55,517 bases of DNA from Peptococcaceae bacterium (GCA_009778595.1 WRJI01000006.1:1-55517), one strand, 5' to 3'; positions 1 to 55,517 are shown, counted from the stretch's first letter. A program made the numbers and translations. The notes: generated from the letters alone by a model not told the origin.

Positions 1-393
1 AAGGGCAGGGAAAAAGTGACTTACAAATCATCGTCTCCCGCGTTGCAATGGGGATACAACTTCCTCAAACGTCGTAATTACCCTTCCGATGGGTCGCCGC
101 AGAAAAGAGGGGTTTGCACAAAAGTTTACACAACTACACCGAAGAAACCCAACTCAGCGTTGCGCAAAGTCGCCCGTGTGCGTTTGTGCAACGGAATTGA
201 AGTTACCAGCTACATCCCGGGAATCGGTCACAACTTACAGGAGCATTCCTATGTCCTGGTACGTGGCGGAAGGGTAAAGGACTTGCCGGGCGTACGATAT
301 CACATCATACGTGGCGCAATCGACACGACCGGGGTGGCGAACCGCAACCAGGCCCGTTCCAAGTACGGCGCGAAAAGAGCCAAGAAGAAATAG
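1..393 (+). CDS. rpsL: 30S ribosomal protein S12, 5' end outside window
   Basis: Ribosomal protein S12 of the decoding centre. The reading frame is open from base 1 ([10 protein letters not shown]...), matching the family's VRKGR..K start, so the gene begins upstream of the window. The GTG at 16 is internal. Conserved blocks are [20 protein letters not shown] (with the lysine linked to streptomycin sensitivity) and [13 protein letters not shown]. Between SPALQ and PQKRGVC lies a [16 protein letters not shown] segment like the one in Bacillus S12, which supports a Firmicute host. First gene of the str operon; rpsG follows after 15 nt. Confidence 0.97.
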
Positions 394-408
394 GAAGGAG
401 GGAATCCA

Positions 409-879
409 TTGCCACGCAAAGGATATGTAGCGCGAAGAGTCGTTCTGCCGGATCCCATTTACAAAAACATAACTGTTACGAAATTTATCAACCAGATTAT
501 GATAGACGGTAAAAAGGGTGTTGCGGAGAGCGTTTGTTATGGGGCTTTTGACATTATTCAGAAAAAGACAGGTAAAGACCCAGTCAGTGTTTTTGAAGAC
601 GCGTTGAAAAATGTTATGCCTGCGTTGGAAGTCAAGGCCCGCCGAGTCGGTGGTGCCAACTACCAGGTTCCTATTGATGTTCGTCCCGAACGCAGACAGA
701 CGCTTGCCCTGCGCTGGATCGTCGGATATGCCCGTAACAGAGGGGAAAAGACGATGAAAGAACGGTTGGCAGGGGAACTCATGGACGCTGCCAATGGGGC
801 AGGCGGTTCCTTTAAGAAAAAAGAAGATACCCATAGAATGGCTGAAGCCAATAGGGCTTTTGCACATTATCGGTGGTAG
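409..879 (+). CDS. rpsG: 30S ribosomal protein S7
   Basis: S7 nucleates assembly of the 30S head and contacts tRNA at the exit site. The product is 156 residues, the usual length, beginning [10 protein letters not shown]. The start is TTG, chosen because AAGGAGGG lies just upstream (about 394-402) and because it gives the standard MPRKG N-terminus. Conserved segments include the GGANYQVP loop and the RWIVGYAR region. Second gene of the str operon, 37 nt before fusA. Confidence 0.97.
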
Positions 880-916
880 GTACGCGAATTGTATTCCTGA
901 GAAAGGTGATATTTAA

Positions 917-3001
917 GTGGCTAGGCAGGTTTCATTGGATAAGATACGTAATATAGGCATCATGGCGCATATCGACGCGGGGAAAACCACGACGACGGAA
1001 CGCATTCTTTATTATACAGGTCGTGTTCACAAACTCGGTGAAGTTCACGACGGCGCTGCGACAATGGACTATATGATCCAGGAACAGGAGCGGGGAATAA
1101 CCATCACTTCCGCAGCAACCACAGCCTCTTGGCGTGATCACAGCATCAACATTATTGATACACCCGGACATGTTGATTTCACGATTGAGGTTGAACGGTC
1201 TTTGCGTGTCCTGGACGGTGCCGTAGCCGTCTTCTGTTCAGTGGGAGGTGTAGAGCCTCAGTCGGAAACGGTTTGGCGGCAAGCCGACCGGTATAAGGTG
1301 CCGCGTATAGCTTATATCAATAAAATGGATCGCGTTGGGGCTGATTTTTCCCGGGGCGTCGCTATGATATCGGATCGACTCAGTGCCAACCCTGTTCCTG
1401 TCCAGTTGCCTATCGGCGCAGAAGACGGATTTAAAGGGTTTATTGATCTCGTTACCATGAATGCGACTGTCTTCACTGACGACTTGGGCAACTCCAGCGA
1501 TATAACCGATATTCCGTCTGATTTGAAGGAAGTGGCCGAAAAGTATCGCGGCAATCTTCTTGAAGCCGTATCTGAAATCGACGAAGGTATCATGGAAAAA
1601 TATCTGGACGGACGGGAAAGTGAGATCACCGAACAGGAGATCAAAGGAGCTATCCGCAAAGCGACGGTCGCCTTGAAATTCATTCCGGTTCTATGCGGAT
1701 CCTCTTTCAAGAACAAAGGCGTGCAAGCTCTTCTGGACGCCGTTGTAGATTATTTACCGTCGCCTCTTGACATTCCGCCTGTTACAGGCATCAATCCCGA
1801 CACCGAAGAAGAAGAAACACGCTCTTCCAGCGATGATGAACCTTTCGCCGCGTTAGCATTTAAGATCGTATCGGATCCCTATGTCGGGAAACTTGCGTTT
1901 TTCCGTGTGTATTCAGGTGTCCTCACCGCCGGATCCTATATCTACAATTCGGTTCGGAACCGTCGGGAACGGGTTGGACGCATCCTGCGCATGCATGCCA
2001 ATCACCGGGAAGAAGTTCAGGAAGTCTGTGCCGGCGATATTGTTGCCGCTGTCGGTTTCAAAGATATCGGAACAGGGGATTCCCTCTGCGATGAGAAGAA
2101 ACACATTGTTCTGGAAGCTATGGATTTTCCCGAACCGGTTATATCCATCGCTATTGAACCAAAAACTAAGGCCGACCAGGATAGATTGGGCGGTTCTTTG
2201 GCAAAACTAACGGAAGAGGATCCGACATTTCGCATGCATACAGACGAAGAATCAGGTCAAACCATTATCGAAGGGATGGGCGAACTTCATCTGGAAATAA
2301 TCGTTGACCGCCTGCAAAGAGAATTCAAAGTCGAATGCAATGTTGGACGGCCTCAGGTTGCCTACCGAGAGACCTTGAAGAAACCCGCCAAAGCCGAAGG
2401 AAAGTTTATTCGCCAAAGTGGTGGCCGCGGTCAATATGGCCATTGCTGGATTGAACTCGAACCGTTGGAACCCGGCTCTGGATTTGTTTTTGAGAGCAAA
2501 ATCGTGGGGGGAATCATCCCGAAAGAATATATCCAACCCATCCAAAACGGTATCGTTGAAGCCATGCAAAACGGAATTATCGCCGGATATCCGATGATTG
2601 ACATCCAGGCAACCGTATATGACGGCTCCTATCACGATGTTGACTCGTCGGAAATGGCTTTTAAAATAGCCGGGTCAATGGCCTTCAAAGCTGGGGCTGT
2701 CAAAGCCGATCCTGTGCTTTTAGAACCGATAATGAAAGTTGAAGTGGTCGTTCCGGATGAATATATGGGCGAAGTGATTGGGGATTTGAACAGCCGAAGA
2801 GGCCGTATCGAGGGAATGGAACCCCGTGGCAAGACACAAATCATTCGAGGATACGTTCCTTTGTCGGAGATGTTCGGTTACGCAACCGACTTGAGATCGA
2901 AAACCCAAGGACGCGGCACCTATCTCATGCAGTTTGACCACTATGAGGTTGTGCCTCAGAACATTGCAACCGGCATTGTCGCCAGAAGGCAGGGACTATG
3001 A
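917..3001 (+). CDS. fusA: Elongation factor G
   Basis: Translocation GTPase of 694 residues, the normal length for bacterial EF-G. G1 is AHIDAGKT at residues 17-24, G3 is DTPGH at 81-85 and NKMD is at 135-138. Domain II, the domain IV loop (GGRGQYGH) and domain V follow in the standard order. The start is GTG behind a GAAAGGTGAT ribosome binding site. Third gene of the str operon; the spacer after it carries a short tandem repeat. Confidence 0.98.
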
Positions 3002-3021
3002 CAGTTGACAGTTTGGGAAAT

Positions 3022-3059
3022 CAGTTGATACCGACTTCAGCAGTTGATACCGACTTCAA
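3022..3059 (+). repeat. 19-bp tandem direct repeat in fusA-tuf spacer
   Basis: Two adjacent 19-nt units (CAGTTGATACCGACTTCAG, the second ending in A) fill most of the fusA-tuf spacer. A partial third unit (CAGTTGACA) sits at 3002-3010. There is no clear hairpin or promoter in it. It may be a slippage product. Confidence 0.8.
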
Positions 3060-3090
3060 CAGTAAGTAAAATTCTTAAGGAGTGAATCAA

Positions 3091-4296
3091 ATGGCAAAAC
3101 AAAAGTACGAACGTACCAAACCTCATGTCAACGTCGGAACCATCGGCCACGTTGACCATGGCAAAACCACGACGACTGCGGCGATCACGTTGGTTTTGTC
3201 CAAACACGGCGGAGCCGTAGCGACATCTTTCGATCAGATCGACAAGGCCCCGGAAGAAAAAGCCCGTGGTATCACCATCTCAACAGCACATGTGGAATAT
3301 GAAACCGAAAACCGCCACTACGCCCACGTCGATTGTCCGGGACATGCCGACTACATCAAGAACATGATCACCGGCGCGGCACAAATGGACGGAGCTATCT
3401 TGGTTGTTTCGGCTGCTGACGGCCCCATGCTGCAGACCCGTGAACATATCATTCTGGCGAAACAAGTGGCAGTGCCCAGTATGGTAGTGTGGATGAACAA
3501 AATTGACATGGTTGACGACCCTGAACTTCTCGACCTGGTTGAAATGGAAGTTCGCGAGCTCCTCAGCAAATATGAATTTCCCGGAGACGACATTCCCATT
3601 ATTCCCGGTTCAGGCTTGAAAGCCCTTGAATGCGGCTGTGGCTCCCGTGACTGCGAATGGTGTGGAAAAATTTGGGATCTCATGGATGCTGTTGACTCTT
3701 ATATACCGCAGCCCAAGCGTGACGTCGATCAACCATTCCTGATGCCAATTGAAGATGTTATGACAATCCCGGGCCGGGGCACTGTTTCCACAGGCCGGGT
3801 CGAGCGCGGTGTCATTAAAATTCAAGAAGAAGTCGAAATCGTTGGTTTCTCCACCGAGGTTCGCAAAACAGTATGCACCGGCATTGAAATGTTCCACAAA
3901 TCTATGGATCAAGGCGAAGCCGGCGACAATGTCGGTATTCTGTTGCGTGGTGTAGACAGAAAAGAAATCCGCCGGGGCATGGTCTTAGCCAAACCCAAGA
4001 GCATCACGCCCCATACCAAATTCAAAGGACGTATCTATATCCTTACCAAAGATGAAGGCGGTCGGTCGACACCCTTTGTCAGCAACTATCGTCCCCAGTT
4101 CTATTTCAGAACCACCGATGTGACCGGAATCATCACCTTGCCGGAAGATGTGCCGATGGCTATGCCCGGAGATGAAAACGTCACCATATCTTGCGAATTT
4201 GTTACACCTATTGCTTTGGAAGAAGGTTTGCGCTTCGCGATCCGTGAAGGTGGTAAAACCATTGCCCGGGGCATGGTAACAGAAATCATCGAATAG
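3091..4296 (+). CDS. tuf: Elongation factor Tu with four-cysteine insert
   Basis: EF-Tu delivers aminoacyl-tRNA to the ribosome. GHVDHGKT is at residues 19-26, DCPGH at 81-85 and NKID at 136-139 (NKCD in most homologues). At residues 181-191 there is an insert with four cysteines (C181, C183, C188, C191) in [14 protein letters not shown], which could bind zinc. I believe some other Clostridia have a similar segment. The ATG at 3091 is chosen because AAGGAG (3077-3082) overlaps the in-frame GTG at 3082. The product is 401 residues. A hairpin with a T-rich tail follows the gene. Confidence 0.97.
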
Positions 4297-4357
4297 GGCG
4301 CCGAACAGAACTTGATTCTGGGAAGGGCGCCAAGCCCGCCAGACATGTTCTGTTTGA

Positions 4358-4394
4358 GAGAGTTGCCCGAACAAGCGGGCAGCTCTCCCTTTTC
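4358..4394 (+). terminator. Intrinsic terminator or attenuator after tuf
   Basis: GAGAGTTGCCCG (4358-4369) pairs with CGGGCAGCTCTC (4376-4387), giving 12 bp with one G-T pair and a 6-nt loop, followed by CCTTTTC. Just upstream, AACAGAAC (4304-4311) can pair with GTTCTGTT (4347-4354), and GGCGCC occurs twice (4297, 4326). The tract lies between the str operon and rpsJ. It may end or attenuate str transcription before S10. Confidence 0.65.
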
Positions 4395-4450
4395 GTCATC
4401 CTGATCCCGAAAGAGATTCTCTTGCGAAACAATAAATTAGGAGGTTAATA

Positions 4451-4759
4451 ATGAACAGCCAGAAGATCAGAATCCGGCTTAAAGCGTTCGATCACAAAGC
4501 CCTTGATCATTCGGCGGAGCGCATCGTCGATACCGCGAAAAGAACAGGGGCCGGAATAAATGGGCCCATACCGTTGCCGACGGAAAAAAGTATTTACACC
4601 ATCCTGCGTTCCCCCCATATTAATAAAGATTCCCGGGAACAATTTGAAATGAGAACTCACAAAAGACTCATTGATATTCTCAATCCCACCTCAAAAACCG
4701 TCGAAGCCCTGATGAAGATGGATCTTCCTGCAGGTGTTAACGTAGAACTTAAACTCTAA
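4451..4759 (+). CDS. rpsJ: 30S ribosomal protein S10
   Basis: S10 sits in the 30S head and is also the NusE antitermination factor. The product is 102 residues, normal length, and starts [15 protein letters not shown]. The ATG follows TAGGAGGTTAAT. Conserved features include GPIPLPT and [14 protein letters not shown]. It normally heads the S10 operon directly before rplC. Here its stop codon runs straight into a repeat element, and about 400 bp separate it from rplC. Confidence 0.97.
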
Positions 4760-4866
4760 TGCGGTCTTCGACCGCAAGTATCCAGTATTCAGTATTCAGA
4801 ATGTGGATTTTCTTGTTTTTTGTTGATGCTGTTGCAACCTAAGCGACTCATGCGGTCTTCGACCGC
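4757..4866 (+). repeat. Dispersed hairpin/heptamer element, copy 1
   Basis: The head hairpin GCGGTC-TTC-GACCGC is at 4761-4775. It is followed by three heptamers (TATCCAG, TATTCAG, TATTCAG), AATGTGG, an AT-rich core, GTTGCAAC and CTAAGCGACTCATG. A second identical head hairpin lies at 4852-4866 with no body behind it. The left edge CTAATG contains the rpsJ stop codon TAA. No coding potential is evident. Confidence 0.9.
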
Positions 4867-4941
4867 AAGGTGGTATATCGGTTCGTGGTTTCACGCAGTT
4901 TTAGCGACGAATCGCAAAAGCAAAAAAACTTGCATGTACAC

Positions 4942-4970
4942 TTGCATTGTACATCGTATGATGATATAAT
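4942..4970 (+). promoter_or_regulatory. Sigma-A-type promoter for rplC and downstream genes
   Basis: TTGCAT (4942-4947) and a perfect TATAAT (4965-4970) are separated by exactly 17 bp. It lies inside the rpsJ-rplC gap, about 190 bp before rplC. It probably restarts transcription of the S10/spc/alpha block after the repeat element. Confidence 0.75.
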
Positions 4971-5163
4971 AACACCTGTTTGTATCACGAAACACCCGGG
5001 TAAGTGTAACATAAATGGCAACACAGACAAGGGTTTAGGCAAATAACCGTTCTTTGAAACCTTATTAAATCGTTATAGAAGTTACCAATCACAATAAATC
5101 ACAAGCATTCTTGTACCCGCCTTGTAACCATACGGGGACTGCAGAATGCAAGGAGGTGGTCTC
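4971..5163 (+). other. rplC mRNA leader with small hairpins
   Basis: This is about 190 nt between the predicted transcription start and rplC. CCCG...CGGG (around 5118-5140) and TGCA-GAA-TGCA form small stems just before the AAGGAGGTGG ribosome binding site. The position would suit autogenous control of the S10 operon, as known for L4 in other bacteria. I do not recognise a described leader motif here, so a regulatory role is only inference. Confidence 0.35.
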
Positions 5164-5790
5164 GTGTCCAAAAGTATTCTAGGTACCAAAATCGGTATGA
5201 CACAGGTTTTTACACAGGAAGGGACACTCATTCCCGTCACGGTGGTCGAAGCCGGTCCATGTTACGTCTTGAAGAAAAAAACCGTGGCTCAGGATGGTTA
5301 TAACGCGATTCAAGTTGGATTTTCCGGTGTACGAGAAAGGCTCGTCAACAAACCGGATATGGGACAATTTCGAAAAGCCGGGGTCGATCCTCTTCGTCAT
5401 ATCAAAGAATTTCACACAGATGATGTAGACTCATATGAAATCGGCCAAATGATTAAAGCCGAAATCTTTGCGGCGGGAGACAAGATCGATGTGGTCGGCA
5501 CATCACGCGGCAAAGGATTCGCCGGTATGCACAAACGACACGGCGGCCGCAGAGGACCTATGAGTCACGGTTCAAAGTACCATCATCGCACAGGCTCGAT
5601 GGGGGCCAAAGGACCGGGGCGCGTTTTCAAAGGGCGCAACTTACCCGGACGCAAAGGGGCCCAGAGAGTAACGGTCCAAAATTTAGAAATCTTCAAAGTG
5701 GATGTTGACAAGAACCTGCTTTTGATCAAGGGATGTGTCCCGGGAGCCAAAAAGAGCATGCTTATTCTCAAAAGCACTGTAAAAAAATAA
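5164..5790 (+). CDS. rplC: 50S ribosomal protein L3
   Basis: Early-assembling 50S protein whose loop reaches the peptidyl-transferase centre. The product is 208 residues, starting [16 protein letters not shown]. The GTG at 5164 is preferred over the ATG at 5146 because AAGGAGGTGG lies between them. The conserved central stretch [17 protein letters not shown] is present. It begins a tight cluster; rplD follows after 27 nt. Confidence 0.97.
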
Positions 5791-5817
5791 TCAGAAAAAG
5801 AAAGGAGAGAATCAGTC

Positions 5818-6441
5818 ATGCCCAAGTTAGAAGTATTGAACATGGAAGGAACGCCGGTAGGCGATATTGACCTTAACGACAAGATATTTGGAATTGAGCC
5901 CAACGTCCATGTTATGCATTTGGCTGTTAAAGCCCAGAGAGCCAATCAACGGCAGGGAACCTCATCGACAAAGACGCGCGGTCAAGTGCGTGGCGGCGGC
6001 CGGAAACCTTGGCGGCAAAAAGGCACGGGTCGCGCCCGAGCCGGGACAATACGCTCGCCGATTTGGCGAGGAGGGGGTATCGTTTTTGGGCCCCATCCCA
6101 GGGATTATTCCCAGAAACTTCCACGTAAAGTCAGACGATTGGCACTGTGTTCTGCCTTGTCCAGCAAGGTCGAGGCACAAAAAATGATCGTCGTTGACGA
6201 TATCACGCTCCCGGAGATCAAGACGAAAGAATTCGTCGGATTCCTCAACAACTTGAATGTTGCCGCAAAAGTGTTGGTCATTCTGGAAGGCGCCAATCCC
6301 AATGTTATACTATCCGCCCGCAATATCCAAGACGTGAAGACTGCCCGGGCTGACGCTCTTAACACAATCGATATCCTTGACTCGGATACCATAATTTTCA
6401 GCAGAACAGCCGTCGGCAAACTCGAGGAGGTGCTAAGCTGA
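5818..6441 (+). CDS. rplD: 50S ribosomal protein L4
   Basis: L4 lines the peptide exit tunnel and in some bacteria represses its own operon. The product is 207 residues, normal length. The tunnel loop [17 protein letters not shown] is conserved, followed by the [13 protein letters not shown] region. The ATG follows AAAGGAGAG. The stop codon overlaps the rplW start by one base, which suggests translational coupling. Confidence 0.97.
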
Positions 6442-6728
6442 TGAGAGATCCTCGCGATGTTCTGATCAAGCCGGTCATCTCGGAAAAATCCGTTGGTTTG
6501 ATGGAAGAAAACAAATACTCATTTTGGGTGGCACCTGTGGCCAACAAAATTGAAATCAGACACGCTGTGGAGAAGATGTTCAAAGTCAGTGTCATTGAGG
6601 TTCGCACAATGAATGTCAAGGGCAAAAAGAAACGTGTCGGTCGCTCCGTTGGGATGACATCGGATCGTAAAAAAGCCATTGTCTCCCTCAAAGAGGGAGA
6701 CCGCATAGAAAACTTTGCGGGCCTGTAA
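6441..6728 (+). CDS. rplW: 50S ribosomal protein L23
   Basis: L23 sits at the tunnel exit and docks the signal recognition particle and trigger factor. The product is 95 residues. It contains the family's PVISEKS motif near the N-terminus and KVMNVKGK-like residues ([14 protein letters not shown]). The GAGGAGGTG ribosome binding site lies inside the end of rplD. A 109-nt spacer with no clear feature precedes rplB. Confidence 0.96.
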
Positions 6729-6837
6729 GACAGTTTATAGAATCAGCGCTACGAATACGTATCATCATTTCAATTGAAGGCGTCATCACTGACAGCCCGG
6801 AACAATTGTCAATGGATATTAAAAGGGAGGGAAAGAC

Positions 6838-7668
6838 TTGCCAATCAGAACGTTTAAGCCGACATCGCCGGGGCGGCGTCAGATGACGGTTCTGACATTC
6901 GAAGAAATTACCTGCGATACGCCGGAAAAAACATTGCTTCAGCCCGTGAAATCCAAAAGCGGCCGCAACAATGTCGGTCGAATTACCGTCCGCCACCATG
7001 GGGGTGGCCATAAGAGACAATACCGGATCATTGATTTTAAGCGTACAAAAGACGGGATTCCCGCCAAAGTCGCCAGCATCGAATATGATCCAAACCGATC
7101 CGCAAACATTGCCCTTTTGCACTATACCGACGGTGTCAAGAAATACATTCTTGCTCCCTACGGCCTTAAGTTAGGTCAACAAGTCATGAGCGGATCCACT
7201 GCGGACATCAAAGTCGGTAACGCGTTGCCGCTGAAGAACATTCCCCTCGGGACGCTTATTCATAACATTGAGTTACGGAAAGGCAGAGGCGGGCAACTCG
7301 TCCGCTCAGCGGGAGGTTCCGCGCAGCTTATGGCCAAAGAAGGCAACTATGCTACTGTTCGTCTTCCATCCGGTGAAATGCGGATGATCAACATGGAATG
7401 TCGCGCCACCATTGGTCAAGTTGGCAACCTGGACTACGAAAACGTGACGATCGGCAAAGCCGGGCGCAATCGCTGGCAAGGCAAGCGGCCCACTGTCCGG
7501 GGGTCTGTCATGAACCCGTGCGACCATCCCCACGGCGGTGGCGAAGGGCGTTCACCGATTGGTCGAAACCCGTGCACACCTTGGGGCAAACCGGCGCTTG
7601 GTTCCAAAACCCGCAAGAAGAAAAACAAAAACGACATCTATATTGTCAAGGGAAGAAAGAAAAAGTAG
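6838..7668 (+). CDS. rplB: 50S ribosomal protein L2
   Basis: L2 is needed for subunit association and peptidyl-transferase assembly. The product is 276 residues, typical. The conserved C-terminal stretch [15 protein letters not shown] carries the family's key histidine. The start is TTG, supported by AAAAGGGAGG just upstream and by the standard [15 protein letters not shown]-terminus. rpsS follows after 17 nt. Confidence 0.97.
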
Positions 7669-7685
7669 CCTGAAAGGAGACCAAT

Positions 7686-7967
7686 ATGGGCAGATCCCTG
7701 AAAAAAGGACCATATGCCGAACCGAAATTGTTGAAACGTGTCGAAGATATGAACAAGTCCGGCGAGAAACGTGTGTTGAAAACCTGGTCTCGCAGATCCA
7801 CCATCTTTCCGCAAATGATAGGCCATACCATCGCCGTGCACGACGGCCGCAAACATGTGCCCGTCTTTGTCACCGAAGACATGGTTGGACATAAACTCGG
7901 TGAATTTTCACCGACCAGGACCTTCAAAGGTCATGCCGGCAGCGAAAAATCCAGCGGATTGCGCTAA
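7686..7967 (+). CDS. rpsS: 30S ribosomal protein S19
   Basis: S19 forms a complex with S13 in the 30S head. The product is 93 residues, starting [11 protein letters not shown], with the conserved [23 protein letters not shown] and HKLGEF(S)PTR blocks. The ATG follows GAAAGGAG. Normal for the family; 14 nt before rplV. Confidence 0.97.
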
Positions 7968-7981
7968 GGGGGAGAAAACAG

Positions 7982-8323
7982 ATGGAAACAAGAGCTGTTA
8001 CCAAATACGTGCGGGTCTCCCCGCGCAAAGCGCGGCGAGTCGCCGACCTCATCCGTGGTAAACGCGTCAACGAGGCGTTGGCCATCCTGAGGGCGGTGCC
8101 CCAAATGAGCAAAGAGCCTGTCGTCAAAACCCTGAAATCAGCTATAGCCAACGCTGAAAACAACAACGATGCCGTGGCGGAAGACCTCTTTGTCACCAAC
8201 ATTTTTATCGATCAAGGTCCGACACTCAAGCGGATCAAACCGCGAGCCCAAGGTCGGGCAGACCGCATCAACAAACGCACCAGTCACATAACGGTTCTGG
8301 TAGGCGACAAGGAGGAGGATTAA
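7982..8323 (+). CDS. rplV: 50S ribosomal protein L22
   Basis: L22 lines the peptide exit tunnel opposite L4. The product is 113 residues, typical, with the [16 protein letters not shown] block and the [20 protein letters not shown] tunnel hairpin (here KPRAQGR). The ATG follows GGGGGAG. It ends 3 nt before rpsC, so the two are probably translated in a coupled way. Confidence 0.97.
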
Positions 8324-8326
8324 AGC

Positions 8327-9034
8327 GTGGGCCAAAAAGTTAACCCCAACGGCCTCCGGGTCGGAATCATCCGGTCATGGGACGGCCAATGGTATGCAGA
8401 TAAAAACTACGGAGAATTGCTTCACGAAGACATCAAGATCCGTAACTATATCAAAAACAAACTGACGACAGCGGGCGTACCGTTAGGATCTGCTGCAGGG
8501 ATCCCTCGCGTGGTCATTGAACGAACAGGCGACAACAAAGTCCGTGTAACCATCAGTGCGGCTCGACCGGGAATGATTATCGGACGCCAAGGCGCCGAAG
8601 CGGAGGTGCTCCGCAAAGAGCTGGAAAAAATGACCGGCAAACAAGTCTCTGTCAATATTGCCGAAATCAAGAAAATGGAACTCGACGCGTTTCTGGTCGC
8701 CACCGGCGTCGCTCAGCAGCTGGAAAAGAGAGTTTCCTTTCGCCGGGCCATGAAACAGACCGTCGGTCGCACCATGCGGCAAGGGGCCCAAGGTATTAAG
8801 ATTCAATGCAGCGGCCGTTTGGGCGGTGCTGAGATCGCTCGCACAGAGTGGTATAACGAAGGGAAGGTACCCTTGCATACCCTTCGAGCAGACATCGACT
8901 ACGGTTTTGCCGAAGCCAACACGACTTACGGTAAAATCGGAATCAAAGTCTGGATCTACAAAGGAGAGATACTTCCAGCCGCCAAAGTAGCCCAGGAAGG
9001 AGGCGCAGCTCATGCTCGTGCCAACCAGAGTTAG
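8327..9034 (+). CDS. rpsC: 30S ribosomal protein S3
   Basis: S3 forms part of the mRNA entry helicase. The product is 235 residues, starting [18 protein letters not shown]. The KH type-2 domain carries the GxxG loop IIGRQG, and the C-terminal domain carries [20 protein letters not shown]. The start is GTG behind AAGGAGGAT in the end of rplV. The last 23 nt overlap the start of rplP. Confidence 0.97.
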
Positions 9035-9524
9035 ACATCGTAAACAGCACCGGCCCAGTCTCAAAGGCCGTGCCCACCGCGGCAATACCATCAGCTACGG
9101 GGAATATGGCCTCCAAGCTGTAGAAGCCGCCTGGATCACTAACAGACAGATCGAAGCTGCGCGTATCGCCATGACCCGTTACATCAAACGTGGCGGCAAA
9201 GTCTGGATCAAGATATTTCCGGATCGCCCGATAACGGCCAAACCGGCCGAAACACGTATGGGTAGCGGCAAAGGAACCCCGGAATATTGGGTAGCCGTCG
9301 TCAAACCGGGTCGCGTCATGTTTGAATTGGCCGGCGTTCCCGAAGATATCGCAAGAGAAGCCCTCAGACTGGCAATGCATAAACTACCTATCAAATGCAA
9401 AATCATTGCCAACGAAAACTACGACGAGTCTCAGGCCGGCCTACCCAAAGATGAGCCTATGGACAAGGCCCTTGAGGCAACAGAACTCAATGAATCCGGA
9501 GGTGACGTTGATGGCGAAGACTAG
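9012..9524 (+). CDS. rplP: 50S ribosomal protein L16 with acidic C-terminal extension
   Basis: L16 contacts A- and P-site tRNA. The core ([14 protein letters not shown]... to LPIKCKII) is conserved, with [22 protein letters not shown] and MGSGKG. The product is 170 residues, while the usual length is about 137-146. The extra 25 or so C-terminal residues are rich in Glu and Asp (for example [10 protein letters not shown]). The start overlaps the rpsC end by 23 nt. The extension overlaps the rpmC start by 14 nt and contains its ribosome binding site. Confidence 0.95.
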
Positions 9525-9711
9525 AAACCTACGCGACATGACTGACGAAGAAGTCACCAAACAAATCGATCAACTCAAAACCGAACTCTTCAACCTGCGT
9601 TTTCAATTGGCAACCAACCAATTGGATAACCCGATGCGGATCCGCGAGGTTCGCAAAGATATCGCCAGAGGCAAAACCATCCTTCGGGAACGCGAGTTAA
9701 AGAGAGCCTAA
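9511..9711 (+). CDS. rpmC: 50S ribosomal protein L29
   Basis: A small tunnel-exit protein that binds beside L23. The product is 66 residues, [15 protein letters not shown]..., with the family's [17 protein letters not shown] motif and RVRKDIAR-like tail. The ATG follows GGAGGTGACG. The gene starts inside the 3' end of rplP in another frame, which probably couples their translation. Confidence 0.95.
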
Positions 9712-9761
9712 TTGGGACTTCACAGATCAGAACCCCTTGGAAAGGAGGATTGAGAATTCAT

Positions 9762-10043
9762 ATGGAAGCTGGAAACGAAGAGCGAAATCAACGCAAAACC
9801 CGGATGGGACGTGTTGTCAGCGATAAAATGAATAAGACTATCGTCGTTGCCGTTGAAAGTTCCGTCAGGCATCCCCTCTACAAGAAGACGGTTAACGTTA
9901 CCAAGAAGTTTAAAGCACATGATGAAGAGAACACCGCAAAAACCGGCGACATCGTCGAAATCATGGAAACAAGACCACTCAGCAAAGAGAAAAGCTGGCG
10001 GCTCGTCCGCGTGGTCGAACAGGTTGTAGCCTTAAATAATTGA
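9762..10043 (+). CDS. rpsQ: 30S ribosomal protein S17
   Basis: S17 binds 16S rRNA early in assembly. The product is 93 residues from this ATG ([22 protein letters not shown]...), with the conserved KTIVVAV, HPLYKK and [21 protein letters not shown] segments. A TTG lies in frame at 9750, but it is only two bases after the AAAGGAGG ribosome binding site, so the ATG is preferred. Confidence 0.94.
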
Positions 10044-10098
10044 TCAGATTCCTGCAACGACAAGATTCAAGCGAAAAAGCGAGAAAGGGGTATCCCCA

Positions 10099-10467
10099 AT
10101 GATCCAGGTAGAGACAGCCCTGCGAGTGGGCGACAACACCGGCGCCAAAAAACTCAAATGTATTCGTGTCCTGGGTGGCTCGGTACGACGGTACGCTTCA
10201 ATCGGAGATGTCATTGTCGCTTCTGTCAAAGAAGCAGCCCCGGGCGGCATGGTTAAAAAAGGTGAAGTCGTCAAAGCCGTTATCGTCCGAACGACAAAGG
10301 AAATCCGCCGCAGCGACGGTTCCTATATTCGTTTCAGCGAAAACGCCGCCGTAATTATCAAAGACGACAAAAGCCCGCGCGGAACTCGCATCTTTGGTCC
10401 GGTGGCTCGGGAACTCCGGGAAAAAGACTACATGCGCATCGTCTCATTAGCTCCGGAAGTGTTGTAA
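10099..10467 (+). CDS. rplN: 50S ribosomal protein L14
   Basis: L14 forms an intersubunit bridge and is the docking site for silencing factor RsfS. The product is 122 residues, exactly the usual length, starting [18 protein letters not shown]. It has the signature [20 protein letters not shown] and ends [16 protein letters not shown]. The ATG follows AAAGGGG. Nothing unusual. Confidence 0.97.
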
Positions 10468-10519
10468 TCAGAAGAACCCTCGAACCCTCGGATATGGGAA
10501 TCGGTAGGAGGTGAAATCT

Positions 10520-10873
10520 ATGGCCGTCACAAAAAAAGCGGTGAAGAAACAAAGGCTGCATGTTAGAAAAGGCGATACAGTCATGGTCATAACCGGTAAT
10601 TACGTGGGTAAAACAGGTAAAGTCCTAAGCGCAATACCAAAGAAAGACCGGGTCGTCGTCGAGAAAGTCAACATGATCAAGAGGCATACCAAACCCTCAA
10701 AAGCCTTGCCTCAGGGAGGCATAATCGAGAGGGAAGCTCCCATACATGTCTCCAATGTGATGCTCTATTGCACAGAATGCAAATCTGTCACAAGGCGCAG
10801 CATCAAAATCGTCGGCGATGAAAAAGTACGTGTATGCAAAAAGTGCGGACACAATTTGCCCGGAGGCAAATGA
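10520..10873 (+). CDS. rplX: 50S ribosomal protein L24
   Basis: L24 is an assembly initiator. The product is 117 residues, with a KOW motif ([20 protein letters not shown]). A C-terminal zinc-ribbon-like set of cysteines is at C84, C87, C106 and C109, as in many Firmicute L24s. The ATG at 10520 is chosen because TAGGAGGTGA lies at a good distance; an upstream in-frame start at 10511 overlaps that site. Confidence 0.96.
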
Positions 10874-10897
10874 TACGCAAAGAAAGGAGGCTAACAG

Positions 10898-11437
10898 GTG
10901 GCGCGTTTGAAAGAATTCTATGAAACCGAATTAATAAAAACTTTGCAGAAGAAGTTTGACTATACAAACGTCATGCAGGCACCGCGACTCGAAAAAGTCG
11001 TCGTCAATATCGGATTAGGCGAAGCTATCGCCAATCCAAAAGCTATCGATTTTGCCGTCAACGATATCATGACCATAACAGGTCAAAAACCCGTTGTCAC
11101 CAGGGCGAAAAAATCCATAGCCGGCTTCAAACTCCGGGCAGGAATGCCCATAGGAGCGAAAGTCACTCTGCGGGGCGTCCGTATGTATGAGTTCGTTGAC
11201 AGACTGCTCAATGTCGCCGTTCCTCGTATCCGCGATTTTCAGGGCGTATCTGCCAACTCCTTTGACGGCCGCGGCAATTACTCTCTGGGAATCAAGGAAC
11301 AACTCATCTTTCCGGAGATCAACTACGATAAAATCGACAAGATTCGCGGCATGGACATCGTCTTTGTCACCTCGGCAAAAACCGACGAAGAAGCCAAAGA
11401 ACTCCTGCGCGGGTTCGGTATGCCGTTTAAGAGTTAA
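10898..11437 (+). CDS. rplE: 50S ribosomal protein L5
   Basis: L5 binds 5S rRNA and contacts P-site tRNA. The product is 179 residues, typical. Conserved blocks include [28 protein letters not shown] and [18 protein letters not shown]. The GTG start is supported by AAAGGAGG upstream. rpsN follows after 26 nt. Confidence 0.97.
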
Positions 11438-11463
11438 ATCATAACTGAGAAGGAGGCGTCGCA

Positions 11464-11649
11464 ATGGCCAAAAAAGCGATGATGATACGTCAGACCCGCA
11501 AACCCAAATACACCGTACGTTGGCATAACCGTTGCAACATCTGCGGCCGCCCGCACGGGTATATGAGGAAATTCCAGGTATGCAGAATATGCTTCCGCGA
11601 ATTAGCCTACAAAGGTGAACTGCCCGGCATTACAAAATCCAGCTGGTAA
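11464..11649 (+). CDS. rpsN: 30S ribosomal protein S14, zinc type
   Basis: The short, zinc-binding form of S14 (61 residues). It has C24-x2-C27 and C40-x2-C43 and ends [11 protein letters not shown]. The ATG follows GAAGGAGGCG. This C+ form sits in the spc operon of most Firmicutes; a zinc-free paralogue elsewhere is common but is not visible here. Confidence 0.97.
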
Positions 11650-11676
11650 TACTGCTTGGAGAAAGGGGGAAACACA

Positions 11677-12075
11677 ATGTCGATGTCAGATCCGATCGCC
11701 GATTTTCTTACTCGTATCCGCAACGCCGGAACAGTTTATCATGATAAAGTCGAAGTGCCCGCGTCAACAGTCAAAAAAGCCTTGGCGGATCTCATGAAAA
11801 AAGAAGGATTCATTAAAGACTACGAAGTCATCGAAGATAACAAACAAGGCGTCCTGAAGATCTATCTTAAATACGGACCTAACCGAGAAAGAGTCATCTC
11901 CGGTTTGAAAAGAATCAGTCGGCCCGGCCTGCGCATATACGCAAAAAAAGACCAGTTGCCCAAAGTCCTTGGAGGGCTCGGAATCGCCGTAATCTCCACG
12001 TCCAAAGGGATTATGCCCGACAGACAGGCGCGTCGTGAAGGGTTGGGCGGAGAAGTCATCTGCTATATCTGGTAA
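11677..12075 (+). CDS. rpsH: 30S ribosomal protein S8
   Basis: S8 organises the 30S central domain and in E. coli represses the spc operon. The product is 132 residues. The ATG at 11677 gives [17 protein letters not shown], which aligns with the family's MVMTDPIADMLTRIRNA and follows GAAAGGGGG. The C-terminal [26 protein letters not shown] block is conserved. A 103-nt spacer separates it from rplF. Confidence 0.96.
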
Positions 12076-12178
12076 CAACCCAACAAAGAATGGTACCCAC
12101 AAACGTCATCTGCAAGTGGCCGATCTCAAACGACCGGTAACGCAAAGACACAAATACGTCAGAAAGGGAGGATCAAAC

Positions 12179-12724
12179 ATGTCTCGTATTGGAAGAAAAC
12201 CCATCGGCATTCCGGCAGGAGTCAGCTTGGAACGCCAAGGCAATACCATCACAGTCAAAGGACCCAAAGGCACCTTGACCAGAGACCTCTGCCCGGACAT
12301 CCAAATAGACATTGATGACAGTCAGATTCAATGCAGCAGACCCAGTGATCATCCGCGCCACAGATCGATGCATGGTTTGACACGCACCCTGTTGAACAAT
12401 ATGGTCGAAGGGGTAACAAACGGATACAGCGTATCTCTTGACATCATCGGAGTTGGTTACCGTGCCGCTATGGACGACGGACAATTGGCTCTGGCCATCG
12501 GTAAATCCCATCCAGTCCGGATCAAACCATGGGAAGGCATTGAAGTTGAAGTTATTGGCCAGAACAAAATCGTTATCAAAGGCATAGACAAAGAAAAAGT
12601 CGGCACATTCGCGGCTATCGTGCGAAAACAGCGACTGCCGGAACCTTACAAGGGTAAAGGGATTAAGTACTCAACAGAAATCGTTCGACGTAAAGTTGGC
12701 AAGACGGGAGCCGCAAAGAAATAG
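12179..12724 (+). CDS. rplF: 50S ribosomal protein L6
   Basis: L6 sits near the factor-binding site. The product is 181 residues, starting [17 protein letters not shown], and contains two homologous halves. The signature [19 protein letters not shown]-like end is present. The ATG follows GAAAGGGAGG. The open frame extends far upstream, but that part has no L6 similarity, so the ATG here is used. Confidence 0.96.
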
Positions 12725-12801
12725 CAAGTTTATTGTGAGGAACATACCACCTCCCAAAGGTAAGGGCACAAACTCTTGCCGCCAGAAAGGAGCACAGGCT
12801 C

Positions 12802-13308
12802 GTGATCAAGAAAATTGACCGACGGGAAATCCGCCGGGCTAAACGCAAAAGTGTTAGAAAAAAAGTCTCCGGTACGGCGCAGAGACCGCGGTTAAGCGTA
12901 TTCAGGAGCTTAAACCATATCTACGCTCAGATAATCGATGATGAACGTGGCATCACTCTAGCTGCGGCGTCTTCGCTGGATCAGGAATTCCGAACGGCAG
13001 GAAAAAGTGACTCAGTCGCTGCCTCAGCTTCAGACGACAAAGCAACTGTTGCCGCAACCGGCAAAGCCGCCGGCAAAACCGCCGACAAAGCCGCCCCAAA
13101 AGGCAAATCCGGTAAAACGAAAACAACGGACTCAACCCGTGAGACGGGTGGTAACATTGTTGGAGCCCAAAAAGTTGGCAAACTCATCGCCGAGAAGGCC
13201 AAAGCGAAAGGTATAGAGAAAGTCGTGTTCGATCGAGGCGGCAACATCTACCACGGACGTGTGGCTGCTCTGGCTGAAGCTGCACGCGAGGCAGGGCTCG
13301 ATTTCTAA
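12802..13308 (+). CDS. rplR: 50S ribosomal protein L18 with Ala/Lys/Thr-rich insertion
   Basis: L18 carries 5S rRNA into the 50S subunit. Both ends match the family: [20 protein letters not shown] and then [24 protein letters not shown]...AAREAGLDF. The product is 168 residues, while the usual length is near 120. The excess is a low-complexity stretch at residues 66-115 made of Ala, Lys, Thr, Gly, Asp and Ser, inserted where other L18s have a short surface loop. The frame runs through it, so it is translated unless spliced out. The start is GTG after AAAGGAGC. Confidence 0.95.
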
Positions 13309-13331
13309 TTTATAAAAAAGGAGGGACCCCA

Positions 13332-13838
13332 TTGACCATTAACGCAAGCAAACTCGAATTGACTGAAAAAGTCGTGCATATCGCACGTGTTGCTAAAGTT
13401 GTCAAAGGCGGACGGCGTTTCAGTTTCAGTGCCCTGGTTGTTGTTGGCGACGGCAACGGTATCGTCGGTGTAGGTTTGGGCAAAGCGGGCGAAGTGCCGG
13501 AAGCGATTCGCAAAGGTGTGGAAGACGCCAAGAAGAACTTGATATCGATTTCTTTGCATGACACCACGATTCTTCACCCCATTACCGGTATCTACGGTGC
13601 GGGCAGAGTCATGCTGAAACCAGCCTCCAAAGGAACAGGCGTTATCGCCGGCGGACCCGTACGCGCTGTTGTGGAAGCCGCCGGGATCAAAGACATTCTG
13701 ACCAAATCATTAGGATCGTCCAACGCCCACAACGTCGTCAACGCCACCATGGCCGGCCTGAAAGGCTTAAAACGCGCAGAAGATGTGGCAAAACTGCGGG
13801 ACAAATCAGTCAAAGAGATTTTCACAGGCAAAAAATGA
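13332..13838 (+). CDS. rpsE: 30S ribosomal protein S5
   Basis: S5 contributes to decoding accuracy and the mRNA entry helicase. The product is 168 residues, with the N-terminal dsRBD-like domain ([18 protein letters not shown]) and the [13 protein letters not shown]-like block ([18 protein letters not shown]). The start is TTG after AAAAGGAGGG. In most bacteria rpmD would follow; here the next gene is rplO, 43 nt on. Confidence 0.97.
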
Positions 13839-13881
13839 TGAGGAAAACGACTCGATTCAAAAAGAAAGGAGGTCGCGTGTT

Positions 13882-14325
13882 TTGAAACTTCATGAAATAA
13901 CACCCGCCCCCGGGTCAACATCAAAAAGGAAACGGGTTGGACGGGGCAACGGTTCCGGTATGGGAAACACAGCCTGTCGCGGGCACAAAGGACAGAAAGC
14001 CCGATCCGGAGGCGGCGTCAGGCCGGGTTTTGAAGGCGGCCAGATGCCGATTACCCGCCGGTTGCCCAAACACGGGTTTAACAATATTTTTCGTAAGGAA
14101 TATAAGGTTATCAACCTGGGCCAATTGGAAACCAGATTTGAAGACGGTGCTGAAATAACTTTGGAAACACTGGCGGCCAACGGACTTATCAAGAAAAGTG
14201 ATAAGTTGGTGAAAATTCTGGGTCACGGGGAACTGAAGAAAAAACTGACGATACGCGTAAGTAAAATCAGCGCGGCAGCTGCCGAAAAAGTGACTGCCGT
14301 TGGCGGAAAAATCGAGGTGGAGTAA
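13882..14325 (+). CDS. rplO: 50S ribosomal protein L15
   Basis: A late-assembly 50S protein of 147 residues. It has the Gly-rich N-terminus ([30 protein letters not shown]) and the C-terminal [25 protein letters not shown] block. The TTG start gives [12 protein letters not shown] and follows AAAGGAGGTCG. The open frame continues upstream into rpsE without L15 similarity. secY starts one base after the stop. Confidence 0.96.
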
Positions 14326-14326
14326 A

Positions 14327-16302
<1,976 letters not shown>

Positions 16303-16341
16303 CTGGCAACAGGATTGTCAAGTAGGAGACAGGTATTAGTT

Positions 16342-17091
16342 ATGGTGGAGATGAAGAGTGCCGCTGAAATTGCTCAGATGCGCGCTGCCGGAAAGATTGT
16401 TGCTGAAGTGTTGGCCAGGGTCGGCGAAAACGTCAAACCGGGAGTGACCACTGGGATCCTGAACAGAATTGCTGAAGACACAATTGCTCACAGAGGTGCC
16501 CAACCCGCTTTTAAAGGATACCGCGGATTCCCGGCCACCCTGTGTACATCGGTTAACGAGCAAGTCGTTCATGGGATACCGGGATCCCGTGTTCTCAATG
16601 AAGGAGATATCATCAGTATCGACTGCGGTGTAATCTTGAATGGGTTTTTCGGCGACGCCGCCAAAACCTTTGCTGTCGGCCAGATCAGCAAGGAGAAACA
16701 GAATCTGCTGGATGTCACAGAACACTCGCTGATGCTGGGAATATCCAAAGTCGCGATGGGAAACCGTCTTTCCGATATATCAGCCGCGATCCAGAGTTAT
16801 GTGGAAGGAGAAGGGATGTCAGTGGTGCGGGACTATACGGGTCATGGCATTGGACGGCAGCTTCATGAACCCCCCGAAATTCGTAACTTCGGCAGACCCG
16901 GTAGAGGTCCCAGACTGGAAAAAGGAATGGTCCTGGCCATAGAGCCTATGGTGAATTTAGGTGTCTACCAGGTGAGCATCGAAAGGGACAAATGGACGGT
17001 GGTAACCAAAGACCGGAAACCGTCGGCGCATTTTGAGCACACAGTCGCTGTCACGGAAAACGGGTATGATATTCTAACTGTGTTGGAATGA
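16342..17091 (+). CDS. map: Methionine aminopeptidase, type I
   Basis: Removes the initiator methionine from new proteins. The product is 249 residues with the five metal ligands D94, D105, H168, E201 and E232 in SIDCG, GDAAKT, TGHGIG, AIEPM and FEHTV. The ATG at 16342 gives MVEMKSAAEIAQMRAAG, which aligns end to end with the Bacillus enzyme. An in-frame TTG at 16315 would add nine residues and has a poorer ribosome binding site. Confidence 0.95.
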   Translation: MVEMKSAAEIAQMRAAGKIVAEVLARVGENVKPGVTTGILNRIAEDTIAHRGAQPAFKGYRGFPATLCTSVNEQVVHGIPGSRVLNEGDIISIDCGVILNGFFGDAAKTFAVGQISKEKQNLLDVTEHSLMLGISKVAMGNRLSDISAAIQSYVEGEGMSVVRDYTGHGIGRQLHEPPEIRNFGRPGRGPRLEKGMVLAIEPMVNLGVYQVSIERDKWTVVTKDRKPSAHFEHTVAVTENGYDILTVLE

Positions 17092-17152
17092 CTTGATGGG
17101 TTAAGCTATCGTCTGTTACCGGGAACTGAATTCTGCCGAAGGGAGGAAAAAA

Positions 17153-17371
17153 ATGTCTAAAGAAGATGTTATTGAAGTTGAAGGTAAGGTTCTCGAGCCA
17201 TTGCCCAATGCCATGTTCCGAGTTGAACTCAACAACGGCCACAAGATTCTCGCTCACGTTTCAGGGAAAATCAGGATGCACTTCATACGAATTCTACCCG
17301 GTGACAGAGTCACCGTTGAACTGTCACCTTATGATTTAACCCGCGGGCGCATCGTTTACAGGTTCAAATGA
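17153..17371 (+). CDS. infA: Translation initiation factor IF-1
   Basis: IF-1 occupies the A site during initiation. The product is 72 residues, one OB fold, starting [22 protein letters not shown] and ending [12 protein letters not shown], the normal length and ends. The ATG follows GGGAGGAAAAA. The 61-nt gap after map contains no KOW-domain gene, which some Clostridia have there. Confidence 0.97.
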
Positions 17372-17418
17372 ACCGATGCAAGATCCAAGTCATACTATTT
17401 TGAAAAGGAGGATTTTCG

Positions 17419-17532
17419 ATGAAAGTACGTTCGTCTGTTAAACAGATTTGCGACAAATGCAAAATCATAAAGCGAAAAGGCCGCGTCATGGTTATTTGCG
17501 AAAATCCTAAGCATAAACAACGACAAGGCTGA
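17419..17532 (+). CDS. rpmJ: 50S ribosomal protein L36, zinc type
   Basis: The smallest ribosomal protein, 37 residues: [20 protein letters not shown] followed by [17 protein letters not shown]. The zinc ligands are C11, C14, C27 and H32. The ATG follows AAAAGGAGGA. Standard position between infA and rpsM. Confidence 0.97.
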
Positions 17533-17597
17533 ATGCCACAGGCCCGAATATCAAAAATCGAACAACGGATAAACGAAAATGGGGGTGTAAGAATCAG

Positions 17598-17969
17598 ATG
17601 GCACGTATCGCTGGGGTGGATTTGCCCCGAGACAAAAGATGTGAAATCGCGCTGACATACATTTATGGTATTGGCATCGCGCATTCAAGAGAGATTCTGG
17701 CAAAGACGAATATCAATCCTGACACACGGACCAAAGACTTGTCCGAAAGCGAAGTATCCCGGCTTAGAGAGGTCATCGATAAAGAGTATAAGGTTGAAGG
17801 TGACTTGCGCCGCGAGGTGTCACTCAACATAAAACGTCTTATCGAGATCGGATGCTACCGGGGAGTTCGCCACCGTAAGGGATTACCGGTTCGCGGCCAA
17901 CGAACAAAGACCAATGCCCGTACCCGTAAAGGGCCGGCTCGCGCCATTGGCGGCAAGAAGAAGAAATAG
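17598..17969 (+). CDS. rpsM: 30S ribosomal protein S13
   Basis: S13 bridges the 30S head to the 50S subunit and contacts P-site tRNA. The product is 123 residues, starting [26 protein letters not shown]. The C-terminal [23 protein letters not shown] stretch is conserved. The ATG follows GGGGGTG. The spacer after it has a short tandem repeat. Confidence 0.97.
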
Positions 17970-17993
17970 GTTCATCGAACCTCAGATCGAGCG

Positions 17994-18030
17994 TCGAATC
18001 ACGAATCGAACTTCGAATCACGAATCGAAC
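17994..18030 (+). repeat. 18-nt direct repeat in rpsM-rpsK spacer
   Basis: TCGAATCACGAATCGAAC occurs at 17994-18011 and again at 18013-18030, followed by partial copies (GAATCAC, AATCGAAT). The period is 19 nt, as in the unrelated repeat after fusA. It lies just before the ribosome binding site of rpsK. No function is apparent. Confidence 0.8.
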
Positions 18031-18066
18031 GAATCACAAACAATCGAATTAAGGGAGGGATAGAAT

Positions 18067-18456
18067 TTGCCCCGGAAAGTTGTCAGAACGAAACGCAGAG
18101 ATCGCAAGAACATTGAGAACGGTGTCGCTCATATTAAATCGACATTCAATAATACCATTGTAACGATTTCCGATACCGGCGGAAACGCGATTTCCTGGTC
18201 AAGTGCCGGCGCGTTGGGGTTTAAAGGGTCGCGCAAGAGCACGCCCTACGCGGCACAAATGGCTGCGGAAACAGCGGCGAAAGCAGCCATGGAACACGGT
18301 ATGCGCAATGTTGAATGTTTTGTGAAAGGCCCCGGGTCCGGCAGAGAAGCCGCAATTCGCGCGCTCCAAGCCGCCGGATTGGAAGTCAGCTTGATTAGGG
18401 ATGTAACACCGGTTCCTCATAACGGATGCCGGCCACCGAAACGCAGAAGAGTGTAA
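18067..18456 (+). CDS. rpsK: 30S ribosomal protein S11
   Basis: S11 is part of the 30S platform, near the E-site mRNA. The product is 129 residues with [23 protein letters not shown] and the C-terminal [17 protein letters not shown]. The start is TTG after AAGGGAGGG. rpsD follows after 22 nt. Confidence 0.97.
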
Positions 18457-18478
18457 TTAATAAATTAAGGAGGTACCA

Positions 18479-19108
18479 ATGGCGAGATACACCGATTCTG
18501 TTTGCCGGATCTGCCGAAGAGAAGGCATCAAGTTGTTTTTTAAGTCTGAACGCTGCCACACAACCAAATGCTCTTTTGAACGCCGGGCCTATGCACCGGG
18601 ACAACATGGGCAAGGACGCGGGAGGAAACCCAGCGAATACGCGATCCAGTTGCGGGAGAAACAAAAAGCCCGTCGAATGTACGGCGTTTTGGAGAAACAG
18701 TTCCGCCGTTATTTTGCCGTAGCCAACAGGCAAAAAGGGATGACAGGAGAAAACCTCCTGCGTATTTTGGAACGACGGTTGGATAATGTGGTTTATCGAC
18801 TCGGGTTAGCCGGATCCCGCCCCGAAGCGCGGCAGTTTATTACACACGGCCACTATACGGTTAACGGTCGCCGCGTAGACATTGCATCCTACTTGGTTAA
18901 AGCCGGTGATGTTATCGCGATTAAGGAAAAAAGCAGAAACATTAATCGTCTCAAGGAAATGGCTGAAAATATGGGAACACTTGTGGTTCCGGCATGGATG
19001 AGCGTTGATGCGGATACTGTAACAGGAACAATAATCAGGCTGCCTGATCGGGAAGACATCCAAGTCCCCATTGAGGAACAGCTTATTGTTGAAAGATACT
19101 CGCGTTAG
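18479..19108 (+). CDS. rpsD: 30S ribosomal protein S4, zinc-knuckle type
   Basis: S4 starts 30S assembly and is part of the mRNA entry helicase. The product is 209 residues. The N-terminus has four cysteines (C9, C12, C26, C31), the zinc form. It is followed by [12 protein letters not shown] and an S4 RNA-binding domain ([26 protein letters not shown]). The ATG follows TAAGGAGGTAC. It lies in the alpha operon, as in Clostridia but not Bacillus. Confidence 0.97.
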
Positions 19109-19138
19109 CATTTCAAGAAGGAAAGTAGGTGCGAGTCA

Positions 19139-20086
19139 ATGCTAGAAACTGAAAAACCAAGAATTGAATGTTTGGAACGTTCCAGGGACAATAGCTACGC
19201 CAAATTTGTGGTGGAGCCGCTGGAGCGGGGATACGGAACCACGTTGGGTAATGCGTTGCGCCGGATTCTTTTGTCGTCTCTGCCGGGAACGGCAGTAACG
19301 GCAGTTAAAATAGAGGGCGTCTTGCATGAGTTTTCGACGATCCAAGGGGTTCGGGAAGATGTTTCGGAGATTATTCTCAATATCAAGTCATTGGCTTTGA
19401 AAGGATACACAGACGAACCTCGGACGTTGCGTATCGAAGCCCAAGGCAGGGGGGTTGTCAAAGCCGGTGATATTATCACAGGTTCTGATATCGAGGTGCT
19501 CAACCCAAATCTTAGAATCGCCACTCTTGATGCCGACGGGCGTTTGTTCATGGAGATGACAGCGGAAAAGTCGGTGGGTTACGTCCTCGCCGAGAAGAAC
19601 AAGAAACCGGATCATCCCATTGGCGTGATCCCTGTCGATTCAATATTTGCGCCGATTCACAAAGTCAATTTCACTGTGGAAGATACCCGCGTCGGCGTTA
19701 TGACTGATTTGGATAAACTGACGCTGGAAGTGTGGTCCAACGGCAACATTACCCCTGAAGATGCCACCAGCTTAGCCGCAAAGATCCTCAGTGAACATCT
19801 CAATCTCTTTATCGGATTAACCGATTCTTTGAGCAATATTGAGATGATGGTAGAAAAAGACGAAGAGAAACAGAGCAAGATCCTGGAAATGACCATCGAA
19901 GAGATGGATCTTTCCGTCAGATCCTTCAACTGTCTCAAACGAGCAGGGATTAACACAGTTGAGGAGCTGACCCAGAAGACTGAGGAAGACATGATCAAAG
20001 TCCGCAACCTTGGTCGTAAATCATTGGAAGAAGTCGAAAACAAACTCCACGATTTAAGTCTGGGGTTCCGCGTCGCGGATGAGTAA
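19139..20086 (+). CDS. rpoA: RNA polymerase subunit alpha
   Basis: Scaffold for RNA polymerase assembly. The product is 315 residues, normal for Firmicutes. The N-terminal dimerisation domain ([32 protein letters not shown]) is followed by the C-terminal DNA-binding domain ([34 protein letters not shown]). The ATG follows GGAAAGTAGG. rplQ follows after 25 nt. Confidence 0.98.
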
Positions 20087-20111
20087 CACACGCAGTTAAG
20101 GAGGGAAAAAA

Positions 20112-20450
20112 ATGCCTTATCGCAAATTAGGGCGTAATATGGGTCACCGGCGCGCGTTGTTGCGCAATATCGTTACCTCCTTGCTAAAACACGGCAAGAT
20201 TGAAACAACTGAAGCACGGGCAAAAGAGATCAACGCTATTGCGGAAAAAATGATTACTTTAGGCAAACGCAATGATTTGCATGCCCGGCGGCAGGCCTTA
20301 TCCTATCTTTTGGACGAAGATGTGGTTAGGGATCTGTTTGACCGCATTAGCCCTCGATACGCCGACAGACAAGGTGGCTACACCCGTATCCAGAAGATAG
20401 GTTTTCGACGGGGCGACGCAGCTCAAATGGTTGTTGTCGAATTGGTGTAA
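20112..20450 (+). CDS. rplQ: 50S ribosomal protein L17
   Basis: A tunnel-exit-side 50S protein of 112 residues, starting [39 protein letters not shown]. It ends with the conserved [24 protein letters not shown]. The ATG follows AAGGAGGG. Unlike in many Firmicutes, no ECF-transporter genes (cbiO/ecfT) lie between rplQ and truA. Confidence 0.97.
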
Positions 20451-20459
20451 GGTGCCGAT

Positions 20460-21365
20460 ATGCCGTTGATAGGTCACCCCCACTCTTTACGATCCCTGGC
20501 CATAACCCTTGCCTATGACGGAACAGCATACCACGGGTTTCAGGTTCAAAGCGCGTCTCACGGACCCACGATTCAAGGAATCTTAGAAAAAGTCTGGCAT
20601 CGGCTTTTTGGCGAAACCATCAGGGTTACCCCAGCCGGTCGAACCGATGCCGGTGTCCACGCTGCCGGCCAAGTCGTCAGTTTCCGAACCGGTGTCCGTA
20701 TTCCCACGATGAAGGTTGGCAAAGCTATGAACAGCCTTTTGCCTCGGGATATTAGGGTTTTGGAGGTGTGGGAGACAGAACCGGATTTCAGCGCACGGTT
20801 TGACGCCTGCTGGAAACGCTACGATTATTGGGTGGATAACAGGCCTGTTCCGGATGTGTTTTGTCGACGCTGGGCGCATCATGTGACGATGCCGCTGGAT
20901 GTTGAGGCCATGAGAAGAGAAGCTCAGGTTCTGGTAGGGCATCATAATTTTCGAGCTTTTGCTGCCAGCCACGGATCCGGCAGGACCTATGAGCGGACTC
21001 TCAGCCATTGCCAGGTTTTCAGTGAAACCCAAGGGGTTGCCAGGCAACGTCTCCCGGAAGAGCGTAAGTTAATCAAAATCAGTTTTGTCGGAGACGGGTT
21101 CTTGTACAACATGGTGAGGATCATGGCCGGAACATTGGTGGGGTGCGGCAAGGGTCATGTTGGAGGTAGGATGTTGGAAGAGGGTGCGGAAGTTATGGAG
21201 ACTGTGCTGGCTTCCCGGGACAGAACCCGTGCCGGTGATACCTTGCCACCTCATGGTTTGCTTCTGGCCCATGTTGAGTATCAGGGACGTCGACCCAGTG
21301 CGGTTTTTGACGATTTGCCGGTTTCGGAATGGGAAGAGTCTATCTCGGTTCCTAGAAGTTCCTGA
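20460..21365 (+). CDS. truA: tRNA pseudouridine(38-40) synthase TruA
   Basis: Makes pseudouridine at positions 38-40 of the tRNA anticodon arm. The product is 301 residues with ITLAYDGTAYHGFQ near the N-terminus. The catalytic aspartate is in GRTDAGVHA, and the later HNFRAF and DGFLYNMVRIMAGTLV blocks are present. The ATG is 9 nt after the rplQ stop with AAGGTG as the ribosome binding site. The C-terminal 35 or so residues extend a little past the usual end. Confidence 0.95.
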   Translation: MPLIGHPHSLRSLAITLAYDGTAYHGFQVQSASHGPTIQGILEKVWHRLFGETIRVTPAGRTDAGVHAAGQVVSFRTGVRIPTMKVGKAMNSLLPRDIRVLEVWETEPDFSARFDACWKRYDYWVDNRPVPDVFCRRWAHHVTMPLDVEAMRREAQVLVGHHNFRAFAASHGSGRTYERTLSHCQVFSETQGVARQRLPEERKLIKISFVGDGFLYNMVRIMAGTLVGCGKGHVGGRMLEEGAEVMETVLASRDRTRAGDTLPPHGLLLAHVEYQGRRPSAVFDDLPVSEWEESISVPRSS

Positions 21366-21449
21366 GATACGAGAAGCTGATGTTGCTGATTATGGATTCG
21401 TTTTGTAATTGAAATAAAGTTTAAGATAATGGATTTTGGAGGAAGTTAA

Positions 21450-21887
21450 ATGACCACTGAGTTTGCCAAAGCCGGTCAAGTCGAGCATAAATGGTATGTG
21501 ATCGACGCCGCGGATGTCGCTTTGGGACGGACTGCCACCGAGGCCGCCCGATTGTTGCGCGGGAAACACAAGCCGATTTATACGCCTAACGTTGATACAG
21601 GCGATTTCGTCATTATCATTAATGCCGAGAAAGCTATTCTTACCGGTGATAAGATCAACCAGAAGAAGTTGCGCTGGCATAGCGGGTATCCCGGAGGCTT
21701 GAAAGAGCGCTCTTACCGGGAAGTTATGACCAAAACCCCCGAGCGCGCTATGGAAAAGGCTGTTAAGGGCATGTTGCCCCATAACCGCTTGGGGAAACAG
21801 ATGTACGGGAAACTTAAGGTTTACCGTGGTTCCGAACATCCACATCAGGCTCAGAAACCGGAAATGTGGACGGCTCAAAAAAGCTGA
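21450..21887 (+). CDS. rplM: 50S ribosomal protein L13
   Basis: An early-assembly 50S protein of 145 residues. It has [40 protein letters not shown]-like residues ([13 protein letters not shown]) and [18 protein letters not shown]. The ATG follows TTGGAGGAAG. It forms the usual pair with rpsI. Confidence 0.97.
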
Positions 21888-21915
21888 TCAACCAACTATA
21901 CCGAGGAGGTAAAAA

Positions 21916-22308
21916 ATGGCTATCAACCACTACTTGGGAACTGGAAGAAGGAAGAACGCTGTCGCCCGTGTCAGGATAACACCCGGTACCGGGAAGTTTG
22001 TGGTGAACAAGCGCGAGTTGGACGAATATTTCGGGAAGAAGACTCTGGTGATGATTGTTCAGCAGCCCTTTACTGTTACCGAGACTGAAGGCAAATACGA
22101 CGTCTTTGCGCGGGTTCATGGCGGGGGCACCACCGGTCAGGCGGGAGCGTTGCGCATGGGCATCGCCCGAGCTTTGCTGGAGATGGATGCGGGGTTACGG
22201 CCGACTTTGAAGCGCGCCAAGTTTTTGACCCGTGATCCGCGCATGAAAGAACGCCGTAAATATGGCCTGAAAAAGGCCCGGAAAGCGCCGCAGTTTTCGA
22301 AACGTTAG
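21916..22308 (+). CDS. rpsI: 30S ribosomal protein S9
   Basis: S9 reaches P-site tRNA with its C-terminal tail. The product is 130 residues, with [39 protein letters not shown] and the basic tail ending KAPQFSKR, whose final arginine touches tRNA. The ATG follows GAGGAGGTAA. It is the last gene of the ribosomal block. Confidence 0.97.
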
Positions 22309-22354
22309 AGATCCTTGGAGCTCTGTCAGGAGATCAGGGATTTGGATCAGAGTT

Positions 22355-23140
22355 ATGGAAACAGAAACACAAGCCAAATTAGCGACACTTAAACAGATCC
22401 TATCAGAAATGAGCAGCATCCTCCTGGCCTGTTCCGGCGGGACAGACAGTATGCTGCTGCTTGATGTGGCTCATGAGATCTTGGGCGACAATTTAGCTGT
22501 AGCGACTGTGAGCGCGCCCTATATGTTTGCGGAGGAAGGGCGGGAGGCAGCCGCGGAGGCCAACCGGAGAGGATTACGGCACTATCATCCTCACTTGGGT
22601 TTTGGTGAGGGTCCGGCGGACTTGTGGCGCAATACAATGGATCGTTGTTATTTATGCAAGACATATGTGTTTGAAGAATTGAAAAGATTGCAACGGCGTT
22701 TCGGCATGACCTGGCTTATGGACGGTACACAAAAAGATGACAATCCGGCGGATCGTCCGGGGTTTCGGGCTCTGCGGGAATTAGGCGTACGTAGCCCTCT
22801 GCTGGAAAGCGGTATCGGAAAAGAAGACATTCGAAAATTGGCACAAGCCAGAGGACTGGTTTGTTGGGATAAGCCTTCCAACAGTTGTTTGCTGACACGT
22901 TTACCATTCGACACGGCCGTGACGAAAGAAGCTTTGAGACGTGTCGGAGAGGCTGAAAAACTGCTTGTGTTATATGGATTAACTCGCGTGCGTGCCAGGT
23001 TACATGGAGACAATCTGCGCATTGAAACAGATTCTGAAGGGTTTGCTAAAGTCATTTCAGAAGCCGCAAAGCTTGTGCCTCCTCTCAAAGAATTAGGGTT
23101 TGATCGGATATCCCTTGACTTGGAGGGATATCGATCTTGA
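22355..23140 (+). CDS. larE: LarE-like ATP-dependent sacrificial sulfur transferase
   Basis: A PP-loop ATP pyrophosphatase of 261 residues. The SGGTDS motif is at residues 27-32. C178, in KPSNSCLLTR, matches the cysteine that Lactobacillus LarE sacrifices when it makes the nickel-pincer cofactor of lactate racemase. C98 and C101 (RCYLCK) together with C178 resemble the three-cysteine set reported to hold an iron-sulfur cluster in Thermotoga LarE. No larB, larC or racemase gene is nearby, so the real target is uncertain. A 9-bp inverted repeat (GATATCCCT/AGGGATATC, 23107-23132) lies at the gene end. Confidence 0.85.
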   Translation: METETQAKLATLKQILSEMSSILLACSGGTDSMLLLDVAHEILGDNLAVATVSAPYMFAEEGREAAAEANRRGLRHYHPHLGFGEGPADLWRNTMDRCYLCKTYVFEELKRLQRRFGMTWLMDGTQKDDNPADRPGFRALRELGVRSPLLESGIGKEDIRKLAQARGLVCWDKPSNSCLLTRLPFDTAVTKEALRRVGEAEKLLVLYGLTRVRARLHGDNLRIETDSEGFAKVISEAAKLVPPLKELGFDRISLDLEGYRS

Positions 23141-23154
23141 ATTCAAATTAAGAA

Positions 23155-23182
23155 GAATATTCCCGCTCTCCTTCCATACTAT
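23155..23182 (+). promoter_or_regulatory. Candidate sigma-E (mother cell) promoter for cwlD
   Basis: GAATATT (23155-23161) and CATACTAT (23175-23182) are 13 bp apart and resemble the sporulation sigma-E consensus (ATATT and CATACAnT). It lies about 109 bp before cwlD. In Bacillus, cwlD is transcribed in sporulation by sigma-E, which fits. The match is by eye only. Confidence 0.35.
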
Positions 23183-23290
23183 TAATGTGTGAAAGAACCA
23201 ATTGTCGGAAAATGTCTGACACAGACCGACGAAACGTTAAAACGCGGTAGGCGTGTTGACAGTTAGTCGTCTCGGGAGGGTGGATTAATA

Positions 23291-24064
23291 ATGCGAAACA
23301 GACGCCTTATTAACATTAGTGGTTTTCGAGCTGGCCGTTTTGTTTCTGAAAGAGCAAAAAACTTATTACTGGGTTTTATCGTCTTCAATGCTATCATGAT
23401 CGGGGCGGTGATCTTCTTGGTAGGGCGGGCAGATCAAATGGTTGAAATGAACGGCAATGTTGGTGACAGCATTGTTTGGAACCAGAAGCTTATTGGTAAA
23501 ACTGTTGTTATTGATGCCGGACACGGCGGGATTGATCCGGGGGCTATCGGGGTGACAGGCGTCAAAGAGAAAGACATTAATCTGTCTGTGGCTTTGAAAG
23601 TTAAAGAATTCCTCCAATTGTCCGGTGTGACTGTCGTTATGATCCGCGAGGATGATCGGGATTTTGGAACGTCTACAAGGGCTTCGCGGAATAAATCCGA
23701 AGATTTGGCCTACCGCACCAAGGTTGTAGCGGACGCTCAAGCTGATGTTATTCTAAGTATCCATGGTAACAGCTTTACGGATTCCAGACAGCAGGGGGCA
23801 CAGGTTTTTCATTATAAAGGATCTCAAGAAGGCGCGGAATTTGCCCAATTACTCCAAGATCGCTTGAATGAGGTTACCGCCCATCCGCGTATTATTAGAT
23901 CCGATAATTTTTATATGCTCAGAAATACACATGGTACCGCGTTAACGGTAGAAATAGGTTTTCTCAGTTGTCCCGAAGAAGAGAAAAAATTGGTTGACCC
24001 TGATTATCAAAGCAGACTCGCTCTTGCGATAGCTTTGGGGGTGACGAGTTATCTTGAGAATTGA
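23291..24064 (+). CDS. cwlD: N-acetylmuramoyl-L-alanine amidase, CwlD type
   Basis: Cleaves the stem peptide from muramic acid; in spore formers CwlD is needed to make muramic-delta-lactam in the spore cortex. The product is 257 residues: an N-terminal membrane anchor (about 24-46), then an Amidase_3 domain. The zinc ligands are H78 (DAGHGG), E93 and H158 (SIHGN), and the catalytic glutamate is E221 (VEIGFLS). The ATG follows CGGGAGGGTGG. Its place shortly after rplM-rpsI matches Bacillus subtilis, which supports CwlD and a spore-forming host. Confidence 0.9.
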   Translation: MRNRRLINISGFRAGRFVSERAKNLLLGFIVFNAIMIGAVIFLVGRADQMVEMNGNVGDSIVWNQKLIGKTVVIDAGHGGIDPGAIGVTGVKEKDINLSVALKVKEFLQLSGVTVVMIREDDRDFGTSTRASRNKSEDLAYRTKVVADAQADVILSIHGNSFTDSRQQGAQVFHYKGSQEGAEFAQLLQDRLNEVTAHPRIIRSDNFYMLRNTHGTALTVEIGFLSCPEEEKKLVDPDYQSRLALAIALGVTSYLEN

Positions 24065-24246
24065 CCTCGAACACCTTCCGGGAGGAGCCCCCATGATCAG
24101 GGGCTGTCGAAACTTCGGCAAACATGTGGAAGATGTAAGTCATAAGTCCTATTATAGGATATTTGTATTTTACACGCTTTGCATGCAGGAACATTACTAG
24201 ATTTATAGAATTATTCTAATAATTAGATCATACAGGAGGGAGTCAA

Positions 24247-24684
24247 GTGGATTTGCTACCGGCTATTCTGCTTTTGATTATGGGTTCAGGGCTGCTGATA
24301 CTGGGATTCATTTTTAACAGGGAAGAAGAAGCGTCGCCTTCACTAAGCAATATGGCGGCGTTGCGTAAAGAGATCAGTGCTCTGAGGGATGAAGTGCGGC
24401 GCAATGACGCCAAAAACGATTTGGTGCAGCGCGAAATCCTATTGGTTCGGTCTGCAATGCCCGATCTCAACGAGTCGCCCCCTAAAACGATTTTGTCTTC
24501 AGAAGACAATGTTAAGGGTCTTTTTGAACCGCGTTTCGGGGATGCGGCGATGAGTCGAGCGGAACGGAACAAAGAGATTGTTGCCATGGCGCAACAGGGG
24601 TATTCCAGCTCGGATATCGCCGAGGAACTTGCCATGAGTAACGATACCGTTTCTATGATTATCAATAAGTTTAAGAGAGCATAA
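24247..24684 (+). CDS. Membrane-anchored protein with C-terminal helix-turn-helix
   Basis: 145 residues. One N-terminal membrane helix (about 4-22) is followed by a charged, probably coiled-coil stretch (about 38-70), a linker, and a C-terminal helix-turn-helix-like segment (NKEIVAMAQQGYSSSDIAEELAMSNDTVSMIINKFKR). The arrangement is like SwrB/YlxL and DUF6115 proteins of Firmicutes, but I cannot assign a name. GTG start after CAGGAGGGAG. It is 3 nt before the next gene and so likely cotranscribed with it. Confidence 0.8.
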   Translation: MDLLPAILLLIMGSGLLILGFIFNREEEASPSLSNMAALRKEISALRDEVRRNDAKNDLVQREILLVRSAMPDLNESPPKTILSSEDNVKGLFEPRFGDAAMSRAERNKEIVAMAQQGYSSSDIAEELAMSNDTVSMIINKFKRA

Positions 24685-24687
24685 ACC

Positions 24688-25203
24688 ATGAGAAAGAAAA
24701 TTGGACCTTTCATTTCCGGTATCGGAGCCGGATTGTGCTTAGCGGTTGTTATCCTGTCTTTGTGGGGGCTTTTTAATCCGGATCAGGAATCCGTTCAAGT
24801 CGGCGATCTCGAAGGAGACGCTCTCTTGGCTTCTGTGGAGTCGGCAGATGCAGCACTAACAACGGTTGGGGCTGGGGCAACAGATGCGATCGACTCTGAC
24901 TCGCAAGATGGTACAGACTTTACGGATTCTTCAATATTAGCTACCACAGAAGGCGACGATGCCGAAATACCGGAGGTTACCCAAGGCGTTGCCAAGATCG
25001 TCACGATAAAATATGGTATGTCAGCCAGACAGATCGCCGGGCTTCTTGAGCAAGAAGGTGTGATCGACAATGCCCAAGATTTTCATGATTTGGTTGTAAC
25101 CCAAATGATGACACAAAGATTTATTGCCGGGACATTTTCCGTTCGTACCGACGCAACTTATGAAGAGCTGATCCGTATACTGACGAGCCATCCCAACATC
25201 TAA
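24688..25203 (+). CDS. Membrane protein with MltG-type LysM-like domain
   Basis: 171 residues. One N-terminal membrane helix (about 9-28) is followed by a low-complexity acidic stretch (about 35-100). The C-terminal domain (about 105-168: IKYGMSARQIAGLLEQEGVIDNAQDF...FIAGTFSV) matches the small N-terminal domain of the lytic transglycosylase MltG/YceG. The catalytic part of MltG is absent, so this is probably a peptidoglycan-binding or accessory protein. The stop codon TAA is part of the left edge of repeat copy 2. Confidence 0.75.
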   Translation: MRKKIGPFISGIGAGLCLAVVILSLWGLFNPDQESVQVGDLEGDALLASVESADAALTTVGAGATDAIDSDSQDGTDFTDSSILATTEGDDAEIPEVTQGVAKIVTIKYGMSARQIAGLLEQEGVIDNAQDFHDLVVTQMMTQRFIAGTFSVRTDATYEELIRILTSHPNI

Positions 25204-25250
25204 CGCGGGCTACGCCCGCAAGTATTCAGTATTCAGGATTCAGAATGTTG
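25201..25250 (+). repeat. Dispersed hairpin/heptamer element, copy 2 (truncated)
   Basis: The head hairpin GCGGGC-TAC-GCCCGC is at 25205-25219, followed by heptamers TATTCAG, TATTCAG, GATTCAG and AATG. The AT-rich core and tail are missing. The left edge TAACG includes the stop codon of the preceding gene. Confidence 0.85.
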
Positions 25251-25285
25251 TAGAATCACCTTAATCATATCACCCTATCATTTAT

Positions 25286-25320
25286 CGGCGAGTCGCCAAG
25301 ACCCGCCGGTTTTTGTGTGT
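25286..25320 (+). terminator. Intrinsic terminator before the arg operon
   Basis: CGGCGAGTC (25286-25294) pairs with GACCCGCCG (25300-25308) with one A-C mismatch, followed by GTTTTTGTGTGTTTTTG. It ends transcription from the cwlD region and isolates the argC promoter. Confidence 0.7.
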
Positions 25321-25403
25321 TTTTGAGATGTGGAAATATCTTTGAGTCTTCGCCTGGGGATGGTATAATATTAGCCGGGGTTTGCATAGTATAAGCGTGT
25401 ATA

Positions 25404-25426
25404 ATAATACATTAAAATTGTATTAT
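25404..25426 (+). promoter_or_regulatory. Candidate operator (ARG-box-like) upstream of argC
   Basis: A perfect inverted repeat, ATAATACA at 25404-25411 and TGTATTAT at 25419-25426, with a 7-bp AT spacer. It ends 5 bp before the -35 box. Its length, AT content and place suit the arginine repressor ArgR/AhrC, although the match to the usual box is loose and no argR gene is in the window. Confidence 0.45.
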
Positions 25427-25431
25427 ATCCA

Positions 25432-25460
25432 TTGACGCAGAATTGCAATTGAGGTATAAT
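25432..25460 (+). promoter_or_regulatory. Sigma-A-type promoter for argCJBD
   Basis: TTGACG (25432-25437), a 17-bp spacer and TATAAT (25455-25460), 32 bp before the argC start. The spacer contains the palindrome AATTGCAATT. Confidence 0.85.
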
Positions 25461-25492
25461 AGGAATGTTCAAATGATCAAGAGGAGGAAGGC

Positions 25493-26572
25493 ATGAATAA
25501 AAATACTGACATTCAAGTGGGAATTCTCGGGGCAACCGGGTATACGGGTCGGGAACTGGTTCGGGTTCTCAGCAATCACCCGAAGGCAGAAATCGTTTAT
25601 CTGGGAACCTCAAGTGCTCAGGGGAAGCCATATGGTTTTGTCTATCCGGAATTGTTGGGATCTCCTTTAGGAGATTTGATTATGGAGGATGAGAGCAGCG
25701 TTCCTGAAGTTGATGTTTTGTTCTGCGCTGTACCCCATGGGATTATGGCGTCCCGGGTTGCGGAGCTGTTAGCACGTGGCATAAGGATAATTGATTTGGG
25801 AGCGGATTTTCGACTGAAAGATCCCGCGAAGTATCGTCAATGGTATGGCGAAGGGTTGGATCTTTCGGATCCGGATCATCCCGATCCGGATAATCTATCT
25901 CAGGCCGTTTATGGGTTGACGGAAATCTATCGTGAGGATATCGCCGCCGGAAGTCTTATCGCGAATCCCGGTTGCTATCCGACATCGGCTCTATTACCTT
26001 TGATACCTTTATTGGCAAATGGTCTCATTGAGCACGACCCTATTGTTATCGACGCCAAGTCAGGGGTCTCGGGAGCTGGGCGCACTCCCTCAGCGCGGAC
26101 ACATTATTGTCAGGTGGAAGATAATTTCCAGGTTTACGGTATTGATGGCCACCGCCATATGCCGGAAATTGAACAGGAATTGTCATTTGCGGCGGGGGCA
26201 TCAATTTGTGTGTCATTTACGCCCCATCTTGTGCCTATGGTTCGTGGAATGATGGCAACAATTTATACTCGAATTCGAAAAGATTCAAAAGTTGGAGAAA
26301 CGGATCTGCGTCATTGTTGGCAGAACGCTTACCAAGATGTTGCTTTTGTCCGGGTTATGTCACCGGGGGTGTGGCCTATGAGTAAGCACGCTTTCGGCAG
26401 CAATAACCTATATATGCAGGTTCGGGTAGATGAGCGGACAGGTCTTGTTGTTATCGTATCTGTTCTCGATAATTTGGTCAAAGGTGCCTCGGGTCAGGCC
26501 GTTCAAAATATGAATGTTATGTTTGGCTTACCGGAAAAAACAGGCCTGGAAATGCTAAGTCTTTGGCCTTGA
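25493..26572 (+). CDS. argC: N-acetyl-gamma-glutamyl-phosphate reductase
   Basis: Third step of arginine synthesis: reduces N-acetylglutamyl phosphate to the semialdehyde with NADPH. The product is 359 residues. The nucleotide-binding loop GATGYTG is at residues 13-19 and the catalytic cysteine is C161 in NPGCYPTS. The ATG follows GAGGAGGAAGG. First gene of argCJBD, with its own strong promoter. Confidence 0.97.
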   Translation: MNKNTDIQVGILGATGYTGRELVRVLSNHPKAEIVYLGTSSAQGKPYGFVYPELLGSPLGDLIMEDESSVPEVDVLFCAVPHGIMASRVAELLARGIRIIDLGADFRLKDPAKYRQWYGEGLDLSDPDHPDPDNLSQAVYGLTEIYREDIAAGSLIANPGCYPTSALLPLIPLLANGLIEHDPIVIDAKSGVSGAGRTPSARTHYCQVEDNFQVYGIDGHRHMPEIEQELSFAAGASICVSFTPHLVPMVRGMMATIYTRIRKDSKVGETDLRHCWQNAYQDVAFVRVMSPGVWPMSKHAFGSNNLYMQVRVDERTGLVVIVSVLDNLVKGASGQAVQNMNVMFGLPEKTGLEMLSLWP

Positions 26573-26602
26573 GACAAAGAAATCGGAGAATGGGGGATCG
26601 TA

Positions 26603-27865
26603 ATGGTCTGGGATGTTTTGTGTCATGGAAAAGGGGTTGCGGAACCTTTGGGTTTTTTCGCGGCCGGGGTTCAGGCTCAGGTGAAGTATCCTGGGAAGTA
26701 TGATGTGGCTTTAGTCTATTCCCGTTGTCCCGCGGCAGCAGCAGCTGTTTATACGAGTAATTTGGTGAAAGCGCATCCTTTGATGTTGAACCAACGTCAT
26801 CTGGCCAATGGGCAGGCTCAAGCAGTGGTCATTAACAGCGGTAATGCCAATGCCTGTTTGGGTGGGGAAGGGGATGATGCCGCTTGGGCGATGGCTGAGG
26901 AGACGGCTCGGGTTCTTGGGTTGAAACCTGAGGATGTTGTCGTTGCGTCCACCGGTGTTATCGGGCAACCTTTTCCTACGGAGAGAGTACGGGAGGGGAT
27001 ACAGAAGGCAGCTATGGAGATAAAGGCTTGTCAGGAATCTTTTTTAGATTTTTCAGAGAGGGCGTTGCAGGGAGCTCATTTTGCCTCTTTGGCTATTATG
27101 ACGACGGATCTGGTCCCGAAGCAGGCGGCTTATGAAGTCAAGGTAAGCGGCGGAATTGTTCGTTTGGGGATTATGGCGAAGGGTTCCGGGATGATTCATC
27201 CGCAGATGGGAACTATGTTGGCATTTATCACGACGGATGCTCGTGTTGAGGTTGGACCTTTGCAGTCGCTTCTGCGTGATGCTGTTGACGAAAGTTTCAA
27301 TATGATCACTGTTGACGGGGATATGAGTACCAATGACATGGTGGTGGCACTCGCCAACGGTTGTTCGGGTATCGAGCTTGTGGATGAGGATTGGGAAACC
27401 TTTCGCGGTGTTTTTCGGGCAGCTTGCCGCCATATGGCTCAAGCTATCGCGGGAGACGGAGAAGGCGCTTCCAAATTGTTGACGGTGCAGGTGTCAGGGG
27501 CTTCCTCCAAGGAGCAAGCCCGTCAAGTGGCCCGTGCGGTTTGTGGATCCAATCTGGTAAAGTGTGCGATGTATGGCCGCGACGCGAACTGGGGTCGTAT
27601 TATCTGTGCTGTAGGGTATGCGGGTGTCGAAGTCGATCCGGGGAAAATCTCGATTTCTTTGAATGGATTGCAGGTTGCCGAGAAGGGCAAGGAGGTTGTT
27701 TTTGACGAGAAGGAAGCATCGAAGCGGCTTAGTGATGATACAGTTACGATTCATGTCGATTTGGGGAGCAAGGGGTCTGAAATCGAGAAGGGGTTCTCGG
27801 CGACCGCCTGGGGGTGTGATTTGACGCATAAGTATATCGATATTAATTCGGATTATCGAAGCTAA
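26603..27865 (+). CDS. argJ: Bifunctional ornithine acetyltransferase / N-acetylglutamate synthase
   Basis: Recycles the acetyl group from N-acetylornithine to glutamate. The product is 420 residues. It is made as a precursor that cuts itself before a threonine: here KGSGMIHPQMGTMLAFITTDA, so T204 would be the nucleophile. The residue before it is Gly203, where many homologues have Ala. The presence of argJ means a cyclic acetyl pathway. The ATG follows CGGAGAATGGGGG. The stop TAA is the left edge of repeat copy 3. Confidence 0.96.
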   Translation: MVWDVLCHGKGVAEPLGFFAAGVQAQVKYPGKYDVALVYSRCPAAAAAVYTSNLVKAHPLMLNQRHLANGQAQAVVINSGNANACLGGEGDDAAWAMAEETARVLGLKPEDVVVASTGVIGQPFPTERVREGIQKAAMEIKACQESFLDFSERALQGAHFASLAIMTTDLVPKQAAYEVKVSGGIVRLGIMAKGSGMIHPQMGTMLAFITTDARVEVGPLQSLLRDAVDESFNMITVDGDMSTNDMVVALANGCSGIELVDEDWETFRGVFRAACRHMAQAIAGDGEGASKLLTVQVSGASSKEQARQVARAVCGSNLVKCAMYGRDANWGRIICAVGYAGVEVDPGKISISLNGLQVAEKGKEVVFDEKEASKRLSDDTVTIHVDLGSKGSEIEKGFSATAWGCDLTHKYIDINSDYRS

Positions 27866-27979
27866 CGCGGTCTTCGACCGCAAGTATCCAGTATTCAGGA
27901 TTCAGGATTCAGAATGTGGATTTTCTTGTTTTTTATTGATGTTGTTGCAACCTAAGCGACTAACGCGGGCTTTGCCCGC
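27863..27979 (+). repeat. Dispersed hairpin/heptamer element, copy 3, with second head
   Basis: The head GCGGTC-TTC-GACCGC is at 27867-27881. It is followed by four heptamers (TATCCAG, TATTCAG, GATTCAG, GATTCAG), AATGTGG, the AT core, GTTG-TTG-CAAC and CTAAGCGACTAACG. A second head with a different stem and loop, GCGGGC-TTT-GCCCGC, is at 27965-27979. Both edges read CTAACG. It lies inside the arg operon between argJ and argB. Confidence 0.9.
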
Positions 27980-28056
27980 AAGAGCCATTGTTGGTGAGGA
28001 CTCCGAATTTTTCAGGTTGGTGACATCAGATTATCTTGAGGGGGTTGGCGGGATTA

Positions 28057-28944
28057 ATGAAAGTCGGTTATTTGGAGAGGGCTCAGATATTGGTTGAAGC
28101 GCTACCTTATATTCAGCGGTTTGCCGGACAAACCGTTGTGATAAAGTATGGCGGCCACGCTATGGTTGATGATATCTTGAAAGAGTCTGTGCTTTTGGAT
28201 ATTCTGTTGTTGCATTCTGTGGGTCTGCGTCCTGTTGTTGTTCATGGGGGCGGTCCGGAGATTAATCGTATGCTCGGGCGGATCGGGAAGAAAAGTACCT
28301 TTGTGCAGGGGCTACGGGTGACAGATGAGGAGACGATGGAGATCGCGGCTATGGTGTTGGTGGGCAAGCTGAACACCCAAATTGTGGGTCATTTAAATCG
28401 ATTGGGCGGTCGAGCCGTAGGGTTGAATGGGCAGGACGCCAGACTTTTTTTGGCTGAGAAAAAACCTATGAGGCTGATTAATGGCGAAGGTTTTGCGGAG
28501 GATGTGGATTTGGGATATGTAGGTCAGATTACGAAGATGTCACCGGAGATCGTGGTGTCTTTGCTTGATCAGGGGTTTATTCCGGTTATTTCGCCCTTGG
28601 CGGGAGGCGAGGATGGGCTTCCGTACAATGTTAACGCTGATATGGCGGCGGGAATGTTGGCCGGGGCTCTGAAGGCGGAAAAACTGTTTCTGCTGACGGA
28701 TGTGCCGGGAATTATGCGGGATATTCATGATCCCGGATCAGTGATTTCTGAGCTGAGCGGTCAGGATGTTGAGAAGCTTATTGTTGAGGGCGTGATTCAG
28801 GGCGGCATGATTCCGAAGGCGGAATGCGCGTTGTTGGCCCTGGAACAAGGTGTCCCGAGAGTTCATATTGTTGACGGACGTCAACCGCATACATTGTTGC
28901 TGGAGCTTTTCAGTGATGTGGGTGTCGGGACGATGCTATGTTAA
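28057..28944 (+). CDS. argB: Acetylglutamate kinase
   Basis: Second step of arginine synthesis: phosphorylates N-acetylglutamate, often feedback-inhibited by arginine. The product is 295 residues. Landmarks are [10 protein letters not shown] (K30), VHGGGPEI and GLNGQDARL. The N-terminal helix ([21 protein letters not shown]) is the type found in arginine-sensitive hexameric enzymes. The ATG at 28057 follows GAGGGGGT; an in-frame TTG at 28036 lies before that site. Confidence 0.96.
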
Positions 28945-28956
28945 GGGAGAGGATTT

Positions 28957-29000
28957 GTGCGTCGGTCGGCGCGTTGGTCGGTGCGCCGGTTGGTGCGTGG
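28957..29000 (+). repeat. G/T-rich low-complexity spacer, argB-argD
   Basis: Repeated variants of GTGCGTCGGTCGG / GCGTTGGTCGGTGCG / GGTTGGTGCGTGG fill the argB-argD spacer. It looks like degenerate tandem slippage of a GGTYGGTGCG unit. No promoter is visible. Confidence 0.55.
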
Positions 29001-29027
29001 GCAGTAAGAGAGTAAGGAGTGGTTAAG

Positions 29028-30212
29028 ATGCAAACGGAGAAGCTTATTGAGTCAGGCCGGAAGGTTCTCATGAACACTTATAACCGGTATCCTCTGGTTC
29101 TGGCCAAGGGGAAGGGAACCCGGGTCTGGGATGTGGATGGGCGTGAATATCTTGATTTCGTTACAGGGTTCGCAGTGACGTCTTTGGGTCATGGTCATCC
29201 CCAAGTGATCAAGGCTATGGAGGAGCAGCTGGGGTGTTTTGTGCATACTTCGAACGCGTTTTGGCTGGAAAAACAAATTGAGTTGGCCCGGAAACTGACG
29301 GAGATTTCTTTTGCTGATAAGGTGTTCTTTTGCAACAGCGGTGCTGAGGCCAATGAGGCGGCTTTAAAACTGGGACGAAAATTTGCCAGGCTCCATGGCG
29401 GGGAATCAAAAACCCGGATTGTCTCGTTAAATAATTCATTTCATGGGCGGACATTTGGAGCGTTAACGGCGACGGGGCAGAGGAAGTATCAGAAGGACTT
29501 TGAGCCGTTGGTGCCCGGGTTCGATTATGTTGACAATAACGATGGCGAGGCTCTGCGGTCGGTTATTAATGAGAATACGGCTGCGGTTATCCTGGAACCT
29601 ATTCAAGGTGAAGGGGGTGTCTATCCGGTGAGTTCCGCGTTCATGAAGCTAACCCGGGAGTTGTGCGACGCGTTTGGAGCTTTATTAATCTTTGACGAGA
29701 TCCAATGCGGATTGGGGCGGACAGGGCATCTTTTCGCATATGAGATGGGAGATGTAGTTCCGGATATTATGACCTTGGCAAAGGCTTTGGGCAATGGTAT
29801 TCCTATTGGAGCGATGCTGGCAACGGATCAGGTAGCTGACGCGTTTCAGCCGGGGGATCACGCTTCGACTTTTGGCGGCAATCCTTTGGTTACAGCTGCC
29901 GGGTGCGCTGTCCTTGATGTAATGACCGCACCGGGGTTTTTGGAAGAGGTGCGGGTGAAGGGGGCTTATTTGAAATCGGCACTGCAAAAACTGGCTGATG
30001 AACGGTGGGATAACGCTCCGGTGCGAGGTGAGGGTTTGATGTTAGGGGTGACTGTAGGGGATACAGCTCCGGGAATCGTGGAGGCGTGCCGGAAACGGGG
30101 GTTGTTGATTAATTGCGTCGGGGGAACGGTTTTGCGTTTTTTGCCACCTCTAACGGTGAGTTGGGAAGAGCTTGATGAGGCGATTGAGGTCATTCACAAT
30201 CATGGTCTATAG
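29028..30212 (+). CDS. argD: Acetylornithine aminotransferase
   Basis: A PLP enzyme that makes N-acetylornithine from the semialdehyde and glutamate. The product is 394 residues, class III aminotransferase. Landmarks are FCNSGAEANEAALKLGRKF, the FDEIQCGLGRTG aspartate that holds the pyridine nitrogen, and the Schiff-base lysine in TLAKALGNGIP. The ATG follows TAAGGAG; an in-frame GTG at 29019 overlaps that site. The 3' end overlaps the convergent gene by 23 bp. Confidence 0.96.
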   Translation: MQTEKLIESGRKVLMNTYNRYPLVLAKGKGTRVWDVDGREYLDFVTGFAVTSLGHGHPQVIKAMEEQLGCFVHTSNAFWLEKQIELARKLTEISFADKVFFCNSGAEANEAALKLGRKFARLHGGESKTRIVSLNNSFHGRTFGALTATGQRKYQKDFEPLVPGFDYVDNNDGEALRSVINENTAAVILEPIQGEGGVYPVSSAFMKLTRELCDAFGALLIFDEIQCGLGRTGHLFAYEMGDVVPDIMTLAKALGNGIPIGAMLATDQVADAFQPGDHASTFGGNPLVTAAGCAVLDVMTAPGFLEEVRVKGAYLKSALQKLADERWDNAPVRGEGLMLGVTVGDTAPGIVEACRKRGLLINCVGGTVLRFLPPLTVSWEELDEAIEVIHNHGL

Positions 30213-31929
30213 CGACCAATTGGCCGGTGACCCCACAGCTCTTTTTCCAAAAAGCGATGCCAAATAATCTGGCCTGCTTGATTTCACTTGCCAGGAAAGC
30301 ATCCTGATAGCTGTGGTTTTTGATTTGAGCTAGGGCAGACTCGCACATTCTTGGGATCATGGTTAAGTCTTTGGCAGGCTTGATTTCAATGACGACACCT
30401 ATGGAATCGTCGACAGGATAGAGGATAATATCACTTCTCCCGGTTCCTGATTCTCTGTTGGATTCGACTGCCCAAGGGCCTCCTGTCAGGAGACCGGCCA
30501 GGAAACCGTGATAATAGTTCTCTTGACCATCATAATAGCTAATGCTGGTACGAAGATACAACCGCAGAATCTCCTGGATGGTATCACAATCACCCTCTAA
30601 AAAAGCCTGATACAGCTTAGCTTGGTCTTCTTTGGCTTTATCTGTTCTGAGAGTTGTCGCAAACCATTTCTGGATTTTTTCAATGAAGATCTCTTTGATC
30701 TCCTCATTAGGGATACACAATCGCAGTGTGTTACGGGGAAGCTTTTCAAGGGCTGGCTTCTGAGTTAAATAGCCTGTAAGGAGAAGCACACTCCAAAGAT
30801 TATCAATACTCTCATCAATTTCAGCATAGGTCAGGTTGGATAATACGGTTTTATCAATGGTGTTTCCGGCTATGAGTTGCTCAATTTCTTTTCGTGTTGT
30901 CGCATCAGCCTTGTCAATAAAGCGTTTGACCAAAGCATTGGAACTGGTATTATTCCAATAGGCCTCCGGCTTGGTTTGGGTGTCATTATGAAGTTTTTTA
31001 ACATGATTAACAATATCCCAAGGGCAATACACATTCGCTTGGCCAAAATGGTAGCCATTATACCACAAACGCAGTTGGTCATGGGAACTACAAAGGCAAT
31101 AATCTGCCAGCATCTTTTTGACTTCTTCATCAGTAAACCCAAAATACTCATCATAATGATTATCTAATATTGTGTCGACCTCAAGGTTGTTAATACCGGT
31201 AAATATACTTTCTTTCGATATACGTAGGCATCCTGTTACAACAGCGAATTCCAACGCAGGGTTCGTTTTAAAGGCTTCTCCCAAAAAAATGCGCATAAAG
31301 CCGATCATATCATCATAGTAACCGTGGTCAAAGGCTTTATCTAGAGGGACATCATATTCGTCAAGGAGGAGGATAACCTTTTGTCCGTAGTGGGCATGCA
31401 ACATGCGGGTGAGGATTCTCAAACATCCTGCCAGTTGTTGCGTGGTTGCCTTGCCTGCCTTAAGCGACTTGAAAATGGAGATATAATCCTTATCAACCCT
31501 TGCGCTATGAGCCAAAAACGCCAAGCGAATACATTCGTTAGCAATTTGAAAGGCAAGCCTTCCCAGGGCATCTTCAAAAGTTTTCCCCTCGACAGTTTTC
31601 AGTGTTAAAAAGATAACAGGATGTTGGTTCATATATTTTTCACAAATAAGATGCTCTTTCGTAATAGCCAAATCCTTAAAGAATCCTTCATTGATCTCAA
31701 GAAAGTCAGGCTTTTGTTGGGGTAGGGGTTGATCCGTCTTGATCTCGAAAAAAGCCTGAAGCATGCTCATCATCAGAGTCTTGCCAAAACGACGTGGTCG
31801 GGTAAACAAATTCACAGCGCCCCGGTTTTGCAACAAATCACGGATAAAGTTGGTTTTATCAACATAATAGTAATCTTGCTTGCGAAGATCTTCAAATAAA
31901 TCTATACCTACCGGCAATTTTTGATGCAT
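30190..31929 (-). CDS. AAA-ATPase-like protein with PD-(D/E)XK nuclease domain
   Basis: 579 residues. The N-terminal half is an AAA-ATPase-like domain with P-loop RPRRFGKT at residues 44-51 and Walker B VILLLDEYDVPL near 190. The C-terminus has a PD-(D/E)XK-type core, GTGRSDIILYP...GVVIEIKPAK, near 510-535. This pairing (AAA-ATPase_like plus PDDEXK_9) occurs in many copies in Clostridia and Bacteroides and has no established role; a mobile or defence function has been proposed. It is convergent with argD and interrupts the arg genes. The start follows AAAGGAGGG on the minus strand. Confidence 0.9.
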   Translation of the reverse strand: MHQKLPVGIDLFEDLRKQDYYYVDKTNFIRDLLQNRGAVNLFTRPRRFGKTLMMSMLQAFFEIKTDQPLPQQKPDFLEINEGFFKDLAITKEHLICEKYMNQHPVIFLTLKTVEGKTFEDALGRLAFQIANECIRLAFLAHSARVDKDYISIFKSLKAGKATTQQLAGCLRILTRMLHAHYGQKVILLLDEYDVPLDKAFDHGYYDDMIGFMRIFLGEAFKTNPALEFAVVTGCLRISKESIFTGINNLEVDTILDNHYDEYFGFTDEEVKKMLADYCLCSSHDQLRLWYNGYHFGQANVYCPWDIVNHVKKLHNDTQTKPEAYWNNTSSNALVKRFIDKADATTRKEIEQLIAGNTIDKTVLSNLTYAEIDESIDNLWSVLLLTGYLTQKPALEKLPRNTLRLCIPNEEIKEIFIEKIQKWFATTLRTDKAKEDQAKLYQAFLEGDCDTIQEILRLYLRTSISYYDGQENYYHGFLAGLLTGGPWAVESNRESGTGRSDIILYPVDDSIGVVIEIKPAKDLTMIPRMCESALAQIKNHSYQDAFLASEIKQARLFGIAFWKKSCGVTGQLVAIDHDCE

Positions 31930-31992
31930 TATAGAGACCTTCCCTCCTTTATCTTTTCCCCAATTACCATTCTAGCAATAGTATAGCACAGG

Positions 31993-32050
31993 GTGGCCTA
32001 CGGCCACAACCAAAGAGGAGTCAGGAGCCAGGAGTCAGAATGGAGAATTC
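31993..32050 (+). repeat. Divergent relative of the hairpin/heptamer element
   Basis: A 6-bp hairpin with a 3-nt loop, GTGGCC-TAC-GGCCAC (31993-32007), then AACCAAAGAG, then heptamers GAGTCAG, GAGCCAG, GAGTCAG and AATGG. It has the same plan as the main element (head hairpin, YCAG-ending heptamers, AATG) but a different sequence. It lies in the 250-bp gap between divergent genes, which otherwise holds an imperfect inverted repeat (GGTAACTAT/ATAGTTCC, about 32122-32143). Confidence 0.55.
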
Positions 32051-32179
32051 AAGAATCAGATATGTCTCTGGTTTGCTGATGTCATGGTGGCCATGGAACG
32101 ATCAGTATACAATCATAGCAAATGGTAACTATATTAAATAGTTCCATTATTTTTTACTTATTAGGGGGAAACCTAATCC

Positions 32180-32581
32180 ATGGTTCGCAAAGGAATTGGC
32201 ATTGTTGGGAGTCTGGGTCTGTTTCTGATCATTTTGTCCTTCGTATTGTTTGAGAACAGTTCCGAGATGAAAATCGGCTATTATCAAACCATGGGCGAGA
32301 GCGATTGGCAGGCTTCATTCAGCTATTTTAAAGGGCTCGACGATAAGGAGCTGACACTGTCTGAGGGAGAGCAGGTTGTGCTGATCTACAGTATGGATTT
32401 GCTTCGGGGCGCATTGGAAATGTGCGTTAAAGACAGCGACGGCAATCAGGTGGCAAGGATGATTGGGGATTCCGGTGAAATCGCTTTGATCGCTGAAGAA
32501 GAGAAGAGTTTTGTGATTGAGGTGATCGGAAAAGAGGCGAAAGGGAGCTATCGTCTAAGTTGGGATATGTTGGATGTTTGA
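32180..32581 (+). CDS. Small membrane-anchored hypothetical protein
   Basis: 133 residues. There is one N-terminal membrane helix (about 5-24), with no clear lipobox or signal-peptidase site. The exposed part is acidic and probably a small beta domain (KGSYRLSWDM at the end, as in pre-peptidase or jelly-roll folds). The ATG follows TAGGGGGAAACC. I do not recognise a family. It stands alone between a divergent and a convergent gene. Confidence 0.6.
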   Translation: MVRKGIGIVGSLGLFLIILSFVLFENSSEMKIGYYQTMGESDWQASFSYFKGLDDKELTLSEGEQVVLIYSMDLLRGALEMCVKDSDGNQVARMIGDSGEIALIAEEEKSFVIEVIGKEAKGSYRLSWDMLDV

Positions 32582-32608
32582 TATGAGAGCGTAGCCCCCT
32601 TCAGGTTC

Positions 32609-33067
32609 TTAGCCAATCAACGATTCCACCAATTCCACCGGAAACATCGTTCTTTGGGCGGTTTCCTCGACACTTAGACCTTGGGCAAGAAACCGTTTCG
32701 CGACGCTTACCATGCTTTCCGAGACTTCCACAATATATTTGTCATAATCATAAAACCGCATAACTCGTTGACCCCAAGGGTATTCTTTGGCCTCGTGAAT
32801 AAACTCAATCCCCTCAAGACTTTTGATTCTGTTCTGCCAAACCGCTAAATCTTCCACCTCAAAATAGAGCTGAAAATTGTTCGGCTGATCTTTCTTGGGC
32901 AAATCCGCACCAACAAGCTCGGCGTAATTGGACTGCAGCGACAGTCCCCCTTCAAAAGCCACATGAACCTCCAAATCCATCATAACCTTTTGTTCCATAA
33001 CGGTTTCATAGAAATGTTTGGCCTTAGCCATATCGGATACGGCTATCAAAGTTCCCTGGTAGCGCAT
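32609..33067 (-). CDS. VOC (glyoxalase/bleomycin-resistance) family protein
   Basis: 152 residues. The vicinal-oxygen-chelate fold is suggested by TLIAVSDMAKAKHFYETVMEQ at the start and FYDYDKYIVEVSE near residue 120. A C-terminal helical tail (VAKRFLAQGLSVEETAQRTMFPVELVESLIG) is common in clostridial members. The substrate is unknown. The ATG at 33067 is used because AAGGAGTGGTGAC lies before it. Probably the last gene of the minus-strand group with the AraC regulator and ABC transporter. Confidence 0.85.
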   Translation of the reverse strand: MRYQGTLIAVSDMAKAKHFYETVMEQKVMMDLEVHVAFEGGLSLQSNYAELVGADLPKKDQPNNFQLYFEVEDLAVWQNRIKSLEGIEFIHEAKEYPWGQRVMRFYDYDKYIVEVSESMVSVAKRFLAQGLSVEETAQRTMFPVELVESLIG

Positions 33068-33119
33068 GTCACCACTCCTTTGCTGAAGAAAATTTTTGGG
33101 TGTTTCTGTCAATTATAAA

Positions 33120-33968
33120 TCAGAACTTCGCGATTTCACTGTAAAAATCGGACAAGTTGTCCCGAAAAACCTGAGGGGTCACACCACAAATAGATTTGAA
33201 ATCGTGTATCAAGTGTGAGATATCATAGAACCCTGTTTGCATAAAAATTTGGGTTAGACTGTAATCTCGTCGGCGCAAGAGTCGGATAGCCCTATTGACC
33301 CGAATCAACCGAGCAAAAGACTTAACGTTGACCCCTAAGTATTCTCTGAACAGACGGTTCAGATGCCGTTCGCTGGTAAAAACATTCTGAGAGAGCCGGG
33401 CTACAGAAACACCGCCGCCGCTGTCAACAAGCATTTGGTTTGCCAAAGAGAATTCGGTATGGTAAGAGGAGATTTTCAGATGTGCCAAAAAGAGTTTATC
33501 TATGCCCTCGATAAAATCAAAGAAGTCCGCCGCTGTTTCCAGACTGTGAGCCATCATTCTGCTCAATGTTGGATTAATTGCCTCAAAGGGTATAACAACC
33601 TCGGCAAGCTCATGCTGCGGGATACCACAAAAAGCGTAGAACCCTGCCGGGTGAAATTCCGTGATGAACAACGCTTGGCACCTATTGGCATCGCTCCCAA
33701 CACAAACAGGTTTTGTGGTTGGGCCAAACAGATTGCAGAAGTAACCGTTGCCATCTAACGCCAGAACAAGGGTGGCACAACCGTGAGGGATTACAACATA
33801 TCCGTCAGGCATGTGACAATCTCCAGGAAAAGTCACAGAGTAGTTGGAAATCCAGCTGCGCAACCCCGGGTGGGGAAGAAGATAGGAGAAACCCACACCT
33901 TTGGCTAAAACGCGGTTTGTATCGTTGAAAACAAGGACATTCTCCGCAGGTATTTCACGAAATAGCAT
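33120..33968 (-). CDS. AraC-family transcriptional regulator
   Basis: 282 residues. The N-terminal part (about 1-150) resembles the DUF6597 domain (GFSYLLPHPGLRSWISNY). The C-terminal part (about 185-275) carries two helix-turn-helix motifs of the AraC type: VARLSQNVFTSERHLNRLFREYLG and LTQIFMQTGFYDISHLIHDFKSICGVTP. It lies between the VOC gene and the ABC permease, all on the minus strand, so it probably controls that module. The ligand is unknown. Confidence 0.88.
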   Translation of the reverse strand: MLFREIPAENVLVFNDTNRVLAKGVGFSYLLPHPGLRSWISNYSVTFPGDCHMPDGYVVIPHGCATLVLALDGNGYFCNLFGPTTKPVCVGSDANRCQALFITEFHPAGFYAFCGIPQHELAEVVIPFEAINPTLSRMMAHSLETAADFFDFIEGIDKLFLAHLKISSYHTEFSLANQMLVDSGGGVSVARLSQNVFTSERHLNRLFREYLGVNVKSFARLIRVNRAIRLLRRRDYSLTQIFMQTGFYDISHLIHDFKSICGVTPQVFRDNLSDFYSEIAKF

Positions 33969-34029
33969 AAGAACTCCTTCACCGGGTGTCAGAACCGAAC
34001 CACATTAAGATTCGGCAATAACTGCCTGC

Positions 34030-35064
34030 TTACGACGCCCGATACCGATTGACCACAAATACATTTGCCGCAAAAATTACCGCGATAAAGCCCAATAAGA
34101 CCGCGATCTGCGGAAAAACCCCGACAAATCCATAACCGTAAACCAAGACGCCTTTCAGCCCTTCACTTCCATAATACAAAGGCATAATCTTCGACAGATA
34201 ATTCAGTTTAAAGGGGAGGGTATCCACCGGAATGAGACCGGCGAAAAATATCTGGGGAACGACGATAATGGGAATGAACTGCAACACCTGAAATTCGTTT
34301 TTGGAAATGGCGGAGACAAGCACCCCGGTAACCACCGCGAGAGCAGCCAGCAGAAGCATGATCAGGGCCGCCACCCACCAATGACCGACGAAAGGCATCC
34401 CCAGAATACTTGCATAGATGAGCATTAAGGCACTTTGGATAACTGCGAAGATACCGAATCCAAGAACATAACCGCCGACCACAGAAACGGTTTTGACCGG
34501 CGTAAGCATAAGCCTTTCCAAGGTATCTGACGTACGTTCCCGAACAAAAGATATTCCGGAAAACAAGAAGATCAAGAAGAAGGAGAGAAACCCCAACAGC
34601 AAAAACCCCAGAGAATCAAATAAGCTCTGCCCTTTCTCCCCATAGACAAAACCCATGCTCACCCCGGGTTGGGGATTGGATACCTCGACTGCCCCGGAAA
34701 TGTTAGCGATCACTGAATTAAGGGCTTCCGTAACCGCCGTGACTTTGACATTATCCATTTCCACAAATGTAATGTGTAACCCCTCGTCATCCTGAGAGAT
34801 CACAGCGTCGGCCTTGCGCTCTTTCAAAAAACTTTCAATAGTTTCATCCACATCTTTGACAGTCAGACGAATGGAGTCATGTTCCTCAAGCATGGTCATG
34901 AAGGCTGTAGGAAGGTTTTCGGTGGCCACGATGGGGGTATAATTGCTTTTGGCCAACAGGAGATACAGGAGGGTCAGCAAAAAAAGCGGGACAATGATAA
35001 TCATAGCCATGGAACGTTTATCATGGATCATCTGCTTAATAATTCTTTCCGCGATGTTAATCAT
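34030..35064 (-). CDS. ABC transporter permease, ABC-2 type
   Basis: 344 residues. One N-terminal membrane helix (about 19-37), an extracellular domain of roughly 130 residues, then five membrane helices. SFVRERTSDTLERLMLTPV is the cytoplasmic signature of ABC-2 exporters. The start overlaps the end of the ATPase gene by 4 bp (ATGA), so the two form one exporter. The likely substrates are drugs or peptides, but none can be named. Confidence 0.9.
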   Translation of the reverse strand: MINIAERIIKQMIHDKRSMAMIIIVPLFLLTLLYLLLAKSNYTPIVATENLPTAFMTMLEEHDSIRLTVKDVDETIESFLKERKADAVISQDDEGLHITFVEMDNVKVTAVTEALNSVIANISGAVEVSNPQPGVSMGFVYGEKGQSLFDSLGFLLLGFLSFFLIFLFSGISFVRERTSDTLERLMLTPVKTVSVVGGYVLGFGIFAVIQSALMLIYASILGMPFVGHWWVAALIMLLLAALAVVTGVLVSAISKNEFQVLQFIPIIVVPQIFFAGLIPVDTLPFKLNYLSKIMPLYYGSEGLKGVLVYGYGFVGVFPQIAVLLGFIAVIFAANVFVVNRYRAS

Positions 35065-35774
35065 AACTGAGCCTCCTTAGCCATAAAAAACAGCTCTTCG
35101 ATTTTCCCTTTGGTTGTCCTGGCCACAAGGTTTTCTGTCGTATCGAAAGCCACGAGGACGCCGTTGTAGATAAGGGCTGTCCGGTTGCATTTTGTTGCCT
35201 CGTCCATGACATGCGTTGTTACGATCATTGAGATACCACGATCACGCAAGGCATGGAACTGTTCCCATATCGTCCGCCGCAGCTGCGGTTCTATACCAAC
35301 GGTAGGTTCGTCCAGAAGAAGGATTTTGGGATTGTGTAACAGGGCGGCGGCAAGGGAAAGTCTCTTCTTCATGCCTCCGGAATAGTGGGATACAAGCATG
35401 TCCTTATCGTCTTCCAAGTCAAGCATCGCCAGAACCTCAAGGGTTCGGTTTTTAAGAGCAGAACCCTTCAAGTTATAGAGGCTACCGAAAAACATGAGAT
35501 TCTCCAATCCGGTTAAGTCTAAATAGAGGGCGTCGTTTTGCGGCATGAACCCAATGGCGCTATACAAGTGCATCGACGGCACAACGATATTGCCGACTGT
35601 GATCTTTCCTGTATCAGCTTTGATGGCCCCAGTGATGAGTCGAATCAATGTGGTTTTGCCGGCTCCGGAGGGACCCAACAAACACACGATTTCGCCATCG
35701 TCAATACGCAGCGTGATGTCTTTCAACACCGGGTTCTTATCAAAACTCTTTGAGACACTATCAACCTCAATCAC
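35061..35774 (-). CDS. ABC transporter ATP-binding protein
   Basis: 237 residues. Walker A GPSGAGKT is at 34-41, the Q-loop is in FMPQNDALY, the signature is YSGGMKKRLS, Walker B is ILLLDEPTVGI and the switch histidine is in TTHVMDEA. It partners the downstream ABC-2 permease. A good promoter lies about 52 bp upstream on the minus strand. The start codon is ATG with GGGAGGTTAATC before it. Confidence 0.93.
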   Translation of the reverse strand: MIEVDSVSKSFDKNPVLKDITLRIDDGEIVCLLGPSGAGKTTLIRLITGAIKADTGKITVGNIVVPSMHLYSAIGFMPQNDALYLDLTGLENLMFFGSLYNLKGSALKNRTLEVLAMLDLEDDKDMLVSHYSGGMKKRLSLAAALLHNPKILLLDEPTVGIEPQLRRTIWEQFHALRDRGISMIVTTHVMDEATKCNRTALIYNGVLVAFDTTENLVARTTKGKIEELFFMAKEAQL

Positions 35775-35825
35775 CGATTAACCTCCCTTGAACAATTGAC
35801 AATGCGAGGATGCTTTACACCCTCT

Positions 35826-35854
35826 ATTATCATTTGAAAATTGCCAATTGTCAA
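35826..35854 (-). promoter_or_regulatory. Sigma-A-type promoter for the ABC/AraC/VOC operon
   Basis: Read on the minus strand: TTGACA (35854-35849), 17 bp, GATAAT (35831-35826). A perfect -35 with ideal spacing. The surroundings contain repeated CAATTGACAATTGG-type sequence that could bind a regulator. Confidence 0.75.
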
Positions 35855-35966
35855 TTGTTTGCTGATTGTTGTTGATTTGGAATTGTCTTTGCGGATCCGA
35901 TACATAATAACATTGTATTGGTACACACTACAGTTTTGTTAACCACCAAAGGAAAGGGAGATTGCG

Positions 35967-36893
35967 ATGAGAAGAATCATCCTCATTTTGCTGTCAAGTC
36001 TGCTCCTGTTCCTTGGGGGTTGCCTGATTAACGTCGGTTCGGCGGCGCCCACGGTGCTAAGGGATTTCCCTCCCGACACCCTATTATTGCCGACAGAAAG
36101 TGCTGTTGTCGAGGAAGTCCCGGAAGCCGGCATCGACTACGGCAATGCGGACAGAGGTTACATCCTGGCTTGGTATTCCGGATCAAAAGCCGCTAAGATT
36201 CAGGTTGTCAAGGCGGATGACAGCGGGGCTCAGCTCAATCAATGGAATTATGACGTGGATCGGGTTGATGTCAAAGAGGTTTTGCCGCTGCAGGCGGGAT
36301 CGGGTCATTATAAGGTGCTTGTGGCGGAACAAATAGAAGGAACCCGGTACAGCCCGCTGACGACCGTTGAGTTTGATGTCAATATCACTGATGAGCGGCT
36401 ACCTTTCTTGTATCCCAACAAATTTGTCATGTACTCAGAAGACTCCGTTTCAACACAAAAAGCAAGAGAATTGACCCAAGGCTGCAGCAGTGATATCGAA
36501 GCCGTTAACAAAATCTACAAGTTCGTCAAAGGATTCATTAAATATGATACCACAAAAGCAGAAACGATAGAGGCTTTCTATACCCCTGACCCGGATACTG
36601 TTCTGGCCAACGGCAAAGGGATCTGCATGGATTATGCTTCCCTGGTCTGTGCGCTCTTGCGTGCCAATCATATTCCCGCAAAAATGGTTACCGGGAAGGT
36701 AGAAAACGACCTCAATCACGCTTGGAATTCAATCTATTTAGAGAACGAAGGCTGGATCGATGTCAAGATCTATATTGAAAGCAATACTTGGGGGATCATT
36801 GATCTGACCTTTGCTTCAGGGGACATCAGCAGCGACCAACTGGCAAAATACATTGGCAATGGCGAGAAGTACACAGAGTTAAAGGTTTATTGA
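35967..36893 (+). CDS. Lipoprotein with transglutaminase-like domain
   Basis: 308 residues. The signal peptide ends in the lipobox LGGC (lipidated C19). The C-terminal part has the transglutaminase-like triad: C220 in GKGICMDYASL, H251 in LNHAWN and D265 in GWIDVK. Such proteins may be peptidases or crosslinkers acting outside the membrane. It overlaps the ribosome binding region of the next gene (GspF) and is on the same strand, so it probably belongs to the pilus-like operon. ATG after AAAGGGAGA. Confidence 0.88.
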   Translation: MRRIILILLSSLLLFLGGCLINVGSAAPTVLRDFPPDTLLLPTESAVVEEVPEAGIDYGNADRGYILAWYSGSKAAKIQVVKADDSGAQLNQWNYDVDRVDVKEVLPLQAGSGHYKVLVAEQIEGTRYSPLTTVEFDVNITDERLPFLYPNKFVMYSEDSVSTQKARELTQGCSSDIEAVNKIYKFVKGFIKYDTTKAETIEAFYTPDPDTVLANGKGICMDYASLVCALLRANHIPAKMVTGKVENDLNHAWNSIYLENEGWIDVKIYIESNTWGIIDLTFASGDISSDQLAKYIGNGEKYTELKVY

Positions 36894-36907
36894 CAAGGGA
36901 GGATGCC

Positions 36908-37951
36908 ATGAAAGCAAACCGGCGTGTTTTGTCTCACCTTGAACTCATGATCTTCTTTGAGAATCTTGGCTTGCTGCTCTCTTCGGGGCTGACAGTAGAA
37001 GACAGCCTGAAACTCATGATTAATGAATCTGTTACCCAGAAGGAGAGCGCCTTTCTGACGGAATTGCACAATGAGCTGTCGTCGGCCTATGTATTGAGTA
37101 CAGCAATGGATGGGTTGGGGATTTTTCCGCCTTATACCGTCAATATGATCCGGTTGGCGGAACGATCCGGAAACCTGGACACGGTGTGTACGACCTTAGT
37201 CGACTACTATGAACAGGAGAACCGTCGGGTTGCTCAGATTAAAAGCGCTGTCACCAATCCCTTTATTTTGGTTTGTATTATCACGATTGTGGTGGCTTTT
37301 CTGGTCAATGCTGTTTTGCCGATTTTCTCCGGCATCTATGCACAAATGGGTGTGGATATCACCGCCAATACGCTGGTTCAGGTTGCGTTGACCATCGGTT
37401 CGGTTGCTATGTGGACCGTATTAACCTTGTTAGTGCTGGTAATTCTGGGATTCATGTTCAATATGACAAAAGCCGGCAAACGGTTTTTCGCCTCTGTAGC
37501 CGAATGGGCTCCGGTGACGCGAACCATCAATAAAACCATGTCAATGGCCCGGTTTACTTCAACGTTCTCGTTATTGTTGACCAGCGGTGATGATCTGCCC
37601 ATGGCGCTGTCCATGGCGAGCACAGTTTGCCCAAGCCGTGGTGTCAGATCCAGGTTGGAACAGTGCCATATCGAGGTTCTGGCCGGAGGAGCTTTGGCGG
37701 ATGTCCTCATTGGCAGCGGTCTTTTTAGCCCCACTCATGTGGGGATGATCAAAAGCGGCGTTCGCTCAGGGTCAACACCAAGGGTGATGGGACGTCTGTC
37801 CGCGATCTACGAACAGGAATCTACTCAAGTGCTGGCAGGGTTTCTGTCTCTTATAGAACCTCTGCTCATCAGTCTTTTATCTATCATTATTGGTGTTATT
37901 CTGCTGTGCATTATGTTACCTTTGATTGGGATTCTATCCTCTTTCGGCTGA
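36908..37951 (+). CDS. GspF/PilC-type inner-membrane platform protein
   Basis: 347 residues with two T2SSF domains (about 10-130 and 205-330) and three membrane helices (about 120-150, 170-195, 310-340). This family forms the inner-membrane platform that a secretion or pilus ATPase drives. The ATG at 36908 is used because AAGGGAGG lies just upstream. It starts 14 nt after the lipoprotein stop. Together with the genes up to 41277 it makes a compact operon. Confidence 0.9.
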   Translation: MKANRRVLSHLELMIFFENLGLLLSSGLTVEDSLKLMINESVTQKESAFLTELHNELSSAYVLSTAMDGLGIFPPYTVNMIRLAERSGNLDTVCTTLVDYYEQENRRVAQIKSAVTNPFILVCIITIVVAFLVNAVLPIFSGIYAQMGVDITANTLVQVALTIGSVAMWTVLTLLVLVILGFMFNMTKAGKRFFASVAEWAPVTRTINKTMSMARFTSTFSLLLTSGDDLPMALSMASTVCPSRGVRSRLEQCHIEVLAGGALADVLIGSGLFSPTHVGMIKSGVRSGSTPRVMGRLSAIYEQESTQVLAGFLSLIEPLLISLLSIIIGVILLCIMLPLIGILSSFG

Positions 37952-37963
37952 AAGGTGCGACAC

Positions 37964-38413
37964 ATGAGCGTAAAAAACATTCAAGAGAAAAACACCCCTT
38001 GGCGTGTAGGCCGTTTTGGTCATAGATTCGGCGGTATGAGCGTCCCAAGGCTCAACCAGGCCAAGAAGGCAAAGTTCAGCTTACGAAGGGTCGTGTTCTC
38101 CCTGGGAGCTTTGATCGTGTTAGCGCTGGTATTAATCCTGTTTACCCGGCATGTGTCGGATTCGGTTCAGCGCGAAGGGGAACGGGTCGCCAGGGAGGCC
38201 ATCGTCCGCGCTCTCATTTCTTGTTACGCCGCAGAAGGAAGCTATCCGACGTCTCTTGATTATCTGGAAAAGAGTTATGGAGTCATTATTGACCATAATA
38301 AATATGTCGTTCATTATGGGGTCTTTGCTTCGAATGTTATGCCTGAGGTGACTTTGGTTAGAAGAAATCAGGGGACAGGACCCGGAAAAAATCCCCCCCG
38401 GACAAAACAGTAG
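37964..38413 (+). CDS. Pseudopilin-like membrane protein
   Basis: 149 residues. A basic cytosolic stretch (about 1-42), one membrane helix (about 44-63), then a short exposed region with CYAAEGSYPTSLDYLEKSYG, which resembles the segment after the helix in minor pseudopilins. No clear prepilin-peptidase site (G-x4-E) is visible. An in-frame GTG lies at 37955. Repeat copy 4 follows 11 nt after the stop. Confidence 0.65.
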   Translation: MSVKNIQEKNTPWRVGRFGHRFGGMSVPRLNQAKKAKFSLRRVVFSLGALIVLALVLILFTRHVSDSVQREGERVAREAIVRALISCYAAEGSYPTSLDYLEKSYGVIIDHNKYVVHYGVFASNVMPEVTLVRRNQGTGPGKNPPRTKQ

Positions 38414-38424
38414 AACTCTCTCAT

Positions 38425-38487
38425 GCGGTCTCCGACCGCAAGTATCCAGTATTCAGTATTCAGGATTCAGAATGTGGATTTTCTTGT
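38425..38487 (+). repeat. Dispersed hairpin/heptamer element, copy 4 (truncated)
   Basis: The head GCGGTC-TCC-GACCGC is at 38425-38439, followed by TATCCAG, TATTCAG, TATTCAG, GATTCAG, AATGTGGATTTTCTTG. The core stops there. It is followed by degenerate AGCCAG-GAGTCAG units (38508-38520), like those of the divergent element at 31993. The AGGAG in that tail appears to serve as the ribosome binding site of the next gene. Confidence 0.85.
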
Positions 38488-38521
38488 ACAATCCAGTAAT
38501 CAAAAAGCCAGGAGTCAGATT

Positions 38522-39163
38522 ATGGGTCAGGGATTAAAACAAAGGTATGGTCCCCCAAAAAATCAAAGATCAAAGATGCGTCACAGTTCGAGAATCCTGC
38601 GCGGTTCAGGTTCCAATCACACCGCCCTTTATCGCATACCCACAGTATTGTTGGTCAGCTTGTTTGCCCTAAGCACCTTGGTCGCCGCTTCCTATGGGAT
38701 GAAGAACTATCAGGTGATTGTCAAGGCCTCGGATAAAAATTTCGTGGGCCGGACAGGGCTGTCTTATATCGCCACCAAAATGCGTCAAACCAAAGCGGCC
38801 GTCATTGAACTTCCTGATCCCCATACCCTTGTGCTGATTGAGGAGATCGAAGAGCAATACTACGCCACACATATTTCTTTGCGTGACGGTATGTTGCGGG
38901 AGTCTTTTGGCCTTTATGAAAGCCAGAGCCTTAGTCAAGAGAGGAATACCTCGGGTCAGGACTGGGACAACACAGATCAGAACGAGGTTGATTTCGGTGA
39001 GAGTCCAAGCACAACAGCGACTTTTGATACAGCTATCACAAAAGCCAAAGGATTTTCGGTCGCTTTCATCACCGATGATTTGATCGAGATTTCTCTTGAA
39101 GACGACTATGGGGATGTGTATAAAATGTTGGTCTATATGCCGATAAAGGAGGTTCGAAGATGA
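38522..39163 (+). CDS. DUF4860 domain protein, pilin-like
   Basis: 213 residues from the ATG at 38522, which lies 7 nt after AGGAG. One membrane helix (about 41-60) is followed by FVGRTGLSYIATKMRQ...YYATHISLRDGMLRESFG, which matches the DUF4860 family found in clostridial pilus-like clusters. The open frame extends back to 38423, through repeat copy 4. That longer start would translate the repeat and is unlikely. The gene overlaps the next start by 4 bp. Confidence 0.8.
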   Translation: MGQGLKQRYGPPKNQRSKMRHSSRILRGSGSNHTALYRIPTVLLVSLFALSTLVAASYGMKNYQVIVKASDKNFVGRTGLSYIATKMRQTKAAVIELPDPHTLVLIEEIEEQYYATHISLRDGMLRESFGLYESQSLSQERNTSGQDWDNTDQNEVDFGESPSTTATFDTAITKAKGFSVAFITDDLIEISLEDDYGDVYKMLVYMPIKEVRR

Positions 39164-39654
39164 GATCGTCCTCCAAAATAATTGGTCTTTTATTGGAAAT
39201 CATACTCTCAACAGTTTTTTTCGCCATTATCTGTGTGGTTGTGCTGCAGATCTTTATGCAGACACAAAAGATAGAACAACTCAGCCGTGATAAGTCCGGC
39301 GCGATTGTTCTGGCTCAAACTGTTGGGGATATGTTTCGCAGCCAAATGCCAAAGGGGTTGGATGATTATGCTTTCACATTGAGGAGCCGATATTTACAGG
39401 CATATTCCCAGGTTGATGAGAGGCATTTCGTTATTTCCCTGGATGAAGAGAAAGGTGCCAATGGACGCGGTTGGTTTGCTTCAATTGAAGTTGATGAGAT
39501 CACAAGTTCGCCTGTTGGAAAGCTGAGCCGTGCCGTTATAAGAGTTCAGAAATCGGGTAACGTTCTTTTCGAATTAAATGTTGATTCGTATTCACCTGAC
39601 AGAGGGATGATAAGAGTTGAGAATCAAGGATCTTTGACTATCGATGACGAATAA
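39160..39654 (+). CDS. Prepilin-like membrane protein
   Basis: 164 residues. The N-terminus, MRSSSKIIGLLLEIILSTVFFAII, looks like a prepilin leader with a glycine followed by hydrophobic residues and a glutamate, though the glutamate is at +4 and not the usual +5. One membrane helix (about 8-31) precedes a beta-rich exposed domain. It overlaps the DUF4860 gene by 4 bp and so is translated together with it. Confidence 0.7.
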   Translation: MRSSSKIIGLLLEIILSTVFFAIICVVVLQIFMQTQKIEQLSRDKSGAIVLAQTVGDMFRSQMPKGLDDYAFTLRSRYLQAYSQVDERHFVISLDEEKGANGRGWFASIEVDEITSSPVGKLSRAVIRVQKSGNVLFELNVDSYSPDRGMIRVENQGSLTIDDE

Positions 39655-39685
39655 CATTCCAAGAGTCGGGAGAAGGGGGGTTTAG

Positions 39686-40222
39686 GTGAACATGAACAAA
39701 GGAGAAAAAGATTCGTCGAATATTGTCCATGGAACACTCGAACACGCGAGCCGGCCTGGGGTTAATGTTGGGTTTATCTCACTGCTGATGATTTTTATGG
39801 TTCTATGCTTAACTGTGTTTATCGCCTTGGCATTGCTGAACGCCGGTGTTGATAAGCGTTTGACCGATAGAACGGGGGAGACTGCCTTGGCTTATTACGA
39901 GGCGCAAAACCGCTTTCAGATGTTTCTGAGTGAGCTTGACTCTTTTTTGCCGGAGGCGGTTCAGGATGGGGGAAGAATCGAGGAATTCCTTCTCCGCCGT
40001 GAAGGGTTGTCGGAAGAGTCGGTTTATGATGAGGCCCGGGGTCTCATCAGCGCCCGGTGGCCCGCCGGTGAGCGATTGGTGCTCCTGGCAGAAATCCTGA
40101 TTCATGTTCCGGTGGTTGACGGGGCACGGTATCATATCCAATCGGTCTATGTGGCACCTAGGCAGGAGTCGATGAAGGAGCCTTTGAATAACTTGTGGAG
40201 CGGGGAGGATTTTTTTCAATGA
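39686..40222 (+). CDS. Single-pass membrane protein of the pilus-like operon
   Basis: 178 residues. A membrane helix lies at about 28-51 (GFISLLMIFMVLCLTVFIALAL), then an exposed domain. The stretch ETALAYYEAQNRFQMFLSEL is like the helix after the membrane segment of PilX-type minor pilins. No named family is recognised. GTG start after AAGGGGGG; an ATG at 39692 is possible. It overlaps the ATPase start by 4 bp. Confidence 0.65.
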   Translation: MNMNKGEKDSSNIVHGTLEHASRPGVNVGFISLLMIFMVLCLTVFIALALLNAGVDKRLTDRTGETALAYYEAQNRFQMFLSELDSFLPEAVQDGGRIEEFLLRREGLSEESVYDEARGLISARWPAGERLVLLAEILIHVPVVDGARYHIQSVYVAPRQESMKEPLNNLWSGEDFFQ

Positions 40223-41277
40223 CAATCAGGGAATTATTGGGTATGGCTGTGGAACAGGGGGCTTCCGATATTTTCATTGTTTCTCAGCGGGCATTAACTT
40301 TTAAGATTGAGGGCAGGTTCATTCCTGTGAGCGAAGTTCCTGTCAAACCTGAGGATGTGGAGAATATCATCAGGGAGATTTACCGGGCCAAAGAAAGGGA
40401 TATGTCAACGTTGATCAATACCGGTGATGACGATTTCTCATTCTCTGTGAGCGGTATGGGACGGTTTCGGGTCAACACGTTTCGCCAGCGGGGATCTCTC
40501 GCGGCGGTCATTCGTGTAATCAGTTTCGTTATGCCTGATCCGGCCGCGCTGCGGATTCCGGACGCGGTGATGAATGTCTCGAATTTCTCCAACGGGCTCG
40601 TGTTGGTCACCGGACCGGCTGGAAGTGGGAAGTCAACGACTTTGGCTTGTATCATTGACCGGATTAACCAGGAAAAGAACGGTCACATTATTACCATGGA
40701 AGATCCTATCGAATACATTCACCGGCACAAGCAGTGTATTGTGACCCAGAGGGAGGTGCCCAGCGATACCCGGAGTTATGTAACGGCGTTGCGGGCCGCG
40801 TTGAGGCAGTCACCCAACGTGCTGCTCCTTGGGGAGATGCGGGATCTGGACACGATTGAGATCGCAATGACGGCGGCTGAGACCGGGCAGTTGGTGCTGT
40901 CGACGCTGCATACCATGGGAGCCGCCAATACCATTGACCGGATTATTGATGTGTTTTCCCATAATCAGCAGCAACAGATTCGGATCCAGTTATCGATGGT
41001 ACTGAAAGCGGTGGTTTCCCAGCAGCTGTTGGAGGGGAAGGACGGGAGATTGATTCCGGCTTTCGAAATTATGATATCGAATCTGGCCATTCAGAATATG
41101 ATTCGAGAGGGCAAGATCCATCAGATCGAGTCGGCAATCTACGCGGGAACGAATGTGGGAATGACGACGATGGATAACAGTTTGTTCAGGTTGTACGAAG
41201 ATGAGTTGATTGATAAGGAGGAAGCGATTCTCTTTGCGAATAATTATGAATCCATGCGGCAGAGAATTGAGGGGTGA
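40219..41277 (+). CDS. PilT-type pilus/secretion ATPase
   Basis: 352 residues. An N-terminal PAS-like domain (LLGMAVEQGASDIFI) precedes the RecA-like ATPase: Walker A GPAGSGKST at 132-140, the Asp box in ITMEDPIEY, Walker B LLLGEMRD and the His box STLHTMGA. The retraction motif AIRNLIRE appears as AIQNMIREGK. By sequence it is a PilT (retraction) type. No PilB assembly ATPase is near. ATG after GGGGAGGA, overlapping the previous gene by 4 bp. Last gene of the operon, convergent with the LTA-synthase-like gene 26 bp on. Confidence 0.92.
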   Translation: MTIRELLGMAVEQGASDIFIVSQRALTFKIEGRFIPVSEVPVKPEDVENIIREIYRAKERDMSTLINTGDDDFSFSVSGMGRFRVNTFRQRGSLAAVIRVISFVMPDPAALRIPDAVMNVSNFSNGLVLVTGPAGSGKSTTLACIIDRINQEKNGHIITMEDPIEYIHRHKQCIVTQREVPSDTRSYVTALRAALRQSPNVLLLGEMRDLDTIEIAMTAAETGQLVLSTLHTMGAANTIDRIIDVFSHNQQQQIRIQLSMVLKAVVSQQLLEGKDGRLIPAFEIMISNLAIQNMIREGKIHQIESAIYAGTNVGMTTMDNSLFRLYEDELIDKEEAILFANNYESMRQRIEG

Positions 41278-41303
41278 GTCGATTAAGAGAATGGGTGTGG
41301 CCC

Positions 41304-43061
41304 TCACCCCATCCCCATCGCCGCAAACTCAGCCACCTGAAGCCGCAGTTCAAGCTCACGCAACTCTGTAGGCAGCCCGGTCAACATGCCACCGGCACCA
41401 TCACAATAAATATCGTGCCTGGAAATGCATCGCAACCGCGGAAAGACCTCATCCAACACGCCAAACAACCCTGATTTAGGCATTTCCAGATAGTCCAACA
41501 ACACAACCGGCAAAAAATTGGCACCCACCCGCTCAAAATGGGATCGTTCTGTTTTAAAGTTGCTTACCATCAGAAAATCCGGCGAATACATACGCCCAAC
41601 GTCCATTGGCGATAAATAACCTTCGTCCCTTCCGATATACCCCAACCTGCGATAGAATTCAAGTTCACGACCCACTGTTCCCAAATGATCTCCAAAAAAA
41701 AGCAACACGGTTGGCTCATTTTGGGAATCCACATACGCGACAAGACGTTTAAGCTCACGATCCCCATGGCGCAGCCCATGGAGATATGTTTCGGCTTCTT
41801 GTATCAGCCTTTTCCCCGTCCTATCAGAGAATTCCTTCGTGTTCAGGATTTTGATATCGGTCTCAGGATATTTTGCGGGGGTGTAGGGTTGATGGTTTTC
41901 CATAGAAATTCCCATAAGAAAAGCGGGGGCGGTTTTGGCGCCGTACAATCTGAAGATTTGGTTGGTCAGCTCAGCGTCAGAAATATAGAAACCGTCTTTG
42001 TCCGCGAATCTCAGATCTTCTGCGCCTGTGAAAGTGTCAAAACCCATGTTTCGAAAAGCGTTCTCACGATTATAGAAAGACTTGTTGTACGTATGAACAG
42101 CATGGACTTCATAGCCAAAACCCTTGAAATAGGTCGCCAAGGAAGGGACCTGTCGTTTGGAAAGATAATAGTAAAAAGGTTTCGCCGAATTGATATGCCG
42201 TTCGGCGATGCCGGTCAGGAACTCGGATTCCACGGCACAAGTCCCTCCGCCAATAGGTGTAACAAGGAGAGTTCCTGTTACGGCACGGTTCTTCAAGGCC
42301 CGAAAAAACGGCAAAGGATCTTCTGAAAGTTCAAGTTCCGGAACACGTGTCAGATCGAAAAAGGACTCGGACAGAATAACGATAACATTTGGCAGCTTGT
42401 GAGAGGCGGAAGTTCTTGATACACCTTTTGTTGAATCTGCCTGCAGGACCGGTTCAACAACCGGCAGTTCAAGAACCGGCGACTCAACAACCGGCGGAAC
42501 GGGTTTCTTGAAATACCCTCCTGTATTGTGTACGAACCCATAGAGGAATCCCTTCGTCAAGTAGGTGACATCCTTCTTTTTTTCGAAGAGGCTCAAGATC
42601 ATAGCGACCACAAAGGCTATCACAGCCACAAATCTATCCGCGAACAGGAGCTCAGCCGGAATCAGGAGGAACACGCCCACCAGGGAACCTGCACCCACCG
42701 CCGCCGCAACCATGAGCACGGGGGTGACAGCCAGATTGGATGATCCTGTAACCCCGGCTATTTTGAACGCAAGCAACAGGTCAAAGAAATAGAGCGGTTC
42801 ATTTCTGGCAAAGTGTTTGAAGGAGCTGATAACAACCAGAATGAAGAACACAAGAAAAACGGCACAAGAAGCGATAATCACCCTGCCCGTGAATACCGCC
42901 GCCGGCAGAACCAACCCGTATACGAATACCACATTGATCAGGAAAAAGAAAGGTCTGTTGATCATCCATCGGAACGCCGGCAAAAAGCCGCGCCTGTGAA
43001 CGGCTTCAATGAGAAGAACCCACACCGGGCAGACGAGAAACAAAATGATCAGCGTGTACAT
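41304..43061 (-). CDS. LTA synthase family sulfatase-like membrane protein
   Basis: 585 residues. Five or so N-terminal membrane helices (about 1-180), a linker rich in Pro, Val and Glu (about 195-220), then an extracellular sulfatase domain. The metal and catalytic residues are in VILSESFFD, GGGTCAVESEFLTG (the threonine is the expected nucleophile) and FFGDHLG. The family transfers glycerol phosphate to lipoteichoic acid or related polymers. The ATG at 43061 has GAGAGGGAATC before it. The first 13 bases overlap the end of cca, so the two are probably cotranscribed. Confidence 0.88.
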   Translation of the reverse strand: MYTLIILFLVCPVWVLLIEAVHRRGFLPAFRWMINRPFFFLINVVFVYGLVLPAAVFTGRVIIASCAVFLVFFILVVISSFKHFARNEPLYFFDLLLAFKIAGVTGSSNLAVTPVLMVAAAVGAGSLVGVFLLIPAELLFADRFVAVIAFVVAMILSLFEKKKDVTYLTKGFLYGFVHNTGGYFKKPVPPVVESPVLELPVVEPVLQADSTKGVSRTSASHKLPNVIVILSESFFDLTRVPELELSEDPLPFFRALKNRAVTGTLLVTPIGGGTCAVESEFLTGIAERHINSAKPFYYYLSKRQVPSLATYFKGFGYEVHAVHTYNKSFYNRENAFRNMGFDTFTGAEDLRFADKDGFYISDAELTNQIFRLYGAKTAPAFLMGISMENHQPYTPAKYPETDIKILNTKEFSDRTGKRLIQEAETYLHGLRHGDRELKRLVAYVDSQNEPTVLLFFGDHLGTVGRELEFYRRLGYIGRDEGYLSPMDVGRMYSPDFLMVSNFKTERSHFERVGANFLPVVLLDYLEMPKSGLFGVLDEVFPRLRCISRHDIYCDGAGGMLTGLPTELRELELRLQVAEFAAMGMG

Positions 43062-44428
43062 GATTCCCTCTCCTTCAATAGCTCCTCCAAGAGCGCGCCC
43101 CGGGTATTGGGGCACACGCCGTCCATGACTTTACCAAGCAGCATGTCCAACATATGCCCGACTTGGGGCCCCGCATTAATACCGGCGGCAATCAAGTCAT
43201 TGCCATTGATATTCAAATCCCGTAAGGTAAAACATCGGCTTTGTTCCTGCAAGCTCAGATATACCTCATAGAGCCGGTTGATCTCTTCAAGGCGGTTGTG
43301 AGAATCCGGATGATGGGCAAGGGTGTCGGCTTTCTTGATATGAAGAAGTCGGCAAAAATTATCCGGACCCAAAACGCGGAGCCAACGGAGGATCTTTTTG
43401 GGTGTGGCGGCAATAGGAGTGTCGTGATACCGCACAAGCGCGATGACGGCGGCGGCGGTACGGTTATCGATTTTGAGGCGCGCCAGAGCTTTTGCGGCTA
43501 TATCCGCGCTGACTTCGGCATGGCCGTAAAAATGCCCTATACCTCGAGTATCTAAACTCCAACAAGCGGGTTTCCCCAAATCATGAAACAACAAAGCCAA
43601 TCTGAGGAGAGAAACATCATCGGGGTTAAGAGGGTAGGAGGCAGTTGTTGTTACACACTCTGCGCTTTCAACAGAATGACGCCATATGTCGTAACAATGG
43701 TAAGGATTCTTCTGGTCAAAATCAAAGCTTGGTATAATTTCCGGCAAGATCACAGCGAAAATATCCCGAAAGTTCAGAAGGTATTCATTGAGGGATGGCG
43801 CCCTCAGAAACGTCATCAATTCGGCGGTGATACGTTCGCAGGCTGATTGACGCAGCATTTTGTGACGGTGCAACATAGCGGCTTGGGTTGCCGGTTCAAT
43901 ATGAAAACCCTTTGTGGCGGCCAATCGCAGGGCCCGCAGAATTCGTAAAGGGTCTTCTCTCAGCCGGGCATCGGGATCGTCGGTTCCCCGCAGAATTCTT
44001 TGCTCGAGATCGGCTAATCCGCCAAAACAGTCAACAAGACCCCTTTCCGGATGATAGGCCAAGGCGTTGACGGTGAAATCACGAAGCCGCAGATCCTCTA
44101 TTAAGGAATCTTGAGAATCCGACCGATAAGTTGTGATCTCAACCGGTCCCATATCTGTCAGAACAGCCAAAGTATCATGTTTGATCCCAAAGTCCAGAAC
44201 GTGCTTGCTTGGAAAACAGTCCCTAACCTCCCCAGGTGTCGCGTTGGTAGTAATGTCCCAATCTTTGACAGGCAGACCGAGGAAAGAATCCCTGACGCAG
44301 CCGCCCACCACATAGGCCTCAAAACCATGTGTCGTCAGAGATAGGAGGATCTCCTCCGGGGCAACGGGAATAGGTATTGTTAAGATGGTGGTTGGTGTGC
44401 CATTTGAAGTGCTATTTTCAGTGCTCAT
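43049..44428 (-). CDS. cca: CCA-adding tRNA nucleotidyltransferase with HD domain
   Basis: Adds or repairs the CCA end of tRNA. 459 residues from the ATG at 44428. The class II nucleotidyltransferase head has VVGGCVRDSFLG and the carboxylates D56 and D58 (DWDITT). It is followed by LREDPLRILRALR and a C-terminal HD domain (LALLFHDLGKPACWS). No good ribosome binding site precedes either this ATG or the in-frame TTG at 44470, so the start is uncertain. Confidence 0.9.
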   Translation of the reverse strand: MSTENSTSNGTPTTILTIPIPVAPEEILLSLTTHGFEAYVVGGCVRDSFLGLPVKDWDITTNATPGEVRDCFPSKHVLDFGIKHDTLAVLTDMGPVEITTYRSDSQDSLIEDLRLRDFTVNALAYHPERGLVDCFGGLADLEQRILRGTDDPDARLREDPLRILRALRLAATKGFHIEPATQAAMLHRHKMLRQSACERITAELMTFLRAPSLNEYLLNFRDIFAVILPEIIPSFDFDQKNPYHCYDIWRHSVESAECVTTTASYPLNPDDVSLLRLALLFHDLGKPACWSLDTRGIGHFYGHAEVSADIAAKALARLKIDNRTAAAVIALVRYHDTPIAATPKKILRWLRVLGPDNFCRLLHIKKADTLAHHPDSHNRLEEINRLYEVYLSLQEQSRCFTLRDLNINGNDLIAAGINAGPQVGHMLDMLLGKVMDGVCPNTRGALLEELLKERESCTR

Positions 44429-44549
44429 AATAACAATAATTATAATACGAAAAGAAGAGCAAAACAACAAGAAAATCGGGGCCCCAGGCAGCCCAACCCT
44501 ACTTGGGGACTGTTACCAGCCCACGTGTTTCTGTTTCCCTCTCCAAGAA

Positions 44550-44578
44550 TTGACAATGATCTCTTATAGATGTAAGAT
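44550..44578 (+). promoter_or_regulatory. Sigma-A-type promoter for the LRR genes
   Basis: TTGACA (44550-44555), a 17-bp spacer and TAAGAT (44573-44578), 81 bp before the first LRR gene. Confidence 0.7.
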
Positions 44579-44658
44579 ATTTACATAGTAAACGATCATC
44601 CCCTCAGTGGAGACCTTCCGAAATATTCTAAGTCTTTTTATTCACAAGGGGGTTAACT

Positions 44659-45675
44659 ATGAAAATCATAGACTTGCTCAAAAAATACAAGTGGATGTTG
44701 ATCATTAACCTCTGTATCGTGGGGATGCTCGTTTTAGCCGTTTGTATTGTAAACTCATTTCATGGAAATCCTCCTTTGGAATATAATTATAAGTACAGCA
44801 GCGAGTTGGGCGGCGTGATCTTAACGAAATACACAGGGCAAGACCTTGATGTTATGATCCCCTCTAAATTAGGGAAACACCCTGTTGTAAGCATTGAGGG
44901 ACAGAATGGGCGCGGATTGGTTAGTGACCAAGTTAGAACAGTCATCATACCTGACAGCGTGACAACTATCGGCGATTATGCGTTTGCCGGCTGTGAGTCG
45001 CTGGTATCGATCTCAATACCTACAAGTGTCGATACTATCGGTATCTGTGCGTTTTGCAATTGCACGTCTCTTTCATCAATCGCTCTCCCTGAGAAGGTAA
45101 CCAGGATTGGTTCCGCCGCGTTCAATACTTGCAAATCCCTTATATCAATCACAATTCCTAATAGTGTGCCAAGTATTGGTGACAGAACATTCGCCGTTTG
45201 CAGTTCTCTTATTTCAGTTACCATTCCTGAAAGTGTTATCAGTATTGGTGATAGTGCGTTTGCAGGGTGCGACTCCCTTGAGTCGGTCATAATACCTGAC
45301 AGTGTAACAAGTCTCGGCAGCAGCGCATTTAGCCGTTGTAGTTCGCTTAAGTCAGTTACTCTCTCCATTCGTTTAACATATATTGAGGATTACGCGTTTT
45401 ACTATTGTGGTTCACTTGAGTCAGTTACTATTCCCAACAGCGTCTCAAGAATTGGTTATGAATCGTTTTACTATTGCAGTTCCCTCACGTCAGTCACGAT
45501 ACCCGAAAGTGTTACAAATATCGGTTATGGCGCGTTTCTTGATTGCGGATCCCTTGAGGAAGTACTCATTCCCAATAGCGTGACCGGTATAGGGAATATA
45601 GCTTTTTTGAGATGTCCTTTACGTTCCGATCAAACCAAAGAAAGAATATTCCAAATCAATCCTAAGGCGCTTTGA
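44659..45675 (+). CDS. BspA-type leucine-rich repeat surface protein, copy A
   Basis: 338 residues. One N-terminal membrane helix (about 12-33) is followed by about nine 23-residue LRR_5 repeats of the form SVTIPDSVTSIGDSAFAGCDSLE. The family is found on the surface of host-associated and anaerobic bacteria, where some members bind proteins, but the ligand here is unknown. The second copy lies 137 bp downstream with nearly the same N-terminus and ribosome binding region (GGGGGTTAACT). Confidence 0.88.
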   Translation: MKIIDLLKKYKWMLIINLCIVGMLVLAVCIVNSFHGNPPLEYNYKYSSELGGVILTKYTGQDLDVMIPSKLGKHPVVSIEGQNGRGLVSDQVRTVIIPDSVTTIGDYAFAGCESLVSISIPTSVDTIGICAFCNCTSLSSIALPEKVTRIGSAAFNTCKSLISITIPNSVPSIGDRTFAVCSSLISVTIPESVISIGDSAFAGCDSLESVIIPDSVTSLGSSAFSRCSSLKSVTLSIRLTYIEDYAFYYCGSLESVTIPNSVSRIGYESFYYCSSLTSVTIPESVTNIGYGAFLDCGSLEEVLIPNSVTGIGNIAFLRCPLRSDQTKERIFQINPKAL

Positions 45676-45706
45676 GGTGCGTGATGATCATCCTCTCAAT
45701 AACTAC

Positions 45707-45802
45707 TAATGCGGGCTACGCCCGCAAGTATCCAGTATTCAGGATTCAGAATGTGGATTTTCTTGTTTTTTATTGATGTTGTTGCAACCTAAGCAACTAA
45801 TG
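45707..45802 (+). repeat. Dispersed hairpin/heptamer element, copy 5
   Basis: The head GCGGGC-TAC-GCCCGC is at 45711-45725. Three heptamers (TATCCAG, TATTCAG, GATTCAG), AATGTGG, the AT core, GTTG-TTG-CAAC and CTAAGCAACTAATG follow. Both edges read CTAATG. It fills the gap between the two LRR genes, 32 nt after the first stop. Confidence 0.9.
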
Positions 45803-45812
45803 GAGGTTAACT

Positions 45813-46829
45813 ATGAAAATCATAGGCTTGCTTACAAAATACAAGTGGCTTCTGATCATTAACCTCTGTATCGTGGCGATGCTCGTTTTAGCCATTTGTA
45901 TTGTAAACTCATTTCATGGAAATCCTCCTTTGGAATATGATTATAAATATAGCAGCGAGTTGGGCGGCGTTAGCTTAACGAAATACACAGGGCAAGACCT
46001 TGATATTATGATCCCCTCTAAATTAGGGAAACACCCTGTTGTAGGAATTGAGGGGAAGTATGGACGTGGATTGGTTAGTGACCAAGTCAGAACGGTCATA
46101 ATACCTGACAGTGTAGCAACTATCGGCGACTACGTATTTTTTGGCTGCAAATCGCTTGTCTCAATCACAATCCCCAATAGTGTTGATACTATAGGGAGTA
46201 ACGCTTTTTGCAGCTGCCTTTCACTTACATCAATCGCAATCCCTAAAAACGTAACAGATATTGGTGTCGCAGCGTTTAATGGTTGTCGCTCCCTTACAAC
46301 AATCACAATTCCCCAAAATGTCGTGAGCATAGGTTCCGGAACGTTTGGTGGTTGCATTTCCCTTACCTCCGTTGTAATTCCTGAAAATGTCATAAGTATT
46401 GGTGATAGTGCGTTTGCGGGGTGCGACTCCCTTGAATCGGTCACAATACCTGACAGTGTAACAAGTCTCGGCAGAAGTGCTTTTAGCCGTTGCAGTACAC
46501 TTAAGTCCATTACACTCTCAAATAATTTAATGAATATTGAGGATTATGCCTTCAGCAATTGCATCTCTCTGGAGTCAGTTACAATTCCAAATGGTATGAC
46601 AAGTATAAATTATCAAACATTTAGTTATTGCAGCTCTCTTACGTCAGCCACAATACCTGACAACGTCACGATAATTAGTCATGGCGCGTTTTTTGATTGT
46701 AGTTCCCTTGAGGAAGTCACAATCCCTGGCAGTGTCACAAGTATTGGCAACGGGGCTTTTACAAGATGCCCATTACGGTCAGAACAAACAAGACTAAGAA
46801 TATTCCAAATCAATCCTGAGGCGCTTTGA
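45813..46829 (+). CDS. BspA-type leucine-rich repeat surface protein, copy B
   Basis: 338 residues, the same length and plan as copy A. The first 115 residues are almost identical (differences such as LLKKYKWM/LLTKYKWL), while the middle repeats differ more (for example KNVTDIGVAAFNGC against EKVTRIGSAAFNTC). This fits a recent tandem duplication with faster change in the exposed repeats. The ribosome binding site is TGGAGGTTAACT. Confidence 0.88.
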   Translation: MKIIGLLTKYKWLLIINLCIVAMLVLAICIVNSFHGNPPLEYDYKYSSELGGVSLTKYTGQDLDIMIPSKLGKHPVVGIEGKYGRGLVSDQVRTVIIPDSVATIGDYVFFGCKSLVSITIPNSVDTIGSNAFCSCLSLTSIAIPKNVTDIGVAAFNGCRSLTTITIPQNVVSIGSGTFGGCISLTSVVIPENVISIGDSAFAGCDSLESVTIPDSVTSLGRSAFSRCSTLKSITLSNNLMNIEDYAFSNCISLESVTIPNGMTSINYQTFSYCSSLTSATIPDNVTIISHGAFFDCSSLEEVTIPGSVTSIGNGAFTRCPLRSEQTRLRIFQINPEAL

Positions 46830-46993
46830 GTTGCCGACCGCTATGGACTCACATCATCTTTCAGTAGTAAGACGACGCAAGACATTAAGTGATTTAGGCT
46901 GGACGGAGTACTAGCTTCGATATGGCAAATCGTACTCCCGGTGTGTCTGATATCATAGTGCTTTCTTAAAATTTATGACATGCCCCCTCTTAC

Positions 46994-47095
46994 TAATGCG
47001 GTCTTCGACCGCAAGTATTCAGTATTCAGTATTCAGTATTCAGAATGTGGATTTTCTTGTTTTTTATTGACGCTTCGCGTCTGTAAGGTACTAAG
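46994..47095 (+). repeat. Dispersed hairpin/heptamer element, copy 6
   Basis: The head GCGGTC-TTC-GACCGC is at 46998-47012. Four TATTCAG heptamers, AATGTGG and the AT core follow. A different tail hairpin, GACGC-TTC-GCGTC (47069-47081), is followed by TGTAAGGTACTAA. Together with copy 7 it defines a second tail type. Confidence 0.9.
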
Positions 47096-47122
47096 TCAAA
47101 ACGTGCGCAGACAACCCCCGCG

Positions 47123-47131
47123 TGTTATAAT
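47123..47131 (+). promoter_or_regulatory. Possible extended -10 promoter for argFGH
   Basis: TGTTATAAT has the TG dinucleotide and a perfect TATAAT but no recognisable -35 box at 17 bp. It lies 129 bp before argF, between two repeat copies. Confidence 0.4.
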
Positions 47132-47140
47132 AGGAAAGTT

Positions 47141-47240
47141 AATGCGGGCTTCGCCCGCAAGTATCCAGTATCCAGTATTCAGTATTCAGAATGTGGATTT
47201 TCTTGTTTTTGTTGACGCTTCGCGTCTATAAGGTACTAAT
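47141..47240 (+). repeat. Dispersed hairpin/heptamer element, copy 7
   Basis: The head GCGGGC-TTC-GCCCGC is at 47144-47158. Heptamers TATCCAG, TATCCAG, TATTCAG, TATTCAG, then AATGTGG and the AT core. The tail hairpin GACGC-TTC-GCGTC is at 47214-47226, followed by TATAAGGTACTAATG. It ends 5 bp before the argF ribosome binding site. Confidence 0.9.
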
Positions 47241-47260
47241 GAATGAGGAGGGCACACACC

Positions 47261-55517: not shown

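Follow-up and report, generated by a model that had tools for sequence, protein, structure and literature searches.

How could a filament-like machine be built and moved when its operon offers a PilT-family ATPase as the only motor? This question is raised by a locus within a 55,517-nucleotide stretch of DNA from a Peptococcaceae bacterium (GCA_009778595.1 WRJI01000006.1:1-55517), hereafter called the window. Every type 4 filament is described as having pilins, a prepilin peptidase, an extension ATPase and a platform (PMC10191384). The assembly function of PilB is essential in all families (PMC6668835), and PilT is dispensable for piliation (PMC6916266). The preliminary description of the locus had proposed a compact pilus- or secretion-like operon of seven same-strand genes, and seven open reading frames were indeed found on the plus strand of positions 35967-41277:

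35967..36893, plus strand: TGL, a transglutaminase-like lipoprotein of 308 aa, predicted to be secreted (PF01841, 80 bits)
36908..37951, plus strand: GspF/PilC-type membrane platform (Pfam T2SSF, 129 bits, in two stretches; GspF/ComGB models)
37964..38413, plus strand: p3, a short single-pass pilin-like protein (alignments, AlphaFold and PDB fold matches)
38522..39163, plus strand: DUF4860 protein, a GspJ/GspI-like putative minor pseudopilin (PF16152, 34.7 bits; fold match)
39160..39654, plus strand: p5, a ComGE/GspI-like putative pilin (weak ComGE/XpsI/GspH matches)
39692..40222, plus strand: p6, a PilX/GspK-like single-pass protein (weak PilX_N match; GTG at 39686 as an alternative start)
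40219..41277, plus strand: PilT-family ATPase (TIGR01420, 407 bits)

The gene starts were re-assigned by reading Shine-Dalgarno sequences. The start of GspF moved from the mechanical ORF start at 36890 to the ATG at 36908, which lies behind the ribosome site AAGGGAGG. The start of p3 moved from 37955 to the ATG at 37964, that of DUF4860 from 38423 to the ATG at 38522, and that of PilT to the ATG at 40219, downstream of its mechanical ORF start. Several 4-bp overlaps had been reported for the operon; after correction, ATGA overlaps remain at the DUF4860/p5 and p6/PilT junctions only, and the presumed overlap of TGL with GspF is gone. Scans for promoters and terminators returned sites no more numerous than in shuffled sequence. 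The family labels transglutaminase-like, GspF, DUF4860 and PilT-type are borne out by the Pfam and TIGR scores (the cut-off is 25 for DUF4860 in Pfam and 319 for TIGR01420, pilT_fam).

Arginine-type genes bracket a 17-kb stretch of the window that contains the operon, with argC, argJ, argB and argD at 25493-30212 and argF, argG and argH, assigned by inspection, at 47243-51055. An ArgD-like gene also lies upstream of the operon in the related locus L019. Elsewhere in the window, the minus strand encodes a 579-aa AAA-ATPase_like/PDDEXK_9 protein (30190-31929), and two BspA-type leucine-rich-repeat proteins stand in tandem at 44659-45675 and 45813-46829, the first 300 bases of their genes being 92% identical.

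Whether this set of genes belongs together was addressed by looking for the same order in other genomes. Loci were gathered by a DUF4860 search through the class and then through 398 genomes of the phylum, as well as by a PilT search in named genomes, and genes at the loci were called by iterated profiles. DUF4860 matches in genus g15 (L026-L029) were set aside as ordinary type IV pilus prepilins beside PilB. The order TGL-GspF-p3-DUF4860-p5-p6-PilT is complete in 30 loci across Bacillota, the window included (12 in genomes with a G handle and 18 in named records), and the remaining loci are broken by contig ends or miss one part. This recurrence is far beyond chance. The carriers include many gut and soil Clostridia-type bacteria, with loci in Lachnospiraceae, Oscillospiraceae, Erysipelotrichaceae, Anaerovoracaceae and others, and the operon is common in gut Lachnospiraceae and their relatives. 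Since the flanking genes vary even within the window's genus, the seven genes make up a unit of their own. The conserved order indicates that one PilT-family ATPase, a GspF-like platform, four small putative pilins and the TGL are inherited together.

Departures from the order were also seen. In genus g9 (L090, L091, L092), the operon-type PilT gene is detached from the operon, with miaB- and ylbF-like genes as its neighbours. Locus L121 (G387:C2:64000-80000) has GspF, p3, DUF4860, p5 and p6 at 6504-9266 and no PilT, and the whole of genome G387, listed as 100% complete, contains neither a T2SSE ATPase nor an A24 peptidase.

The retention of GspF and pilin-like genes in G387 without an ATPase, together with the partly degenerate motifs of p5, could be read as signs of decay, the operon being a remnant of a type IV pilus that has been lost. 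This reading, disfavoured already, is barely credible against intact frames, a conserved order and invariant catalytic residues. The operon genes are, moreover, under purifying selection, even in genomes without a peptidase: between G406 and G295, which both lack one, dN/dS is 0.025-0.18 across all seven genes. For the DUF4860 genes of the window and L019, dN is 0.21 and dS is 1.50.

The ATPase is a PilT by several measures. It scores 407 bits against TIGR01420, well within the PilT/PilU subfamily, and 134 bits against the ComGA model, far below the cut-off of 300, and it matches solved PilTs with E values down to 4e-94. Its Walker A motif (GPAGSGKST) is intact and is accompanied by a GEMRD Walker B region. 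An AIRNMIRE-like motif at the C-terminus is a mark of PilT retraction motors, and this motif is kept among the operon PilTs along with the Walker motifs. In a quick maximum-likelihood tree of 91 sequences, 40 of the 41 operon PilTs and the three detached PilTs of g9 form one clade (43 rows; SH-aLRT 96), which branches within the ordinary PilTs, well away from PilB (PilB support 100). A lone PilT-family protein of genome G072 (L095, 6826-7995), 41% identical to the operon PilT and with no platform gene nearby, groups in this tree with the PilT of locus L120.

The small proteins of the operon are pilin-like, as had been suggested for p3, p5 and p6, though each in its own manner; the DUF4860 fold, a weak fold match of p3 and the sequence likeness of p5 and p6 agree on this point. 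Alignments of p3 reveal an invariant CYxxEGxYP...YG core, and its AlphaFold model (pLDDT 88) has a long N-terminal helix followed by a short helix and a beta hairpin, for which type IV pilins are the best, albeit weak, PDB folds (E 0.5). The DUF4860 protein has an N-terminal membrane helix, and its model (pLDDT 84.5) has XcpV and XcpW as top PDB folds (Foldseek probability 0.98 and 0.97); the predicted fold is thus like that of the minor pseudopilins GspI/GspJ of type II secretion. The weak matches of p5 are to ComGE, XpsI and GspH, ComGE being the most frequent, and p6 matches PilX_N weakly in two of 23 sequences. Profiles of p3, p5, p6 and DUF4860 searched against the PDB returned nothing significant, and in Pfam, members of p3, p5 and p6 had no more than scattered matches at chance level. 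From these likenesses, p5 and p6 resemble GspI and GspK, and the putative pilin set comprises p3 and a GspJ/GspI/GspK-like trio (DUF4860, p5 and p6).

As a set, these proteins do not carry the class III signal peptide (Gly or Ala at -1, Glu at +5). The prepilin cleavage motif occurs in none of the 47 p3 sequences and in one of 47 DUF4860 sequences, the exception being that of L120. Every one of the 46 p5 members has the Glu of pilin position 5, and the residue at -1 is G in seven and A in two, the others including I, P, R, N, T and F. All 46 p6 proteins have a Gly before the membrane helix, and their +5 residue is always L, V, I, M or F and never Glu. The link locus L120 (G282:C123, 5258-11236) is a related cluster with a different PilT. 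It has canonical motifs (GYTLVE in DUF4860, GFTLVE in p5) and a gene for a PilD-like A24 peptidase (9504-10310) between the p6 and TGL genes. L120 was considered as the ancestral operon and rejected, its PilT lying outside the operon clade; it is a related link only. The comparison fits a main clade that has lost cleavage and kept a role for the Glu.

The search for the missing parts in whole genomes covered T2SSE ATPases and A24 peptidases. Within the operon, as had been noted, there is no PilB-, peptidase- or PilM-Q-like gene. Two T2SSE-family ATPases are encoded in the window's genome (G000; 2.83 Mb, 91.6% complete), the operon PilT and a TadA-like protein on contig 1 (L031) beside TadB/TadC-like platforms, and neither a PilB nor a PilD-type A24_N domain was found in this genome. 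Its single A24 peptidase (241 aa) is encoded on contig 79 (L032), within a Tad-like cluster. This sole candidate belongs to a different, Tad-like system. The Tad-like system is split over contigs 1 and 79 and includes a DUF5702 protein of 1180 aa.

Several other carriers are poorer still. The drafts of G073 (93% complete), G406 (92%) and G295 (98%) have no T2SSE match above the cut-off besides the operon PilT and, at this completeness of 92-98%, no detectable A24 peptidase. G072 (94% complete) has one extra ATPase, the lone PilT-like protein mentioned above (389 aa), and no A24 peptidase was found in it. Among the named genomes, G487, G481 and G470 (completeness not given) contain the operon ATPase alone and no A24 peptidase. 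No PilB-type ATPase was found in G000, G072, G073, G295 or G406, and a full type IV pilus with PilB, which would have relegated the operon products to ordinary minor parts, is found neither in the window's genome nor in several other carriers. G072, G073, G295 and G406 represent two unrelated families, f1 and f99; draft gaps could account for one genome but hardly for two pairs of related genomes. The proposal that the missing parts lie elsewhere is disfavoured for G073, G295 and G406, whereas many other carriers do have PilB and/or an A24 peptidase elsewhere in the genome, so that the absence is not universal.

These other carriers lend some weight to the reading that the operon encodes a type 4 filament of the ordinary kind whose parts are unusual: a peptidase borrowed from a Tad system or type IV pilus would cleave the subunits at non-canonical sites, and the PilT-family ATPase would both extend and retract, as in the single-ATPase Com and Tad systems. 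Among 26 named carriers, 18 encode an A24 peptidase above the cut-off elsewhere, and one is encoded in the window's genome too; MSH loci are known that have no peptidase of their own and borrow one (PMC6668835); and the invariant Gly of p6 precedes its helix. This reading is nevertheless somewhat unlikely, given that no A24 peptidase was found in G072, G073, G295, G406, G487 and G481, that the -1 residues of p5 are so diverse, and that p3 is free of the motif. The operon could alternatively be an accessory retraction or regulatory module for a type IV pilus or Tad system encoded separately, PilT normally being a dispensable retraction motor (PMC6916266) and PilB-type ATPases occurring in many carriers too. 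It has its own platform and pilin-like set, however, and G073, G295 and G406 are without a further T2SSE ATPase that it might serve, which makes such a module very unlikely.

The TGL, product of the first gene of the operon, has an LGGC lipobox at its N-terminus and a Cys220-His251-Asp279 triad, whose three residues are identical in 39 of 39 relatives, and a lipobox-like Cys is present in most TGLs. In six loci (L110, L113, L116, L024, L124 and L133), a sortase gene adjoins the operon.

The preferred explanation, held at about even odds, is that the operon encodes a standalone minimal type 4 filament-like machine with a PilT-type motor and subunits that retain their leaders. In this machine, a PilT-type hexamer would drive the platform, which in turn would move a short p3 pseudopilus, capped by a complex of DUF4860, p5 and p6, on the outside of the single membrane. 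The subunits would keep their N-terminal leader uncleaved in most members, and the assembly would hence stay short and anchored in the membrane instead of growing into a long pilus that is shed. The invariant Glu of p5 may keep a role in assembly by docking to the platform or to a neighbouring subunit. More speculatively than any of these steps, the TGL, joined in some species by the neighbouring sortase, might covalently process or anchor either the assembly itself or a partner in the wall. The machine may serve adhesion, secretion or DNA uptake in the end. It is quite possible, if tentative, that the loci form a type 4 filament-derived family whose pilin-like subunits stay uncleaved and bear their leaders and whose only ATPase is of the PilT type. 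Such a machine would be a motor-driven surface device tethered to the membrane, not a pilus, with a transglutaminase-like enzyme coupled to it.

Some observations speak against the preferred explanation. The invariant Gly of p6 at the would-be -1 position could be cleaved, nine p5 proteins have G (seven) or A (two) at -1, the genomes without the missing parts are drafts, the fold match of p3 is weak, and G387, with platform and pilin-like genes and without any T2SSE ATPase, is a misfit for a motor-driven model. The core of the preliminary description, a compact pilus- or secretion-like operon relying on a PilT-type ATPase, is upheld by the conserved order and by the lack of PilB in several carriers, while the formation of a fibre is a prediction only.

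An uncleaved, PilT-only machine would contradict the established mechanism, because reviews place cleavage and a PilB-type ATPase in every filament (PMC10191384, PMC10790768). If the module does lack two of the four core parts in several genomes, it offers a test of which parts are truly needed and may show how such machines run without an assembly motor and a trimming enzyme. It raises the questions of whether assembly is possible with a PilT-type motor and whether the Glu at position 5 works without leader cleavage. These are testable, since named cultured strains such as [Clostridium] asparagiforme DSM 15981 and Pseudobutyrivibrio ruminis AD2017 carry the operon. DUF4860 also gains a likely role as a pilin-like part of the operon.

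How does the operon compare with known systems? The open-licence literature yielded no description of DUF4860 or of these gene combinations, in line with the earlier impression that no described system has this make-up; a description elsewhere is possible. From the four-part core of type 4 filaments, the operon has the platform (PF00482, 129 bits) and pilin-fold subunits. An ATPase of the PilB, GspE, ComGA or TadA type is not in the operon, and the A24 peptidase is absent from several carriers and present in many others.

The Com pilus (comGA-GG and comC), minimal with its eight components (PMC10790768), is similar in its monoderm host, its one ATPase, one platform and few pilins, and the lack of PilMNO and a secretin. 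The operon could accordingly be a Com equivalent that replaces comG where it is absent and passes DNA to ComEC, its pilin-like set corresponding to ComGC/E/F/G. Size class, the one-ATPase design and the weak match of p5 to ComGE agree with such a role. ComEC itself, present in 26 of 26 genomes tested, was dropped as a pointer to DNA uptake because it is equally present in the operon-free relatives G052 and G070. The operon differs, however, in its PilT-subfamily rather than ComGA-type ATPase, in having no canonical cleavage sites, in its conserved TGL and occasional sortase, which have no role in the Com pilus, and in the lack of a dedicated peptidase in several carriers. A Com equivalent is therefore improbable.

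The type II secretion pseudopilus (GspF, GspG/I/J/K) shares the GspF platform, the GspI/GspJ-like fold predicted for DUF4860, and the likeness of p5 and p6 to GspI and GspK; unlike it, the operon has no GspE, GspL/M/C, secretin or GspO, and its host is monoderm. With the type IVa pilus, it has the PilT and PilC/GspF families in common, but it lacks PilB, several of its genomes lack PilD, and in that pilus PilT is a dispensable retraction motor. A partial parallel is provided by the Gram-positive tad-like loci of Imam et al. (2011), which contain filament-type genes and no protein with an apparent prepilin signal (PMC3244431); those loci have TadA, TadC, TadV and TadZ, whereas the operon has GspF and PilT. 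The operon is a real, conserved and apparently undescribed variant of the type 4 filament kind.
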